NCBI GenBank assembly: GCA_035606695.1
Contig: DATNEW010000027.1
Span: 186,001 to 250,000 of the forward strand
Origin: Gemmatimonadaceae bacterium
GTDB taxonomy: Bacteria; Gemmatimonadota; Gemmatimonadetes; Gemmatimonadales; Gemmatimonadaceae
DNA: 64,000 nucleotides
Direction: 5' to 3'
Shown here: positions 1-64,000 of the stretch, piece after piece
Layout of the letters: each line of letters starts with the position of its first letter
Position numbering within the stretch: position 1 is the first letter of the stretch
Notes under the pieces: model-generated
What the model was told of the DNA's origin: nothing
Database searches by the model: none
What the model saw: only the letters and a program-made list of their open reading frames with translations
Translations under genes and position numbers: made by a program

Positions 1-1551
1 CATCCGGCGCAGGAAGTCGGCGTTGCGGATGGAGTCGATCGGATACTGCGAGCTCGCCTTCATGTTGTGCTGGAAACCGATCGTGTGACCGACTTCATGC
101 GCGAGCACGTATTCCAACAAACGCCCCATGAGCGAATCAGGATATGGGAACGTGCGGGCGCGCGGGTCGTTCGCCGCGGCCTGCGTGAAGTACCACGTAC
201 GCGCCAGGTTCTGCACGTTCTGATAGAACTGAATGTGCGCGTTCAGAATTTCGCCGGAACGCGGATCGTGAACGTTCGGACCGCTGGCGTTCTCCGTCGT
301 GGACGGCAACCACCGCACCACCGAGTAGCGCGCATCTTCCGGCGACCAGTCGGGATCGTTCGTCGGCGCATCCTTGGCGATGATCGCGTGGCTGAAGCCC
401 GCCGCTTCGAACGCCGGTTGCCAATCCTCGATCGCCTTCTTGAGCCACGGGCGCCACTTCATCGGCGTGTTCGCGTCGATGTAGTAGACGATCGGCTTCA
501 CGGGATCAGAGACCGCCGCGTTCGGATCCTTCTTCTCGAGGCGATAGCGTGTGATGAAGCAGCGCGTGTTGTTCGCCATGCGCTGGTCGTCGCCCGCGTA
601 ATCCGTCACCGTCAGCGAGAAGTAACCGACGCGATTGTCGCACAGGCGCGGCTCCATCGGCGTGTCGGGCAGCTTGTGGAAGCTGTACGACGCAACGATC
701 GTCGCGGTCGGCGCGCTGAAGCCGGCGCCGCCGCGACCACCGGCCGGGCCGCCACGACCACCCGCGGCCGCACCACGTCCGGCGCCGCTGCTCGTCAGCG
801 TGAGCGTCGAATACACGTTCACGTTGTCCGGGAACGTCGCCGAACGCTCGATCCACGAGCGCGTCGCGTCGATCTGATAACCCGCGCCAACACGCTGCGC
901 CGGCGACAGCTCGGTCGGCGGCTGCGTGAAGAGGCGCGTCACGTCGATGACCGGCGCCGAATCCGGCCCGTACGCTTCGACGTTGAAGATCGCGATCACA
1001 GGATGAACGTTCGACGCCGAGACGGCGCCCGCCACCGGCGACAGCGTGTCGCTGGCCATGATCTCGTTCGAGATGCCGCGCAGCAGCACCTTGTTCTCAC
1101 GACGCTCGAACTGCAGCATGCGGTTGCCCGCCGCCTGACCGTCGTAGCCCGCGCCCAGCGCGGTCTGCGCGATTTCCTGCACGAGCAGGATGTCCTTGTT
1201 CAACTGTGAACGAGGAATCTCGAACAACAGGCGATCGCCGATCGTGTGCGTCTTGAAGAGACCGTTCTTGGTCTTCGCCTGCGCCGTGACGACGCGGTTG
1301 TACGGAAGCGGATTCGTAGCGCCATTCTGGCCACCGGCGCCGCCACCTTGACCGCCCCGACCACCGCGGCCGGTCGCGGCCGGAGCGGGTGATTCGGGCG
1401 ATTCTTCAGGGTTGGCGGGAGCCGAAGGCTGCGGCGCCGGCCGCGTCTGGACGGGAGCGGGCGCGGGAGCGGGTGCCGGCTTTTGCGTGCAGCCGATCGC
1501 CAGGACCGCTGCTGCCGCAGAACCGAGCACGAGTGTAGAACTCGTACGCAT
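1..1551 (-). CDS. Zinc-dependent metalloprotease lipoprotein, 3' end beyond window (DUF5117/DUF4953 type)
   Basis: The visible part is 517 residues from ATG at 1551; the reading frame is still open at base 1. It begins with a lipoprotein-type signal: a hydrophobic stretch then a Cys at residue 21 (AIGC), followed by a Pro/Ala-rich linker and Gly/Arg-rich low-complexity runs around residues 60-75 and 280-300. The zinc site HEVGH followed by TIGFQH is at residues 485-495, which matches the extended HExxHxxGxxH metzincin-type motif; His485, His489 and His495 would bind zinc and Glu486 would be the general base. This architecture fits the large outer-envelope metalloproteases with DUF5117/DUF4953 domains seen in Bacteroidota and Gemmatimonadota. 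The family name is from memory. The natural substrate is unknown. Confidence 0.85.
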   Translation of the reverse strand, partial: MRTSSTLVLGSAAAAVLAIGCTQKPAPAPAPAPVQTRPAPQPSAPANPEESPESPAPAATGRGGRGGQGGGAGGQNGATNPLPYNRVVTAQAKTKNGLFKTHTIGDRLLFEIPRSQLNKDILLVQEIAQTALGAGYDGQAAGNRMLQFERRENKVLLRGISNEIMASDTLSPVAGAVSASNVHPVIAIFNVEAYGPDSAPVIDVTRLFTQPPTELSPAQRVGAGYQIDATRSWIERSATFPDNVNVYSTLTLTSSGAGRGAAAGGRGGPAGGRGGAGFSAPTATIVASYSFHKLPDTPMEPRLCDNRVGYFSLTVTDYAGDDQRMANNTRCFITRYRLEKKDPNAAVSDPVKPIVYYIDANTPMKWRPWLKKAIEDWQPAFEAAGFSHAIIAKDAPTNDPDWSPEDARYSVVRWLPSTTENASGPNVHDPRSGEILNAHIQFYQNVQNLARTWYFTQAAANDPRARTFPYPDSLMGRLLEYVLAHEVGHTIGFQHNMKASSQYPIDSIRNADFLRRM

Positions 1552-1677
1552 AGACACCTATGGGGATGGGAGACTGAAACGACGAAGGGCCGAGAGCCAG
1601 CCCTCCGTCACACGAACGGCCGGAGCGCGAAAACCGTTGATTGGCGGGCGCGCACGCCACCTGCGTTGGGTCGGGAC

Positions 1678-2499
1678 ATGGCCAAGTCGACGTTCACGAG
1701 GCGAGCGGTCGAGCTCGACACCGGCGACGAGCCGGTGCCGGGAATTCTCCAGCTGCCACACGCCGACGCGCCCGCGCCGGGCGTCGTCCTGCTGCATGGC
1801 TTCAGCTCGCGGAAGGAGCGAATAGCCGACTCCATTGGTCGCGCGCTCGCCAAACGTGGTGTCGCGAGCCTGGCGATCGACCTGCCGCTGCACGGCACGC
1901 GCGAGGGCAACATCGAGAATCTGTCGCTGCGCAATCCCATGGCGCTCGTCGCGAAGTGGCGGCTCGCCGTTCGCGAAGCGCACGACGCTCTTCAATACAT
2001 GGCGGAGCACCCCGCGATCGACCCACGTCGCATCGCGCTCGCCGGCTACTCACTGGGCGCCTATCTCTCGGTGATCGTCGCGGGTGACGATCCGCTGGTT
2101 CGCGCGGTCGCCTTGGCCGCGGGCGGCGATCTGCCGTCCGAAACGCCGTTCGCGTCGCTCGTTCGAACGATCGCCGATCCGCGGCGCGCGGCGCGCCGGC
2201 TCATGGGCCGTCCGTTGTTCATGATCAACGGGCGTTACGACCGTACCATTCGCCCCGAGCAGGCGCGCGTGCTCTTCGAGGCGGCCGAGGAGCCGAAGGA
2301 GTTGCATTGGTATAACGGCGGCCATTGGCCGCCACCCGATGCGATCGAACAGGTGGCGGTTTGGCTCGCTACCCAGCTCGCATCGCGTCCATCGGATCGA
2401 GACGAGACGCACGACGCGCCGGTACATAGCTCGCCGCGAGCGCGACGGCGAAAAGCAGGACGAACACCACGCCAAACGCGATCGGGTCCGTCGTCGTGA
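1678..2499 (+). CDS. Alpha/beta hydrolase (dienelactone-hydrolase/esterase-like)
   Basis: A 273-residue soluble hydrolase read from ATG 1678; an in-frame start at 1483 would add an unlikely Arg/Thr-rich N-terminus overlapping the divergent gene's promoter. The fold signature is clear: VLLHGFSSRKE forms the oxyanion-loop region, GYSLG is the nucleophile elbow (Ser), NGRYDRT supplies the acid Asp, and GGHWPP the catalytic His. No signal peptide is visible, so it is probably cytoplasmic. The last ~35 residues are Arg/Ser/Pro-rich and lie antisense to the 3' end of the convergent permease gene (131-bp overlap), so the biological C-terminus may simply be read-through into the opposing gene. Substrate cannot be told from sequence; a small ester or lactone is likely. 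Confidence 0.85.
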   Translation: MAKSTFTRRAVELDTGDEPVPGILQLPHADAPAPGVVLLHGFSSRKERIADSIGRALAKRGVASLAIDLPLHGTREGNIENLSLRNPMALVAKWRLAVREAHDALQYMAEHPAIDPRRIALAGYSLGAYLSVIVAGDDPLVRAVALAAGGDLPSETPFASLVRTIADPRRAARRLMGRPLFMINGRYDRTIRPEQARVLFEAAEEPKELHWYNGGHWPPPDAIEQVAVWLATQLASRPSDRDETHDAPVHSSPRARRRKAGRTPRQTRSGPSS

Positions 2500-5068
2500 T
2501 CTGATAGAGCAAGCCTTTCAAGACTCGCGTCGCGAACACCGCCGCGACTCCCCCGGCGACCATGCCGATCATCGCCAGCCACAAGCCGTGCGAGATCACC
2601 AGGCGCACGATGTCGCGCTGGCGCGCTCCCAACGCAACGCGAATGCTGAGCTCACGCCCGCGTTGCGCCACGAGATACGCGATCACGCTATACACGCCGA
2701 GCGTCGCGAGCTGCAGCGCGATGACGCCGAATACGCCGACGAGCAGCAGCATGAAGCGGCGAGTCGCTACCGAGCGGCCAATGATCGTCTCGATCGTCTG
2801 GAATCGCAGCGCGACGTCGGGCCGGAGATCATGGAACGCGCGCCGCGCCGCCGTGGTCGTCGCCGCTTCGTTCGACGTCGCGATGATGACCTGCACCTCG
2901 CGGTGCGACGGCCGCTGCCGCGCCGACACGTAGATCGTATTCGGCGGCGGCGACGAGAGATCCTCCTCGCGCGTGTCGCCGACGACGCCGACAATGGTCA
3001 TCGGCGTCAGATCGCCGTCGATGTTACCGAACTCGATGACCTTGCCGATTGCACTTTCGTTCGGCCACTGCGATTTCGCGAGCGATTGACTGATCACCGC
3101 GACGTGCGGCGCGTCGCGCCGATCTCGATCGTCGAAGAGGCGCCCGCTGATGACGGGAATGTTCAGCGCCTTGAAGTATCCGTCGGTGGCCTGCTGATAA
3201 TTCGCGTATCCGCTATGCGACTTGTCGCGGAACAGCGGCTCGAGCGAGTTGAAGTCGAGCTTCACATCGGCACTCGCGAGAATGCCGAACATGCCGTTGC
3301 TGCTCCCACTGCTGAAGGGCGGTGCGCTCGCCAGACCCACCGCCGTCACACCGGGAAGCGCTCGAGCGCGCGCAAGCAGCTCATCTTCATATTGCAGACG
3401 CCGATCGAATGCCGCCGCCGGGGGACCGTCGCCGTCTTCATACGCGGCGCCGGCGATCACGACTCCCTTCGTGCGAAATCCCGGGTCGACACTCAGCAAA
3501 TTGACGAAGCTCCTGGCCAGGAGCGCGGCGCCGATGAGCAGGACCACCGTCATCGCCAGCTGCGCGACGACGAGCGTCCCGCGCACGCCGTAGCTCGCGC
3601 CGCCGCTCATCGTACGCTGCGACTGCGCGAGCGCGGCACGCAAATCACCGCGCGCTCCGCGCCACGCCGCGATGATGCCCAAGGTCACCGCCGTCGCCGC
3701 CGAGACCGCGACCGCGAACGTCATGACGCCCCAGTCGATGCTCAGCTCGTTCACTCGTGGAATGGACGCCGGACGAAGCACGAGCAGCACCTTCACACCC
3801 GCGTACGCAAGCAGCAAACCGGCGACACAGCCGAGCGCCGCGAGCAATCCCGACTCGATGAGCAATTGCTGAATGAGGCGACCGCGCCCCGCGCCAAGTG
3901 CCACGCGCACCGCGATCTCATTTTCGCGCGAGGCCATCCGCGCGATCATCAAGTTCGCGACGTTGGCGCACGCGATGATGAGCAGCAACGCCGACGCGGC
4001 GAATATCAGCACGAGGAGCGGCTTGATGTCACCGATGAGCCGTTCGCGCAACGTGATCGCCGCGCCGTCGACGGTCCACGTTGCATCGCCGACCCGCGCG
4101 CGCAACGATCGAAGCATCGACGAGAGGTCTGCGTTCGCCAGCTGCAGCGACACGCCCGGCCGAATACGACCGATCACTTTCCAGTTGTGCGCTGTGTAGC
4201 TCGTGTTCTTCGAGGAGGTCTCGCGCGCTTCGAGCAGATCCGTACCCGCGGGAAATTCCTTGCCCGGCGGCAGAACGCCAACGATCGTCACCGGACCCGA
4301 GCCCGTCAGGATTTTCTTCCCGATCGCACTCGGCGAACGTCCGAATTGCCGCTCCCAGAAGCCGTCGCTGATGACGGCGACGGGTCCTGCACCGAGTTGC
4401 TGCTCTTCGGGCGCAAAGAACCGCCCGCGCAGCGGCGTGACGTGCAGGACGTCGAAGTACCCGCGCGAAACGAGCGCGTACGGGACGCGGATCGCCTCTC
4501 CGTCGCTGATCACCGGCATCACTCCCGCCTGATACTCGGCCAGCGCCTCGAAGCTGTGATTCGCCGCGACGATATCGTCGAAAGTCGGATCGGCCATGTT
4601 GCCCATGGGCTTTCCCTTCGCGTCGATACCGAGCACGTACACCATGCGCTCGGAGTCGTCGAACGGCAGCGGTCGCAGAATCACGCCGTTGACGACGCTG
4701 AAGATCGCCGTGGTGGCGCCGATGCCGAGCGCCAGCGTGATGACCGCGACCAGCGCGAAGCCCGGCGCTTTGCCGATTTGTCGCAGAGCGAAGCGCGCGT
4801 CCTGAAGGATGGAAGCCAACCGTTCACTCGTCTGCATGCGTTGCATGTGCGCAACCTCGATGGAAACACAGTAGTCTTTGAGATCATCGACGTCGCCGAA
4901 CCGGCGAAGCGCCTCGGCGTAGGCCTGTTCGCGAGAGTACCCTTGCGCCTGAAGCGCGTCGGCCCGCCGCTCGACATGAAACCGCACCTCGTCGTCGAGA
5001 TCGCGCACGATGCGCTCGGCCGTCGTCGGCAGCCGAAACGCGCGTCGCACACCGGCGGGAATTTGCAT
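2369..5068 (-). CDS. ADOP-family ABC transporter permease (orphan duplicated FtsX/MacB permease)
   Basis: About 899 residues from ATG 5068; an alternative in-frame ATG at 5116 lies inside the upstream PadR gene, whereas 5068 follows its stop by about 10 bases. The N-terminus carries the acidic helical ADOP leader (ERIVRDLDDEVRFHVERR and a following RRFGDVDDLKDYC). Then come two repeats of a MacB-type periplasmic domain flanked by FtsX transmembrane blocks: one helix near residue 100, three around 360-480, a fresh start near 490-510 and three at the C-terminus, ending with the typical RRASRLDPMDAMR motif. No ATP-binding subunit lies nearby, which is normal for this family. Likely role: inner-membrane permease in efflux or mechanotransmission, repressed by the adjacent PadR protein. 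Ligand unknown. Confidence 0.9.
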   Translation of the reverse strand: MQIPAGVRRAFRLPTTAERIVRDLDDEVRFHVERRADALQAQGYSREQAYAEALRRFGDVDDLKDYCVSIEVAHMQRMQTSERLASILQDARFALRQIGKAPGFALVAVITLALGIGATTAIFSVVNGVILRPLPFDDSERMVYVLGIDAKGKPMGNMADPTFDDIVAANHSFEALAEYQAGVMPVISDGEAIRVPYALVSRGYFDVLHVTPLRGRFFAPEEQQLGAGPVAVISDGFWERQFGRSPSAIGKKILTGSGPVTIVGVLPPGKEFPAGTDLLEARETSSKNTSYTAHNWKVIGRIRPGVSLQLANADLSSMLRSLRARVGDATWTVDGAAITLRERLIGDIKPLLVLIFAASALLLIIACANVANLMIARMASRENEIAVRVALGAGRGRLIQQLLIESGLLAALGCVAGLLLAYAGVKVLLVLRPASIPRVNELSIDWGVMTFAVAVSAATAVTLGIIAAWRGARGDLRAALAQSQRTMSGGASYGVRGTLVVAQLAMTVVLLIGAALLARSFVNLLSVDPGFRTKGVVIAGAAYEDGDGPPAAAFDRRLQYEDELLARARALPGVTAVGLASAPPFSSGSSNGMFGILASADVKLDFNSLEPLFRDKSHSGYANYQQATDGYFKALNIPVISGRLFDDRDRRDAPHVAVISQSLAKSQWPNESAIGKVIEFGNIDGDLTPMTIVGVVGDTREEDLSSPPPNTIYVSARQRPSHREVQVIIATSNEAATTTAARRAFHDLRPDVALRFQTIETIIGRSVATRRFMLLLVGVFGVIALQLATLGVYSVIAYLVAQRGRELSIRVALGARQRDIVRLVISHGLWLAMIGMVAGGVAAVFATRVLKGLLYQITTTDPIAFGVVFVLLFAVALAASYVPARRASRLDPMDAMRAG

Positions 5069-5078
5069 GAGCGTTCGC

Positions 5079-5411
5079 TCAACTCGTTTCGAGAATGCGC
5101 CCGACGGCCGAGGCATAGCGGCGCCACGTGGCCGTTTCGGCGCGCAGCTGCGCGCGGCCGCGCGCGGTGAGCGAGTAGTACTTCGCGCGGCGATTGTTGT
5201 CCGACAGCCCCCACTCGGCTTCGATGGCGCCGCCGTCTTCGAGGCGATGCAATGCCTTGTAGAGCGCCGCGTCGACGATCACCAGCTCACCGCCGCCGCG
5301 CTCTCCGATCCACTCGGCGATGGCGTAGCCGTGCATCGGGCCCCAGGTGAGCGTCTTGAGCACGAGGACGTCGAGTGTGCCGTGCAGGAGATCGCTTGCG
5401 TCGCGCGCCAT
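5079..5411 (-). CDS. PadR-family transcriptional regulator
   Basis: A 110-residue winged-helix protein. ATG 5411 is preferred over a GTG at 5423 because a GGAG ribosome-binding site sits six bases before it. The family core is evident: LLHGTLDVLVLKTL, then GPMHGYAIAEWI, the recognition segment with ALYKALHRLEDGGAIEAEW, and a wing ending RRAKYYSLTARGRAQL. The short C-terminal helix is typical of the compact PadR-s2 subfamily. It is the first gene of a two-gene unit with the ADOP permease, the usual arrangement in acidobacterial and gemmatimonad genomes, so it probably represses itself and the permease until a ligand is bound. Confidence 0.92.
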   Translation of the reverse strand: MARDASDLLHGTLDVLVLKTLTWGPMHGYAIAEWIGERGGGELVIVDAALYKALHRLEDGGAIEAEWGLSDNNRRAKYYSLTARGRAQLRAETATWRRYASAVGRILETS

Positions 5412-5502
5412 CCTTCTCTCCACAAACCAGGTTGGGGGAGAGCACGTTAGCGCTTCGCGATGCCGCGTGTCAAGCGCATGTCACGCGGGTGTCAGACGCG
5501 CA

Positions 5503-6507
5503 TCAAGCGCGCATCGCGTACACCTCGATCCACGGCGCCCAGTCGGCGCGCGCCGCCGCGACGCGCCGCATCACACGCTTCATCATCAACTCTTCCCGCC
5601 GAGCCCACGGGCGCGTCCATTCGTCCCCGGTGGGAACCAGCACGTCCCCGCGCACGTGTGCGATGCGAAACCCCGCATCGCCGAACAGTCGCGCCAGCGA
5701 GCGCACGCTGAATCCGGCGCGGTACGGAAACGTCAGCAGATTGTTCTGCGCAAGCGCCGCCCGCGCGGTGCGACGCACGGACGTGAAGCGGCTCCGCAAC
5801 CGCCGACGCACACGCGCGTAAAACTCACCACTCGGCACCCGTACGGCGAGCACACCGCCGTCGTTCAGCAACCGCGCCGCCGCGATCACCGCGGCGCGCG
5901 GCTCCGGCAACTGATCGAAGGTGTTCCAGATTGCGACCGCGTCGAAGCGTCGGTCGTCGTCGAACGTACTGAGCGTGCCATCGTGCACCGCAAAGCCGAG
6001 CGAGCGTGTGAACTCGTTGATCTCGGGATTGATGTCGAGCCCTTCGACGCTCAGTCCTTCGTCGCGTGCGGCGGAGAGAAACGCGCCAGCGTAGCTTCCG
6101 ACCTCGAGCCCCGATCCGCCACGACCGAGCACGCGACGCAGCTCGCGCGCTTGATCGCGAATGGCGGGCAACTGCGTGTCGTGCAGCGATCGCAGGACGT
6201 CGCGATCCGGCGTGGTACGCGCGTAGATCTCGGTGAGCTCGTGCGAGCGCTCGACGGGATTGCGATAGACGAGCCCACACTCGCGACAGCGGACGACGGC
6301 GATGGGCGGATGCTGCGAGAACGCCACCCGATCGAGCAATCGTTCGGGTGGCGTGTCGGGACGCAGGCGTGCTTGATGGAATTCCCACAGCGCTTCGACT
6401 TCGGCGCGCAGGTCATCCTGATCGGCGATGAGATCGGAGTCCGAGTGGCCGCAAACGGCGCAGTGGGCGGGTTCGTACGATATGGACACGCTGCCGAGCG
6501 AATGCAC
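5503..6507 (-). CDS. Class I SAM-dependent methyltransferase with N-terminal zinc ribbon
   Basis: A 334-residue protein. Residues 16-19 (CAVC) and the later CRECG form a four-Cys zinc-ribbon-like N-terminal module. The Rossmann methyltransferase domain follows with motif I as LEVGSYAGAFLSAA, an acidic strand-2 end (VEGLDINPE), and FDAVAIWNTFDQLPEP as the motif IV region. This layout resembles Methyltransf_23-type enzymes found in surface-glycan and secondary-metabolite loci, where the zinc ribbon helps bind the substrate. It stands alone, read from the same strand as its neighbours but separated from them by a hairpin repeat on the upstream side. Acceptor unknown. The GTG start at 6507 has no clear ribosome-binding site. 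Confidence 0.8.
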   Translation of the reverse strand: MHSLGSVSISYEPAHCAVCGHSDSDLIADQDDLRAEVEALWEFHQARLRPDTPPERLLDRVAFSQHPPIAVVRCRECGLVYRNPVERSHELTEIYARTTPDRDVLRSLHDTQLPAIRDQARELRRVLGRGGSGLEVGSYAGAFLSAARDEGLSVEGLDINPEINEFTRSLGFAVHDGTLSTFDDDRRFDAVAIWNTFDQLPEPRAAVIAAARLLNDGGVLAVRVPSGEFYARVRRRLRSRFTSVRRTARAALAQNNLLTFPYRAGFSVRSLARLFGDAGFRIAHVRGDVLVPTGDEWTRPWARREELMMKRVMRRVAAARADWAPWIEVYAMRA

Positions 6508-6530
6508 GAGCGATGCCGAGGCAAAAGACC

Positions 6531-6630
6531 GTCATCCCGAGCGAAGCGAGGGATCCAACGTCTCCCTCAGAGAGCTGGCCGCTCTACTGGGACGATAGAT
6601 CCCTCGATCGCTTCGCTCACTCGGGGTGAC
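6531..6630. repeat. REP-like imperfect inverted repeat
   Basis: The left arm 6531-6555 reads GTCATCCCGAGCGAAGCG and on; the right arm 6598-6630 is its reverse complement with two short insertions and one substitution, ending TCGGGGTGAC. About 42 bases separate the arms. This wording (ATCCCGAGCGAAGCGAGGGAT) is a widespread intergenic palindrome in unrelated GC-rich bacteria. Here it sits between two same-strand genes and could end transcription of the upstream lipoprotein gene. Confidence 0.75.
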
Positions 6631-6640
6631 AGCCGAATCT

Positions 6641-7549
6641 TCACGGAATCTTGTAAAAGTCGATTTGATTGTCATTGAACCGCGGAATCGCCACCACGCT
6701 CCGCTTCGTATCCACCGCAATGTCGGCCGGCCCCGACACACCGGTCACGAGCTTCGACAGCACGCCGTTCCGCACGACGTTCACCGTGCCGTCGGCCCAA
6801 CTCGACACGAGAATGCGGCCGTCGGCGAGCACTTCGACGCCGTCGTACTGACCGGGCCCCTGTACGAGCGTTGCGGTCGTCTTGTCGCCGTCCTTCCAGG
6901 TTTGCACCGATTTTCCGTCCGACGGACCGAGCACGAATCGCGCGTTCGCTTTGTCCCAGGTGATCCCGTTCGGCGAGTTGAGCGAATCGACCTTGATCGA
7001 CGTCGCCTTCCCGCCCGCGATCCTGAAGATCTGATCCGTGCCCGGATGTGACTGGCCGCCCTTGTCGTCGAACGCAATGCCGGTGTCGGTGACGTACACG
7101 GAACCATCTCCGCCGATCGCGACGTCGTTCAGAAACGTCGCGTTCTGCGACGAGAGATCGATGTCCGCGAGCTGGGCGCCGGTCTTTCGATTGAACGCGC
7201 GCACGTGATTGATGTCGGCCACCCATAACGTGTCGCCCGATAACGCGAGGCCCTTCGGTGCATCGAGTGTCACACCGTTCTTTCCGCCTTCGACGAGCAT
7301 CCTCATCGCCGCGCCGGTGCTGTCCGCGCGCAGAATCGCGATGAACCCGTTGTTGTCGTGCTGCGACGGATTGCCGTTGATGTTCGAGACGTAGTAGAGA
7401 TCGAGCTCCGGATCGTATCGCACGGACTCGGGCGTCTTCATACCGGTTGCTTCGCCGAGTTTGGCGGCGGCGGGCGCGTTCGAGTCCGTTTTCGCGCAGG
7501 CCGGCAACACGATGGTTGCGAGCGGGAGGGCGATAATGAGTGAACGCAT
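6641..7549 (-). CDS. Exported lipoprotein with NHL/SMP-30-like beta-propeller
   Basis: 302 residues from ATG 7549, which has a GGAGATC ribosome-binding site; an upstream start at 7579 would only add a charged tail. The N-terminus is a lipoprotein signal with lipobox LPAC, so Cys17 or so would be acylated. The rest is a six-bladed beta-propeller of the SMP-30/gluconolactonase/NHL type, seen as repeats such as PESVRYDPELDLYYVSN, PKGLALSGDTLWVAD, NDVAIGGDGSVYVTDT, PNGITWDKANARFVLG and GPADIAVDTKRSVVAI. These proteins may bind or hydrolyse small sugars or lactones, or act only as scaffolds; no metal-site residues can be assigned with confidence. Confidence 0.8.
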   Translation of the reverse strand: MRSLIIALPLATIVLPACAKTDSNAPAAAKLGEATGMKTPESVRYDPELDLYYVSNINGNPSQHDNNGFIAILRADSTGAAMRMLVEGGKNGVTLDAPKGLALSGDTLWVADINHVRAFNRKTGAQLADIDLSSQNATFLNDVAIGGDGSVYVTDTGIAFDDKGGQSHPGTDQIFRIAGGKATSIKVDSLNSPNGITWDKANARFVLGPSDGKSVQTWKDGDKTTATLVQGPGQYDGVEVLADGRILVSSWADGTVNVVRNGVLSKLVTGVSGPADIAVDTKRSVVAIPRFNDNQIDFYKIP

Positions 7550-7768
7550 CGTAGATCTCCTGGTTGGGTCGCCGGACACAAAAAAACGGTGCTACGACAA
7601 CGTCTGACAAGATCCGACAACATCTGAGCAGGACAGCAGCCCCTCTCGCCAGATTCGGCCACCGCGCCGTTCAACAGATCCGGTCAGATTCTGCCGGACC
7701 TGGTCGTAGTATGACGCAGTTGATCTGTTCATTGGCGTCCCCACTAGAGTCGCGCCAGATTCTCTGCC

Positions 7769-10700
7769 ATGAGACATCTCCCACTCCTCGCGGCACTGCT
7801 GCCGTCGCTGCTCCTCGCCCAGCGCGACTCCGTCGCCTTCGCCGGCCTGCACTGGCGCGAGATCGGCCCCTATCGCGGCGGTCGCTCCGTCGCCGCAACC
7901 GGGAATCCATCACGCCCCGATGAATTCTGGATGGGCAGCCCCGGCGGCGGCGTCTTCAAATCGATCAACGCCGGCCAGTCGTGGGCGCCCATCACCGACA
8001 AATATTTCGGCGGAACGATCGGCGCCATCGCCGTCGCACCGTCGGCGCCCGACATCGTCTATGTCGGCGGCGGCGAGTATCCCATCCGCGGCAATGTCTC
8101 GCATGGCGACGGCGTCTGGAAGACCACCGACGGCGGCAAGACCTGGGTCTCGCTCGGGCTTCGCGACACTCGGCAGATTGGCGACATCGTCGTGAACCCG
8201 ACCAATCCCGACATCGTTTACGTCGGCGCGCTCGGACACGTGTGGGCGCCGAATGCCGAACGGGGCGTCTATCGCTCGAAGGACGGCGGCCGGACGTGGC
8301 AGAAGATTCTCTTTAGAAATGACTCAACGGGCGTCGTCGATCTCGTCATGGACCCGAACAACCCCAGCGTGCTGTACGCGGGATTCTGGCAGGCGGGGCG
8401 CACGCCGTGGCTGTTATCGTCCGGCGGCAACGGCAGTGGTCTGTGGAAGACGACGGACGGCGGCGACAACTGGGTCGAGCTCACGCGCAATCCCGGATTG
8501 CCCGCGGGCATCTGGGGCAACATCGGCGTCACCGTATCCGGCGCGAATTCGAACCGGCTTTGGGCGAACATCGAGGCCGACTCCGGCGGCGTGTTCCGTT
8601 CCGACGACGGCGGTCGAACGTGGACGCAAACCAACAGCGATCGCAATCTCCGCCAGCGCGCCTGGTATTACACGAAGATTCACGCCGATCCCAAGGACAC
8701 GAATGTCGTCTACGACAACAACGTGTCGTTCATGAAGTCGACCGACGGCGGCAAGACGTTCCGTGCCGTGCGCGGCATGCAGCATGGCGACTCTCACGAC
8801 CTGTGGATCGATCCGAAGAATCCCAACCGCATGGTCGAGTCGGACGACGGCGGCGCCGAAGTCAGCGTCGACGGCGGCAAGACGTGGAGCGACGAAGACT
8901 TCGCGACGGCGCAGTTCTATCATGTCATCGCGACCACGCATTTTCCGTATCATGTCTGCGGCGCGCAGCAGGACAATTCCACGCTCTGCGGGCCGAGCCG
9001 CGGTGATTTAGACATCTCTCAATGGCTCGAGGCGGGCGGCGGCGAGTCGGGCTGGATCGCCGCGCGCGCCGACACTCCCGACATCGTGTACGCGGGCAGC
9101 TACGGCAATCTGCTCACGCGCAAGGATCTGCGGACGGGAATCACCGCCAACGTGAATCCGTGGCCCGACAATCCGATGGGCCACCCGGCGATGGACCCGA
9201 AGTACCGCTTCCAGTGGACGTTCCCCATCGTCGTGTCGAAGCACAACTCGAACGTCGTGTACGCCGGCTCCAACGTCGTGCACAAGACGACGAACGGCGG
9301 CCGGAGCTGGACCGTCATCTCCCCCGACCTTACCTACCACGATCCCGCCACGCTCGGCAACTCGGGCGGGCCGATCACCAAGGACCAGACGTCCGTCGAG
9401 TATTACGCGACTGTTTTCGTGATCGAGGAATCGCCGATCACGCCAAGGATTCTGTGGACTGGATCAGACGACGGCAAGGTGTTCGTCACGCGCGACGGCG
9501 GTGTGCATTGGACGGATGTCACGCCCAAGGACATGCTGAAGTTCACGCGCCTCTCGAGCATCGACGCGTCGAAGTTCGGCGAGTGCATCGCCTACGTGGC
9601 CGCGAATCGGTTTCAGCTCGACGACGATCGGCCATATCTATGGAAGACAGCCGACTGCGGCGCGCATTGGGCGCGCATCGATGGAGCGCTTCCGTCAACC
9701 GAGTTCACGCGCGTGGTGCGCGAGGATCCCGACAAACGCGGCCTGCTCGTGGCCGGCACCGAGCGCGGCACGTGGTACTCGCCCGACGACGGCACACACT
9801 GGCAGTCGCTGCGACTCAATCTGCCGTACGTACCTGTTCACGATTTGGTATTCAAGAACGGTGACATCGTGCTCGCGACACACGGCCGCGGCTTCTACAT
9901 CATGGACGACATCTCGACGCTCGAGCAGATGACCGACGCCGTCGCGGCGAGCGACGCGCACCTGTTCACGCCGCGCGATCAGTACCGCCTGGCGAGCGGC
10001 GGCGGCTTCGGCGGCGGCGGACGCGGCGGCGCGGGTGCCGCACAGCAGGTGACGCCCGAGAACGCGCCAGTCCATCCCACCGGCCAGAATCCACCGAATG
10101 GCGTCGTCGTGCAGTACTGGCTCAAGTCGGCAAATCACACGGTGGCGCTCGATTTCCTCGACGCCACCGGCAAGGTCATTCGCAGCTACTCGAGCAAATC
10201 GGACACGACGCGCGCGCAGCCGAACGCAGGCGACGATTTCTTCGCGCCGCCGCCGCCGGCGCGCGCGCCCAATCAGCGCGGCGTGAACACCTTCGTGTGG
10301 AACATGCGCTATCCGGACGCGTCGAGTTTCCCGGGCATGATCCTCTGGGCCGCCAGCGTGACGGGCCCGCAAGTCCCGCCCGGCACGTACAAGGTGCGCA
10401 TGCTGGTCGACGCCAAGCCGATTGCCACCGAGGCGTTCAGGATTCTCCCCGATCCGCGCGTGAAGGCCACGCTCGCCGAGTGGGACGCGCAGGCGAAGCT
10501 CGCGCTCCAGATTCGCGATCGCTTCTCCGAAGCGAACGACGGAGTCACCGACATTCGCCGCGTGAAAGCCGAGCTCCGCGACCGCCAATCCAAAATCCCC
10601 GCCGCGCAGCAAGGCGCCTTCTCGGCACTCGCCGGCGCGTTTGGCGCGGCATTGAGCCAGGTCGAGGATTCGCTGTATCAGACGAAGAATCGCAGCGGCC

Positions 10701-10942
10701 AGGACCCGCTGAATTATCCCATCCGTCTCAACAACCGCATTGGCGCGCTGCTCGGTGTGGTGCAGAGCGCCGATGGCGCGCCGACCAAACAGTCATACGA
10801 CGTGTACACCGTCGTCTCGAAGGAGCTGAACGTTCAGATGACGAAACTGAAACAGCTCATGAACGAGAATCTGCCGAAGATCAACGCGATGCTGAAAGCG
10901 GCGGGGCTCAAGGAGATCGAGCAGAAAGGACCCATCGCTTGA
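7769..10942 (+). CDS. Large secreted Asp-box (BNR/sortilin-like) beta-propeller protein
   Basis: 1057 residues with a cleavable signal peptide (hydrophobic LLAALLPSLLLAQ). I count eleven Asp-box motifs of the form (S/T)xDxGxTW, for example KTTDGGKTW, RSKDGGRTW, KTTDGGDNW, RSDDGGRTW, KTTNGGRSW and VTRDGGVHW, spread over about residues 55-690. That predicts one or two BNR propellers, as in VPS10/sortilin domains and GH74-like proteins. A Gly-rich linker near residues 740-760 leads to a beta-sandwich-like segment (FVWNMRYPDASSFPGM) and a helical C-terminus. Annotations often call such proteins glycosyl hydrolases, but Asp-boxes are structural and give no catalytic proof. Periplasmic or extracellular. 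It is transcribed divergently from the NHL lipoprotein across a 219-bp region. Confidence 0.85.
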   Translation: MRHLPLLAALLPSLLLAQRDSVAFAGLHWREIGPYRGGRSVAATGNPSRPDEFWMGSPGGGVFKSINAGQSWAPITDKYFGGTIGAIAVAPSAPDIVYVGGGEYPIRGNVSHGDGVWKTTDGGKTWVSLGLRDTRQIGDIVVNPTNPDIVYVGALGHVWAPNAERGVYRSKDGGRTWQKILFRNDSTGVVDLVMDPNNPSVLYAGFWQAGRTPWLLSSGGNGSGLWKTTDGGDNWVELTRNPGLPAGIWGNIGVTVSGANSNRLWANIEADSGGVFRSDDGGRTWTQTNSDRNLRQRAWYYTKIHADPKDTNVVYDNNVSFMKSTDGGKTFRAVRGMQHGDSHDLWIDPKNPNRMVESDDGGAEVSVDGGKTWSDEDFATAQFYHVIATTHFPYHVCGAQQDNSTLCGPSRGDLDISQWLEAGGGESGWIAARADTPDIVYAGSYGNLLTRKDLRTGITANVNPWPDNPMGHPAMDPKYRFQWTFPIVVSKHNSNVVYAGSNVVHKTTNGGRSWTVISPDLTYHDPATLGNSGGPITKDQTSVEYYATVFVIEESPITPRILWTGSDDGKVFVTRDGGVHWTDVTPKDMLKFTRLSSIDASKFGECIAYVAANRFQLDDDRPYLWKTADCGAHWARIDGALPSTEFTRVVREDPDKRGLLVAGTERGTWYSPDDGTHWQSLRLNLPYVPVHDLVFKNGDIVLATHGRGFYIMDDISTLEQMTDAVAASDAHLFTPRDQYRLASGGGFGGGGRGGAGAAQQVTPENAPVHPTGQNPPNGVVVQYWLKSANHTVALDFLDATGKVIRSYSSKSDTTRAQPNAGDDFFAPPPPARAPNQRGVNTFVWNMRYPDASSFPGMILWAASVTGPQVPPGTYKVRMLVDAKPIATEAFRILPDPRVKATLAEWDAQAKLALQIRDRFSEANDGVTDIRRVKAELRDRQSKIPAAQQGAFSALAGAFGAALSQVEDSLYQTKNRSGQDPLNYPIRLNNRIGALLGVVQSADGAPTKQSYDVYTVVSKELNVQMTKLKQLMNENLPKINAMLKAAGLKEIEQKGPIA

Positions 10943-11002
10943 GCGATGGGCGTTGTGCGATGGGGGTTGGGCGTGAGACTCCATGACCGCCCATCACCCA
11001 TC
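10931..11002. terminator. Tandem hairpins between convergent genes (BNR gene and fabI)
   Basis: The first hairpin is perfect: CCCATCGC (10931-10938) pairs with GCGATGGG (10943-10950), and the four-base loop contains the stop codon of the BNR gene. A second, imperfect stem pairs 10959-10973 with 10988-11002 and runs into the fabI stop. Neither has a U-tract. Probably a bidirectional transcript end. Confidence 0.6.
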
Positions 11003-11900
11003 ACCCATCACCCACCGGGACCGCCATGCCCATCGCATGATACCCCTTGTCGACGTACACCGTCGACCCGGTAATCCCCGACGCCAACGGCGAACACAAA
11101 AACGCCGCCGCGTTCCCGACCTCTTCCGCCGTGAGCTTCTCCGTCAACGGCGCGTTCGCCGAGACATACTCCACCATCTTTCCGATGATGCCGATCGCGC
11201 TCGCCGCGCGCGACGCCAACGGGCCCGCCGAGATGGTATTGACCCGCACGCCAAACTTCCGCCCGGCCTCGAACGCGAGCGTTCGGGTATCGCTCTCGAG
11301 GGCCGCTTTGGCCGACGACATCCCGCCGCCGTAGCCCGGAATCACGCGCTCGCTCGCCATGTAGGTCAGCGACACGAACGAGCCACCGTCGCGCATCAGC
11401 GGCCCAAGACGCTGCACCATCGACACCATCGAATACGCGCTCGCGCTCACGGCGCCGACATAGCCGTTACGGCTCACCTCGAGCAGCGGCTTCTTCACTT
11501 CCGGCCCGTTCGCGAGCGAGTGAACGACGATGTCGAGCGGCTTTGCTCCGAAATCCGCCACGAGCCGCTGGGCCAGTCCGCCGATCGAGCAGTCGCCCAC
11601 ATCCGCATACCGTTTGTTGTTTCGAACCTCGTCCGGCATCTCGTCGTAGGAGTCGTAAACGGCGTCCAGCGGATAGATCTTCTCGAACGTCAGCAGGTCG
11701 CCCGACGAGAGCTTGCGTGATTCATCCATCTTCCCGCGCTCGAGCAGATTCAAAAAGATATTCAGCGCCGGCGGCCACGTCCCCACCGACACGCTCGCGC
11801 CGGCCTCGGCGAGTGCCTTCGCGATGGCGAATCCAAAGCCGGCATCATCGGCGACACCCGCGACCAGCGCGCGGCGGCCAGTGAGATCGAGGGAAAGCAT
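11001..11900 (-). CDS. fabI: Enoyl-[acyl-carrier-protein] reductase (NADH), plant-type FabI
   Basis: 299 residues from ATG 11900, chosen because [18 protein letters not shown] is the expected Rossmann start; the in-frame start at 11948 would add a Trp/Pro-rich tail. It reduces trans-2-enoyl-ACP in the last step of each fatty-acid elongation cycle. The NADH-binding [11 protein letters not shown] segment, the extra ~30-residue insertion after SVGTWPP ([13 protein letters not shown]), and the catalytic pair in [18 protein letters not shown] place it with the plant/chlamydial branch of FabI rather than the shorter E. coli type, where Tyr and Lys are six residues apart instead of seven. [11 protein letters not shown] and [11 protein letters not shown] are also characteristic. 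Single-gene unit, convergent with the BNR gene. Confidence 0.95.
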
Positions 11901-11986
11901 GGCGGAGAATATAGGCCGCTCAGGGATTGTAACCCACAGCGCCCACATTTCGTCTAGTGGGCGACGACGTTCACGGGAGGGGCGCG

Positions 11987-12355
11987 GTGGCGACAGTACT
12001 GTATGTCGATGACGAAGACGCGATCCGGCGAGCGCTTCGTTCGTGGTTGGTTCGCCGAGGTCACGTGGTCTTCACCGCGGGTTCCGGCGAAGAGGCCCGC
12101 GCCGTGCTCGAATCGCAAACGGTCGACGGCGTCTTCATCGACATCTGGCTGGGCACCGAAAGCGGCTTCGATCTCTTCGAGTGGATCGACATGCACCGGC
12201 CCAAGGTGGCCGAGAACGCTGTTTTCGTCACAGGCGACATCATCCGCGACCCCGACGTCGAGCGTTCCCTGAACGCCCTCGAGCGTCCCGTGTTGACGAA
12301 ACCCTTTGAACTTGGCGAGCTCGAGCGAATCGTTCGCGGGTGGACAGCGCAGTAG
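11987..12355 (+). CDS. Single-domain response regulator (CheY-like receiver)
   Basis: 122 residues from GTG 11987, which has a GGGAGG ribosome-binding site six bases upstream; the earlier GTG at 11957 lacks one. The receiver fold is complete: acidic pocket VDDED at residues 7-11, phospho-acceptor Asp52 in [11 protein letters not shown], switch Thr in VFVTGD and the conserved Lys in LTKPFEL. There is no output domain, so it acts by protein contact or as a phosphate relay. No histidine kinase is nearby, so the partner must be encoded elsewhere. It is divergent from fabI across 86 bases and precedes the phospholipase-D-like gene by 24 bases. Confidence 0.88.
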
Positions 12356-12379
12356 GCGGCACGCATCCTGTAATTCGCG

Positions 12380-13546
12380 ATGGATGTGAGCCAACCTGCC
12401 CGCCCATTGATCATTGGCCGGGACGACAGCGATTTGCCTGTCGTTCCCGGTCCCTCGTTCGCGCGCGGTTTGTGGCGCATTGCTGCCGCGGACGTGTCGA
12501 GCGGGAATCAGGTCAAACTGCTGCGCGACGGACCCGCGACCTTCGAGACGATGATCGAGCTCATCGACGGCGCCGAGCAAAGTGTCGCGCTCGAGAGCTA
12601 CATCTTTCGGTCGGACGAGGTCGGCAAGGACATGGCGAGCGCGCTCGAGCGCGCCGTTCAACGCGGAGCGAACGTTCGCTTACTGCTGGATTGGGTCGGC
12701 GCGCGCGGTACCTCGCGGAAGTTCATCAAGCAGATCCGCCACCGCGGCGTCGACGTCGCGATCTTCAACGCGCCCGGCTTCCACCGCTGGCTCGGCGCTG
12801 TGCCTCGCGATCACCGCAAGCTCCTGGTCGTGGACGGATCCGTCGGCGTGACCGGCGGCGTCGGCGTGGGCCGCGAATGGACGACCGGCGTTCAGAAGAA
12901 GCAGCGGTCGCGCTGGCGCGACACCGCGGTGAAGATCGAAGGACCCGCGGCGCACGACATGATGTCGGCGTTCGATCACATGTGGCGCCGCACCAAAGGG
13001 CACGAGCGGCGCGGATCGCACCGCTTCCTGCGCCGGCCCGCGCGGGGCGCCCATCTCGATCCCGCAACAGACCAGCCCGCGCTCGTCGGCATCATCGAAG
13101 GCGAACCGCTGCGCTGGCGCGTGTCCCGCGCGCTGCAGATTCAGGCGATCTCGGCGCGGCGATCGATCTGGATCGCCACCGCGTACTTCACGCCGTCGCC
13201 ATCGGAGGTCGAAGCGCTGAATGGTGCCGCGCGCGACGGAGTCGACGTTCGCATTCTCTTGCCAAGCCGCAACGATCATCCATGGGTTTCGCTGCTCGCG
13301 CGGCGCTACTACCGGCGGCTGCTCACCAACGGCGTGCGTCTCTGGGAGTGGCAAGGCGAGATGATGCACGCCAAGACCAGCGTGGTGGATGGACGCTGGG
13401 TACGCGTCGGTTCCACGGACTTCAACCCACTCGGCGTCGCGATCAATTACGAGCTCGACGCCGTCATCGAAGACGCCGCGCTCGGGCGGGAAGCCGAGCA
13501 CATGTTTCTGGCTGATTTGGAAGGATCTCGTGAAGTCACTCTGTAG
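12380..13546 (+). CDS. Phospholipase D-like phosphatidyltransferase (cardiolipin synthase family)
   Basis: 388 residues with two HKD motifs: His145-Lys147-Asp152 (DHRKLLVVDG) and His330-Lys332-Asp337 (MHAKTSVVDGRW), each followed by the usual G-[ST]-x-D/N-type turn (VGVTGG, VGSTDFNP). This is the double-HKD layout of cardiolipin synthases, which join two phospholipids and release glycerol. Unlike classical bacterial ClsA there is no N-terminal pair of membrane helices, so it is closer to the ClsB/YbhO-like soluble or membrane-peripheral form. Its 3' end overlaps the PAP2 phosphatase gene by 17 bases, which supports a joint role in phospholipid metabolism. Confidence 0.85.
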   Translation: MDVSQPARPLIIGRDDSDLPVVPGPSFARGLWRIAAADVSSGNQVKLLRDGPATFETMIELIDGAEQSVALESYIFRSDEVGKDMASALERAVQRGANVRLLLDWVGARGTSRKFIKQIRHRGVDVAIFNAPGFHRWLGAVPRDHRKLLVVDGSVGVTGGVGVGREWTTGVQKKQRSRWRDTAVKIEGPAAHDMMSAFDHMWRRTKGHERRGSHRFLRRPARGAHLDPATDQPALVGIIEGEPLRWRVSRALQIQAISARRSIWIATAYFTPSPSEVEALNGAARDGVDVRILLPSRNDHPWVSLLARRYYRRLLTNGVRLWEWQGEMMHAKTSVVDGRWVRVGSTDFNPLGVAINYELDAVIEDAALGREAEHMFLADLEGSREVTL

Positions 13547-14342
13547 TCTGTTGCTGGCTGCGACGCTCGCGGCGCCCCTGGTGCCCCTGGTGCCCGCGGC
13601 CGCGCAAGTCGATACGATCCGTCCCTCGCATTCCCTGTTCACCTGGCGTGACGGAGTGCTCGCCGCCGGCTTCGCGGTCGCGACGGTCGCCATTCGCCCG
13701 CTCGACAAGGCGGCGGCAAATGTATTACAGAATCCTTATCGTCAAAAAAACCGGGTGTTCAAGACGGCGGCGACCATCGTTCGCGACGTCGCGCAGCCGG
13801 GCTCCTACGTGATCGGCGCATCGATGTTCGCCGCCGGGAAGGCCACGCACTCGGAACGGCTCGCCGAAGTCGGTCTCCACGGTACCGAAGCGTTGGCGAT
13901 CGGCGCGCTGTTCGCCGACGGGTTGAAGTACACGTTCGGTCGCGCGCGGCCGTTCGTCGATACGGTGCCCAATCCGGACAACTGGCAACTCTTTCGCGGC
14001 ACGAAAGGCGGGAACTATCAATCGTTTCCGTCGGGGCATACGACGGCGGCGTTCGCCGCCGCGGCAGCCGTGAGCGCCGAAACGAGTCGGTGGTATCCCG
14101 AGCTCACGTATTTTCTCATCGGGCCCGTGATGTACGGCGGCGCCACGGCCGTGGGCCTATCGCGCATGTACAACAATCGGCATTGGGCGAGCGACGTGAT
14201 CATGGGTGCCGCGATCGGCACCTTCGCCGGAACGAAGGTGGTGCGTTATCATCGTACGCACCCCGGCAACAAGGTCGACAAATCGCTTCTGAACATCGGT
14301 TGGTCGCCCGGACATGGGCTGACGCTGGGCGTCGTGCGCTGA
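13530..14342 (+). CDS. PAP2-superfamily phosphatase (membrane/periplasmic)
   Basis: 270 residues from GTG 13530, which lies inside the end of the preceding gene behind a GGAAGG ribosome-binding site; an earlier in-frame start at 13389 would bury the signal peptide. The N-terminus is a signal or anchor helix (SLLLAATLAAPLVPLVPAAAQ). All three phosphatase motifs are present: Lys133 to Arg140-Pro141 (KYTFGRARP), PSGH at 167-170 and Ser211-Arg212 to His218 and Asp222 (SRMYNNRHWASD). Such enzymes dephosphorylate phosphatidic acid, phosphatidylglycerol phosphate or undecaprenyl diphosphate. The overlap with the cardiolipin-synthase-like gene favours a lipid phosphate substrate. Confidence 0.88.
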   Translation: MKSLCSLLLAATLAAPLVPLVPAAAQVDTIRPSHSLFTWRDGVLAAGFAVATVAIRPLDKAAANVLQNPYRQKNRVFKTAATIVRDVAQPGSYVIGASMFAAGKATHSERLAEVGLHGTEALAIGALFADGLKYTFGRARPFVDTVPNPDNWQLFRGTKGGNYQSFPSGHTTAAFAAAAAVSAETSRWYPELTYFLIGPVMYGGATAVGLSRMYNNRHWASDVIMGAAIGTFAGTKVVRYHRTHPGNKVDKSLLNIGWSPGHGLTLGVVR

Positions 14343-14382
14343 GTCGTAGTTCCCAACGCCCAACGCCTGGCGCTCACCGCGG

Positions 14383-14910
14383 ATGAAGCCCGGTCTCATC
14401 ATCATGGCGGAGCTTCGCGGCGAGATCGCTGAACGGGTGCACGCGATTCAACAGCAGTTCGATCCGCGCATGGCCGCGGAGCTGCCGCCGCACATCACGA
14501 TCACGGGTTCATCGGGCATGGGTCCTATCGCGCCGGATACGGGTGACGACCAAGTGCGGTCGGCCCTCGAGCCGATCGCCGCCGGTACCGCGCCGATCGT
14601 CGCGCGCCTCGAGCCGCCGATGCGCTTCATGCAGAGTCCCGTGGTCGTGATGACCATCGATCCCAACGGTCCCATCCGCGCGCTGCACGAAAAGATCAAG
14701 CTGAGCGGCTTATCATACGAGCAGCCGCGCTTCACGTTCACGCCGCATCTCACGCTCAGCTTCTATCCCGAGCTGGCGCGCGACCGGCTGCGCGAGCTGC
14801 TGCGCTTTCGCATCGCCGAGCCCATTCTCATCGATTCCATTCAGGCGTACCGCGCGATCGATCTGACGCGAACCGTCAAAGTCGTCGATCTCCCGCTGGG
14901 CGCCGTGTAA
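14383..14910 (+). CDS. 2H phosphoesterase superfamily protein (LigT/2'-5' RNA ligase-like)
   Basis: 175 residues, carrying the two diagnostic HxTx motifs: His37 in PPHITITG and His122 in TPHLTLSF, about 85 residues apart as expected. The first strand KPGLIIMAEL supports the start at 14383. Members cut or form 2'-5' RNA linkages or open 2',3'-cyclic phosphates. Substrate cannot be assigned here. It follows the PAP2 gene by 40 bases and precedes the decarboxylase by 11, so it may be co-transcribed with both. Confidence 0.82.
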   Translation: MKPGLIIMAELRGEIAERVHAIQQQFDPRMAAELPPHITITGSSGMGPIAPDTGDDQVRSALEPIAAGTAPIVARLEPPMRFMQSPVVVMTIDPNGPIRALHEKIKLSGLSYEQPRFTFTPHLTLSFYPELARDRLRELLRFRIAEPILIDSIQAYRAIDLTRTVKVVDLPLGAV

Positions 14911-14921
14911 GCACGCACGCA

Positions 14922-16382
14922 ATGTCACCATCCGAGCTCGCACCGCCCGAGATCCTTCGCCGCATCGAAGCCGACGCCGACGCGCAGGTGGGACGCGCGT
15001 TCATGCAAATCGCGGCCGACTACTTCACCCAAACACGCGCGCGCGATAGCCGCGTTTCAACTCCGCACACACCGGCTGGTCTCGCGGCTCGATTCGACGA
15101 ACCGCTCCCGCGCGATGGTCATGCGATCGACGAGATCATCGCGCGCATTCGCGCCGACGTCGTTCCGGACAGCAATCATCTCTTTCATCCGCGCTACGCC
15201 GGCCATCAGATCGCCGGGCCGTTGCCCGCGGCAGTGTGGACCGAAGCCGTCACGGCCGCGCTCAATCAATCCGTCGCGGTCTTCGAGATGTCGCCCGTGG
15301 GGACGGTGCTCGAGCATCGCGTCATCGCATGGATGTGCGCGCTCGCCGGCTTCGGTGCGGAAGGTGGCGGAACGCTGACGAGCGGCGGGACTGAAGCCAC
15401 GTTCACCGCACTGCTCGCGGCGCGCGGCGCGGCGATTCCCGATGCGTGGACGAATGGCGTCGGCGCCGATCCGCCACTGCTTCTGTGCGGCGAGCACGCC
15501 CACTATGCCGTCACGCGCGCCGGTGCGGAGTTGGGCATTGGCATGCGACACGTACTGCCGATTCGCTCGCGAGACTATCGCATGGACGTCGATGCGCTGC
15601 ACTCCGCGCTGCACGAGTTGTCGCGAAAGGGCAAGCGCGTGATGGCCGTCGTCGCAACCGCCGGCTCGACAGCGACGGGGTCGATCGACGATCTCGACGC
15701 GATCGCATCGCTCTGCGACGAACATGGCATCTGGCTGCACGTCGACGCCGCGCACGGCGGCTCGGCGCTCTTCTCGGCGAAGCATCGCGCGCGACTCGCC
15801 GGCATCGAGCGCGCCAGGTCGCTTGCGTGGGATCCGCACAAGATGATGCTCGTTCCCACACAAGCAGGCATGATCCTCGTCCGGAACGAGCGCGACCTCG
15901 ACGCCGCGTTCTCGCAACGCGCGCCGTATCTGTTTCAAGGCGGACACGGCGAGCGAAGCTGGGATCAGGGAACTCGTAATTTCATTTGCTCGCGACGCGC
16001 CGACGTGCTCAAGCTCTGGGTCGCGTTGCAGCGGCATGGCGCGGACGCCTTCGGCGCGATGTACGATTACTTCTGCGATCTGACGCGGCTCGTCTATGAC
16101 GAAGTCATGGAGCGCCCCGACTTCGAGCCGCTCCACGAGCCGGAATGCAACATCCTGTGCTTCCGCTACGTCGGCGATCGATCGCGCACTGACGAGCAGC
16201 TCGACATGCTCAATCGCGAGATTCGCGAGCGCTACAACGTATCGGGCGAAGGCTGGATCACGGCGACGAACCTCGATGGCCGCCGCGTGCTGCGTGTGAC
16301 GATGATGAATCCACGCACCACGGCGACCGACGTGCGAGAGATTCTCGACGGCCTGGCGAGAGTGGCGCGCGCGATCGGCTAA
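14922..16382 (+). CDS. PLP-dependent group II decarboxylase / aspartate-aminotransferase-fold enzyme
   Basis: 486 residues, the usual length for group II amino-acid decarboxylases (Glu, Tyr/aromatic, 2,4-diaminobutyrate). Recognisable parts are the TSGGTEATFTALLAAR phosphate-binding segment, HAHYAVTRAG, the ATAGSTATGSIDD strand, the pyridine-contacting Asp and following His in VDAAHGGSALFS, and the Schiff-base Lys307 in AWDPHKMMLVP. The substrate amino acid cannot be read off; the family includes both cytoplasmic decarboxylases and sphingosine-phosphate-lyase relatives. It ends in a hairpin shared with the convergent ATP10-like gene. Confidence 0.85.
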   Translation: MSPSELAPPEILRRIEADADAQVGRAFMQIAADYFTQTRARDSRVSTPHTPAGLAARFDEPLPRDGHAIDEIIARIRADVVPDSNHLFHPRYAGHQIAGPLPAAVWTEAVTAALNQSVAVFEMSPVGTVLEHRVIAWMCALAGFGAEGGGTLTSGGTEATFTALLAARGAAIPDAWTNGVGADPPLLLCGEHAHYAVTRAGAELGIGMRHVLPIRSRDYRMDVDALHSALHELSRKGKRVMAVVATAGSTATGSIDDLDAIASLCDEHGIWLHVDAAHGGSALFSAKHRARLAGIERARSLAWDPHKMMLVPTQAGMILVRNERDLDAAFSQRAPYLFQGGHGERSWDQGTRNFICSRRADVLKLWVALQRHGADAFGAMYDYFCDLTRLVYDEVMERPDFEPLHEPECNILCFRYVGDRSRTDEQLDMLNREIRERYNVSGEGWITATNLDGRRVLRVTMMNPRTTATDVREILDGLARVARAIG

Positions 16383-16403
16383 CGGGCGGAATCAGCGCCC
16401 GTT
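16381..16403. terminator. Bidirectional stop-codon hairpin
   Basis: AACGGGCG (16381-16388) pairs perfectly with CGCCCGTT (16396-16403). The seven-base loop holds the stop codon of the minus-strand gene, and the plus-strand stop TAA forms the base of the stem. There is no U-tract on either side. Confidence 0.6.
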
Positions 16404-16901
16404 CGTCGACACACTCACCGTCGTCTGGAACCTTTGCGTGATCGCGGTCAGGTGGTGCTCGATCGCATCTGCCGCCTCGGGCGTGAAGCGCCCTTCCTGG
16501 CAATCGTAGATGCGTCCACGCCGATCGACGAGCAACACGTAAATGCATTCTTCGTCCGGCAAGCCCAGCGCGTCGCGGAACGACCGCTTGTCGACGAAGA
16601 GGGTGATCGTACGCGCGCGCGCCGTCTGGTCCGCGGCGTCGTGGCGCATGCCGCTCGTGATGAAACCGCGCATCATCGCGAAGCCGCGACTGATCGTCGG
16701 CAGCTCGTAGATCCGCACGCTGTCATGGCCGCGCACGAGCATCTTGAGCCACGGCATCCACGTGTTCACGTCGCGCTGCTGCTCCTGCCGAAACGCGACG
16801 ATGACGATGTTGATCGCGCCCGCGAAGCCGCGCGGTAACTCGAAGTGCGTCCCGTCGAGACTCTTGCCGGCGACGCGTGGAAAGTGTGCGGAGGCATTCA
16901 T
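16392..16901 (-). CDS. ATP10-like protein (mitochondrial F1Fo assembly-factor family)
   Basis: 169 residues from ATG 16901; a GTG at 16994 is possible but would leave only 38 bases to the divergent gene. The sequence follows the ATP10 pattern as I remember it from plant and fungal proteins: FPRVAGKSLDGTHFELP at the start, IVIVAFRQEQQRDVNTW (the FRQ block), VRIYELPTISRGFAMMRGF, FVDKRSFRDALGLPDEECIY and LLVDRRGRIYDCQEGRFTPE. In mitochondria ATP10 helps insert subunit 6 into the Fo ring. The bacterial role is unknown, and a thioredoxin-like fold without redox Cys is likely. No ATP synthase genes are in the window. Confidence is moderate because the match is from memory of the motif pattern. Confidence 0.6.
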   Translation of the reverse strand: MNASAHFPRVAGKSLDGTHFELPRGFAGAINIVIVAFRQEQQRDVNTWMPWLKMLVRGHDSVRIYELPTISRGFAMMRGFITSGMRHDAADQTARARTITLFVDKRSFRDALGLPDEECIYVLLVDRRGRIYDCQEGRFTPEAADAIEHHLTAITQRFQTTVSVSTNGR

Positions 16902-17032
16902 GGTGAACCGTCTCGGGAAGATGGCACCCAACGAATGCCGTTCGCGGCGCTCGACGACCATCCGACCAAAGTCCCACGGTCCCACAAACAGCACGTGCGC
17001 GATTCTTCGCGAGCAATCTCGACGAGGTGTAG

Positions 17033-17566
17033 ATGTTCACTCGAAGCGGCGCCCTGGCGTTGGCGCTGGCGTGTCTCGCGCCAGTCGCCCTCCACGCACA
17101 AAACACTGCCACCGGTACGGTGCCCGCGCACGCAACCATCGGCGCGGTCGTGACGCTCAGCAATCCGACGGCGCTCGAGTTCGGCACGCTCCTCGCCGGA
17201 CAGACGTCGACTGAGGTGCCGCCGCTCTTTTCTTCCGCCGCGGCTCACGCCGGATCGATTCAGGTGTCGTTCAGCGATCCGATCAACCTCAGCGTGACGA
17301 TCGACCCGGGAGGCGAGCTCGCCAACCAGGGTCACACGCTCACGACGTCGCTGACGTGCGGCGCCGGCAGCTCAGCCACCGACGCCAACGCGGTCAGCAT
17401 CGACTGTCAGAGCCAGCATCTTGGCGGCTCGCTGCAGCAGGCGGCGACGCGATCCACCCGCACCGCGTTTCTCTTCATCGGCGGCCATACCACGGCCGGC
17501 GACGACGCGCCCGCGGGTGCGTACTCCGGCTCCATCACGGTGCGTGTGACCGTGACGACGCAGTAG
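17033..17566 (+). CDS. Exported DUF4402-like protein, candidate pilus/surface subunit
   Basis: 177 residues, with a GAGG ribosome-binding site and a clear signal peptide (ALALALACLAPVALHAQ). The mature part is a beta-sandwich rich in Thr/Ala/Gly, with two Cys (TCGAGSS and IDCQSQ), the FGTLLAG motif and an ending of alternating hydrophobic residues (SGSITVRVTVTTQ). FGTLLAG and GxYSGSITVRVT-type ends are typical of DUF4402 proteins. First of four genes on this strand that include a PapD-like chaperone and an usher-like barrel, so it is most likely the secreted structural subunit. The last strand could be the donor strand for the neighbouring subunit. Confidence 0.7.
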   Translation: MFTRSGALALALACLAPVALHAQNTATGTVPAHATIGAVVTLSNPTALEFGTLLAGQTSTEVPPLFSSAAAHAGSIQVSFSDPINLSVTIDPGGELANQGHTLTTSLTCGAGSSATDANAVSIDCQSQHLGGSLQQAATRSTRTAFLFIGGHTTAGDDAPAGAYSGSITVRVTVTTQ

Positions 17567-17576
17567 CGGACTCGCG

Positions 17577-18062
17577 ATGCGCCGCATGCATGCGTGGTCT
17601 CGCGAGCGACTGGCGATCGCGACGCTTCTCTTCGTCCCGACGCTCGCGCCACACCGGGATTCGTTCGACGCGCAGATCATTCCGCGACAAGGCATCGAGT
17701 GGGGCGTGATGATGCCGGGCGTTCCCGTGCGCGTGACGCCGCAGAACGAGGGGCAGCGCGGCCAGATCGATTTCGTCGGCCAGGACAACTTCAACGCCAC
17801 GCTGGTGTTTCCGGCGAACCTCACGTCGCTGAAAGGCGATCGTCTCGCCGTGAGCGTTCAGACCGGCGACCTGATGTTGCAGTACACGAGAAACGGCGGC
17901 ACCTCGTTTCCAGATCCGACGCTCCCGATCTCCATCCATACGAACTCGGGACAGGGCGACGCGATGCTGTTCATCGGCGGAACGGCGTCGCCGGCGCCGA
18001 CGCAGGCGCCCGGATCGTATGCCGGCCTCGTACGCGTCGTCATCGTCCGGACGACACTTTAG
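17577..18062 (+). CDS. Exported small beta-rich protein, second candidate subunit
   Basis: 161 residues, ten bases after the first subunit-like gene. The N-terminal hydrophobic segment is weak (LAIATLLFVPTLAP) and preceded by Arg residues. The body has the same style as its neighbour, with IEWGVMMPGVPVRVTP, DGDLMLQYTRNGG-like strands, DAMLFIGGTASPAP and the ending GSYAGLVRVVIVRTT, which mirrors the subunit end GAYSGSITVRVTVTTQ. The two look like distant paralogues. Function is inferred only from context: a minor or tip subunit of a chaperone-usher-like fibre. Confidence 0.6.
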   Translation: MRRMHAWSRERLAIATLLFVPTLAPHRDSFDAQIIPRQGIEWGVMMPGVPVRVTPQNEGQRGQIDFVGQDNFNATLVFPANLTSLKGDRLAVSVQTGDLMLQYTRNGGTSFPDPTLPISIHTNSGQGDAMLFIGGTASPAPTQAPGSYAGLVRVVIVRTTL

Positions 18063-18071
18063 AGAATTCAA

Positions 18072-18911
18072 ATGACTCGGCCGCGCGCCATCGGTGTGCT
18101 CGCTCTCGCAATCGCCGCGGCGGTGATTCTGCGTTGGCCGCGGCCGACGGAGGCCGTGTCGATATCGCCCACGGCCATCTATCTCTCGAGCCGCGACCGC
18201 ACGGCGTCGTTCGAGTTGTACAATGGCGACGACACGCCCGCCGAAGTCGAGCTGTCGCTGGCGTTCGGCTATCCGGCGTCCGATTCGCTCGGGCGCGTCG
18301 ATGTGCATCTCCTCGACAGTGTACCCGCCACCGAACCTTCCGCGGTCCCATGGCTCAGATTGTTTCCGCGCCGCGTGGTGCTCCAGCCGAAGCAGCGACA
18401 GCTCGTACGCGTCGGGGCATATCCGCCGGCCGGCATTGCGGTCGGTGAGTATTGGGCACGGTTGCTCGTACGGTCGCGCCCCTCACCATTGCCCGTCGAA
18501 GCCGACAAAGGCCGCTCGGCTCGACGGCCGCTCATGAAAATCGAGACGTTGTTCATCACGGCGCTCAACTACCGTAACGGCGCGGTCACCACGGGCGTGC
18601 AAGTCGACAGCGCGCGAGCACGCACCACCGATTCGACGCTCTCGCTCGTGCTGGACATGCATCGCACCGGCAATGCCGCGTATCTCGGGCGGCTCAATGT
18701 GGAAGTGCTGTCGACGAGCGGCGCCGTCGTGATGCAATCGGCTGAAGACGTCGCCGTGTATCGCTCGCTGCGCCGCATCATCACGTTTCCGCTGGCACGC
18801 GGCTCCGCGTCGACATTTCGCTACCGTCTGGCGACCGAACGCGACGACATCGACCCGTCCGTTGTCGCGCGCGCCGAACCGGTCTCAGGGCAGGTCCGTT
18901 TCGCGCCATGA
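18072..18911 (+). CDS. Periplasmic pilus-assembly chaperone-like protein (PapD-like)
   Basis: 279 residues with an N-terminal signal or anchor helix (IGVLALAIAAAVILRW). The first Ig-like domain has the expected chaperone layout: VSISPTAIYLSSRDRTASFELYNG..., then WLRLFPRRVVLQPKQRQLVRVG, equivalent to the P-x-x-x-x-L-x-P-x-x-x-Q-x-x-R block of PapD-type proteins, then a second beta domain (LVLDMHRTGNAAYLGRLNVEV). It would hold unfolded subunits in the periplasm and deliver them to the usher. Its stop overlaps the usher start by four bases (ATGA), so the two are translated together. Confidence 0.72.
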   Translation: MTRPRAIGVLALAIAAAVILRWPRPTEAVSISPTAIYLSSRDRTASFELYNGDDTPAEVELSLAFGYPASDSLGRVDVHLLDSVPATEPSAVPWLRLFPRRVVLQPKQRQLVRVGAYPPAGIAVGEYWARLLVRSRPSPLPVEADKGRSARRPLMKIETLFITALNYRNGAVTTGVQVDSARARTTDSTLSLVLDMHRTGNAAYLGRLNVEVLSTSGAVVMQSAEDVAVYRSLRRIITFPLARGSASTFRYRLATERDDIDPSVVARAEPVSGQVRFAP

Positions 18912-21346
18912 GAGGCGCGTGCGCCGGCCTACTCCTGTGCCTCGTCGTACACGTGACCGCGGCGCAGTCGAGCGACGCTCTGGATCGAGGCTTGTACGAA
19001 TTTCACATCGGACGCCTCACCCCCTTCACGTCGACGGTGATCATCACGCAGCAACGCGCATTGCTGCTGCCGCTCGAACCAATTCTGGCCGTGACCGGTG
19101 TTCGTCTGGACTCGACTGTCGACGCGCCCAAGGGCGTCCGGTTCGACGGCGTGACGTACCTCGCCGGCGCGCGCGTCGCCGCACTCCTCGCGGCGGAGCT
19201 GCGCGTCGACTCGTCGTCGCTCGTCATCGAGATTCGCCGCGGCGCGCTCTTTCCCGCCGAGCGCGAGCGTGCGCGCGCGTCGCAGGCATGTTGCTCACGG
19301 GGTGCGCACGGCGTTTCCGATCCGCGCTGGACGCCGCGCACGGGCGGTGGTCTCGTCGAATGGTACATGGCGTCCACGCCGGCGGATCGAACCATGTACG
19401 CCGAGGCGCGCGTTGGCGTCGCGGTGTTCGGCGGTGCGCTGAGTGCGGTCGGATACGCGCAGAACGGCGCGGTCGCCGGCGCAGCGGCGCCGTCCGGCGG
19501 ATCGTGGACATACGATTTCGTGAATCCGACGTCGTCGTACATCCGCGACGTTCGCATCGGCGATCTGTACGGCGGCGTCGCGGCCACCGAATCGTTCCGG
19601 GGATTACAAATCTCTAATAAACTGCCCTTTCGCACCGGCTATTTCGACGAAATCGATTTTCAACCGCACCTCCCGCCGGGATGGTCATACGAGCTGTATC
19701 AGAATGGCCGGCTCATCGACGTGGTCGATTCACCCGAGAGTGCGCCTCCGACGCGGATCCCGCTCACCTACGGCGTCACACCGCTCGAGGTCCGCGCGTA
19801 TGGCCCGTCGGGACAGACGGTCACGACACCGCTCACGCTCGTCACGTCGTCGTCGCAGCTTCCGCGCGGCCGCGTCGAATACGACGCGGCCGCGGGCCGA
19901 TGTTCGTTCACCGGATGCCACGACCTTGCGTACGCCACGATCGACGGTGGCCTCACCGACGCCCTCACGCTTGGCGGTGGCGCTGAGACGTGGTCCGACA
20001 GCACGACTCGGCGATGGACGCCCGTTGCCCGTCTGAGCTACGCCACGTTCACCGGCTGGCAGATGCAGGCCGACTATCAGCCGGCCGTGCTCGAGCGAGC
20101 ACTCGTCTCGTACATCGCGCCAAGACTTTCAGCAAGCGTGCAAGGCGGCCGCTCCTATGCACAAATCGGAGCGATCGGCGCGTCGAGCGCGATCGCTACC
20201 ATCAGCGCGCTGTCATCGCAGTGGTTCGGAAGCGGATCGCTCGCCGCGCGAACGGGGCGCGACGACATGTCCGCGTGGTTGCCCTCCGCCACCATCGTGA
20301 ACGCGTGGCTGAACGGCGACTCCTCGCGCGTGGCGAGTTGGGACACCGGGGTGCAGGAAGTGTTTCGCGGCGTGTCGATGGGCGCCCGGTACTCGCACGC
20401 CATCGGCACGTCGGATATCACCTCGCTGAGCGCGACGCTACTCCGGCCGCTCGACGCCGGCATTCTGCGCCACATCCCCGTGGTGAGCCTCGGCGCGGGA
20501 GGCGGAGGCGGCGGACGTTTCGTTGAAGGTGGCGCGACGATCGAGCTCGCCGCGCGCGGAACGATCTCGTTGTCCGGCCGCAGCGGTCTGACGCGCGACC
20601 GGCTGTCGTACGCGACGATCACGTATTCCGCCGTGCTCGGGGCCGCTCGCGTCGGCGCGCAAATGCGCAGTTCCACGAACGCTCATACGAGTACGCTCAT
20701 CAACCTCTCCGGCGCGGTGGTCGCGACCGCCGACCGCGCGTTGCTCGTCGATCCGACGATTTCCGGCAACAGCGCCGGCGTCCGCGGTGTCGCATACTAC
20801 GATGACGACGACGACGGCGTGTTCGGTCCCGGCGATCGGCCCGCGGCGCACGTGCGCATCTTCGTCGGAGGACAGGCCGCGGTCTCCGACGATCGCGGAC
20901 GCTTTCGCGTCTGGAATGTGCTGCCGTACCAACCGATCGACGTTCGCGTCGACTCACTCGTTGGACTCGATCCGGCATTCGGCCTCGAGCCCGCACAAGC
21001 GCTCCGCGCGACGCCGAACATGTTCAATCCGGTGAGCGTGCGCCTCGTGCGAATTTTCGAGGTGTCCGGCCAGGTCCAGCTCGATGGCGTGTCCGCGCCA
21101 GGCGGCGTACGCCTCGTGCTCGAGAGCGCCGACGGCCGGTTTCGATTCGAAACGCTGACCTACGCCGACGGCAGCTACTCCTTCTCACGGGTGTATCCCA
21201 GCGCGTATCAGCTGCGCGTCGCGCCCGCGTCGCTTTCCGCGCTCCACGCCGGCGCGGATACGCGCACACTGACCGTTCGCCCGCCCGCCGGCGGAAATGA
21301 GCAAACTGTAATGGGGCCGACATTGATGTTGCGAACCAGGCAGTGA
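18908..21346 (+). CDS. Outer-membrane usher-like protein with C-terminal CnaB-like domain
   Basis: 812 residues with signal peptide (GLLLCLVVHVTAAQ). The central region reads like an usher barrel: GLQISNKLPFRTGYFDEIDFQP and then LPPGWSYELYQNGRLIDVV near residue 255, the classical usher signature, followed by many amphipathic beta strands to about residue 620. Residues ~630-690 (GVAYYDDDDDGVFGPGDRPAAHVRIFV) and ~715-790 form CnaB/SdrD-type beta-sandwich modules in place of the usual usher C-terminal domains. The N-terminal region also contains an atypical domain with two adjacent Cys (ACCSRG). It is probably the export pore for the two upstream subunit-like proteins. Confidence 0.72.
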   Translation: MRGACAGLLLCLVVHVTAAQSSDALDRGLYEFHIGRLTPFTSTVIITQQRALLLPLEPILAVTGVRLDSTVDAPKGVRFDGVTYLAGARVAALLAAELRVDSSSLVIEIRRGALFPAERERARASQACCSRGAHGVSDPRWTPRTGGGLVEWYMASTPADRTMYAEARVGVAVFGGALSAVGYAQNGAVAGAAAPSGGSWTYDFVNPTSSYIRDVRIGDLYGGVAATESFRGLQISNKLPFRTGYFDEIDFQPHLPPGWSYELYQNGRLIDVVDSPESAPPTRIPLTYGVTPLEVRAYGPSGQTVTTPLTLVTSSSQLPRGRVEYDAAAGRCSFTGCHDLAYATIDGGLTDALTLGGGAETWSDSTTRRWTPVARLSYATFTGWQMQADYQPAVLERALVSYIAPRLSASVQGGRSYAQIGAIGASSAIATISALSSQWFGSGSLAARTGRDDMSAWLPSATIVNAWLNGDSSRVASWDTGVQEVFRGVSMGARYSHAIGTSDITSLSATLLRPLDAGILRHIPVVSLGAGGGGGGRFVEGGATIELAARGTISLSGRSGLTRDRLSYATITYSAVLGAARVGAQMRSSTNAHTSTLINLSGAVVATADRALLVDPTISGNSAGVRGVAYYDDDDDGVFGPGDRPAAHVRIFVGGQAAVSDDRGRFRVWNVLPYQPIDVRVDSLVGLDPAFGLEPAQALRATPNMFNPVSVRLVRIFEVSGQVQLDGVSAPGGVRLVLESADGRFRFETLTYADGSYSFSRVYPSAYQLRVAPASLSALHAGADTRTLTVRPPAGGNEQTVMGPTLMLRTRQ

Positions 21347-21436
21347 CCGGTACGACGGCGCACACGTTCGCCTTACGTCCACTGTCCCAGACCATGTGCG
21401 CGAAGCGACCCTCCGTGTGTTGCTCACCAACGACAC

Positions 21437-23422
21437 ATGTGGCTTCATATTCCGCTCGCGGCCCTGCTCATGCAGGCCGCACCGTCACAGCAGGCACGCA
21501 CGGCGAACGCGCCGAGCGGCGTCGAAGTTCTCGAGGCCGCCAACTCCGCGGTCCTCCGCTTTCTCACCACGTGGCGCGGCGCATGGCTCGAAGGCGCCGA
21601 TGCGACCTCGCGCGGGCGATCCGACATCCGCTTGCGCGACGTGCACTGCCACTGGGACGGCAGCTTCGGTTCGAGCCTGCATCGCAATCACCAGCAACCA
21701 CCGACGCTGATTCACCACAGCAGCCGTCGCTCGATGTGCCCGGACTGGATTCCCGTCGGCGAGGCTGATTTCGACGACGAGAGTGTCGATCGCGACGTGT
21801 CATTCTCACCCGAGCACCGCGCGCTCGTCCGCGCGGCGCGCTCCAGGCTGCTCGACTCGCTCGCCATCCTCGACGCGCGGAAACCAGGCGACGCGTGGAT
21901 CACCGGCCAGCGCGTACGCTTTCTCGTCGACGAGGGTTCGCTCGACGCCGCGATCGAGATCGTGAAGCATTGCAAGGCCGCGCACGCCTGGTGCGCCGAG
22001 CTGGCGGGCTACACGTATTACGCCGCCGGCAAGTACTCGCGCGCCGACTCGGCGTTCGACGCGGCGGCCCAGACAATGTCTGCCGACGAACGCTGCGAAT
22101 TCACGAGCACGCGCCAACTGCTGGATGACGACGGCCAAGCCGCGTACGACCGAATGACGTGCGACGAACGCGCGAACGCGAACGAGTGGTTGTGGTGGCT
22201 CTCGAAGCCGCTCTTCGCCGACTCGGTCGACGACCGCCGCAGCGCACACTTCGCACGCAAAGTCCTGGTTCAACTCCACTCCGCGCTTCCTTGGGACGAG
22301 CGCTACGACTGGCGCAGCCGTTACGGTGGCCAGGCGGTCGGCGACATGCTGCTGCGGTACGGTTGGCCGGCCTACTCGGATTGGGGCGGGAACGAGGAAG
22401 AGCGCTCGCACGCCGCGTGGATGGATTTCTACGACAGCACGCGCACGGCCACGGCCGAGTATCCGCGCGATCGGCTGCATCTCATTCCCGATTTTCGCGC
22501 CGTCGGCGATCCATATCACACCGAGGCCAGCGCGTGGCAGATCAACATGCCGCCGCTCGTCGGCGACGACGAGCCGGCAGACCAGTGGTGGCCGGCGGAA
22601 CACTATCGCCGTCAGGCGGGACCGATCGTGCAACTCAGCGAACAGACCGCGCTCCTGCGGCGCGACGACGACATTCTGTTGGCGACCGCGTCGGAGTGGC
22701 CGGCGAAGAATCATCACGTCACACGCGATGCAACGGCCGCCGTACTCGTGCGCAGCGACGCGCTCCGCCGTGTCGAACGCGTTCCGTCGCGCGCGTTCGC
22801 CGGCACGCAGGCGCTCGTGCTCACCGCGCACGTGCCCGCGAAGCCCGCGCTCATCGGCACCGAGATCGTCGCGCCGCGCGGCCGCGAATCCGCGCGCACC
22901 AGGCTCGGCATCGATCCGCCGGCGCCGCTCGCGTCGCTTCATGCAACTGAAACGGCGATGTCCGCCCCGCTTTTGCTGAGTGCCGACGACGCTCCGCCGA
23001 ACAGTCCTGAAAGCGCCATCGCCCACATGCTCGGCACGACACGCGTGCGCGGCACGAAGCTCGGCGTCTACTGGGAGACGTACGGCTTCGCGCCCGGCGA
23101 CTCCATCGACGTGGCCGTGGTGTTGGCGCGCCATGAACCGCTCAGCGCCATGCGCCGCGTCGGCATGTTCCTGCGCATGGCGCACGACCCGAACGGCTCG
23201 GTCACCATGCGGTGGCACGAGCCCGAGCTCGGAACGGAAGGCTGGGCGATCCCCGGCGTCGTGCCTATCCGCGCGCGCAGCATTCGCGTGGACATGTCGC
23301 GCATCGAGCCAGGGCGATACACGCTGCAGATCCTCGTGAACCGGCGCGGCGCGCTGCCGATCACATCGAAGCGCGAGTTCGTATTCGAAGGGACGGCCGA
23401 TGGTGTGGCGACCGGCCGCTGA
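21437..23422 (+). CDS. Secreted protein of unknown function with helical repeats
   Basis: 661 residues, with a short hydrophobic N-terminus (LHIPLAALLMQAA) suggesting export. Residues ~130-270 look like TPR-type helical hairpins (AAGKYSRADSAFDAAAQTM). The segment GGQAVGDMLLRYGWPAYSDWGG near 300 resembles the GWxTD-domain region found in many gemmatimonad and acidobacterial exported proteins. The C-terminal third is beta-rich and ends GRYTLQILVNRRGALPITSKREFVF. I do not recognise the family. It lies 90 bases after the usher gene on the same strand, so it may belong to that unit. A strong hairpin ends it. Confidence 0.7.
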   Translation: MWLHIPLAALLMQAAPSQQARTANAPSGVEVLEAANSAVLRFLTTWRGAWLEGADATSRGRSDIRLRDVHCHWDGSFGSSLHRNHQQPPTLIHHSSRRSMCPDWIPVGEADFDDESVDRDVSFSPEHRALVRAARSRLLDSLAILDARKPGDAWITGQRVRFLVDEGSLDAAIEIVKHCKAAHAWCAELAGYTYYAAGKYSRADSAFDAAAQTMSADERCEFTSTRQLLDDDGQAAYDRMTCDERANANEWLWWLSKPLFADSVDDRRSAHFARKVLVQLHSALPWDERYDWRSRYGGQAVGDMLLRYGWPAYSDWGGNEEERSHAAWMDFYDSTRTATAEYPRDRLHLIPDFRAVGDPYHTEASAWQINMPPLVGDDEPADQWWPAEHYRRQAGPIVQLSEQTALLRRDDDILLATASEWPAKNHHVTRDATAAVLVRSDALRRVERVPSRAFAGTQALVLTAHVPAKPALIGTEIVAPRGRESARTRLGIDPPAPLASLHATETAMSAPLLLSADDAPPNSPESAIAHMLGTTRVRGTKLGVYWETYGFAPGDSIDVAVVLARHEPLSAMRRVGMFLRMAHDPNGSVTMRWHEPELGTEGWAIPGVVPIRARSIRVDMSRIEPGRYTLQILVNRRGALPITSKREFVFEGTADGVATGR

Positions 23423-23433
23423 GGCGGCCGGTC
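23410..23433. terminator. Bidirectional stop-codon hairpin (10-bp perfect arms)
   Basis: GACCGGCCGC (23410-23419) pairs perfectly with GCGGCCGGTC (23424-23433) around a TGAG loop. The plus-strand stop codon is the loop itself; the minus-strand stop (23432-23434) begins in the other arm. No U-tract. Confidence 0.65.
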
Positions 23434-23956
23434 AAAGCGCCTTCTTGATCGCCGCCTCGAGATTCTGCTTTCCGCCGAGTCCCGTGTAGACCACCTTGCC
23501 CGCCTTGTCGATCACGACGACGTACGACGTGGCGGGCACGTCATACGCACCGGTCGCGTTGCCCTTGGCGTCGAACACCTGCTCGCCCGGCAGCTTGTGC
23601 TTCGCCGCGAACGCCTTCACCAGCGCGGGCGACTCGTTCACCGACACCGCGACACCAACGAACTTCACCTTGCCGTCGTACTTCGTCGCGGCCGCGAGCA
23701 GCGCGGGCTCGAGCTCCTTGCAGTTCGGGCACCACGTCGCCCAGAACTCCATGACCACTGGCGACTTGCCGATGTACTGCGACAGGTCCGCCTCTTTGCC
23801 ATCGAGCGTCTGCACCTTCGCGCCAGGCGCCGCACTGCCGACTTCGATGCCAAGGTCCTGCGCGCGTGCCGACGCCGGCGTGAACGCCAACACCAGCGCG
23901 GCGATCGCCACAGGCAGCGACCTGGCGTGGAGCATCTTCGATACGAAACCGCTCAT
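23432..23956 (-). CDS. Exported thioredoxin-fold protein (TlpA/ResA-like)
   Basis: 174 residues from ATG 23956, which overlaps the stop of the CcdA gene (ATGA). A signal peptide (SLPVAIAALVLAFTPASARAQ) sends it to the periplasm. The redox-active site is WCPNC with Cys76 and Cys79, preceded by VVMEFWATW, and the cis-Pro loop is in DVPATSYVVVI. It would keep periplasmic Cys reduced, for instance in apocytochrome c or copper proteins, using electrons passed across the membrane by the neighbouring CcdA. An in-frame extension up to 24382 is an artefact of the overlapping gene. Confidence 0.9.
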   Translation of the reverse strand: MSGFVSKMLHARSLPVAIAALVLAFTPASARAQDLGIEVGSAAPGAKVQTLDGKEADLSQYIGKSPVVMEFWATWCPNCKELEPALLAAATKYDGKVKFVGVAVSVNESPALVKAFAAKHKLPGEQVFDAKGNATGAYDVPATSYVVVIDKAGKVVYTGLGGKQNLEAAIKKAL

Positions 23957-24675
23957 AGAATCAGTTGCCCCATTTTCACGAGATAGTATTCCGCCACGCC
24001 GATCATCACGAGCGCGAACACGCGCTTGATCCACACCATCCACATCCCGGCGCGCGGCAGCCGCGCGATCGCGCCCGACGACAAGCCGACGACCACGAGC
24101 AGCGTACACATGCCGAGCGAGAACACGAACAAGTACAAAAATCCGAGGCCGGCGCTTTTCGTCGACGACACCCAGGTGAGCACCGCCGCCATCACGGGCG
24201 CCGAGCATGGCGCCGCGACGAGCCCGGACATCGCTCCCATAGTGAACGCACCGGACACGCGGCCCGCGGTTCCCGCGCTCGCCGCCCGCTCGAGAATCGC
24301 CGTCGGTACGCGTACCGGAAGCACGTCGAGCATGGCCAGCGAGGCCAGCAGCAGCACGTTCGCCATGACGAAGTACAGCCATGGATTGCTACTGACGGAA
24401 CCGAACAGTGTTCCCGTCATGCCCGCGAACAGGCCGAGCGCGGAGTAAACAAGCGCGAGGCCGAGCACGTAGGACACTGTGAGGATCACGGGACGCCATC
24501 GCGCGGGCTTCGCCCCCGGATCGCCGACCGTCGTTCCGCCGACGATCGCCGCGGTGATCGGGATCATCGGATAGATGCACGGTGTCAAACTGGTCAGCAC
24601 GCCGCCGGCGAAGACGAAGGGAAGCGCCTTGAGCGGGTTGCCGGAGAGATTGGGAAGCACGGAGGAGAGGTCCAC
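23953..24675 (-). CDS. ccdA: CcdA/DsbD-type transmembrane thiol-electron transporter
   Basis: 240 residues with six predicted membrane helices. The two half-sites with redox Cys are TPCIYPMIPIT near residue 30 and AAPCSAPVMAAVL near 140, the standard CcdA pattern of two inverted three-helix repeats. It moves reducing power from cytoplasmic thioredoxin to the periplasmic TlpA-like partner encoded next, with translational coupling. The GTG start at 24675 lies three bases from the divergent gene's ATG and has no ribosome-binding site; GTG 24660 is an alternative. Frames further upstream to 25419 are antisense to another gene. Confidence 0.9.
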   Translation of the reverse strand: MDLSSVLPNLSGNPLKALPFVFAGGVLTSLTPCIYPMIPITAAIVGGTTVGDPGAKPARWRPVILTVSYVLGLALVYSALGLFAGMTGTLFGSVSSNPWLYFVMANVLLLASLAMLDVLPVRVPTAILERAASAGTAGRVSGAFTMGAMSGLVAAPCSAPVMAAVLTWVSSTKSAGLGFLYLFVFSLGMCTLLVVVGLSSGAIARLPRAGMWMVWIKRVFALVMIGVAEYYLVKMGQLIL

Positions 24676-24678
24676 GCG

Positions 24679-25404
24679 ATGAAAGCTACGGCCAGCATCA
24701 AAATCCTGACACTCGGCGCCGCGTTCGCGTTTGCGTCGGCCGGTTTGGCGCGCTCGGCGGCCGCGCAATCGAAGCCCGACATGGGGATGATGGGCATGAG
24801 CATGGACCCCGCCTCGAGCGCCCACATGCGCATGACGCCGCCGCGCGCCGCAACGCATCAGGATACGGTGCGCGCGCTCACGGTGGCGGCGGAGCTCAAG
24901 CGCGCCATCGCGAAGTATCAGGACACGGCCGCCGCCGTTCGCGACGGCTATCGGATGTTCCTTCCGAACGTGAAGAACCAGCGCGTCTTTCATTTTACCA
25001 ACACCAGCCGAGCATTCGAGGAGGCCTTCCGCTTCAATCCGGAAAAGCCGACGTCCGTCCTCTACAAGCGCGGCGCCGACGGGAAGCTTCACCTCATCGG
25101 CGCGATGTACACCATGCCGCAGCGCGCCAGCCTCGATCGATTGAATGCTCGTGTTCCGCTTTCGATTGCGCGGTGGCACCAGCACGTGAATTGGTGCCTG
25201 CCGAAGTCGTCCGAATCGCGGCGCTACGGTGAGCGGATGGCGGACGGCGCGCCGAAGTTCGGTCCCGACTCGCCGATCGCGACGAAGGCGGCATGCGACG
25301 CGGTCGGCGGCGAGTTCCATCCGACGCTGTTTGGCTGGATGCTGCACGCCAACGTGTACGACGGCGCGGAGCTGAGCACGATCTTCGGCGACGAGCCCCA
25401 CTAG
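24679..25404 (+). CDS. Exported Met-rich protein of unknown function
   Basis: 241 residues. ATG 24679 has a strong GGAGGAGAGG ribosome-binding site, all of which lies inside the divergent CcdA gene. After a signal peptide (AFAFASAGLARSAAAQ) comes a Met-rich patch (PDMGMMGMSMDP, then HMRM) of the kind that can bind copper. The conserved-looking core is GYRMFLPNVKNQRVFHFTN, LIGAMYTMPQRAS and VPLSIARWHQHVNWCLP, with His and Cys that could form a metal site. I have no family name. The divergent CcdA-TlpA pair suggests a role in periplasmic metal or redox handling. Confidence 0.75.
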   Translation: MKATASIKILTLGAAFAFASAGLARSAAAQSKPDMGMMGMSMDPASSAHMRMTPPRAATHQDTVRALTVAAELKRAIAKYQDTAAAVRDGYRMFLPNVKNQRVFHFTNTSRAFEEAFRFNPEKPTSVLYKRGADGKLHLIGAMYTMPQRASLDRLNARVPLSIARWHQHVNWCLPKSSESRRYGERMADGAPKFGPDSPIATKAACDAVGGEFHPTLFGWMLHANVYDGAELSTIFGDEPH

Positions 25405-25420
25405 CGCCATCTCCCGCATT

Positions 25421-25458
25421 AGTTGACAGAAGCAACCATTTGGTTGACTTTGTCAACT
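25421..25458. promoter_or_regulatory. 38-bp dyad operator overlapping a TTGACA box
   Basis: AGTTGACA (25421-25428) and TGTCAACT (25451-25458) are perfect inverted arms. Inner arms CAACCA (25433-25438) and TGGTTG (25441-25446) share exactly the same dyad axis. The left arm contains a consensus -35 hexamer TTGACA, and the right arm touches the ATG of the MarR-GNAT gene. This is the expected layout of an autoregulated MarR operator. Confidence 0.7.
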
Positions 25459-26394
25459 ATGCGCGACATCACCCGGCGCGCGGAGGCCGTCCGCGACTTC
25501 AACCGCTTCTACACGCGCCGCATCGGCGTGCTCGGCGACGCCCACCTCGGGAGCCCGTTCTCGCTCACCGAGGTGCGCGTCCTGTACGAGCTCGCGCATC
25601 GCGACATGCGTCGCGATGCGCCCACGGCGAGCCAGATCGCCGACGCGCTCGGCCTGGACCGCGGGTATCTCAGCCGCACGCTGCGCGCGTTCAAGCGCCG
25701 GGGGCTCGTCACCGCCACGCGGGGCGACGACAAGCGGCAAACGTTGCTGGCGCTGACGGCGGCGGGCCGGAAGGCGTTCGCGCCGCTCGACCGCGGCGCC
25801 CGCGATGCAATCGTCGAGATGCTCTCCCCGCTCGGCGACGCCGAGCAGCAGCGCATCGTCGAGGCGATGCAGACGATTCGTACGACGCTCGACGCGTCGA
25901 ACGCGAGAGGTACGGAGACCATCACGCTCCGCACGCATCGGCCCGGCGACATGGGATGGATCGTTCATCGCCACGGCGTGCTGTACGCGCGCGAGTACGG
26001 CTACGATGAGCGGTTCGAGGCGCTCGTCGCGCGCGTGGTGGCCGGCTTCATCGACGACTTCGATCCAGCGCGCGAACGGTGTTGGATCGCCGAGCGGGAC
26101 GGGGAGATCGTGGGCAGCGTGTTCGTCGTCGCGAAGTCGAAGACGATCGCGCAGCTGCGGCTGCTGCTCGTCGAGCCGAGTGCGCGTGGACGGGGCCTGG
26201 GCCGTCGCCTGGTCGACGAAGTGATTCGATTCGCGCGCGGCGTGGGCTACAGGAAGATCCGTCTGTGGACGCAAAGCGAGCTGACGTCGGCGCGGAAGAT
26301 CTACAAGGCGGCGGGCTTCACGCTCGTGGGCCGCGAGGGGCACGAGCACTTTGGGAAGCGGCTCGAGGCGGAGGTGTGGGAACGGGGCGTCTAG
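25459..26394 (+). CDS. MarR-type regulator fused to GNAT acetyltransferase
   Basis: 311 residues from ATG 25459; the in-frame TTG at 25423 is part of the operator dyad. Residues ~1-145 form a MarR winged helix (SLTEVRVLYELAH, TASQIADALGLDRGYLSRTLRAFKRRGLV, DDKRQTLLALTAAGRKAF). Residues ~155-311 form a GNAT domain with the acetyl-CoA loop VEPSARGRGLGRRLVDEV and the C-terminal AARKIYKAAGF-type motif (SARKIYKAAGFTLVG). Such fusions are known and probably acetylate a small molecule, or couple acetyl-CoA to repression. There is almost no 5' leader, so the mRNA may be leaderless. Confidence 0.9.
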   Translation: MRDITRRAEAVRDFNRFYTRRIGVLGDAHLGSPFSLTEVRVLYELAHRDMRRDAPTASQIADALGLDRGYLSRTLRAFKRRGLVTATRGDDKRQTLLALTAAGRKAFAPLDRGARDAIVEMLSPLGDAEQQRIVEAMQTIRTTLDASNARGTETITLRTHRPGDMGWIVHRHGVLYAREYGYDERFEALVARVVAGFIDDFDPARERCWIAERDGEIVGSVFVVAKSKTIAQLRLLLVEPSARGRGLGRRLVDEVIRFARGVGYRKIRLWTQSELTSARKIYKAAGFTLVGREGHEHFGKRLEAEVWERGV

Positions 26395-26484
26395 GCGTCG
26401 AGGCGCCGGGGCGCATGGGCGAACGGCGCGTGATTTAGATTTCTGCGCTCGTCATACGCCCCGACGCCCCGACGCCCCGACGCC
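26394..26484. repeat. Inverted repeat with CGCCCCGA tandem units before ettA
   Basis: The left arm 26394-26413 (GGCGTCGAGGCGCCGGGGCG) pairs at 18 of 20 positions with 26457-26476. The right side is built from three tandem CGCCCCGA octamers (26457-26480). It spans the whole gap between the MarR-GNAT stop and the ettA ATG. It could end the upstream transcript, or structure the ettA leader, which has no visible ribosome-binding site. Confidence 0.55.
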
Positions 26485-26486
26485 CT

Positions 26487-28166
<1,680 letters not shown>

Positions 28167-28194
28167 CACGCACGCCTCGCGAGACGGAGCCGTC

Positions 28195-29136
28195 TTGGCC
28201 GAGCGTCGCGCCGGATCGCACGAGGAGCGGTGGGAGTGGGTGGAGCATCTCGTCCCGCTCCAGTTTCTCCGCGCGCTGTGGGACGCACTGTTTCCGAAGC
28301 GCTTCGAGCGCGTCGTCGTCGACGCGCTCGACGGAACACCGGCGCCCGGATACGCCCGGCCGCTGACGTTCTGTCTCGGCTGCTGGTTGCTGCTCTACGC
28401 GGTGGGCAAGACGACGCCGTGGGCGTTCTCGGGCACGGGTATCGTCACCGTGCTGCGCGAGCTGCCACCGGCGGAGCGCCACGCGGTCGCGGCGCAACTC
28501 GGAATCGATACGCTCGCGGGAGTGATCGTCGTCGACAGCGGCTCGGTCCCGATTGCGCGTGGCGCGCGCCTCGTGATCGCTCACGTCGACAAAGTCCTTG
28601 GCAAACCATTCGGTCGCGCGTCGGCGAGCGATGTGGCGCAGTATCTCGAGAAGAATCACCAATTGGATCTGGCGATTCGCGTCCGCGGCTATGTGGCGCG
28701 ATATGAGGAACGGCCGACACCCTTCAGCGAGACGTCGCTGGTGATGTTCGTGGTGTTCGGGCTCGTACCCGGCTGGTGGGTGTCGCACTTGATACTGCAT
28801 TCGCGGCGCCGAACGCTGCGCGAGACCCGGTACGTGCACATGTACAACGACAGCCTGCTCGTCGTGTGGTGCCTGGCGCCATTCTTCGTCGCGACGTGGG
28901 CGGGTGAAGCGTTCGCGACCGCCGGCCCACAACACGTGCTCACCGTGGTCGTGTTGGCGGGTGCCGCGTATTGGCTTTGGCGAACGGTCCGGCTATTTCG
29001 CTTGACGCACGCTGTGCCCGTGTGGCGAATTGCCGCGGCGCACGTCGCCGGCGTCACGGTTGCGTTCATCATGTGTCTGGTGTTCTCGTTCGGCGCGGGT
29101 ATCCTGCGCGGGACCATGGCGCGCGCCGGATTCTGA
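28195..29136 (+). CDS. Polytopic membrane protein of unknown function
   Basis: 313 residues from TTG 28195, with a CGGAG ribosome-binding site. The N-terminal ~55 residues are soluble and contain VPLQFLRALWDALFPKRF. Predicted membrane helices are at about 58-75, 185-205, 225-243, 247-265 and 280-305. The loop from 95 to 180 would face one side. I recall similar YIP1/DUF-type proteins but cannot name it. It follows ettA by 28 bases and is probably co-transcribed with it. Confidence 0.75.
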   Translation: MAERRAGSHEERWEWVEHLVPLQFLRALWDALFPKRFERVVVDALDGTPAPGYARPLTFCLGCWLLLYAVGKTTPWAFSGTGIVTVLRELPPAERHAVAAQLGIDTLAGVIVVDSGSVPIARGARLVIAHVDKVLGKPFGRASASDVAQYLEKNHQLDLAIRVRGYVARYEERPTPFSETSLVMFVVFGLVPGWWVSHLILHSRRRTLRETRYVHMYNDSLLVVWCLAPFFVATWAGEAFATAGPQHVLTVVVLAGAAYWLWRTVRLFRLTHAVPVWRIAAAHVAGVTVAFIMCLVFSFGAGILRGTMARAGF

Positions 29137-29267
29137 CAGCGTCAGCAAGCCTCCCGGATAGACCGGGAACGGGCGCGCGCCTTGCCGCCGGACGGCGCGG
29201 GATGAATGATTGATCCGTCGCCGCCGCTCGACGTGCTCTCCCACCTGGTCGCCGAAGGCCTCTAAAC
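29137..29267 (+). promoter_or_regulatory. Structured leader of the sigma-factor operon
   Basis: Several stems can form in a row: GCAAG (29147-29151) with CTTGC (29180-29184) enclosing CCCGG/CCGGG (29155 onward) and a self-complementary GGCGCGCGCC, then CGCC/GGCG just after. A 19-codon frame follows (listed separately). I do not recognise a known riboswitch. The region is where the promoter of the sigma/anti-sigma/CHAT unit should lie. Confidence 0.35.
29206..29265 (+). CDS. Possible 19-residue leader peptide (MIDPSPPLDVLSHLVAEGL)
   Basis: ATG 29206 to TAA 29263-29265, ending two bases before the GTG of the sigma-factor gene, so ribosomes finishing it could restart on the sigma gene. The ribosome-binding site is weak. 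The amphipathic sequence DVLSHLVAEGL looks protein-like, but a frame this short arises easily by chance. Confidence 0.25.
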   Translation: MIDPSPPLDVLSHLVAEGL

Positions 29268-29849
29268 GTGACGTCCGATTTCTCGGGTGAGGATCTCGAC
29301 CGGTTGGGCAACGGCGTTCGGCTGATCGCGCTTCGTGCGCTTGGCGATCCGGATGCCGCGCGGGACGCCGCGCAGGAAACGATGTCGCGCGTGCTGGATG
29401 CGTTGCGTGCCGATCGGCTGCGCGATCGTGACAAGCTGCGTGCGTTTGTCCGCGGCGTGGCGCGTAACGTGATCGTGGACATGCAACGCGCGCGTGCCCG
29501 CCACGCGCCGCTCAGCGACCAGCTCCCCGACCGCGCGCTCCACGATCCGCTCGAGGGCATGGTGCTGCGCGACGAAGCGGCGCACATGCGCCGAGCGCTC
29601 GCCGAGCTCACCGACGACGATCGCGAGCTGCTTCGCCTGGCGTTCGTCGACGGACTCACCCCCGCCGAGGTTGGCGCGCGGCTGAGCGAACCGGCCGAGC
29701 GCATTCGTAAACGGAAGTCGCGCGCCCTGCAGCGTCTGCGCGAGCATTTCTTCGCGCTCGCCGCGCGCGCGCGTCACGAATCGTTCGCTCGCGCGACCTT
29801 GGAGCAGCGGCACGATGAAGTCGTGCGCGCACAACGAGGCGAATCGTGA
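29268..29849 (+). CDS. ECF-type RNA polymerase sigma factor
   Basis: 193 residues from GTG 29268. Region 2 is visible as IALRALGDPDAARDAAQETMSRVL followed by KLRAFVRGVARNVIVDMQRARARH; region 4 as RRALAELTDDDRELLRLAFVDGLTPAEVGARLSEPAERIRKRKSRALQRLRE. There is no region 1.1 or full region 3, so it is an ECF sigma. The stop overlaps the next gene's start as GTGA, and that gene encodes a zinc-finger membrane protein, the standard sigma/anti-sigma arrangement. It likely drives its own operon plus targets elsewhere. Confidence 0.9.
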   Translation: MTSDFSGEDLDRLGNGVRLIALRALGDPDAARDAAQETMSRVLDALRADRLRDRDKLRAFVRGVARNVIVDMQRARARHAPLSDQLPDRALHDPLEGMVLRDEAAHMRRALAELTDDDRELLRLAFVDGLTPAEVGARLSEPAERIRKRKSRALQRLREHFFALAARARHESFARATLEQRHDEVVRAQRGES

Positions 29850-30604
29850 TCGACCATACTTTGCGCTGCGACGACGTCGCGGATCGCGGGCTCGTCGAGC
29901 GGTACGCGGCGGGCCGGCTGCGTTCCGGCGAAACCGCGGCCTTCGAGGAGCATTTGCTGGATTGCGCGCGATGCCAGGAGGCGCTCGAGCTCGCGCTGGC
30001 GGTGCGGCACGCCATCGGATTTGATGATACGAAGACTGCGCCGCATCGCGTGCGCGTTCGGGCACCGCTGCTGGCACTCGCGGCGGCGAGCATCGTGTTC
30101 GCGATCGTCGCTGTCTCGTTGACGAAACGATCGCGCGCGGACACGCATGGTGTCGCGGGTCCGTCCGCCGCCGTGCTGCCGGAGGATGCACCGCTCTACC
30201 TCGGCGCGCCCGTGCGCGAGAGCCCGACGGCGGCCGACTCGGTATTCGCGGACGCAATGTCGAATTACACGGCGTCGCACTACGCCGCCGCCGCTGAGGA
30301 ATTGAGTAAAGTCATATCGGCGGACAAGGGCGCGGAGCCCGCGCTCTTCTTCCGCGGCGCCTCGTATCTCATGCTCGGCCGCGCACGCGAGGCGCGCGTC
30401 GATTTCACGCGGGTGCTTGCGGCCGGCGACAACGTCTACGCGGCCGAGGCGCACTACTATCGCGCTCGCGCCGAACTGCAGATGGGCGACACGGCGGCGG
30501 CGCGCGCCGACGCCGGCGCGGTCCCGTCGAATGACGAGCGCGTCGGCCAGCGCGCACGCAAGCTGCTCGATGCGCTCGGAGGCGACGAGCGACGCTCGCG
30601 CTGA
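29846..30604 (+). CDS. Membrane anti-sigma factor with zinc-finger N-terminus and TPR-like C-terminus
   Basis: 252 residues. The N-terminal zf-HC2-like module has His36, Cys40 and Cys43 (HLLDCARC), with Cys8 probably the fourth ligand. A single membrane helix spans ~73-92 (LLALAAASIVFAIVAVSL). The outer part, residues ~125-245, folds into TPR-like pairs (AMSNYTASHYAAAAEELSKV, ALFFRGASYLMLGRAREARVDFTRVL). It would hold the sigma factor at the membrane and release it on a periplasmic signal; the TPR part may sense or bind a partner such as the next gene's product. Translation is coupled to the sigma gene. Confidence 0.82.
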   Translation: MIDHTLRCDDVADRGLVERYAAGRLRSGETAAFEEHLLDCARCQEALELALAVRHAIGFDDTKTAPHRVRVRAPLLALAAASIVFAIVAVSLTKRSRADTHGVAGPSAAVLPEDAPLYLGAPVRESPTAADSVFADAMSNYTASHYAAAAEELSKVISADKGAEPALFFRGASYLMLGRAREARVDFTRVLAAGDNVYAAEAHYYRARAELQMGDTAAARADAGAVPSNDERVGQRARKLLDALGGDERRSR

Positions 30605-30615
30605 TCTCCGCGCTA

Positions 30616-33600
30616 TTGCTCGTTGCGCATGAGCCGCCGCTCGGCGATTCCCTTCGTGCGCGCCAGCTGTGGCTCGCGGGTGAAGCACGCACGGCCATGC
30701 TCGATATGGACAGTGCGCTGACGTTGTGGCGACAGGCGCGCCGCGCCGACCCGCATTTTCTCCCGGCGCAGCTTGCGTTGATGAATGGTCTCGTCGACCG
30801 CGAATCGTTCGCCGGGCGAGAACGTTCCGCCCTCGAGGATGTTACAGATCCCGCATTGGCGGCGTGCCTGCACGCCGTGGTCCTTCCGCGGAACGTGCCC
30901 GTCACGGTGAAGATGCTGCACGACGTCGAGCGCCGATTCGGCCCTGCGCCGTGCACGCGTGCGCTCATCGCCGAGTACGAGATTCGGCTGCCGACGTCGG
31001 TACGGCCTCCCATGCGGCCGTTGGCCGAATGGCGAGCCATGATTGGATCGTACGGCATGTCCGGCGAGCCATGGCTCCTGCGCGTCAATGTGTTGTGCGA
31101 TGACGGCGCGCTCGCCGCCGCGGACTCCGTCCTCGATCAGGCCGAGCAAAGCGTGGCCACTTGGCGCGATCGCCTGAGGGTACGCGTGGCGCGCGCCGAT
31201 GTGAGCGCGCTTCGCGGCGACACGGCGCGCGCGCAGGCGATTCGAGAGCAAGTCTGGGCCGCCGTGTTGCGCGACGGCCGACCGGGGCCGCTCGTCGAAC
31301 TGCTGATCTCTCGAATCGATCGCATTCCTGATGCCCGCCTGCGCGACTCGCTGAGCGCGCGCGGCGCCATGGTCGCGCGACGCTACCACGCGCGCGCGTC
31401 ACTCGTCGCAATCCTGCAGTCGGAAGGCACAGTCGCGCTCGATCGCGGCGATCTCTCGTCGGCGATTCCCGCACTGCGCGAGGCAGTTTCGGTATCCGAC
31501 TCGACCTCCTGGCGTCCGCTTCGGGCGCGGTTACATGCCAAGTACGGCCGCGCGCTGCTCAAGCAGGGGCGAGCGCGCGAAGGCATCACACAGCTCGAGC
31601 AGGCGTCCGCAATTGCCGACACCGCGGATCGCTACGGCTGCGCTGATATCCAGCACAATCTTGCGCACGCGTACGAATCGCTTGGCGACCTGCCCATGGC
31701 GCTCGCCGCCGTGAACCGATTCGTTGCGCTCGCGGCGCCGTTGCGGCTCGACGGCCTGGCCGTGATCGCGAATTACGATGCTGGGCTGATGCAATGGGAG
31801 GCAGGACTGCACGCCTCGTCCCGCAACAGCTTCGAGCAGATGGTACGGATCGTCGACGAGATGAAATCGTACTTCTACTACGCGGGTGATTACTACGAGC
31901 GCATCGGCGATCTCCCGCGCGCGCGTTCGTACTACACGCGCGTGCCGGAGCGCGATTCGGAAGAAGGCGCGCGCGCGTTGGCTGGATTGACGCGGACGTT
32001 CGAGGCGCTCGGTATGATTGACAGCGCCGAATCCACTGCACGCCGGCACGATGCCGCGCCGGCGACGCCCGAGGAAATTCCGCTGCTCCCCGAGGTGCTC
32101 GCTCGTCGCGGCCGATTCGACGAAGCGCGCTCCGCGATGGCGGCGTGGGTTACGCGACGCTCGTCGGAGGGCGGCGTGCAGCGTGCGACGCGTGCCGGCG
32201 TGCAGCTCGCCCGCATCTTGTTCGACGCTGGATCCGCCGACCGCGCGATCGTCGAGGCTCGCCGCGCCGGGCAGCTCGCGCGTTCGTCGCATCTCGTGGA
32301 GGACGCCACGCGCGCAGCCGGGATCGAAGGGCGCGCGCTGTTGCAGATGCATCGCGCAAACGACGCGGTCCTGGTCCTGTCGGACGCCGCGACGTCGCTG
32401 GGCGCAAACCCGCCGCCCGAATTGCGCGTGGACGTCTTCGACGCGCTGGGCCGCGCGCTCGCGGCGGCCGGACGGAATGACGAGGCGTTGGGTGCATACG
32501 ACCAGGCCGCGGCGGGCACCGATCGCATCGCGTCGCGCTTCGGCGACGATGTGGATCGCGTTCGTCTTCGCGCGGAGAAACTCGCGCCATTCGACGATGC
32601 CGTTCGATTGCTCGCCGTGCGCAACGGTCCGCGGGATTCGGACGCGCTCCTGCGGTGGGTGCAGCGCCGACAGGACGCGCTGTACGCCGACCCCGCGCAC
32701 GGGACCGAGCCCATATCGCTGCGTGTGCTTCGAGCACGGTTGGGGAAGGCAGCGGCGTTCATCGATTACGTCACACTCGACACGCTCGCGTTCGCACTGG
32801 TCGTCACGCGCGCCGGCGCGGCGGTCGTTCGTCTGCCGGAAACGACGGCCGCCATCGCGGCGGCGGTACGTGCGCTGCGACGACCGATGGGCGCGTACCT
32901 GGGACGCATCGATCTGTCGCGGCTGCGGTTCGACCGGCGCGCCTCGGCCCAACTTTATAGAATGCTCATCACGCCGCTCGCCGGGCGGGTCGCGGGCGCG
33001 TCGCGTCTGGTCATCGTACCCGACGGCCCGCTGCACCTGTTGCCGTTCGATGCGCTGCTGCCGAGCGACGCGCCGGCGGCGCCGTTCCTGATCGATCGAT
33101 ATGAGATCTCATATCTCCCGTCGCCGCGGTTCTTCGGCACCGCGACGGGCGCGCCGTCGTTTTCCGGCGGATCGCTGTTGTTCGTGGGCTACGATGCCGT
33201 CAACGATTCCACGGAGTGGCGCAACGTCTCACACGCGTGGACCGGCCGAACGATGAAGCTTCTTGGCATCGCGGCAACGAAGGACGCGTTCAAGCGATCG
33301 GCGGCGCGGGCGACCATCATTCATTTCGCGGCGCATGCCCGGGCCAGCACGACCGACCCGCTCGCGGCGTACTTGCGACTCGCGCCCGGCACCGACGATG
33401 ATGGACTGCTGCACGCGTCGGAGATCGGTCGAATGCGCATCGGTGCGTCGCTGGTCGTGCTGAGCGCGTGTGAAACGGACGAGGGCGTCGTGTTGCGGGG
33501 CGCGGGCCCGCTGGGTATCGCGCGCGGGTTTCTCCTGTCCGGCGCACGAGCGGTGGTCGGCACCGAATGGCCGGTGGGCGAGACCGTCGCCGCATTGATG

Positions 33601-33738
33601 CCACGCTTCTACCGGCGACTATCGGAAGGCGAGTCGCCGAGTGCGGCGTTGCGTGCCGCGAAGCAGTCGCTCGCGCACGATCCGAAAACGAGCAATCCGT
33701 TCTATTGGGCGTCGTTCACGCTGACGGAACGGTTGTAG
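30616..33738 (+). CDS. TPR-CHAT protease-like protein
   Basis: About 1040 residues. Residues ~1-650 are TPR-type helical repeats; residues ~700-1040 form a CHAT domain, a caspase/separase-like peptidase fold. The catalytic pair is readable: His907 in IIHFAAHA and Cys952 in VVLSACETDEG, with LVIVPDGPLHLLPFDAL, GFLLSGARAVVGTEWPV and the F(Y)R-type end FYRRLSEGESPSAALR as further family marks. The start is uncertain: TTG 30616 lacks a ribosome-binding site, and the frame stays open 80 bases upstream through ATLALISALLLVA, which looks like a signal or anchor helix but lacks a standard start. Third gene of the sigma/anti-sigma unit; probably exported or membrane-tethered. Confidence 0.85.
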   Translation: MLVAHEPPLGDSLRARQLWLAGEARTAMLDMDSALTLWRQARRADPHFLPAQLALMNGLVDRESFAGRERSALEDVTDPALAACLHAVVLPRNVPVTVKMLHDVERRFGPAPCTRALIAEYEIRLPTSVRPPMRPLAEWRAMIGSYGMSGEPWLLRVNVLCDDGALAAADSVLDQAEQSVATWRDRLRVRVARADVSALRGDTARAQAIREQVWAAVLRDGRPGPLVELLISRIDRIPDARLRDSLSARGAMVARRYHARASLVAILQSEGTVALDRGDLSSAIPALREAVSVSDSTSWRPLRARLHAKYGRALLKQGRAREGITQLEQASAIADTADRYGCADIQHNLAHAYESLGDLPMALAAVNRFVALAAPLRLDGLAVIANYDAGLMQWEAGLHASSRNSFEQMVRIVDEMKSYFYYAGDYYERIGDLPRARSYYTRVPERDSEEGARALAGLTRTFEALGMIDSAESTARRHDAAPATPEEIPLLPEVLARRGRFDEARSAMAAWVTRRSSEGGVQRATRAGVQLARILFDAGSADRAIVEARRAGQLARSSHLVEDATRAAGIEGRALLQMHRANDAVLVLSDAATSLGANPPPELRVDVFDALGRALAAAGRNDEALGAYDQAAAGTDRIASRFGDDVDRVRLRAEKLAPFDDAVRLLAVRNGPRDSDALLRWVQRRQDALYADPAHGTEPISLRVLRARLGKAAAFIDYVTLDTLAFALVVTRAGAAVVRLPETTAAIAAAVRALRRPMGAYLGRIDLSRLRFDRRASAQLYRMLITPLAGRVAGASRLVIVPDGPLHLLPFDALLPSDAPAAPFLIDRYEISYLPSPRFFGTATGAPSFSGGSLLFVGYDAVNDSTEWRNVSHAWTGRTMKLLGIAATKDAFKRSAARATIIHFAAHARASTTDPLAAYLRLAPGTDDDGLLHASEIGRMRIGASLVVLSACETDEGVVLRGAGPLGIARGFLLSGARAVVGTEWPVGETVAALMPRFYRRLSEGESPSAALRAAKQSLAHDPKTSNPFYWASFTLTERL

Positions 33739-33767
33739 ACGTCACTCGACGGCAGCGACGTCTACAA
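33733..33767. terminator. Bidirectional hairpin, 11-bp perfect arms
   Basis: TTGTAGACGTC (33733-33743) pairs perfectly with GACGTCTACAA (33757-33767). The left arm includes the TAG stop of the CHAT gene. The loop is 13 bases. It lies between convergent genes and lacks a strong U-tract. Confidence 0.6.
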
Positions 33768-33776
33768 GTGCCGACG

Positions 33777-35291
33777 TCAACCCGGCCCCGCCGTGCCGAT
33801 TCGCTGTACGGGGTATCCGCAGCTGACGCGCGAGATTGATGCGACGTTCACCGGCGCTTGATCGCCGATCCAGTAGCGGACCGAAAAACGCTCGAGGAAC
33901 ACGGCCCGCTCGTGCTCGCTCAAGGACGGCCAGTTGGTCGGAAGCTGAGTGGCGCGCCACGACGCGAGAGCGGCGAATCGGTATGTCGTCAGCCTCTCGA
34001 CGTCGTGCGAGAACACGGCTAAATCGCGCGCGTTTGCGCCATCACGCAGAAGACACGTCCGCAGTGAATCGACGTCATGCCGGTCGGCGACGTCACGCAA
34101 GTATGCCGCGTCGATGAGGCGCGGTGACCGCGAGAGCGGCCAACTCAGCACCGCGACGCACGATACGGCCACCAGGCACGCCACGATGTCGAAGTGCCGG
34201 GGCAATTCTCGCGCGATGTAGGCAAGCGCCACCAGCTCGATGAGCCAGAACGACGACGTGAAGTATCGCCAATCGAAGTATCCCGTGACGTAAAACGCGA
34301 CGAACGCCGCGGCGACCGCGGCCAGGGTGACATAGGCGTCGCGCGGCAGAAACGGGGATCGGCCGGGGCGTTCGCGCGATGATGATCCTCGAATGACAAT
34401 TCCAACCGCGACCAGCGCAAGGAGAATCGGAACGAAGAACGTGTCGGCGATCGCCTGGCGAAGCGCGCTCCTCGCCGTGGCCGCGGCGTGCAGCAGCTTC
34501 GCCAGCCATTGACGCGGCGCGTCGAACAGCGTGGGGACGCGGTTCGCATGAAAATCCAGGACGAAGGTGTACGTCGCGGCCAGTGCCGTCGCCGAGTTAT
34601 CGGTCGCAAACGGCGTGTGAAAGTGCGCGATCGAGTACACGATCCACGGCGAGATCACGAGCACGAACGCGCCGCACGCATAAGTGAACAGTCGTGCACC
34701 CGCGCCAAGCCACAGGAGGCCGGCGAGGAAGACGAGCGCGCTTGGCAACGCATCGAAGCGCGTCATGACGGACGCGCCGATCAACATGCCGTAGACGGCG
34801 GCGTGGCGAGGCTCGCGTGCGCCGCGCGGCATCTCGAGCGCGATGAGCGCGAGCCACATCAGGGCGAGGGGAATCGAGCGGCCGCCCGCGAGCTCGCCCT
34901 GAACGCCAGAAAACGCGAATAACAGCGTTGCGGAAAGCAGTCCGATTCCGCGTCGGCTGAACCAGCGGTGGCTCAGCGCCTCACTTGCGGCGGCAAATCC
35001 CGCGTAGGCCAGGAGTGCGGCGATGTAGGTGCCCCAGATCCCGGCAACGCGAACGAAAGGCACCAGCACCAACGGCCACAGTGGTGGAAACGAGTTGGAA
35101 TAGGGCGTGACACTCTGAAACTGCCGGAGGCCCCACGCCTGATACGGATGTCTCCAAAACGATTCCGCGAGATCGAAGTACGACCACGAATCGGGCGAGA
35201 AGCCGAATCGCGCCGGCACGGTGAGCGCCGTGACGACGAAGCACACGACGAACGCGGCGAGAATGACGATCCACGACGGAAGCGTCCGCAT
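33777..35291 (-). CDS. Polytopic GT-C-type membrane glycosyltransferase (GT39/ArnT-like)
   Basis: 504 residues with about eleven predicted membrane helices. The first periplasmic loop has the acidic GT-C signature in RFGFSPDSWSYFDLAESFWRHP (Asp-x-x-x-Tyr-x-x-x-Ala, where polyprenyl-sugar enzymes have their catalytic Asp). Later loops include HTPFATDNSATALAATY. The last ~110 residues are a soluble domain. Enzymes of this type move a sugar from a polyprenyl phosphate to protein or lipid on the periplasmic side. Acceptor unknown. It follows the JAMM-like gene by 61 bases on the same strand and may be co-transcribed with it. Confidence 0.75.
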   Translation of the reverse strand: MRTLPSWIVILAAFVVCFVVTALTVPARFGFSPDSWSYFDLAESFWRHPYQAWGLRQFQSVTPYSNSFPPLWPLVLVPFVRVAGIWGTYIAALLAYAGFAAASEALSHRWFSRRGIGLLSATLLFAFSGVQGELAGGRSIPLALMWLALIALEMPRGAREPRHAAVYGMLIGASVMTRFDALPSALVFLAGLLWLGAGARLFTYACGAFVLVISPWIVYSIAHFHTPFATDNSATALAATYTFVLDFHANRVPTLFDAPRQWLAKLLHAAATARSALRQAIADTFFVPILLALVAVGIVIRGSSSRERPGRSPFLPRDAYVTLAAVAAAFVAFYVTGYFDWRYFTSSFWLIELVALAYIARELPRHFDIVACLVAVSCVAVLSWPLSRSPRLIDAAYLRDVADRHDVDSLRTCLLRDGANARDLAVFSHDVERLTTYRFAALASWRATQLPTNWPSLSEHERAVFLERFSVRYWIGDQAPVNVASISRVSCGYPVQRIGTAGPG

Positions 35292-35352
35292 GGCGCATCA
35301 ATATGCGGCGCGCTCGAATTCCCCGCTGGCTCGGATTGCTCTCCGCTGGTCG

Positions 35353-35898
35353 CTACAACGCGTCGGTGGCGTGGTAGAGCATGAAGCGATCTTCGCCGCA
35401 AACGATGAAGCGCGCCGGAATGCCCGGGTGCTGCAGCGTGTCGGCCATGTCGAGCCAGCTCGCCTTGCACGCGACGCTCGGATCGCTGGTCGGCTGGCAT
35501 TCCGACCATGCTTGCCAGTTTCCTTTCACCACGCACTGTTGCGGCGGGTGCGTGTGGAAGACAATGCCGGCGCCCATCTGCGTGGCGTTCGGGCATGGGA
35601 TGTTGACGCTGATCGGCGACGCGTTTCGTTCGGAGCGAACGACGCTCGTGATGCGAACGATCGTCGTGTTCCACGTCGGGTGCGACGTCACCCATGATCT
35701 CGCGCAGAACCCCTGTTCAATGAAGGGGGTCGAGTCGGGGTGCTCGTATTCAGCGTAGGCGGCGTTGAGCGTATCACGCGCATCGCCAACGATGAGGACC
35801 GTCGGCGGAAACTTGCGATAGTCCACGTGATGGTGCTGCCACAGGCTCGCACTTCCCACGAGTCCGATGATGGCGAGGACCAGCTTCCAATGCCCCAT
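35353..35898 (-). CDS. Membrane-anchored JAMM/JAB-like protein (candidate)
   Basis: 181 residues with an N-terminal anchor (LVLAIIGLVGSASLW) followed by an exported domain. It contains VFHTHPPQQC and later CQPTSDPS and SWLDMADTL, then ARFIVCGEDRFMLYHA. The order HxHP, Ser/Asp, and a closing hydrophobic strand with CGEDRF is the pattern of JAB/MPN (JAMM) metallopeptidases, although the spacing between HTHP and the Asp is longer than usual. Four Cys near the site could form disulfides. If correct, it is a secreted zinc isopeptidase-like enzyme or a catalytically dead relative. It could also be an unrelated His-rich protein. Confidence 0.55.
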   Translation of the reverse strand: MGHWKLVLAIIGLVGSASLWQHHHVDYRKFPPTVLIVGDARDTLNAAYAEYEHPDSTPFIEQGFCARSWVTSHPTWNTTIVRITSVVRSERNASPISVNIPCPNATQMGAGIVFHTHPPQQCVVKGNWQAWSECQPTSDPSVACKASWLDMADTLQHPGIPARFIVCGEDRFMLYHATDAL

Positions 35899-36127
35899 GG
35901 CGCCCGGCTCCCGACGACGGGCCCGCGGTCGGTGCGGGCAACCGCGAGGGGCAGGGCCGGGCGCGTCCGTGCGTCACCGGCCCCCCTCGCCTGCTGGGGT
36001 ATCGGGTGCCGCGGCCTGGGTGAGCCGAGGGGTGTAACGGAACGTTGCAATTCGGAGGGGCGGCGGACTGGCGGGACTGCGGAAATACTCATATAAATGG
36101 CGGCTTACGAGATCTGCCGGAGTCAGG
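35899..36127. other. Divergent intergenic region, 229 bp
   Basis: This separates the JAMM-like gene from the barrel-like gene. It is very GC-rich until 36080, then has a short AT-rich patch (ACTCATATAAATGG, about 36088-36101) that could hold the -10 region for the plus-strand gene. I see no strong -35 hexamer and no small gene. Confidence 0.4.
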
Positions 36128-37018
36128 ATGGGGTGCCGTATCAGAGTAAGCATCGTTGCCGTGGGGGCGATCGCCGCCTTCGCGGCTGTTCCAGTCGCGG
36201 GCGCGCAGCAAACCGACTCGTCGAGAGCCGCGTCGTTGCGCGCGCTGGACAGTCTGATCACCGACGCCGCCGCCATTGCGGCGCAGGTGCCGGCGACGGC
36301 GGCCATGCTGCAGAGCGCCCTTCGCGCCCAGCCTGGAAACACCGTCGGGTCCGAGAGCGCGTGGGGTGCCGGATGGGGCGATTTCTTCGCCGGCGTCGGC
36401 TACCAATCGCGAACCCGCTTCACGGCGCACCCCGACGGCTCGGCGTCGATCGGTTTCGGCATCGGTGATCCACGGCGCCTGATCGGTCTCGAGGTCGGAT
36501 TGAATTCCGCCTCGACGTTGCGCGAGACGCCGGGCGACAATGGATCGGTGAGCATCAAGCTCCACCGGTCGCTGCCCGGGGAATACGGCATCGCGGTCGG
36601 AGTGGAGAATATCGCGAACTGGGGGAGCGCCGACGGTGGATCGAGCACGTACGGCGTCGTGTCGCATACGTTCGTGTTCCGCGAGGATCCCAGCCACTTC
36701 TTTGGCAGCATGGCCTGGAACGTCGGCCTCGGGAACAGCCGCTTTCTTTCGCAGCACACGCTCGACCAGGGAAAAACGGGCGTCAACGGTTTCGGCAGCG
36801 CCGGCATTCGTCTCATGCCGCGCGCGTCGATCGTCGCGGATTGGACGGGACAGGATCTGGACGCTGGGATTTCGGTCGTACCGCTTCACCATTCACCACT
36901 CGTCCTGTCCCTGGGCGTCGCTGACGTGACGCGTCACGCCGGCGACGGCCCGCGATTGATCGTCGGTCTCGGAGCGGGGTTTCGGGTGTTCGAGCTCTTC
37001 AAGGAGAGCGGCCGATAA
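36128..37018 (+). CDS. Exported, probably outer-membrane beta-barrel protein
   Basis: 296 residues, with a ribosome-binding site (GGAGTCAGG) and a signal peptide (IVAVGAIAAFAAVPVAGAQ). A short helical segment (ALDSLITDAAAIAAQVPATAAML) precedes a domain of alternating strands: FFAGVGYQSRTRF, SASIGFGIGDPRRLIGLEVGL, GSVSIKLHRSL, IAVGVENIANWG, ending LSLGVADVT...PRLIVGLGAGFRVFELF. The aromatic ends and strand periodicity suggest a small outer-membrane barrel. The IGFGIGDPRRLIGLEVG pattern is familiar from uncharacterised cyanobacterial-type exported proteins. It is linked by a TAATG overlap to the next gene. Confidence 0.7.
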   Translation: MGCRIRVSIVAVGAIAAFAAVPVAGAQQTDSSRAASLRALDSLITDAAAIAAQVPATAAMLQSALRAQPGNTVGSESAWGAGWGDFFAGVGYQSRTRFTAHPDGSASIGFGIGDPRRLIGLEVGLNSASTLRETPGDNGSVSIKLHRSLPGEYGIAVGVENIANWGSADGGSSTYGVVSHTFVFREDPSHFFGSMAWNVGLGNSRFLSQHTLDQGKTGVNGFGSAGIRLMPRASIVADWTGQDLDAGISVVPLHHSPLVLSLGVADVTRHAGDGPRLIVGLGAGFRVFELFKESGR

Positions 37019-37746
37019 TGCAGACCATGAACGCATTCCTCCGCTTGGGCGCGCTTGCGGCGCTTTCGATGGTCGTGATCGCGCACCCCGCGGCCGCGCA
37101 GCGACATCCCCTTCGCGCCGGTTTTTCTACGGCGCCGTCGGGGAATCAGTCGGACAACACGGGCGTGAACACCGGGTCGAGCTCAGGGACGGCCGGTGGC
37201 ACGTTCACTCCGACAGCTCCCGGCTCCGGACCGGCGACTGCTACACCAAACGCGACAACGGGCGCCCCGGCGAGTGGATCGTCTGGAGCGCCGAACGGCG
37301 CGGGCGTCACCGTCAGCTCGAGCGGGAATGTATCGGGAACGGTGACTTCGCCGCCGGCGGCCATCGTCGGCGGCCTCTCGTCCGGCAGCGTCACGGTCAC
37401 GACCAGCTCGGGCGGTAGCATCACCGTGACGATTCCGCCGGCGGCGGGCGCGGCGATCGCGAATGCGATCACAAACCCCAGCCCGGCGAACGGGCAAGCT
37501 GCGGGGGCAGCAGCGGCGAATGTGCTGAGCGCGTCGGGATTGCCCGGCGGCGTGGTGTCGGCGGTATCGAATGCGGTCGCCGTGGTTGGCGGCAGCGGGG
37601 GAGCGGTCGGCCCGGCGGTCAGGCAGGCGGTGGCTTCGGTACGCAGCGCGCTCGCGAGTGGATCGATGACGCCGGACCAGGCGAAAGGCGTGGTTGCCGT
37701 GCTCGTGGCGATGCGAGCGGCGGTGGCGACCGGCAACAAACCCTAG
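37018..37746 (+). CDS. Exported low-complexity Gly/Ser/Thr/Ala-rich protein
   Basis: 242 residues starting at the ATG of a TAATG overlap. After a signal peptide (LGALAALSMVVIAHPAAAQ) residues ~40-130 are almost only Gly, Ser, Thr, Ala, Pro, Val and Asn (GSGPATATPNATTGAPASGS), typical of a disordered or surface-exposed stretch and a potential O-glycosylation target. The rest is helical and Ala-rich (VVSAVSNAVAVVGGSGGAVG, RQAVASVRSALASG). No family recognised. Coupling to the barrel-like protein suggests the two act together, for example as an anchor and its exported partner. A rho-independent terminator follows. Confidence 0.7.
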   Translation: MQTMNAFLRLGALAALSMVVIAHPAAAQRHPLRAGFSTAPSGNQSDNTGVNTGSSSGTAGGTFTPTAPGSGPATATPNATTGAPASGSSGAPNGAGVTVSSSGNVSGTVTSPPAAIVGGLSSGSVTVTTSSGGSITVTIPPAAGAAIANAITNPSPANGQAAGAAAANVLSASGLPGGVVSAVSNAVAVVGGSGGAVGPAVRQAVASVRSALASGSMTPDQAKGVVAVLVAMRAAVATGNKP

Positions 37747-37776
37747 GTCTCCACTAGGTCGCGGCGACCGCGAAGG

Positions 37777-37806
37777 AAAAGGGCCCGCGCAAGGCGGGCC
37801 CTTTTT
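37777..37806 (+). terminator. Rho-independent terminator
   Basis: GGGCCCGC (37781-37788) and GCGGGCCC (37794-37801) form a perfect stem with a five-base loop, flanked by AAAA on the left and TTTTT on the right. This is the one textbook intrinsic terminator in the window. It separates the exported pair from the polysaccharide locus. Confidence 0.9.
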
Positions 37807-38113
37807 GTTTGGACACTCTGACCGACAGCCTGAGCTCGTTCGATACGCTAACTACGCTCGCGCGTCAGAATGACGAGCCGTTGGTGATACAAATCATCGC
37901 AGTCCGGTCGGGCCCTCTTGCCAGTGTCATGTCAGAGCTTAGCTTGGCTGATTCTGAATTGCCCCAGTGGAGTGGGAGCGGTCGGACTTCCGGTGATGTC
38001 GTCGTCGTAGTACCCGCCTTCCGACCGGAAGCGATCATCCGCGATCGAACGCAGCCTGCCGTCCGGCCGATGCCGGGCGCGGTGGCGCGTTCGGCGTGCT
38101 CTACGGGATGTCG

Positions 38114-38141
38114 GTGTTTGCGCCGTTTTGAGCGCAAACAC
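38114..38141 (+). promoter_or_regulatory. Perfect 10-bp leader hairpin
   Basis: GTGTTTGCGC (38114-38123) pairs with GCGCAAACAC (38132-38141) around the loop CGTTTTGA. It sits directly before the ops-like element and about 40 bases before the NusG-paralogue ATG. It could act as a pause or termination hairpin. Confidence 0.65.
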
Positions 38142-38142
38142 T

Positions 38143-38150
38143 GCGGTAGC
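38143..38150 (+). promoter_or_regulatory. ops-like element GCGGTAGC
   Basis: The E. coli RfaH recruitment site ops has the core GGCGGTAG. Here TGCGGTAGC matches seven of those eight bases and is followed by TTTGC. It lies one base after the hairpin and 32 bases before the start of a gene for an RfaH-like protein. The next bases, GCTTTGCAAGC, can form a small hairpin. Confidence 0.5.
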
Positions 38151-38182
38151 TTTGCAAGCATTGCACGAGGCTGGAGCAGCTG

Positions 38183-38620
38183 ATGGACCGGAAGTTCGAC
38201 GTCGCAAGCGAGATGCATGGTCTGTCGTGGCTGCTCGTCTATACGAAGCCCGGCGCCGAATCCTGGGCGGAGATCAATCTCCGGAACCAGGGCTTCACGA
38301 CGTTGATGCCGCGCGTGGTCGCGCGTGGACGGACGGCGCCGCTGTTTCCACGATACGTGTTCGTGGGCTGTCCGGCGGGAGCGCGAATCCAATCGCTGCA
38401 CAGCACCTTCGGCATTCTCTATGTCGTGCAGTGCGGCGAACAACCGGCGCGGGTGCCGGGCGACGTGCTCGAGGAGATTCGCGGCCGCATGAACGAGCAC
38501 GGCGTGGTGCACATCGACCGCGGCGCGCCGGCGGATGAGCTGTTCGCGCGCCGGGAGCGCGACCGGGTGCGCGCGTTGGTCAAGTTCGCACAGGCCGGCT
38601 TCCGGGTTCGCTCGGCATAG
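38183..38620 (+). CDS. Short NusG paralogue (RfaH/UpxY-like transcription antiterminator)
   Basis: 145 residues; GGAG lies six bases before the ATG. Residues ~14-110 fit the NGN domain of specialised NusG proteins: WLLVYTKPGAESWAEINLRNQGF, TLMPRVV, PLFPRYVFVG, HSTFGILYVVQCGEQPARVPGDVL. RfaH and UpxY have 160-180 residues with a C-terminal KOW domain; here only ~35 residues remain (ERDRVRALVKFAQAGFRVRS), which may be a stub of KOW. Such paralogues bind paused RNA polymerase at the start of long surface-polysaccharide operons and stop premature termination. It heads a 26-kb polysaccharide locus, which is exactly the expected place. It probably regulates that locus, and perhaps itself via the ops-like site in its leader. 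Confidence 0.85.
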   Translation: MDRKFDVASEMHGLSWLLVYTKPGAESWAEINLRNQGFTTLMPRVVARGRTAPLFPRYVFVGCPAGARIQSLHSTFGILYVVQCGEQPARVPGDVLEEIRGRMNEHGVVHIDRGAPADELFARRERDRVRALVKFAQAGFRVRSA

Positions 38621-38769
38621 CGGTTCGCGCGTCCCGCGCCTAAGGCTGCGAATGCTGCAAAGCCTCCCGCATCGCGATCGGCGACCGGGCGGCAATCAAA
38701 TATATTTAATGCAAATTCTCATAACGGAAGCGTGCCGCGTCACCGGCCGCGCCGGCCGAGCCGCCTGAC
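38621..38769 (+). promoter_or_regulatory. AT-rich gap upstream of the asparagine-synthase gene
   Basis: 149 bases between the NusG paralogue and the asnB-type gene. It contains a striking AT-rich island (about 38693-38725, with CAAATATATTTAATGC and CATAAC) in otherwise GC-rich DNA. This is a likely promoter or transcript-entry region for the main polysaccharide operon. No -35 box fits well. Confidence 0.4.
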
Positions 38770-40656
38770 ATGTGCGGCATCGCGGGAGTCGTCGGCGTAC
38801 CGGGCGACCAGCGCGGACTGGCCGAGCGGCTGCTGGGCGCGTTGCGTCATCGCGGGCCCGACGACGAAGGCATCGAACACGTCGCGCCGGCGGTCACACT
38901 CGTGCACAGCCGGCTCGCGATCATCGATCCCACGTCCGCCGGCCACGAGCCGATGCGCGACGAACGCGGCAACTGGATCGTGTACAACGGCGAGGTCTTC
39001 AACTATCGCGAGATCAACGCCCGCTTGGCCGAGCATGGCACGTCGGCCCGTACGCGTTCGGATACGGAGACGATCCTCCGCGCGCACGTCACGTGGGGCG
39101 ACGACGCCGTACAGCACTTCCGCGGCATGTTCGCCTACGCACTGTTCGAGCGCGCGTCCAACCGCGTGCTGATCACGCGCGACCGCCTCGGCATCAAGCC
39201 GATGTATCTCTCTCGTCCCGCCGCGGGAGGTCTCGTCTTCGCCAGCCAGCTTCGTGCCCTGCTCGCGCTCGGCAGCGAGATTGTGGCGCGGCGCGTCAAT
39301 CGCTCGGCGATCGAGAGTTTTCTCGCGCAGGGCGCCGTGCAGGGCGACGAGTCGATCGTCGATGGAATCGTGCAGCTCGCGCCGGGATCGCAACTGTCGC
39401 TCGACGCGGAGACCGGGCGGGAGTTGCGGTTGCGCCGCTATTGGCAATTGGCGCGCACCGATTTCGACGGATCGTCGCGCGCGGAATTCGTCGACCGATT
39501 GAGCCGCGTCGCCCGCGAGGCGGTTGGGCTGCGACTCCGCAGCGATGTGCCGATGGGACTCTTCCTGAGCGGCGGCGTCGACTCGACCGCGATGCTCGCG
39601 TTGGCCAGCGAGCACCAATCGAGCGGACTCCGCACGCTCACCGTCGGCTTCGATGATCCCGACTTCGACGAGACCGCGATCGCGCGGCGTACGGCGGCGC
39701 GATTCGGCGCGGAGCACGAGACGTTGACGCTCACCGCGAGCGACGTGCTCGGCTCCGTGCCCGCGCTGCTCGATGCGGTCGATCAACCCACGGTGGACGG
39801 CGCGAACATCTTCTTCGTGAGCCGCGCGGCACGCGCGAGTGGATTGACCGTCGCGTTGTCCGGGCTTGGCGCAGACGAGTTGTTCGGCGGCTACGCGAGT
39901 TTCTCCGACGTCCCGCGCGCTGTCGCGTGGCGACGCCGAATTCCCGGACGCGCGCTGGCGAACGTCGCGCGGTATGCGGCCGTCGGGCGCGCGGGCGCCA
40001 AGGTCGTCGAGGCGATGCGCCGCGATGCCGAGCCGTTGCAGATGTACTTGTTGCGCCGCGAGCTCTTTCTTCCCGACGAGCGCCGCGCGCTGCACACGCT
40101 GCCGTCCGAGGTCGATGCGGTGACGGGCCTTCGCCACGAACAGTTGGCGCTCGTGCGTCATCGCGCGGCGACGCTCGACCCGATCGCGGCCACGAGCCTG
40201 TTCGAGCTGGAGCTCTACATGGGCAGCATGCTGCTGCGCGACGGCGACGCGTTCAGCATGGCGGCGCCGATCGAGTATCGCGTGCCGTTTCTCGACCACG
40301 AGCTCGTCGAGACCGCGTTCGCGGCGCCGAGTGCGTGGAAGCGGCGCGATCCGCGGCCGAAGCCGTTGTTGCTCGACGCGGTCGGCGCGCGGATGCCGGC
40401 CGAAACGTGGCAAGCGCCCAAGCGGGGATTCACGTTTCCGTGGCAGAGTTGGCTCGGCGCCGGTGGCGCGCTCAACACGCTCGCGCGCGACGCCGTGCAC
40501 GACACGGCTGTGTGGCGCGATCTCGCGATCGATTCACGCGGTATCGCCGATTTGTGGCAGCGGTTCTCGAGAAATCAGCGTCGCGTCGGCGCGCTGCAGA
40601 TTCTCGGAGTCGTGGTGCTTCGCGACTACGCGGCCCGCCATGGTCTCACGGCCTGA
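38770..40656 (+). CDS. asnB: Asparagine synthase (glutamine-hydrolysing), AsnB type
   Basis: 628 residues. Cys2 (MCGIAG) is the N-terminal nucleophile of the glutaminase domain, supported by RLAIIDP, NGEVFNY and SDTETIL. The synthetase domain has the ATP-pyrophosphatase motif LSGGVDS at 266-272 and the FSxGGDE-like block LSGLGADELFGGY, then EYRVPFLDHELVE. It transfers ammonia from glutamine to an activated carboxylate. In polysaccharide loci of many bacteria such AsnB/WbpS-type proteins are thought to amidate a sugar uronic acid rather than aspartate. Here it heads the glycosyltransferase run and is ten bases from the next gene, which favours that role. Confidence 0.92.
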   Translation: MCGIAGVVGVPGDQRGLAERLLGALRHRGPDDEGIEHVAPAVTLVHSRLAIIDPTSAGHEPMRDERGNWIVYNGEVFNYREINARLAEHGTSARTRSDTETILRAHVTWGDDAVQHFRGMFAYALFERASNRVLITRDRLGIKPMYLSRPAAGGLVFASQLRALLALGSEIVARRVNRSAIESFLAQGAVQGDESIVDGIVQLAPGSQLSLDAETGRELRLRRYWQLARTDFDGSSRAEFVDRLSRVAREAVGLRLRSDVPMGLFLSGGVDSTAMLALASEHQSSGLRTLTVGFDDPDFDETAIARRTAARFGAEHETLTLTASDVLGSVPALLDAVDQPTVDGANIFFVSRAARASGLTVALSGLGADELFGGYASFSDVPRAVAWRRRIPGRALANVARYAAVGRAGAKVVEAMRRDAEPLQMYLLRRELFLPDERRALHTLPSEVDAVTGLRHEQLALVRHRAATLDPIAATSLFELELYMGSMLLRDGDAFSMAAPIEYRVPFLDHELVETAFAAPSAWKRRDPRPKPLLLDAVGARMPAETWQAPKRGFTFPWQSWLGAGGALNTLARDAVHDTAVWRDLAIDSRGIADLWQRFSRNQRRVGALQILGVVVLRDYAARHGLTA

Positions 40657-40666
40657 CTCCGAAGCA

Positions 40667-41899
40667 ATGCGAATTGTCTTCGTTGCCTCGGCGGCGCAGT
40701 TGGGCGGCGCGGAGCTCAGTCTTCTCGACGTGTGCGCAAGCGTGCGGGCCGCGCGGCCCGGATGGCCGCTGGCGCTCGTCGTCCCTGGCGAGGGTCCACT
40801 CGCTGAGCGCGCGATCGCCGAACGTATTGACGTCATCACGGCGCCGTATCCCGATGCGCTCGCGCGATTCGGGGACTCATCGTGGGATGGCGTTGGAAAA
40901 AACGACAACGCTTCGATGCGTCGTATGTTGTCAGCCGCGTCGGCGGCGACGCGATACGGATTTGCGCTGCGCTCGCGGCTTCGTGCGCTGCAACCGGACA
41001 TCGTACACGCCAACGGATTCAAGGCGCAGCTGCTGGCCGCTTGGTGGCGGCCGTCGAACGCACGCGTGATCTGGCACATGCGTGACTTCGTCAGCAATCG
41101 GCCGTTGATGGCGCGTGCGCTGCGCGCATCGTCGCACCGATGCGACTTGGCCATCGCGAACTCAGCGAGTGTCGCGGCGGATACGCGCGACGTGTGCGGA
41201 CGCGCGCTCGCGATCGAGGTGGTGCACAACGCGATCGATCTCGAGCGGTTTTCGCCGACCGGAGCGACGCTCGATCTCGATGCACTGGCGAATCTGCCGT
41301 CTGCGCCCGAAGGCACGATTCGCGTCGGTCTGCTCGCGACGTTGGCGAACTGGAAAGGACACGACGTGTTCGTCGATGCGATGGCGATGCTCCCCGCTGA
41401 TTTGCCGGTGCGCGGCTACGTCATCGGCGGATCGCTATACGAAACGCTCGGCAGCCAGCATTCGCTCGAGCGAGTGCGAGCGCACGTCGTGGCGTGCGGC
41501 ATGTCGAGCCGCGTCGGGGTGACCGGCTACGTCGAACGCTCGGACGCCGCGCTGCGCGCGCTCGACGTCGTCGTGCACGCGAGCGAGCGCGCCGAACCGT
41601 TCGGGCGCGTTGTCGCGGAAGCAGCGGCGTGCCGTCGCGCCACGATCGTGAGTCCACGCGGAGGCGTGACGGAGATCATCGAGGATGGCGTGACGGCGTT
41701 GACGCACGAACCGGGAAACGCAAAGTCACTCGCCGGGCAGATCGAGCGGCTCGTGCGCGAGCCGGCATTGCGAGAACGCATCGCGTCGGCGGCGAATGCG
41801 GTCGCGGTCGATCGCTTCGATCGCGCCCGGCTCGCCGACGCGCTGCTTCCGATCTACGACAGCCTTCATGCGCACGAGCGCGCGCGAGTTGCCACGTGA
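40667..41899 (+). CDS. Glycosyltransferase family 4 (GT-B)
   Basis: 410 residues from ATG 40667, ten bases after the asnB-type stop. It opens with the GT4 nucleotide-sugar fold: RIVFVASAAQLGGAELSLLDV, and PDIVHANGFKAQLLA. The donor-binding second half has VGLLATLANWKGHDVFVDAM and the E-x7-E motif in EPFGRVVAEAAAC, followed by SPRGGVTEIIEDGV. It probably adds a sugar to the undecaprenyl-linked repeat unit on the cytoplasmic side. Its stop overlaps the next start by four bases. Confidence 0.88.
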   Translation: MRIVFVASAAQLGGAELSLLDVCASVRAARPGWPLALVVPGEGPLAERAIAERIDVITAPYPDALARFGDSSWDGVGKNDNASMRRMLSAASAATRYGFALRSRLRALQPDIVHANGFKAQLLAAWWRPSNARVIWHMRDFVSNRPLMARALRASSHRCDLAIANSASVAADTRDVCGRALAIEVVHNAIDLERFSPTGATLDLDALANLPSAPEGTIRVGLLATLANWKGHDVFVDAMAMLPADLPVRGYVIGGSLYETLGSQHSLERVRAHVVACGMSSRVGVTGYVERSDAALRALDVVVHASERAEPFGRVVAEAAACRRATIVSPRGGVTEIIEDGVTALTHEPGNAKSLAGQIERLVREPALRERIASAANAVAVDRFDRARLADALLPIYDSLHAHERARVAT

Positions 41900-43026
41900 A
41901 GCTTCTGCACGTGTACAGCGGCAACCTGTATGGTGGCGCGGAAGCATTCCTCGCGGCGCTTGGCGCGTTCGCCGGTTCGCTTTCGGCCGAACAGCATTTC
42001 GCCCTCTGCTTCGAGGGTCGCCTGTCGCGAGAGCTCGAGACCGCCGGCGTGCCGGTCCATCAGCTGGGTGAAGCTCGCGTGCGCTACCCGTGGACCGTGC
42101 GGCGTGCGCGGTCGCGATTGCGCGACGTCATGCGCACGCACCGAATCGATGGCGTGATGTTTCATTCGACGTGGGCCTATGCGCTGTTTGCGGCGACCGC
42201 GCGGCAGATGGATCGCACCGTGGCGCTTTACCTCCACGGCCCGGCGCGCGGGACACATTGGCTCGACCGGTTGGCACGGCGCGTGACGCCGGATGTGCTC
42301 ATCGCCAACAGCGCATATACGGCCGCGGTAAGCGCCGAGATGTTCGCCGGCGTGCCGGCATCGATCGTGGCCTGTCCCGTCCCGGCGCCACCGGCGTTCG
42401 AGGCCGATACGAGGCTGGCGGTGCGGCAGGAGCTCGGAATCGGCGACGATGCCGTCATGATCGTTCAAGCGAGCCGGATGGAACCGTTCAAGGGTCACCG
42501 GGAGCTTCTGCATGCGCTCGCGGCGCTGCGCGATGTGCCGAGCTGGGTGTGCTGCATCGTCGGCGGCCCGCAGCGTCCCGCTGAAGAAGCGTATTACGCC
42601 GAACTGGTCGCGCTGCCGGCGACGCTCGGCATCGCGGATCGCGTGCACTTCACTGGCGAGCGGCGCGACGTGCGGCGCTTGCTCGCGGCGGCGGACATCC
42701 ATTGCCAACCGAACACGGCGCCCGATGCGTTCGGCATCGCGTTCGTCGAAGCGATGTACGCCGGCCTTCCCGTCGTCACCACCGGGCTGGGTGGTGCATT
42801 AGAGGTAGTAGATGAGCATTCTGGAATACTCGTTCCGTCCGGCGAGGCGCGCGCGCTCGCCTCGGCGCTCGCCATACTGATTCACGAGCCGGCAACGCGA
42901 CACCGCCTCGGCGCCCACGGACCGAGCCGGGCGGCGGCCCTCTGTGATACCGCGACGCAATGCCAACGGCTAGTCGACGTGGTGACGGACCGCATCACGC
43001 TCACTCGCGCAAGTACTCCGGCATGA
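41896..43026 (+). CDS. Glycosyltransferase family 4 (GT-B)
   Basis: 376 residues from GTG 41896, in a GTGA overlap with the previous gene. N-terminal fold marker: KLLHVYSGNLYGGAEAFLAAL. Donor half: MIVQASRMEPFKGHRELLHAL, then QPNTAPDAFGIAFVEAMYAGLPVVTTGLGG, where Asp replaces the first Glu of the usual E-x7-E motif. It may therefore use a slightly different donor contact. The N-terminus resembles the preceding enzyme (GGAE after the first strand), so the pair may have come from an old duplication. Confidence 0.88.
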   Translation: MKLLHVYSGNLYGGAEAFLAALGAFAGSLSAEQHFALCFEGRLSRELETAGVPVHQLGEARVRYPWTVRRARSRLRDVMRTHRIDGVMFHSTWAYALFAATARQMDRTVALYLHGPARGTHWLDRLARRVTPDVLIANSAYTAAVSAEMFAGVPASIVACPVPAPPAFEADTRLAVRQELGIGDDAVMIVQASRMEPFKGHRELLHALAALRDVPSWVCCIVGGPQRPAEEAYYAELVALPATLGIADRVHFTGERRDVRRLLAAADIHCQPNTAPDAFGIAFVEAMYAGLPVVTTGLGGALEVVDEHSGILVPSGEARALASALAILIHEPATRHRLGAHGPSRAAALCDTATQCQRLVDVVTDRITLTRASTPA

Positions 43027-44438
43027 CAATGCTGGGCCCGGTCGTGCCGCCGAACGCTTCCACGAATCCATACGTGACGCCGTACGCGCCTTCGTATGGC
43101 GCGGAGTTCGTGGCGCGACCGTCGGCGCGACGCAAGCGCGAGCCGTGGGGCGCCGCCGAATGGTTCATGCTCAGCCAGACCGCCATTCCGGCGCTGCTGT
43201 TTCTTCCGGGCGCACAACCGGCACGGCTGCTCATTCGCGTCGCGGCGTTCGCCACGAGCCTGCTGTTGTTGTTGCCGTGGCGAGGGTCACGCAACACGCT
43301 GAAGCGTCATCCCAGCCGGATATGGCTCGCGCCGACGATGCTGTATCTGACATTGATGATCTTCCACCCGACGACGAATTCGCTGCTCGCCGGGGTCGCG
43401 CAAGTGGCGCTGTACGTGTCGGTGTTCGCACCGGCTTATTGGATGCCCAAGTTCGTGCGCTCGGCGTCGCAGCTCGACCGGCTCATCACCATTCTCTGGG
43501 TGTGCAGCACGGTCAATGCGGCGGTCGGTGTGATGCAGGTGTACGACCCCGATCGCTGGATGCCGCGCGAATTTTCCGCGATGGCGGTGTCGAGCATGTA
43601 TCAGCTCGACGCGGCGCGGTACGACGGACCGAACGGCCGCCGCATCACGCGTCCGCCCGGCTTGTTCGATACGCCGGGCGCCGTCGCCGGCCCGGCGATG
43701 TTCGCCGCGTTGATCGGTCTCGTCATGTTCGCACGCCGCGGCGCGATGTGGCGCAAGCTGCTCGGGCTCGTATCGTCGGGCATCGGCCTCACCGCGATTT
43801 ACCTCGCGCAAGTTCGTACGAGTTTTCTCATCGTCCTCGGCATGCTGCTGGTCTACGCGCTGATCAGTGCGGCATTCGATCAACGTCGCGTGCGTACCTT
43901 GTCGCTTCTCGTCGGCACCGGGGTCGTGCTCGCGGGGTCGCTCGCCGCGTCGTTGCTGCTCGGTGGCCAGGCGACGATCGACCGCCTCAACACGCTCGTC
44001 GCCGGTGATCCCGTGAGCGTGTACTACAACGCGGGACGCGGTTCGCAGCTGGACTATGCGGTTCAGACGCTCGCGCCGAAATATCCGTTCGGCGCGGGGC
44101 TCGGACGCTGGGGGATGATGCGCGCGTACTTCGGCAACGCGTCGAATCCCAATTCGCCGCAGATCTGGGCGGAGCTGCAGCTCCCGGCGTGGATTCTCGA
44201 CGGCGGACTGGTGCTCGTCGCGTTGTACGTGCTGGCGCTCATTGCCACGCTCTCGCAGCAATTTCGCGTTGCTCGGCGATCGACGGATCCGCTGCTCGGC
44301 GAATCCGCTCGAACGATCCTCGCGCTCTCCGCCGGGACGCTGGCGCTCATCTTCGGCTTCACGCCGTTCACCACGCAGATCGGCATTCAGTTTTGGGTGC
44401 TCGCGGGTGCCTTGCACGGCGCGGTCGAGCGGCAATGA
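43023..44438 (+). CDS. O-antigen ligase/polymerase-type membrane protein (Wzy/WaaL family)
   Basis: 471 residues, ATGA overlap with the preceding gene. After a ~50-residue cytoplasmic start come about ten membrane helices, for example AWFMLSQTAIPALLFLPG and LLIRVAAFATSLLLLLPW, and later LIFGFTPFTTQIGIQFWVLAGAL. The large outer loop between the late helices contains DYAVQTLAPKYPFGAGLGRWGMM, the G-x-G-rich region typical of the Wzy_C family. It is the only such protein in the locus, so it is the best candidate for the polymerase that joins repeat units in the periplasm. A ligase role cannot be excluded. Confidence 0.82.
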   Translation: MTMLGPVVPPNASTNPYVTPYAPSYGAEFVARPSARRKREPWGAAEWFMLSQTAIPALLFLPGAQPARLLIRVAAFATSLLLLLPWRGSRNTLKRHPSRIWLAPTMLYLTLMIFHPTTNSLLAGVAQVALYVSVFAPAYWMPKFVRSASQLDRLITILWVCSTVNAAVGVMQVYDPDRWMPREFSAMAVSSMYQLDAARYDGPNGRRITRPPGLFDTPGAVAGPAMFAALIGLVMFARRGAMWRKLLGLVSSGIGLTAIYLAQVRTSFLIVLGMLLVYALISAAFDQRRVRTLSLLVGTGVVLAGSLAASLLLGGQATIDRLNTLVAGDPVSVYYNAGRGSQLDYAVQTLAPKYPFGAGLGRWGMMRAYFGNASNPNSPQIWAELQLPAWILDGGLVLVALYVLALIATLSQQFRVARRSTDPLLGESARTILALSAGTLALIFGFTPFTTQIGIQFWVLAGALHGAVERQ

Positions 44439-45625
44439 ACGTCGTGTTGGATGGTCGTTCGCTCGCGTCGCCCGCGATGCGCGGGTGGGATCGATATACG
44501 GTCGGTCTCGTGCGCGCGCTCGTCGCGCGCGGCATCGCGGTCACGCTCGCGCACCGCGAGCGCAGTCCGCTGTGCCTGCCGCACGTCGAGGGCATCGATT
44601 GCCGAACGGTCGCGCTTGCCGATCGGGGCGGACTGTCGTGGGAGCAAGTGTCTCTGCCGCGATATCTCGCTCAGGCAAAAGCCGACGTCTATCACGCTCC
44701 CGCCGAGCATGGTGTGCCGCTCGTGTCGCCGTGTCCGGTGACGTTGACGGTGCACAGCGTCACGACCGCGAGCTACCGCTCGCTGATCGCGTCGGGTGTT
44801 CTCGCCGGCCGAATCTCCGACTATCTGGACGTACCGAACGCCGGCGCCGTTCGCTCGATGAAGGACGTGTATTATCGGTTTCAGCTTCGCCGCCCCGAGC
44901 ACATCTTCACGCCATCGCGCTTCTGTCGCGACGAAGTCATCGAACACCTTGGCGCCGCGCCGGAGCGCGTAACGGCAACGCCGCTCGCGGTCGGCTCCGA
45001 GTTCACCGCGCCAATGACGGATGGTGCGACACGCGCCGCGACGCTGGCGCGACACGGCGTCGTTGCGCCGTATCTGCTCTACGTAGGCGGTTTCGAGCGG
45101 CACAAGAATGTCGCGGGCCTGCTCGACGTCTTCGCGGAAGTGAAACGCGTTCGCGCGGATCTGTCGCTCGTCATCGTCGGGTCGGGCGCTGTACCAGATG
45201 ACCTTCGCGCATGTGCATCGCGGCGGGGCCTGCGAGTCGATCGCGACGTCCGCTTCCTCTCGAACGTGACGGCCGATCTCGTTGCACTGTACGACGCCGC
45301 CGAGCTCTTCGTCTCGCTTTCCTGGCGCGAAAGCTTCGGCTTGCCGGCACTCGAAGCCATGAGCCGCGGCGTATCCGTCATCGTCAGCGGCCTCGGCGCG
45401 GCGCGTGAAGTCGTCGGCGACGTTGGGACGCTCGTGAATCCAAGCCGGCCTGATGAAATCGTTCGCGCGATTGTCGGCGCACTCGCGATGTCGCCCTCGG
45501 CGCGCGAGCAGCAGCGGTCGCGCGCCGTTCGGCGTTCGCGCGAATTCAGCTGGTCGGCGACCGCGGATCGAACGATTGCCGTCTACGAGGCGCTGGTGCG
45601 CCGCGAGCTCGTGGCCGCGTCGTGA
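44435..45625 (+). CDS. Glycosyltransferase family 4 (mannosyltransferase-like)
   Basis: 396 residues, ATGA overlap. Start MNVVLDGRSLASPAMRGWDRYTVGL matches the GT4 group with VDGRxL...GIGRY-type openings, often mannosyl- or rhamnosyltransferases. The donor half has YLLYVGGFERHKNVAGLLDVF and E-x7-E in SWRESFGLPALEAMSRGVSVI, followed by VGTLVNPSRPDEI. Probably cytoplasmic and membrane-associated, adding one sugar of the repeat unit. Confidence 0.88.
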   Translation: MNVVLDGRSLASPAMRGWDRYTVGLVRALVARGIAVTLAHRERSPLCLPHVEGIDCRTVALADRGGLSWEQVSLPRYLAQAKADVYHAPAEHGVPLVSPCPVTLTVHSVTTASYRSLIASGVLAGRISDYLDVPNAGAVRSMKDVYYRFQLRRPEHIFTPSRFCRDEVIEHLGAAPERVTATPLAVGSEFTAPMTDGATRAATLARHGVVAPYLLYVGGFERHKNVAGLLDVFAEVKRVRADLSLVIVGSGAVPDDLRACASRRGLRVDRDVRFLSNVTADLVALYDAAELFVSLSWRESFGLPALEAMSRGVSVIVSGLGAAREVVGDVGTLVNPSRPDEIVRAIVGALAMSPSAREQQRSRAVRRSREFSWSATADRTIAVYEALVRRELVAAS

Positions 45626-46785
45626 GCGACGATATCACCACGACGTACGTGCTCGTCAGCGGCGACTTCACGACGTGGGGCGGCATGGACCGCGCGAATT
45701 ATGCGCTGGCGTGGTATCTCGCGGACGGGCTCGGGGTGTCGGTGCATCTCGTCGCGCACGGGGTTGCCGAACCGTTGGCATCGCACCGCAACGTCACGTG
45801 GCATCGCGTCGACAAACCATTCGGCCGCTACGGCCTCGCGTCGCCCGTGCTCGCGTCACGCGGCCGGCGTGTTGCGCGGGAGCTGAGCCGCGTCGGGGCG
45901 CGCGTCGTCGTCAACGGCGGCAACTGCGTCTGGTCCGACGTGAACTGGATTCACGCGGTGCATGCCGCGTGGGCCAATCGCGACACGCATGCGCCCCGGT
46001 TGTTCCGTTTGCGCAACGGTCTGCAAAAGCACGTTGCTCGGCGTGCCGAGGGGCGTGCGCTTCGCACGGCCGCCACGATCATCACGAATTCGCGGCGCGC
46101 GCGATCGCAGGTGATCGAGCATGTCGGCGTTCCGCCCGAATGCGTGACTGCCGTCTACTACGGTATCGATCCGACGATCTTTCGGCCCGCGTCTCGTGCC
46201 GAGCGCGATGCGGCGCGCTCCCGTCTCGGTTGGACGCTCGACCGACCCGTCGTGTTGTTCATCGGCGCGCTCGGACACGATCGCAACAAGGGCGTCGACG
46301 TGCTGGTGGATACCTGGCGTCGTCTGTGCGCCGACGAGCGATGGGACGTCGACCTCGTGCTCGCCGGCGGCGGCGCGGAAGTCGACACGTGGCGCGCGAC
46401 GGTGGCCGCCGAGGGGCTCGAACGTCGCATCGACTTCTTCGGTTTCACGAAACAGATCCCTGATTTGCTCGCCGCGGCGGACGCGCTCGTGAGTCCAACA
46501 CACTACGATGCATACGGCCTGGGCGTACACGAGGCACTGTGTTGCGGACTACCGGCGTTCGTGACGCGATCGGCCGGCGTTGCGGAACGGTATCCGGAAT
46601 CGCTTTCGGGATTGCTGCTCGACGATCCGCCGCAAGCCGCCGATCTCGCCGCGCGCATGCGCTCCTGGCGCGAGCGCATGCCGGAATTCCGAGTCGCCGT
46701 GGCACCGTTCGGTGAAAAGCTGCGCACGCGCACCTGGGACGATATGGCTCGAGACATCAAACAAAAGCTCGACGACACACGTTGA
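45622..46785 (+). CDS. Glycosyltransferase family 4
   Basis: 387 residues from GTG 45622 (GTGA overlap). Start TYVLVSGDFTTWGGMDRANYALAWYL has the GGMDRAN-type acceptor loop. The second half reads VVLFIGALGHDRNKGVDVLVDTW, then SPTHYDAYGLGVHEALCCGLPAFVT; the first acidic residue of E-x7-E is Asp-Ala-Tyr here. HAVHAAWANRD suggests an acceptor-site His pair. Donor and linkage unknown. Confidence 0.87.
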   Translation: MSDDITTTYVLVSGDFTTWGGMDRANYALAWYLADGLGVSVHLVAHGVAEPLASHRNVTWHRVDKPFGRYGLASPVLASRGRRVARELSRVGARVVVNGGNCVWSDVNWIHAVHAAWANRDTHAPRLFRLRNGLQKHVARRAEGRALRTAATIITNSRRARSQVIEHVGVPPECVTAVYYGIDPTIFRPASRAERDAARSRLGWTLDRPVVLFIGALGHDRNKGVDVLVDTWRRLCADERWDVDLVLAGGGAEVDTWRATVAAEGLERRIDFFGFTKQIPDLLAAADALVSPTHYDAYGLGVHEALCCGLPAFVTRSAGVAERYPESLSGLLLDDPPQAADLAARMRSWRERMPEFRVAVAPFGEKLRTRTWDDMARDIKQKLDDTR

Positions 46786-47987
46786 TGTCATCCACGCACG
46801 ACGTCGTTCTCGTGATGATCGAGCCGCCGTTGCCGTTCGGCAACGCCGCGGCGCGCTGGTATTACGTGCTGCTCAAGCAGCTCGTCACGCGCGGACATCG
46901 CGTGCGTGCGTTCGCGACAACCCGCACGCGTGCGCAGGCCGACGAAGCCCTCGCGCTGTTTTCAGAGCCCGAGTATGACCTGCGCTGTTACCCGCAGCAG
47001 GAGCGGCGAACGTATGCGGCCGCCAAGTGGGCCAGCGTGCGCGAGCCCTTCTCGTACGTGTTCAGCGAGCGGATGCGCGCCGATCTCGGCGGCGAGCTGG
47101 CGCGCGGATACGGCGTGTTGCACTTGGAGCAGCTGTGGAGCGGATGGTTGGCGCCACGCGACACGACACGGACTGTGGTCAACGTTCACTTCCTTTATAC
47201 GGTCGACTTGGCACCGCAGGCGGGCGACCCACCGCGGCCGTTCTCGGAACGTACGCGTTTCCGGCACACGCAGTGGGCGGAGCAGCGGCTGCTGCGCCGG
47301 TTTTCAACGATCACGACGCTGACGCCACGCCTTTCGCAATGCACGGAGCGCATCAATCCGCGCGCGCGCGTGCAGACGATCCCGCTGGCGCTGGATCACA
47401 CACTGTATGACGCATCGCCGGTTCGCACCGGCTCGCGCGCGCCAGTCGTGGGACTTATCGGCTCGTTCGACTGGCCGCCGAGCCGCCGCGCCGCGCGCCG
47501 GCTGATTGAGTCGCTGTGGCCGCAGATCAAAGCGCGAGTGCCGGACGCGCGATTGGTCGTCGTCGGCCGCTCCGCTGCGCGCGCACTCGCGGAGTTTCGT
47601 GCCGTCACGGGTCTCGAGATTCACGAGGACGTGCCCGACGCGCGACCGTACTTCGTGGATCTCGACGTGCTGTTGTACGCGCCGACCGAAGGAAGCGGCA
47701 TGAAGGTGAAAGTGCTCGAGGCGATGGCGCACGGAGTTCCCGTCGTCACGACGACGGCCGGTGCCGAGGGCCTCGATGTCATCGACGGCGTGCATGCGGA
47801 CGTGTCCGACGTCGATGCGGTGCTCATCGACCGCTGCGTCGCCTTGTTGCGCGATCCGTCGCTTCGAGCTCGCCGCGCCGAACACGCGCGAACGCTCGTA
47901 CGCACGCAATGTGATCCCGAACGCTGTGTTGCGCTCGTCGAGTCCGTGCATGCGCGCATTGCGGCACCGGTCGAGCAAACGACATGA
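46785..47987 (+). CDS. Glycosyltransferase family 4
   Basis: 400 residues. ATG 46785 shares one base with the previous stop (TGATG); a TTG three bases earlier is possible but unneeded. Opening DVVLVMIEPPLPFGNAAARWYYVLLKQL is followed by GLIGSFDWPPSRRAARRLIESLWP in the donor domain and E-x7-E in YAPTEGSGMKVKVLEAMAHGVPVVTT. The SGMKVKVLEAMA wording is typical of the PEP-CTERM/exosortase-type (TIGR03087-like) GT4 enzymes. Adds a sugar to the growing chain. Confidence 0.88.
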   Translation: MSSTHDVVLVMIEPPLPFGNAAARWYYVLLKQLVTRGHRVRAFATTRTRAQADEALALFSEPEYDLRCYPQQERRTYAAAKWASVREPFSYVFSERMRADLGGELARGYGVLHLEQLWSGWLAPRDTTRTVVNVHFLYTVDLAPQAGDPPRPFSERTRFRHTQWAEQRLLRRFSTITTLTPRLSQCTERINPRARVQTIPLALDHTLYDASPVRTGSRAPVVGLIGSFDWPPSRRAARRLIESLWPQIKARVPDARLVVVGRSAARALAEFRAVTGLEIHEDVPDARPYFVDLDVLLYAPTEGSGMKVKVLEAMAHGVPVVTTTAGAEGLDVIDGVHADVSDVDAVLIDRCVALLRDPSLRARRAEHARTLVRTQCDPERCVALVESVHARIAAPVEQTT

Positions 47988-49114
47988 CGGCCACGGCCCC
48001 TCCGGCAATTTCACCGCTACCGGCCGCGCCGCGTTCCGTCGCGCCGAGTGCGCCGGAAAAGAGTGGCCGGTACTTGCCGACGCTCGACGGATGGCGCGCG
48101 CTCGCGATAGCCGGCGTCATGATCGCGCACGGCACGGCCGCCGTCTTCGGACCAACCGGCAGCCATCCGTGGGCCGCGGCCTTCCGCGCGACGCGATACG
48201 GCGCACTCGGCGTCGATGTGTTCTTCGGCATCAGCGGATTCCTCATCTGCACGCGCTTGTTGGAAGAGAGAGCGCGGTTCGGCCGCGTCTCGCTCGCGGG
48301 ATTTTACATCCGTCGCGCGTTTCGGATTCTGCCGCCGTACGTGGCGTACCTCGCGATCGCGGCGGGGCTGGGACTGGTGGGTGTGTTGCCTGTGGCGACT
48401 CGCGAGATCGCCGCGTGCGTGCTCTTCGTGCGCAACTACTATCTGAGCGCCCAGAGCGGCGGATGGTACACCGCGCACTTCTGGTCCCTCGCCGTCGAGG
48501 AGCACTTCTACCTGCTGTGGCCTGCGCTGCTGGTCTTCGCGCGTCGTCGCGCGCTGCTCGTCGCGGCCATGCTCGCGATTGCCGTCGGTCTTTGGCGAGT
48601 GGCCGCGTTTCGCGTTGCGCCAATACCCGGCGTTTCATTTTACGAACGCACCGACATTCGGCTCGACGCGCTCATGTGGGGGTGCTGGACCGCGATCCTC
48701 GTGTCCGAGCATCGTGCGTCGCTCACGCGGTGGCTCAGGCCCCGGGTGTGCGCGCTGCTTGCGCTTGCGTTCGTCGTGTGCGTGCGCTGGTCGCCGCCGC
48801 TCGCCATGACGTGGCAGGCGCTCATCGTGCCACTCGTGCTGCTCGGCACCGTGCTCCATCCGAGGACGTTCGTCGGTCGGATGCTCGACACCGCGGCCAT
48901 GCGATGGATCGGCGTGCTGTCATACAGTCTCTACCTGTGGCAGCAGCTTTTTCTGACGCCGCTCGATACGCGCGCGCCGGCCCTCGGAATGCTTCAGCGT
49001 TGGCCCGTGAACATCGTCGCCGTGTTCGCCGCGGCATCGTTGAGCTACTACCTCGTCGAGCGTCCGTCGATGGCGGTTGGCCGCCGACTCGCTGCGCGGC
49101 AAGCGAATCGATGA
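47984..49114 (+). CDS. Membrane acyltransferase family 3 (OafA/NodX-type)
   Basis: 376 residues with about ten membrane helices. Family marks: LPTLDGWRALAIAGVMIAHG (the conserved His), GVDVFFGISGFLICTRLLEE, FYIRRAFRILPPY and FWSLAVEEHFYLLWPALL (SLxVEExFY). The protein moves an acyl group, usually acetyl, from the cytoplasmic side onto a sugar at the periplasmic side. It would O-acetylate the exported glycan. It overlaps both neighbours by four bases. No periplasmic SGNH domain follows, so it is the short form. Confidence 0.9.
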   Translation: MTATAPPAISPLPAAPRSVAPSAPEKSGRYLPTLDGWRALAIAGVMIAHGTAAVFGPTGSHPWAAAFRATRYGALGVDVFFGISGFLICTRLLEERARFGRVSLAGFYIRRAFRILPPYVAYLAIAAGLGLVGVLPVATREIAACVLFVRNYYLSAQSGGWYTAHFWSLAVEEHFYLLWPALLVFARRRALLVAAMLAIAVGLWRVAAFRVAPIPGVSFYERTDIRLDALMWGCWTAILVSEHRASLTRWLRPRVCALLALAFVVCVRWSPPLAMTWQALIVPLVLLGTVLHPRTFVGRMLDTAAMRWIGVLSYSLYLWQQLFLTPLDTRAPALGMLQRWPVNIVAVFAAASLSYYLVERPSMAVGRRLAARQANR

Positions 49115-50643
49115 CCCGTTCTCGATTCGCCGGCTGGAACTTCGCGAGCGCGCTGCTCTTCGCCATCGTCACGATGGTGGTTGGCGTGTTCGCGACACCG
49201 TGGCTGCTGCAATGGCTCGGTGAAGATCGCTTCGGCGCGTACAAGGCGGTCATCGACTGGTTCGGCTACCTCGCGCTGTTGGACTTCGGCATCCTCGGCG
49301 CCATGCAGCCGTTGTTCGCCGAAGCGCTTGGCAAATCCGATACGTCGGCGATGGGCCTGCTCGTGGCGACCGGCTCGCGGTTGTATGCGCGAGTCGTCGG
49401 CGTAATGATCGTGGTGGGGTTGATCATCACTTCGATGATCACACATCTCATTCCCGTGCCCGCGCCACTCACGGGAGAGCTGCGCATAGCGTCGTTGATC
49501 GTCGTCGCGGGTCTGCTGCTCCTGCCGCTGTCCGCGCCGTTTCGCATCGTGCTCGAGAGCGATCAACGCGGATATCGCGTCAACAACCTGCTCGTCGTGC
49601 AGTCGCTCGCGACGACGGCGCTTTCGCTGGGCTTCGCGTACTACGGCGGGGGCATCGCCGGCCAGGCGCTCGCGGTACTGATCGCATCGCTGCCGTATCA
49701 TTTGCGATTGCTGACGTACGGACGACGGCGATTCCCGCGCGAGATGCGCGATGCGGCCGCGGCGACGCCGGCTGATGCGGCCACGGCGCGCGCACGACTC
49801 CTGTCGCTCAACCGTCCAACGTTCGTGCTCAACTTGTGCGGCCGCGTCGGCTTGTTGAGCGACAACATCGTCATTGCCGCGCTGCTCGGTCCAGCCGCGG
49901 TAGTCCCGTTCTTCGCTACGCAGCGCATTGCCGTGATGGTGCAGGGACAACTCCAATCGCTTGGCAACGCGACGTGGGCGGGCCTCGCGCAGTTGCACGC
50001 GGCGGGCGAACGCGAATTGTTCAATCGCCGGCTGGTCGATTTGACCGGCCTCGTCGCCGCGCTCGGCGTGGCGACGTTGATTCCCGTCATCGCCTTCAAC
50101 GAAGCATTCGTCACACGCTGGCTCGGCGCGCAGCGGTTCGGCGGTCAAGCGCTGACATTGGTCGCCGTGCTGAACGCATTCCTGCTGTCGATCTCGTCGC
50201 TGTGGGGTTGGGCGTTGAATGGAACCGGCCGCGTCGAACAGATCGTTCGCCCATTCGGCATCCAGACCGTCGTGAATCTCGTCATGTCGATCGCGTTGAC
50301 CAAAGCACTGGGTCTCATCGGACCGATGCTCGGCACGACGCTCGGGTATCTGTCCGTCTCCATTTGGTATTTCCCGGTGCTGATGCACCGCGCGTTCGGC
50401 GTTTCCGGTGGAGAGCTGCGACGCGCCATCGCCAAGCCGGTGTTGCTGGGTACACCGTTCGGCATCGCGACGTGGATGCTCGCGCGCACGTACGCGCCGA
50501 CGGGATGGTTGATGCTGCTCGCCGAGATGATGCTTGCGACGGCGTGCTATTTGTGTGCGTGGTGGCTCGTGCTGCTGCCAAAGAGTGAGCGGCACCTGTA
50601 CACGAAGCGCGTCGCGGGCGTATTGCGTTATCAATCCGCATGA
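49111..50643 (+). CDS. Wzx-type polysaccharide flippase (MOP superfamily)
   Basis: 510 residues from ATG 49111 (ATGA overlap); a frame to the left as far as 47761 is antisense-like noise. Predicted 12-14 membrane helices, starting FAGWNFASALLFAIVTMVVGVFATP and with an inside loop ERFGAYKAVIDW-type motif (DRFGAYKAVIDWFGYLALLDFG). It moves undecaprenyl-linked repeat units to the periplasm, where the Wzy-type protein polymerises them. With the Wza, Wzc and Wzy candidates it completes a Wzx/Wzy pathway. Confidence 0.88.
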   Translation: MTRSRFAGWNFASALLFAIVTMVVGVFATPWLLQWLGEDRFGAYKAVIDWFGYLALLDFGILGAMQPLFAEALGKSDTSAMGLLVATGSRLYARVVGVMIVVGLIITSMITHLIPVPAPLTGELRIASLIVVAGLLLLPLSAPFRIVLESDQRGYRVNNLLVVQSLATTALSLGFAYYGGGIAGQALAVLIASLPYHLRLLTYGRRRFPREMRDAAAATPADAATARARLLSLNRPTFVLNLCGRVGLLSDNIVIAALLGPAAVVPFFATQRIAVMVQGQLQSLGNATWAGLAQLHAAGERELFNRRLVDLTGLVAALGVATLIPVIAFNEAFVTRWLGAQRFGGQALTLVAVLNAFLLSISSLWGWALNGTGRVEQIVRPFGIQTVVNLVMSIALTKALGLIGPMLGTTLGYLSVSIWYFPVLMHRAFGVSGGELRRAIAKPVLLGTPFGIATWMLARTYAPTGWLMLLAEMMLATACYLCAWWLVLLPKSERHLYTKRVAGVLRYQSA

Positions 50644-51608
50644 TGCTCGCCGAGACCTTGCTGATTCGATCGGCGCCGATGTGGGTCCGCGTGACCTCGT
50701 CCCTCGTTCGGCGATTGCCGGCGGCACGCTATCGCGCGATTCGCGCGATGTCGGGATTCGACACCGAGCCGTTCATCGGCGCACTGCCGCGCAGCGCCGG
50801 CGGTCTTCGCTTCGTGTGCGATCTTCGCGACGTCATCGCGCGCGACGTGTGCTTCACGGGCATGTACGAGCCGCAGGAAACGTCGCTCGTCAACGCCATC
50901 CTTCGTCCTGGCGACACCTTCGTCGACGTCGGCGCGAACTGGGGATATTTCACGCTGCTCGGAGCGCATGCGGTCGGCTCGGGCGGGCGCGTGATCAGTC
51001 TCGAGCCGGATCCGCGTCTGTTCGCGATGTTACGCGCGCACGTCGATCTCAACGACCTGGACCAGGTGACGTGTCTGCCGACCGCGGCCGCCGCGGAGTC
51101 AGGTGAGCTCACGCTTTCTGGTTTCGCGGAGGACGACGGCAACTTCGGATTGTCGCGCGTCATGGCCTCGCGCGCCGACGCCGCCGCGGCGTTTGTCGTC
51201 AACGCGGATACGCTCGACTCCACGCTCGCCGCCGCGGGCGTCGATCAGATCACGTTGCTGAAGATGGACATCGAAGGGTTCGAGGCGAAGGCGCTGCGCG
51301 GGCTCGATGGGATGCTCGGCGAGCAACGTGTCGAGCACCTGATCGTCGAGTTGCACCCGGCATACCTCCGCGAGCACGGTGATGACTCGCAGGCGCTCGT
51401 TCGGCGCGTACTCGACTTCGGCTACACCGCGTGGGCCATCGATCATTCACCGGCTGCGACGCGGCGTGCCGCGTACAGTCGCGGCGACCAGACGATGCTG
51501 CTGCGAGCGATGCACGCCGCCGACGCGCTCGACCGATGGCCGCACGTGTTGTTCGCGCGGCCTCGCTCACGCGTGCACGCGACCATCGAGGCCGGGGCGC
51601 AAATATGA
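50640..51608 (+). CDS. FkbM-family methyltransferase
   Basis: 322 residues. SAM motif I is VDVGANWGYFTLLGAHAV; the acidic strand-2 end is ISLEPDPRLFAML; the FkbM hallmark IDGFE-type motif appears as LLKMDIEGFEAKALRGL, followed by HLIVELHP. FkbM proteins O-methylate sugars or polyketides. First of three FkbM genes in the locus, so the final glycan probably carries several methyl groups. ATGA overlap with the flippase gene. Confidence 0.87.
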   Translation: MMLAETLLIRSAPMWVRVTSSLVRRLPAARYRAIRAMSGFDTEPFIGALPRSAGGLRFVCDLRDVIARDVCFTGMYEPQETSLVNAILRPGDTFVDVGANWGYFTLLGAHAVGSGGRVISLEPDPRLFAMLRAHVDLNDLDQVTCLPTAAAAESGELTLSGFAEDDGNFGLSRVMASRADAAAAFVVNADTLDSTLAAAGVDQITLLKMDIEGFEAKALRGLDGMLGEQRVEHLIVELHPAYLREHGDDSQALVRRVLDFGYTAWAIDHSPAATRRAAYSRGDQTMLLRAMHAADALDRWPHVLFARPRSRVHATIEAGAQI

Positions 51609-52840
51609 GTACGCTCATGACGCCGGCCGCCGGTCCCATGGCAACCAGTAGCCAAGCGATATCGCGGCGGTGGGTGATCATCACCGGGGAGTATCCGCCG
51701 CAACCGGGTGGAGTCGCCGACTACTCGCGCCTGATTGCACGCGGACTTGTGGCCGCCGGCGACAGCGTGACGGTCTTCGCGCCACCGGCGCCAGGCGCGG
51801 ACCCGAGCGACAAAGACGTCGAGGTGCGGCGACTCCCCGATCGATTCGGCCTCCGATCGCTGCGCGCAATCGATGCGTATCTCGACACGCACGGCGGTTC
51901 ACCCCAGTTGCTCGTGCAGTACGTCCCCCACGCCTTCGGTCGCCGAGCGATGAACGTGTCGTTCTGTCTGTGGCTGTGGCGTCGGCGTGCACGCCGACCG
52001 TTCGTCGTGTTTCATGAAGTGGCATTTCCGATACAGTCGGGTGCACGATTGCGCCATCAGGCGCTCGGACTCGTCACGCACGCGATGGCGGCGATCGTCG
52101 AACGCGCATCGGCGCATTCGTTCATCCCGACCGCGGCGTGGAAGACCGTCTTGCGCCGCGTCGCCGGCCGCAAGGCCGACGCGTGTGCGTGGATGCCCGT
52201 GCCAAGCAACATTGATTGCGACGTGTCGAATGACGAACGCCACGCCGCGCGTTCTCGGCTGGGAGCGCCACCGCTGCGCTTGATCGGCCACTTCGGCACC
52301 TTCGGTCAGTATCACAATCGGTTGATGCGGCGTCTCGTGCCTGAACTTCTGGCCGGCGATTCGGACCGCGTCATGCTGCTCGTCGGCCGCGGCAGCGACG
52401 CATTCCGGGATCGTCTCGTCGCGTCAGACCCGAACCTCGCGCCCCGCGTGATCGCGCGCGGCGCCGTGAGCGCCACCGACGCGGCGCGCGTCCTCAGCGC
52501 GTGCGACCTGTTGGTGCAACCATATGAAGACGGCATCAGCGGACGCCGCGCGTCGGCGCTTGCCGGTCTCGCGTTGGGACGCCCCGTCGTCAGCACGGTG
52601 GGCCGTCTCTCGGAGGCGATGTGGCAAACGAGCGATGCAGTCTCGCTCGTGCCTGCCGAAGACGTCGAGGCGACGTCGCGCGCGCTGGCATCACGTGTCG
52701 ATGCACTCTTGAACGCGCCCGAGACGGCAGCTGCGCTCGCCGATCGCGGCGCGACGCTGTATCGAGCACGATTCGACGTTTCGCACACGATTCGTGCATT
52801 GCGCGCCGCGGCGGCTCAGCGCGCGGGATCGGCGCCGTGA
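51605..52840 (+). CDS. Glycosyltransferase family 4 (divergent)
   Basis: 411 residues, ATGA overlap. Start VIITGEYPPQPGGVADYSRLIARGL is a clear GT4 opening. The donor half is unusual: LIGHFGTFGQYHNRLMRRLVPELL replaces the usual VGRL..KG block, and YEDGISGRRASALAGLALGRPVVST takes the place of the E-x7-E motif. The catalytic geometry may differ from its neighbours, or it may use a different donor class. Confidence 0.82.
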   Translation: MSTLMTPAAGPMATSSQAISRRWVIITGEYPPQPGGVADYSRLIARGLVAAGDSVTVFAPPAPGADPSDKDVEVRRLPDRFGLRSLRAIDAYLDTHGGSPQLLVQYVPHAFGRRAMNVSFCLWLWRRRARRPFVVFHEVAFPIQSGARLRHQALGLVTHAMAAIVERASAHSFIPTAAWKTVLRRVAGRKADACAWMPVPSNIDCDVSNDERHAARSRLGAPPLRLIGHFGTFGQYHNRLMRRLVPELLAGDSDRVMLLVGRGSDAFRDRLVASDPNLAPRVIARGAVSATDAARVLSACDLLVQPYEDGISGRRASALAGLALGRPVVSTVGRLSEAMWQTSDAVSLVPAEDVEATSRALASRVDALLNAPETAAALADRGATLYRARFDVSHTIRALRAAAAQRAGSAP

Positions 52841-53715
52841 ACCTCACTCTACGCGTCGCGCGGCTCATTCCGCCGCGATGGGCGTCGTCGATCGCCGCGC
52901 TGCAATGGAAGCATCCCGTCTTGGGCGCTGCGTATCGCTGGGCGAGGAAACGCGCGGTCGATCGGGCGGGCATCATCGAGCATGGTGTCGGGCGCGGACT
53001 GCACATCGATGCCTCCGGCGCGAACGCCGGCTATCTGCTCGGCACGACGGAGCCCGCCATCCAACGACTCTTCGCGCGGCTTGTCTCGCCCGGCGACACC
53101 GTGATCGACGTCGGCGCCAACATCGGATTCTTCACGCTCATCGCCGCCCGGCTCGTTGGCCCGAAGGGATGTGTGATTGCAGTCGAAGCGTCATCCGATA
53201 ACGCATCTCGCATTCGAGCGAATGCTCACGCCAACGGTTTCATGCATGTGACAGTGCGCTCGGAGGCAGCTGCCGCGAGCGATGGAACGGCCGAGTTTCT
53301 GGTCTCGGCAGATCCAACGCTTGGCCGGCTCGCGAGCATCTCGCCGACGACGAATATGCAAATCGGTGTCACGCGAGTCCCAACGCGCGCGCTGGATTCA
53401 CTGTTCGCCGAGGGTGTGCTCGCGCCGCCGAATCTCATGAAGATCGACGTCGAAGGCGCGGAGGTTGATGTTCTCGAAGGTGCGCGCCGGCTCATCGCCA
53501 GCGCGCGACCCGTGTTGCTCGTCGAGCTTCACGGAACGAACGCTCCAGTCGCGGCAGCGCTGCGTGACGCGCGATACGTCGCCGCCGTTGTCGGCTCGTC
53601 GAGCGATGTCGAGACGGCGCCCTGGGACGCGTACGTCGTCGCGGTGCCCGAAGAGTCGGCGTCGCTGCTCGATGTGGTTCGCGAGGTTGGCGTGGAGACG
53701 AAGAGTGCGCGCTGA
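52837..53715 (+). CDS. FkbM-family methyltransferase
   Basis: 292 residues from GTG 52837 (GTGA overlap); a frame opening at 52621 lies inside the previous gene. Motif I is VIDVGANIGFFTLIAARLV, the acidic strand end IAVEASSDNASRIRANA, and the FkbM mark LMKIDVEGAEVDVLEGA followed by LLVELHG. Second of three FkbM enzymes. It resembles the third (53755) in spacing but they are not close copies. Confidence 0.87.
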   Translation: MNLTLRVARLIPPRWASSIAALQWKHPVLGAAYRWARKRAVDRAGIIEHGVGRGLHIDASGANAGYLLGTTEPAIQRLFARLVSPGDTVIDVGANIGFFTLIAARLVGPKGCVIAVEASSDNASRIRANAHANGFMHVTVRSEAAAASDGTAEFLVSADPTLGRLASISPTTNMQIGVTRVPTRALDSLFAEGVLAPPNLMKIDVEGAEVDVLEGARRLIASARPVLLVELHGTNAPVAAALRDARYVAAVVGSSSDVETAPWDAYVVAVPEESASLLDVVREVGVETKSAR

Positions 53716-53754
53716 CGCCACACGCGAGATACGCATGATCGCACGGGTTTCGGC

Positions 53755-54678
53755 GTGAACGTCGTGCTTCGTCGCGGCACGCGCGCAGCGTTGCGCGCAT
53801 GGGCGCGCACCGGGCGAGCGTCGGGTTGGTTCTACCGCACTGTGGAACACCTGGGCCCCGCACTCGCCGAGGCGACGCCGATCGCGACCGTGCTGCCGAA
53901 CGGCTGCCGCGTGTCGTGCGATCTCCGCGATCACGTTCAGCGGCAGATCTTCTTTTTCGGTGTGTACGAGCCGGTGCTCGCGAGCTTGTTCGTGAGGTTG
54001 CTGCGGCCCGGAATGACCGTCGTCGACGGCGGGGCCAACGTTGGTCAGTACACGCTTCTCGCCGCGTTCGGTGTCGGCGCGACCGGAAGCGTGCACAGCT
54101 TCGAACCGGTGCCCCATACGTTCGAGCGACTCACCGCGCACGTCAGAGCGAACGGGCTCACGAACGTGCATGCCAATCGAGTCGCGCTCTGGAATGAATC
54201 CACCGAGCTGACGCTCGGTCTTGCTGACGATCAGGAAAACAACGCCGGCGCGTACAGCGCCGGAGTTCGCGACTCGACGAGCTCCTTCACCGCATCCGCA
54301 ATTCGCCTGGACGACTATTGTGCGCAGCGAGACATCACGCGCGTTCACCTCGTGAAGCTCGACGTCGAAGGCGCCGAACTACAGGCGCTGCACGGGATGC
54401 AGCAGATCCTCGAGCGCGATCGTCCGGTTGTTTTCGTCGAAGTGTGCCGCGAGACCGCCAGCCGATTTGGCTACGATCACGCCGAGACGTGGAAGTACCT
54501 CGTCGATGGCCTTGGCTACGCCGCGTGGGTCGTTCGCGACGGCGAGCTGCAGAGTGTGCAACACGACGAGGTGCGCGAGCAGGAGAACGTGCTGTTCGCG
54601 GTCGAGGCCCCCGCGATCGATGCGCACGTGCTCGCGCCTCGCGGCGCGTTGCGATGGGCGGCGTCGGGTCATGACTGA
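53755..54678 (+). CDS. FkbM-family methyltransferase
   Basis: 307 residues from GTG 53755. This is the largest gap inside the run (39 bases), so a separate ribosome entry is likely here. Motif I is VVDGGANVGQYTLLAAFGV, where Gly replaces the usual Val/Asp in the first turn; the acidic end is HSFEPVPHTFERL, and the FkbM mark LVKLDVEGAELQALHGM. The end overlaps the next gene by eight bases. Confidence 0.87.
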   Translation: MNVVLRRGTRAALRAWARTGRASGWFYRTVEHLGPALAEATPIATVLPNGCRVSCDLRDHVQRQIFFFGVYEPVLASLFVRLLRPGMTVVDGGANVGQYTLLAAFGVGATGSVHSFEPVPHTFERLTAHVRANGLTNVHANRVALWNESTELTLGLADDQENNAGAYSAGVRDSTSSFTASAIRLDDYCAQRDITRVHLVKLDVEGAELQALHGMQQILERDRPVVFVEVCRETASRFGYDHAETWKYLVDGLGYAAWVVRDGELQSVQHDEVREQENVLFAVEAPAIDAHVLAPRGALRWAASGHD

Positions 54679-55852
54679 CACGGCAGCGTCGGGCCGGCCA
54701 CTGCGCATTCTCACCATCGGCCACTCGTACACGGTGGGCGTGAATCGCGCGATCGCACGCGAGGTCGCGCGTGATCCGGCATTCGAGGTCACGGTTGGTG
54801 CACCCGCGGCCTTCGACGGCGACCTCCGCCCGCTTCGCATCGACCCCGAGCCGAGCGGATCACCGATCACGCTGCGGCCGCTCGCTGCCGCGCGCACGCG
54901 CTTCATCCACGTCTTCGGCTACAACGGCGCGACGCTTCGCCGCTTGATGTTCGAAGGCGATTTCGACGTCGTGCACGCCTGGGAGGAGCCATACATCCTC
55001 GCGGGCTACCAGATCGCGCGCGCGGTCGAGCGCACGAACGCGGCGTTCTGCTTTCGCACGGCGCAAAGTCTCGTGAAACGTTATCCGCCGCCGTTCTCCG
55101 GTTTCGAGCGGCGCGTCCTCCGCCGCGCGGACGGGTGGATCGCCGGCGGCAATCTCGTGTATCGCGCGATGCTCGAGCGGCGATATCCGGCGGAGCGCGG
55201 ACGGATTCTCACCCTCGCCGTGGACACCGAGCGCTTTCGACCGTTGTCGCCCGATGAGCGCGCGGCCGTCCGCCACGAGCTTGGGCTCACGGCGCCGATC
55301 ATCGGCTTCGTCGGACGACTGACGCGCGAGAAAGGACTCGATGTGCTCATGCGCGCGCTCGAGATGTTGCCGGCGAATACGCCGTGGAACGCGTTGTTCG
55401 TCGGCAGCGGACCGTACGAGCGCAAGCTGCGCGCCTGGGCCGCGCGACGCGGCTGGAGCGATCGCATCTGCATCAAGCTCACGCGACACGACGAGATTCA
55501 GCGATACCTCGGCGCCATGGACGTGCTCGTGGCCCCGAGTCTCACGACGTCGCAATGGAAAGAGCAGTTTGGACGCATGGTGATCGAGGCGTTCGCGTGC
55601 GGCGTTCCCGTCGTCGGGAGCGATTCCGGCGAAATCCCGTTCGTCATCGGCGACGCAGGGCGAGTCGTGCCGGAAGCGGACGCCGCGGCCTATGCACGAA
55701 CGCTCACGGAACTGCTCCACAGCCCGGACCTTCGCATGGAGCTTGCGCGACGTGGATTGATGCGCGTTCGCGATTATTCCGTGCAGACGGTTGCGGCGAA
55801 TTATCGCGAGTACTACGCCGAGCTCGCGCGTATGCGGCGGAGCACGTCGTGA
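54671..55852 (+). CDS. Glycosyltransferase family 4, paralogue A
   Basis: 393 residues from ATG 54671. Distinctive segments: LRILTIGHSYTVGVNRAIAREV, VVHAWEEPYILAGYQIAR, VKRYPPPFSGFERR, IIGFVGRLTREKGLDVLMRALE, E-x7-E in KEQFGRMVIEAFACG, then SDSGEIPFVIGDAGRVV. The next gene has the same blocks in the same order, so the two are tandem duplicates. Each presumably adds a related sugar or the same sugar in a different linkage. Confidence 0.88.
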   Translation: MTDTAASGRPLRILTIGHSYTVGVNRAIAREVARDPAFEVTVGAPAAFDGDLRPLRIDPEPSGSPITLRPLAAARTRFIHVFGYNGATLRRLMFEGDFDVVHAWEEPYILAGYQIARAVERTNAAFCFRTAQSLVKRYPPPFSGFERRVLRRADGWIAGGNLVYRAMLERRYPAERGRILTLAVDTERFRPLSPDERAAVRHELGLTAPIIGFVGRLTREKGLDVLMRALEMLPANTPWNALFVGSGPYERKLRAWAARRGWSDRICIKLTRHDEIQRYLGAMDVLVAPSLTTSQWKEQFGRMVIEAFACGVPVVGSDSGEIPFVIGDAGRVVPEADAAAYARTLTELLHSPDLRMELARRGLMRVRDYSVQTVAANYREYYAELARMRRSTS

Positions 55853-57009
55853 AGCGAAAGCGGCTCGTCTCGATCGCGCACTCGTACGTGGTCGCGCTCA
55901 ATCGCCGGCTCGCGCACGAGATGGCGCGCGTCGGCGACGAGTGGGAGGTGACCGCGGTCTCGCCGGCGTTTCTGCACGGCGACCTTCGCCCAATCTCCGT
56001 CGAGCCGTACGAGGGCGAAGCGTGCGACCTCGAAACCGTCCCGCTGCACTTCACCCGCCGCGCGCACTCGATGTTGTACGGACGTCGGCTCAAGGAAATT
56101 CTCCAGCGCCGCTGGGACATCGTGCATTGCTGGGAAGAACCGTACGTCTTGAGCGCCGGCCAAATTGCGCGCTGGACACCGCCGGACACCCCGTTCGTCT
56201 TCTGGACCGCGCAGAATTTGCCCAAGCGATATCCGCCGCCGTTTTCGTTCGTCGAACGCTACTGCGTCGATCGATGCGCGGCGTGGATGGCATGCGGCCA
56301 GTCAGTCGTCGACGCCCTCGGACCGCGAGGCTACGCCGCGAAACCGCATCGCGTCATTCCACTCGGCGTCGACGTTGAGCATTTCCAACACAACGCGAGT
56401 GCACGCCGTCGCATTCGCGAGCGACTCGATTGGAACGATGAGATTCCGGTCATCGGCTACCTCGGACGATTCGTCGCGGAGAAGGGACTTCCGCTGCTCA
56501 TGCGCGCGCTCGACGCGGTTGAAACTCCGTGGCGCGCGATGTTCGTCGGCGGCGGTCCGATGGAACGGCAGCTGCGCGACTGGGCCGCTCAGCACGGCGA
56601 TCGCGTTCGCGTCGTGACTGGCGTACCGCACGACGCCGTTCCCGCGCACCTCTCGGCGATGGACGTTTTGTGCGCGCCAAGTCAAACGGGACGGCGCTGG
56701 CGTGAGCAGCAAGGTCGCATGATCATCGAGGCGTTCGCCACCGGCGTACCGGTCATCTCGAGCGACAGCGGTGAAATTCCGCACGTCGTCGCCGACGCCG
56801 GCATCGTCCTTCCCGAAGCTTTGCTCGACAAATGGACGCACGCCATCGCGACCCTGCTTTCCTCGCCCGAACGCCGTCGCGAGCTGAGTGAACGCGGACT
56901 CGAACGCGCGCATCGCGTCTATTCGTGGCCCGTGATCGCCCGCGCGCACATTGCGCTCTTCGATGAAATCCTCGATACACGCGCCGCCGCTTCCGTCACG
57001 GTCGACTGA
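55849..57009 (+). CDS. Glycosyltransferase family 4, paralogue B
   Basis: 386 residues from GTG 55849 (GTGA overlap). It repeats the block order of its neighbour: RLVSIAHSYVVALNRRLAHEM, IVHCWEEPYVLSAGQIAR, PKRYPPPFSFVERY, VIGYLGRFVAEKGLPLLMRALD, REQQGRMIIEAFATG, SDSGEIPHVVADAGIVL. Identity in the blocks is high and falls between them, as expected for an old duplication with altered acceptor choice. Confidence 0.88.
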   Translation: MKRKRLVSIAHSYVVALNRRLAHEMARVGDEWEVTAVSPAFLHGDLRPISVEPYEGEACDLETVPLHFTRRAHSMLYGRRLKEILQRRWDIVHCWEEPYVLSAGQIARWTPPDTPFVFWTAQNLPKRYPPPFSFVERYCVDRCAAWMACGQSVVDALGPRGYAAKPHRVIPLGVDVEHFQHNASARRRIRERLDWNDEIPVIGYLGRFVAEKGLPLLMRALDAVETPWRAMFVGGGPMERQLRDWAAQHGDRVRVVTGVPHDAVPAHLSAMDVLCAPSQTGRRWREQQGRMIIEAFATGVPVISSDSGEIPHVVADAGIVLPEALLDKWTHAIATLLSSPERRRELSERGLERAHRVYSWPVIARAHIALFDEILDTRAAASVTVD

Positions 57010-57013
57010 GCTC

Positions 57014-58186
57014 GTGCCAACGCACGCGCCGCGCGTCGGCATCGTCGCCGACCTGCGCGAGGAGCGTTGGTACAGCATGGATCTCGTCGCCGAGATGCTC
57101 GTGACCGAGCTCGCGGCGTTCGGCGGCGTACAGCCGGCGTTGCTGCGCCCTTCGCTCCGGCGCCGCATGACACGTCTTCCGTTCACGCGCGGCCGTTCGT
57201 CGCCGGACATGATCGATCGCGTCATCAACCGGTTCGTCGATTATCCGGCATGGCTCGAACGGCGCGCCAGTCAATTCGAGCTGTTTCACATCGTCGATCA
57301 CAGCTACGCACATCTCGCCGAACGACTGCCGCGCGGTCGCACCGTCGTGACATGTCACGACGTGGATGCGCTGCGGCCTCTCCTGGGTTCGTCTCGTAGC
57401 CCGCGCGGGCGATTGCTCGCATCGATCGCACGGCGCGTTGGTGATGGACTCGCGGCCGCCACGCGCGTCATTTGCGACAGCGCCGCGACGCGCGACGCAC
57501 TGCTCGAATTTGGCATCGTTGCACCGGCGCGCATCGACGTCATCTGGCTCGGCGCGCATCCAGTGTTCTCGCCGGCACCCGATGATGCCGCCGACGCCGA
57601 CCTGGACCGGCATCTGCCCGCGGTTGGGCATGGAACGAATCCGCTCGACTTGCTGCACGTGGGCAGCACGATCGACCGCAAGCGTATCGACACACTCATC
57701 GAAATACTCGCCGGCGTTCGACGCACTCATCCTGACGCGCGATTGATCCGCGCCGGCGGAGCGCTGACGCACGCACAATCGGTGCACGCGACCAAACTTG
57801 GCGTGCGAGACGCCATCGTCGACGTGCCCGAGTTGAGCCGGCGTACGCTCGCGGCGCTGTACCGCCGGTGCGCGATGGTCCTGCTGCCGTCGAGTGCGGA
57901 AGGATTCGGCTTTCCCATCGTGGAGGCAATGGCGTCGGCCACGCCCGTGATCGCGAGTGATCTCGCGGTCCTTCGCGAAATCGGGGGCGACGCGGCGCGG
58001 TATGAGCCGGTCGGCGACGTCGCGCGCTGGACGAGTGCAATCCTCCAGCTCGCCGACGAACGTCAGGCGCACCCGGAACGATGGGCCGCGCGGCGCACGG
58101 CGTGCATCGCCCAAGCGACCCAATTCAGCTGGACCGAGTACGCGCGTCGAACGGCGGCCGTGTATGAGAAAATTCTGAACGCATGA
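57014..58186 (+). CDS. Glycosyltransferase family 4
   Basis: 390 residues from GTG 57014, four bases after the previous stop; ATG 56963 inside the previous gene is the alternative. No good ribosome-binding site for either. Start PRVGIVADLREERWYSMDLVAEML, then HIVDHSYAHLAERLP and VVTCHDVDALRP in the acceptor half. Donor half: LDLLHVGSTIDRKRIDTLIEILAG and E-x7-E in SSAEGFGFPIVEAMASATPVIAS. Overlaps the next gene by four bases. Confidence 0.87.
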   Translation: MPTHAPRVGIVADLREERWYSMDLVAEMLVTELAAFGGVQPALLRPSLRRRMTRLPFTRGRSSPDMIDRVINRFVDYPAWLERRASQFELFHIVDHSYAHLAERLPRGRTVVTCHDVDALRPLLGSSRSPRGRLLASIARRVGDGLAAATRVICDSAATRDALLEFGIVAPARIDVIWLGAHPVFSPAPDDAADADLDRHLPAVGHGTNPLDLLHVGSTIDRKRIDTLIEILAGVRRTHPDARLIRAGGALTHAQSVHATKLGVRDAIVDVPELSRRTLAALYRRCAMVLLPSSAEGFGFPIVEAMASATPVIASDLAVLREIGGDAARYEPVGDVARWTSAILQLADERQAHPERWAARRTACIAQATQFSWTEYARRTAAVYEKILNA

Positions 58187-59346
58187 CTCAGGCACGGATG
58201 CGCGTACTGCATGTCGGAAAGTTCTATGCGCCCGAACCGGGCGGCATGGAGACACACCTCCAGGTGCTCTGCGAAGAGCTCTCGGCCACGATGGACGTGC
58301 GCGTGCTGGTGGCGGCGCGCGGACGAAAGACTCAGCGCGCGACGTACAACGGAATCCCCGTCACTCGCGCGGCGACGGCGGTCGCGATCGCCGGCGCGTC
58401 GTTCTGTCCGTCGATGCCCGCCGAGATTCGCGCCGCAGAGCCCGACGTCGTGCACCTGCATCTTCCGAATCCGCCGGCGGCTCTGGCGTACCTCATGAGC
58501 GGACACCGCGGCCCGCTCGTCGTCACGTATCACAGCGACATCGTCAGACAGCGCGTGCTTGGCCGCGCGATCGAGCCGCTCGTGCGCCGCGTGCTGCGCC
58601 GCGCGTCGGCGATCATCGTGTCGAGCGAAGCGCTCATCGACGCATCGCCGGTGTTGCGCGCCGTTCGCGACAAGTGCCGAGTCGTGCCATTCGGAACGCG
58701 GCTCGAGCCGTTCGAGCGCCGCGACGAAGGCGCGATCGCCGGCATCCGCGCGCGACACGGCACGCCGCTCGTCGTGGGCGTTGGCCGACTCGTCGGGTAC
58801 AAGGGTTTCGAGTTTCTCATCGACGCCATGCGCGCGGTGCGCGGCTCCCTGGTCATCATCGGCGAGGGTCCGCTTCATTCGGAGCTCACCGAGCGGATTC
58901 GGCGCCACGGCCTCGAGGATCGGGTCGTTCTCGCCGGACACGTGGCCGACGTCACGAGTCATCTTCAGGCGGCGGATGTCTTTGTCCTCTCGTCGATCAG
59001 CCGCAACGAGGCCTTCGGCATCGTTCAGATCGAGGCGCTCGCGTGCGGCACGCCGGTCATCAACACGCGATTGGACTCCGGCGTGCCGACGGTCTCGCTC
59101 GACGGCCAGACGGGAATCACGGTCGCACCATGCGATGCCGCGGCATTGGCAAAAGCGATCGACCGGGTGTTGACGAATTCCGAGTTGAGGGCGTCGTACA
59201 GTATGGCAGCGCTCGCCAGAGCACGGACTCAGTTCAGTTCGGACATCATGACTCATAAAACCCTTCGGATTTATGGCGACGTACTTGGCACTCCGCTCGT
59301 TCCCGTGGACGAGATGCGGACGTCTGTCGCCGCCGGAACATTTTGA
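58183..59346 (+). CDS. Glycosyltransferase family 4
   Basis: 387 residues, ATGA overlap. Textbook GT4: RVLHVGKFYAPEPGGMETHLQVLCEEL, DVVHLHLPNPPAALAY, VVTYHSDIVRQRVLG, VVGVGRLVGYKGFEFLIDAM and E-x7-E in ISRNEAFGIVQIEALACGTPVINT. The PGGMETHL opening is shared with capsule and O-antigen enzymes adding the early sugars. It is the last glycosyltransferase before the export genes. Confidence 0.9.
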   Translation: MTQARMRVLHVGKFYAPEPGGMETHLQVLCEELSATMDVRVLVAARGRKTQRATYNGIPVTRAATAVAIAGASFCPSMPAEIRAAEPDVVHLHLPNPPAALAYLMSGHRGPLVVTYHSDIVRQRVLGRAIEPLVRRVLRRASAIIVSSEALIDASPVLRAVRDKCRVVPFGTRLEPFERRDEGAIAGIRARHGTPLVVGVGRLVGYKGFEFLIDAMRAVRGSLVIIGEGPLHSELTERIRRHGLEDRVVLAGHVADVTSHLQAADVFVLSSISRNEAFGIVQIEALACGTPVINTRLDSGVPTVSLDGQTGITVAPCDAAALAKAIDRVLTNSELRASYSMAALARARTQFSSDIMTHKTLRIYGDVLGTPLVPVDEMRTSVAAGTF

Positions 59347-59418
59347 GGCTGGTTGCTTCATGCGCACCTGTTACATTCGTGGGCCCGAAGGTCGTGCCGA
59401 TTCATGGGTTGCGACTCC

Positions 59419-59431
59419 GTTGACGGTCAAC
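59419..59431. promoter_or_regulatory. GTTGACGGTCAAC palindrome before the export genes
   Basis: Perfect 6+1+6 palindrome whose left half contains TTGACG, a near-consensus -35 hexamer. It lies 25 bases before the Wza-type ATG, in the only sizeable gap (109 bases) between the glycosyltransferases and the export genes. It may be an operator or promoter for the export part. The matching -10 is weak. Confidence 0.4.
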
Positions 59432-59455
59432 GCTCGGCGCGCCAAGAGATCTTTG

Positions 59456-60082
59456 ATGCCTTTGTTTAGTTTGAGCTTCCTCGTCGTCTCCCTGCTGACG
59501 GCTTGGCGCCCGATAACCGCTCAGGTGGCCGCGCCGCCAATGGTCACGCTGAACCCCGGCGATGTGCTCCGAATTGCGGTGTGGCGACACCCCGAGTTCT
59601 CCGGCGACTTTCCTGTGGCGGGCGACGGCTCGCTCGTGCATCCGTTGTATCGCGTCGTGAAGGTCGGCGGCGTACCGCTTCCGGTCGCCGAAGGCAGAAT
59701 CCGCGATTTTCTCGCGCAGTATGAAACGAATCCCGCATTCGTCGTCGTGCCGCTGCTTCGCGTCGGCGTCAGCGGTCAGGTTCGACAGCCGAATCTTCTG
59801 ACATTGCCGCCGGAGACGACGATCGCTCAGGCGCTCATGCTCGCCGGCGGTCCGACGGATGTGGCCAACCTCGAGCACGTTCATTTGATTCGCGGCGGCG
59901 CATTGCAGGATCTCGATCTGACGCTGCCAAACGGTCCGGCAATGCAGATGCGCGTCCAATCCGGCGATCAGATCGTCGTCGAGCAGCGCACCAATCGCTT
60001 TCGCGACGTCATCGGACCGCTCAGCGGCGTCGTCGCCGCCCTCGCCTCGATCACGACGATCATCATTACGCTTTCGCGCTAA
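59456..60082 (+). CDS. Polysaccharide export protein (Wza-type, short)
   Basis: 208 residues from ATG 59456, chosen because it starts the signal peptide (LFSLSFLVVSLLTAW); in-frame codons back to 59273 overlap the previous gene. The Poly_export domain starts VTLNPGDVLRIAVWRHPEFSGDFPV with GDGSLVHPL, followed by one SLBB-like domain (VGVSGQVRQPNLLTLPPETTIAQAL). It ends in a hydrophobic helix (VVAALASITTIIITLS) instead of the long Wza C-terminus. There is no lipobox Cys. It forms the outer-membrane or periplasmic exit channel together with the kinase encoded next. Confidence 0.87.
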   Translation: MPLFSLSFLVVSLLTAWRPITAQVAAPPMVTLNPGDVLRIAVWRHPEFSGDFPVAGDGSLVHPLYRVVKVGGVPLPVAEGRIRDFLAQYETNPAFVVVPLLRVGVSGQVRQPNLLTLPPETTIAQALMLAGGPTDVANLEHVHLIRGGALQDLDLTLPNGPAMQMRVQSGDQIVVEQRTNRFRDVIGPLSGVVAALASITTIIITLSR

Positions 60083-60087
60083 CAGCC

Positions 60088-62514
60088 ATGAACGATACGC
60101 CCATCACACCGCAACGCATTCTGCCGCCGACCTACTCGCCGAACGTCGAGGCGGCGGCCGACGGCGTCGATCGCGACTCGTTTCTGGCGTCCGTGCTCGA
60201 GGTCGTCGCGCTCGTCCGTCGCCGCTTCTGGCTCGTGCTGCTCGTGACGGCAACGACGGTCGGCATCGGCACCTATCTCGTCCTGCAACAAAAGCCGGTG
60301 TATCGCGCCACCGGCGTCATTCGCCTTTCGAATCTCCGGCGCACGATCTCCGGCGGCCTGGCCGATGACGAATTGGACAAAGTCGGCGCGGTCACCGACC
60401 CCGTGCTGTCGCAGATTCAGGTGCTTCGGAGCCGCGCGCTTGCCGACGAAGTCGTTCAGAAAGAAGGTTTGCGCCTGCAAGCCGGGACGCACACCCTGCC
60501 GCCCGGCGTGATTCGCGACGTCGCGGTGAGCCGCGATGCCGCGCCGCGCCTGCTGCATCTTCGATTCGACAAGGCCGGCGTGCGAATCGACGAGCTGTCC
60601 AAGCTCGGACTCGTCGCGTACGGCACACCGATCGACATCGGCGGCGGCACGTTCGTCGTCGATCATCGTCCGTCGATCGAGACCGCCGACCTCGCGATCG
60701 TGACCAACGATGCCGCCGTCGACGGTTTCATCCGGAATCTCCGCGCCACCGTGCGCGATCGCACGGACATCATCGACGTCGACTACGCCTCGGCCGATCC
60801 GGCGGTGTCGCAGCGCGTGGTGAATTCCACCATCCTGTCGTTCCAGGCGCTCAGCGCGCGCACCGCGCAGCAGCAGTCGGTGCGCCGGCGCGAGTTCGTC
60901 GAAGGGCAACTCGCCAAGGCCGACGCGCAGCTCTCCGAGGCGCAGCTGGCCCTCAACAATTTCCGAAGCCACCAGCATCTCTACAGCCCGCAGGACAAGA
61001 TCCGCGGCGAACAAACCGCGATGTCCACGCTCGACACGCGACGCCAGGAGCTCGCGAGCGATCGCGACACGTACGTATCGCTGCTCGGCGCGTTGTCGAA
61101 GAAATCGGGAACGAGCACGGATAATCTCGCCGCGGTCGCGTCGTCGCCGGGCTTGCAGCAGAACGCGCTCATCGGGCAGCTGTTCTCGCAACTGCTTCAT
61201 CTGCAGGGCGTCCGCGATTCGCTCACGACCGGCGTGTGGAGCACCCCAGCCTCGAGCCCCGACGTACGGCGACTCGACACGATGATCGTCGGCACCCAGC
61301 AAAAGATCGTGAGCGCGGTGCAGGGCCAGATTACCGCCGTCGATGCACGCCTCGCCGCACTCGACGACCTGCGACAGAAATCCGACGCCGAGATGGCGCG
61401 CTTGCCCAGCGCCGAAGCAGAGGAGGTGACGCTGCGCGCCCAGGTCGAGGCCTACCAGCGGAGCGCCGAGCGGTTGCAGGACGAGCTGCAACACGCACAG
61501 TTGGACGAAGCGGTCGAAGCCGGCCAGGTCGAGATCGTCGATCGCGCTCCGCTGCCGCGCGCGCCGATCGGCGCGTCGCGTCGCACGACGCTGATCTTCG
61601 CGCTCATCCTCGGCTTGATGCTCGGCAGCTCCGCGGCGTATCTCCTCGAGAATCGCCGGCCCGTCATTCGCCGGCGCGAAGGACTCTCCGACGCGCTGCA
61701 CATCCCGACGCTTGGCCTCATTCCGCAGGTGAAGCACGACATGCCGGCGTTCTATCGGCGGCGCAACGTGGACCGCCGCCAGGGAACTGGACTCATCCCC
61801 ACTCGGCACGGGCGGCCGGCGGTGACCGAGCTCGCGACGCTCTCCGCGGCCGGCTCGTCAGGCGCCGAGGCGTATCGCACGCTGCGTACGAATCTGATGT
61901 TCTCGACGTTCGCGCCGACCACGAAGGTCCTCGTCGTCACGAGCGCGTGCCCGGGTGAAGGCAAGACGACCACGTCGACGAACCTCGCGATCACGTACGC
62001 GCAACAAGGCTTCCGCGTCCTGCTCGTGGACTGCGATCTGCGGCGTCCGACCGTGCACAAGGTATTTAAGGTTTCCTCACAGCCTGGCGTCGCCGACGTG
62101 ATCCTCGGCAAAGCGACGCCGACCGAAGCGATTCGCGAGAGCGGCGTCGTGAATCTCTCGGTGTTGCCGGCGGGAACCATTCCGCCCAACCCGACGGAGC
62201 TTCTGGGCAGCGAAGCCGGACGCGCGCTGCTGGAGTCGCTGGCCAAGACGTACAACGTGATCATCGTCGACACACCGCCGCTGCTCCTGGCCTCGGACGC
62301 GGCCATCCTCGGCTCGACGGCCGGCGGCGTGCTGCTGGTTGTGCGCGCGGGCAGAACCGAACGTGGCACCGCGCAGGCGGCCGTGCAGCAACTGTTCGCC
62401 GTCGGTGCGCGCGTACTCGGCAGCGTGCTCAATGATCCGGACGCGGAAGTCGCCAAGTACACATCGTCGTACTACAACTATTACTACTACAACTACGAGT
62501 CGGCGCGCAGTTAG
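60088..62514 (+). CDS. Polysaccharide co-polymerase / BY-kinase (Wzc-type tyrosine autokinase)
   Basis: 808 residues. N-terminal Wzz domain with helix 1 (FWLVLLVTATTVGIGTYLVL, ~49-68), a long periplasmic coiled-coil stretch (~260-480) and helix 2 (LIFALILGLMLGSSAAYLL, ~508-526). The cytoplasmic kinase has Walker A PGEGKTT at 622-628, Walker A' with Asp648 and Asp650 (LLVDCDLRRP) and Walker B VIIVDTPP. The tail, residues 791-808, has eight Tyr in 18 residues, the substrate of trans-phosphorylation. It sets chain length and export together with the Wza-type protein six bases upstream. No matching low-molecular-weight phosphatase is seen in the window. Confidence 0.93.
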   Translation: MNDTPITPQRILPPTYSPNVEAAADGVDRDSFLASVLEVVALVRRRFWLVLLVTATTVGIGTYLVLQQKPVYRATGVIRLSNLRRTISGGLADDELDKVGAVTDPVLSQIQVLRSRALADEVVQKEGLRLQAGTHTLPPGVIRDVAVSRDAAPRLLHLRFDKAGVRIDELSKLGLVAYGTPIDIGGGTFVVDHRPSIETADLAIVTNDAAVDGFIRNLRATVRDRTDIIDVDYASADPAVSQRVVNSTILSFQALSARTAQQQSVRRREFVEGQLAKADAQLSEAQLALNNFRSHQHLYSPQDKIRGEQTAMSTLDTRRQELASDRDTYVSLLGALSKKSGTSTDNLAAVASSPGLQQNALIGQLFSQLLHLQGVRDSLTTGVWSTPASSPDVRRLDTMIVGTQQKIVSAVQGQITAVDARLAALDDLRQKSDAEMARLPSAEAEEVTLRAQVEAYQRSAERLQDELQHAQLDEAVEAGQVEIVDRAPLPRAPIGASRRTTLIFALILGLMLGSSAAYLLENRRPVIRRREGLSDALHIPTLGLIPQVKHDMPAFYRRRNVDRRQGTGLIPTRHGRPAVTELATLSAAGSSGAEAYRTLRTNLMFSTFAPTTKVLVVTSACPGEGKTTTSTNLAITYAQQGFRVLLVDCDLRRPTVHKVFKVSSQPGVADVILGKATPTEAIRESGVVNLSVLPAGTIPPNPTELLGSEAGRALLESLAKTYNVIIVDTPPLLLASDAAILGSTAGGVLLVVRAGRTERGTAQAAVQQLFAVGARVLGSVLNDPDAEVAKYTSSYYNYYYYNYESARS

Positions 62515-63543
62515 ATGGCCACTTATCTGATCACGGGCGGCGCCGGGTTCATCGGTTCCAGCCTGGCCGATGCGTTGTTGCAGCACGGCCATCGTGTGCT
62601 CGTCATCGACGATCTGTCGACCGGGCGGCTCGAGAACATCGCGCATCTGAAGGACCACCCGTCCTTCCATTTCGCGCGGTCGAGCATCGACAACGAGCTC
62701 GTGCTCGACCGGCTCGCGTCGGAGAGCGACATCATCGTGCATCTGGCCGCCGCGGTCGGCGTGCGATTGATCGTCGAGCAGCCGGTGCGCACCATCGAAA
62801 CGAACATCATGGGCACCGAGGCCGTGCTGAAAGCGGCGATGCGGTACGGTGCGCGCGTGCTGATCGCGAGCACGTCCGAGGTCTACGGCAAGGGCACGCA
62901 GTTCCCGTTCACCGAATGCGACGATGTGCTCCTCGGCTCGACGGACAAGAGCCGCTGGGCGTACGCCGCCAGCAAGATGATCGACGAGTTTCTGGGCCTC
63001 GCGTATTTTCGCGAGTACAACCTGCCGGTCGTGCCGATTCGCTTCTTCAATACGATCGGCCCGCGCCAGTCCGGCGAATACGGCATGGTCGTGCCGCGGT
63101 TGCTGCGCCAGGCGATCGCGCGCGAGCCGCTCACCGTGTTCGGGGACGGCCGCCAGCAGCGCTGCTTCTGTTCGGTGGACGACGTCGTCGACGCCATCCA
63201 GCTGCTCGCCGAGCACCCGGCCGCGCCGGGGCAGGTGTTCAATGTCGGAAATCCGTATGAGGAAATTTCAATTCTAGAACTGGCAGAACGTATTCGGGCA
63301 TTGACCGGCTCGGGGTCCGAGATCACGTTCGTGCCGTACGCCAAGGCGTACGCGCCGGGATTCGAGGACATGGATCGCCGCGTGCCCAACATCGCGCGCC
63401 TCGAGGCGCTCGCCGGCTGGCGCCCGCGCCGTTCGCTCGACGAAACGCTGCGCTCCATTCACGGATGGATGCTCGCCGAGGCGTTCTCGTTGCCGATGCA
63501 GGGCGCGACGCCGCTCGTTCCGCGCCCATACGTCGTTCGATAG
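62515..63543 (+). CDS. NAD-dependent sugar-nucleotide epimerase/dehydratase
   Basis: 342 residues, starting directly after the kinase stop. Extended SDR signature: NAD loop TGGAGFIG (7-14), STSEVYG with the active Ser, and the catalytic Tyr140-x3-Lys144 (WAYAASK). NTIGPRQSGEYGMVVPRLL and QQRCFCSVDDVVDAI match the UDP-glucose 4-epimerase / UDP-glucuronate decarboxylase / dTDP-glucose dehydratase group. The exact reaction cannot be fixed from sequence. It supplies an activated sugar for the locus. Confidence 0.87.
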   Translation: MATYLITGGAGFIGSSLADALLQHGHRVLVIDDLSTGRLENIAHLKDHPSFHFARSSIDNELVLDRLASESDIIVHLAAAVGVRLIVEQPVRTIETNIMGTEAVLKAAMRYGARVLIASTSEVYGKGTQFPFTECDDVLLGSTDKSRWAYAASKMIDEFLGLAYFREYNLPVVPIRFFNTIGPRQSGEYGMVVPRLLRQAIAREPLTVFGDGRQQRCFCSVDDVVDAIQLLAEHPAAPGQVFNVGNPYEEISILELAERIRALTGSGSEITFVPYAKAYAPGFEDMDRRVPNIARLEALAGWRPRRSLDETLRSIHGWMLAEAFSLPMQGATPLVPRPYVVR

Positions 63544-63773
63544 CCATCCGTCGACGTGATAGGTCCTGCTCTCTGAGGCGGGGACAAGCGGGCAGAATGT
63601 CCACTGTTGATGCGTAAACACTAATATTTCCCTCGGAAACTGCGGCATTTCGTGACAACCTCTTGCGAATGTCTGTGACCGAGGGGCATAATGCCCGCCC
63701 GTCGCTCGACGGGCCTGGAATGACCGACGTTGGTCGTTGACGCGCGCCGCACGCAATTCCCTCCGCGGGCGTA
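63544..63773 (+). promoter_or_regulatory. Intergenic region with palindromes before the WecA-like gene
   Basis: 230 bases without a gene. There are two adjacent inverted repeats: GGGCA/TGCCC (63684-63696) and GCCCGTCG/CGACGGGC (63697-63714, two-base centre). A TAATAT hexamer at 63622-63627 in an AT-rich patch is a possible -10. The palindromes may end the epimerase transcript or bind a regulator of the next gene. Confidence 0.45.
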
Positions 63774-64000
63774 ATGACGTTTCTCGCGCTCTCTCTTGTA
63801 GCCATCCTCGCGTACGCGTTCTCGGCGGCCGCCGTGCCGTTGATCGTGCGTGTCGCGGAGCGCCATCGGCTGCTCGATTTCCCCGACGAAGAGCGTCGCG
63901 GACATTCCAAGGCCGTCCCGCGTCTCGGCGGCGTCGCCGTCTTCATCGGCATGGCGAGCGTGCTTGGTCTCGCCGCCGTCGTCGGACGACTCGGAATCTC
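63774..64000 (+). CDS. Undecaprenyl-phosphate sugar-1-phosphate transferase (WecA/TagO/MraY-like), 5' part
   Basis: 75 codons visible, running off the window. The first helix (FLALSLVAILAYAFSAAAVPLIV) and then LLDFPDEERRGHSKAVPRLGGVAVFIG match the strongly conserved start of the WecA/MraY family (D-x-P-x...R-x-x-H-x...P-x-x-GG). It would attach the first sugar phosphate to undecaprenyl phosphate and so start the repeat unit. It is separated from the rest of the locus by a palindrome-rich gap, so it may be controlled on its own. Confidence 0.88.
   Translation, partial: MTFLALSLVAILAYAFSAAAVPLIVRVAERHRLLDFPDEERRGHSKAVPRLGGVAVFIGMASVLGLAAVVGRLGI

Follow-up and report, generated by a model that had tools for sequence, protein, structure and literature searches.

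The window analysed here is the whole stretch of 64,000 nucleotides from contig DATNEW010000027.1 of a Gemmatimonadaceae bacterium, and the features discussed below are collected in Table 1. It contains a gene for a short NGN-domain protein at the head of a glycan locus that spans 25 kb or more, with colinear genes continuing for about 2.8 kb beyond position 63543. The genes of the locus encode an asparagine-synthase-type protein, glycosyltransferases, an acyltransferase and FkbM methyltransferases, along with Poly_export/SLBB, Wzz/tyrosine-kinase type and GDP-mannose-dehydratase/epimerase proteins. The terminator-like hairpin at the start of the leader was also seen among the weak, sub-threshold Rfam matches; neither in the window nor in four related loci did any Rfam family reach its gathering score.

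Table 1. Features of the NGN gene, its leader and the downstream locus (window coordinates)
Feature	Position	Strand	Basis or remark
T-tract hairpin of strong terminator-like form (AAGGGCCCGCGCAAGGCGGGCCCTTTTTG), end of the upstream gene and boundary of the leader	~37777..37808	+	read from sequence
10-bp perfect hairpin, RNA half of the composite	arms 38114-38123 / 38132-38141, 8-nt loop	+	sequence, folding; compensatory changes in orthologous elements
ops-type core GCGGTAGC (38143-38150), then TTTG	38143..38154	+	single T separates core from hairpin
Likely Shine-Dalgarno site (with GGAG) for the NGN gene	38173..38178	+	read from sequence
145-aa RfaH-lineage NGN protein without complete KOW domain	38183..38620	+	PF02357, TIGR01955, PDB profile, tree, AF2
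Glycan locus, same strand as the NGN gene	38770..63543	+	domain searches

The preliminary description of this DNA had reported a hairpin, the 8-mer GCGGTAGC, a GGAG site and the ATG of an NGN protein, and the sequence is indeed as described. The hairpin arms GTGTTTGCGC and GCGCAAACAC enclose the loop CGTTTTGA, the 8-mer corresponds to positions 2-9 of the E. coli ops (GGCGGTAGCGTG), and the ATG of the NGN gene lies 32 nt 3′ of this composite. Folded as RNA, the hairpin (38114-38141) gave −19.7 kcal/mol with a z of −2.3, and 6 of 200 shuffles folded equally well. By itself the 8-mer occurs at chance frequency (3 copies in the window against 2.09 expected), so that the significance of the element lies in the combination of its parts, their position and their conservation. 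A scan of 37700-38800 for sigma70-like promoters gave no match. The intergenic sequence 3′ of the NGN gene contains, at about 38695-38730, an AT-rich stretch (ATATATTTAATGCAAATTCTCATAA) in GC-rich surroundings, which could hold a second, internal promoter downstream of ops.

Orthologues were taken from Gemmatimonadaceae and Gemmatimonadetes records, some of them from genomes listed as the same genus or family. The hairpin and GCGGTAGC were found together at every Gemmatimonadaceae orthologue with enough flanking sequence, mostly upstream of the gene and, in one subclade, downstream of it. When the first nine orthologous genes from 98 related genomes were considered, with the window and its paralogue counted, seven had the composite just upstream and one had it downstream, while the last lay at a contig end. 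The upstream position is seen in the window, in the in-genome paralogue (L014) and in L008 and L016-L021; the composite lies 131-146 nt 3′ of the stop codon in L022, L023 and L024, and is also downstream in L091/L028. In this subclade the element precedes a gene of the glycosyltransferase-4 family (L022:4749, L023:5675, L024:562, L091:1964), and since it follows the NGN gene, the factor gene falls outside the transcript segment after the element. Glycan genes were found 3′ of the element in the loci examined.

When the Gemmatimonadaceae elements were aligned, GCGGTAGC was invariant in 12 of 12, a count of related sequences and not of independent events. Paired cells made up 90% of the hairpin alignment as against 82.6% in shuffles, a value that none of 500 shuffles attained and that also lay above those of slides, and five pairs were changed on both sides among the 12 elements in a compensatory manner. 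Outside the element, anchored leaders were at chance identity (about 0.25), as compared with 0.93 in the bin of the ops core. The gap between stem and ops is variable (0-4 nt), ops position 1 is a T in the window and a G in L014 and L017, and the elements of L017, L018, L023 and L024 showed only weak structure in isolated folding (z −0.7 to −1.3). The same-genus orthologue L017 carries the E. coli ops unaltered, as GGCGGTAGCGTGC (L017:9938-9950). Conservation in orthologous leaders was one test on which the preliminary description had staked its proposal, and this is what we observed: the hairpin and GCGGTAGC are kept and the other parts of the leader are not.

The element is also specific within the genome. 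A covariance model (R1) gave two strong matches in 5.9 Mb, one before each NGN gene (46 bits, E<1e-8, covariance-model E-values being rough), and its third-best match reached 21.6 bits. In the 98 related genomes, strong R1 matches (E<1e-6; those found had E≤3.3e-7) occurred only where the genome has the short NGN gene. Because R1 had been built with these same elements, a hold-out model (R2) was made from ten elements of other genomes; this model, from which the present genome was left out, ranked the window element first in the 5.9 Mb (25.4 bits, E=1.8e-4, next match 20.9) and scored the element of the paralogue (L129) at 19.5 bits, inside the genomic noise. The second short NGN gene of this genome (G000:C27:85369-85871; L129:870-1375) has its own hairpin-ops, and its locus holds NeuB, cytidylyltransferase and class-III aminotransferase genes of the nonulosonic-acid type.

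Candidates for further sites were rejected. The sequence GCGGTAGCTTTG has three copies in the 5.9-Mb genome, two of them preceding the two NGN genes, and the third (in C49) comes without a hairpin. A trans regulon of more ops sites was considered and set aside, the third-best R1 match (21.6 bits) having no matching hairpin-ops in an NGN or glycan leader. The R1 match in one related genome (G056, E=2.5e-5) is a GC-rich hairpin, but the NGN paralogues of that genome are NusG only. With one strong site per NGN gene, control by each factor appears to be cis-restricted, in contrast to E. coli RfaH with its trans regulon. The earlier suggestion that the factor may load on its own leader is probably right.

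The NGN protein has a single NGN domain (PF02357, E=2e-10) and matches the RfaH model TIGR01955 (E=3e-15) at positions 1-97 of 159 only, its 56.5 bits lying below the full-length equivalog cut-off of 144.5 bits. A profile of 13 orthologues compared with the PDB retrieved RfaH chains only, and the top fold match of the predicted structure (AF2, mean pLDDT 82) was 5OND, which is RfaH bound to ops DNA. In the tree, the short Gemmatimonadaceae NGN proteins formed one clade (100/100) on the RfaH side, apart from both the genome's own NusG and the phylum's second NGN-KOW family; the support for their join to RfaH-type proteins is moderate (82/78), with a long branch leading to E. coli RfaH. Another observation concerns a separate Gemmatimonadaceae NGN-KOW family (L012, L013, L015), whose genes lie directly 3′ of a small winged-helix-like regulator gene and have no ops close upstream.

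Compared with that of alphaproteobacterial RfaH, the KOW domain is shortened in all Gemmatimonadaceae orthologues aligned, about 21 residues that make up its first half being absent, and the NGN beta-hairpin is shorter by 8 residues. The conserved C terminus, RERVRALVKFAQAGFRVRSA, corresponds in the alignment to the second KOW half and is predicted by AF2 to form a single helix (125-143 or 125-138, according to the alignment used); a KOW able to switch from a helical hairpin to a beta barrel and to bind S10 is not found in this protein. As the predicted structure resembles autoinhibited RfaH overall (rmsd 4.6-5.4 over 141 alignment columns), the C-terminal helix may mask the RNAP-binding face. 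The ops-contact residues K10 and Q24 of RfaH are kept as K22 and Q36, K10 in all orthologues, while H20 is replaced by N in all of them (N32 here), R23 is variable, and R73 is F76 in this protein and R in 8 of the 13 orthologues. With these contacts conserved only in part, the details of recognition may be different.

We propose that the element acts as a composite site at which the RfaH-type factor of the adjoining downstream gene is recruited, a reading to which we give a probability of roughly 0.8. The conservation of the element, the tree and the genes of the locus all bear out the original claim of an ops-type element next to an NGN gene of RfaH lineage which heads a long glycan operon outside the Proteobacteria. 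Pausing, binding and antitermination at the element would follow by homology. In the E. coli ops, a C3:G8 pair forms in the non-template strand, RfaH reads G5 and T6, and the polymerase pauses at U11 (PMC5995543). The bases C3, G5, T6 and G8 are invariant in the elements described here. Were the leader transcribed, the RNA hairpin would form and RNA polymerase would pause over GCGGTAGC, exposing CGGTAG of the non-template strand to be bound by the NGN domain of the factor. Because the stem ends 0-4 nt before GCGGTAGC, a polymerase paused at the counterpart of U11 would have it some 10-14 nt upstream of the RNA 3′ end, near the position of known pause hairpins. Once loaded, the factor could remain on the polymerase, shut out NusG and Rho (Rho is present in the genome) and make transcription processive through the long glycan operon, so that hairpin-assisted pausing would lead to NGN capture of the non-template ops and then to antitermination against Rho. 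In the subgroup with upstream elements, the factor gene itself would be inside the controlled transcript. With most of KOW missing, the factor should act on elongation alone, without S10-mediated recruitment of ribosomes.

Among the other explanations, the one that fares best, though we find it unlikely, is a LoaP-like mode in which the factor binds the RNA hairpin and GCGGTAGC is merely a pause that buys time. LoaP does load through an RNA hairpin in the leader (PMC12691694), and the hairpin described here is conserved, with a sequence preference in its arms (TTTGC/GCAAA); however, its loop varies in length and sequence where that of LoaP is a fixed UNCG hairpin, the arms differ among subclades and phyla, and it is GCGGTAGC that is invariant. 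A double-stranded DNA operator, with the inverted repeat bound by a dimeric transcription factor at or near a promoter, is improbable. A perfect 10-bp repeat would suit such a role, to which the promoter scan without a match also lends something, but orthologues differ by several bases in the spacing of the half-sites, so that these would fall out of the helical phase that a dimer needs, and the repeat is always on the sense side just 5′ of GCGGTAGC, even lying downstream of the NGN gene in one subclade. Very improbable, too, is an intrinsic terminator or attenuator to which GCGGTAGC would be incidental: the hairpin does sit in a leader, and UpxY factors act on termination within their own leaders (PMC7819879), but the hairpin was not called in an intrinsic-terminator scan, it is followed by TGCGGTAGCTTTG with no T tract, and GCGGTAGC is the most conserved part of the element. 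The attenuator of the preliminary description, made of two mutually exclusive stems that can be drawn at 37980-38031 (GGTCGGA/TCCGACC and CTTCCGGT/ACCGGAAG), did not hold up, since the region folds like its shuffles (z 0.11) and is unconserved in orthologous leaders. That the hairpin and the 8-mer, of which about two copies per window are expected, came together by chance is hardly credible in view of the conservation among orthologues and the genome-wide specificity.

The same layout is found in other groups. Alphaproteobacterial rfaH genes, which have kept KOW, have a hairpin joined to GCGGTAGC 48-166 nt past the stop codon, followed by sugar genes (L029:10514-10563, L063:10506-10555 and 18 similar loci). 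A hairpin also lies directly 5′ of GCGGTAGCGTGC in the E. coli K-12 rfb JUMPstart. A conserved stem-loop in JUMPstart was reported by Weinberg in 2010 (PMC2864571). In the alphaproteobacterial elements the 3′ arm TTCACCCGGA is conserved beyond the needs of pairing, with CACCC in 20 of 20. The Gemmatimonadaceae-built model R2 gave no convincing detection of the alphaproteobacterial elements, and as the hairpin arms differ between the phyla, their kinship rests on layout and GCGGTAGC and not on one model. In the fetched loci, whose sequences are related and not independent, a stem (uninterrupted, of at least 6 Watson-Crick pairs, ending at most 4 nt from the site) adjoined 19 of 41 GCGGTAG sites near NGN genes as against 4 of 104 other sites, and a C followed GCGGTAG in 39 of the 41 compared with 34 of the 104. 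The far higher frequency of such stems near NGN genes argues for a hairpin-ops architecture that is shared across groups and was probably not invented independently. The 'independent' origin proposed at first is not supported: in the tree the protein falls among RfaH proteins and apart from the NusG of its own genome, and the composite recurs in the two settings above, which makes shared descent or transfer likelier than convergence.

The best reading of this locus would thus be a cis-restricted RfaH-type antitermination element with a JUMPstart layout, in a new phylum and with a KOW-less factor. To our knowledge, the RNA hairpin beside ops, seen in JUMPstart, has no settled role, and the present comparison provides evidence across phyla that it is a conserved partner of ops. 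In a factor lacking half of KOW we would have a natural experiment that parts the control of elongation from the fold switch and from ribosome recruitment. More tentatively, and with some doubt on our side, we suggest that the part retained from the second half of KOW is one fixed C-terminal helix over the RNAP-binding face, which might be freed without fold switching by a bipartite signal (nascent RNA hairpin and non-template-strand ops) in the factor's own leader, and that the hairpin half might be an ancestral functional part of RfaH sites generally, that of E. coli JUMPstart included. The recruitment modes of NusG paralogues encoded in their own operons have been called unknown (PMC7593976). 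Here the ops site that accompanies a cis-encoded RfaH-type factor is sharply conserved, in a phylum that has none in the literature searched, where, with incomplete coverage, we found no published description of a hairpin-ops in Gemmatimonadota.

Among known systems, E. coli RfaH/ops shares with the locus an RfaH-lineage NGN protein, a core equal to ops positions 2-9, glycan operons and a position in the leader. The locus differs in having one cis site per factor gene and no trans regulon, in a protein that is missing the first half of KOW, with H20 changed to N and, in this copy, R73 to F, and in which the residue E48 of the autoinhibitory salt bridge is not conserved, and in the pause-inducing TG, which is at positions 11-12 of the E. 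coli ops and is shifted by one position here (TTTG). JUMPstart (RF01707) likewise has a hairpin directly 5′ of GCGGTAGC in the leaders of polysaccharide operons; however, it comes from Gammaproteobacteria and the present element from Gemmatimonadota, the hairpin sequence is another one, and the window element reaches only 14 of the 35 bits set as gathering score. UpxY of Bacteroides is also a NusG paralogue that heads the polysaccharide operon under its control and acts in its own leader (PMC7819879), but the sequence match is weak (NF033644, 18.7 bits against a cut-off of 100). Finally, LoaP and the dfn hairpin have in common with this locus a specialised NusG paralogue and an RNA hairpin in the leader (PMC12691694), but LoaP reads a UNCG-type hairpin with a fixed loop and has no known ops, whereas here the loop is variable and the ops is invariant.
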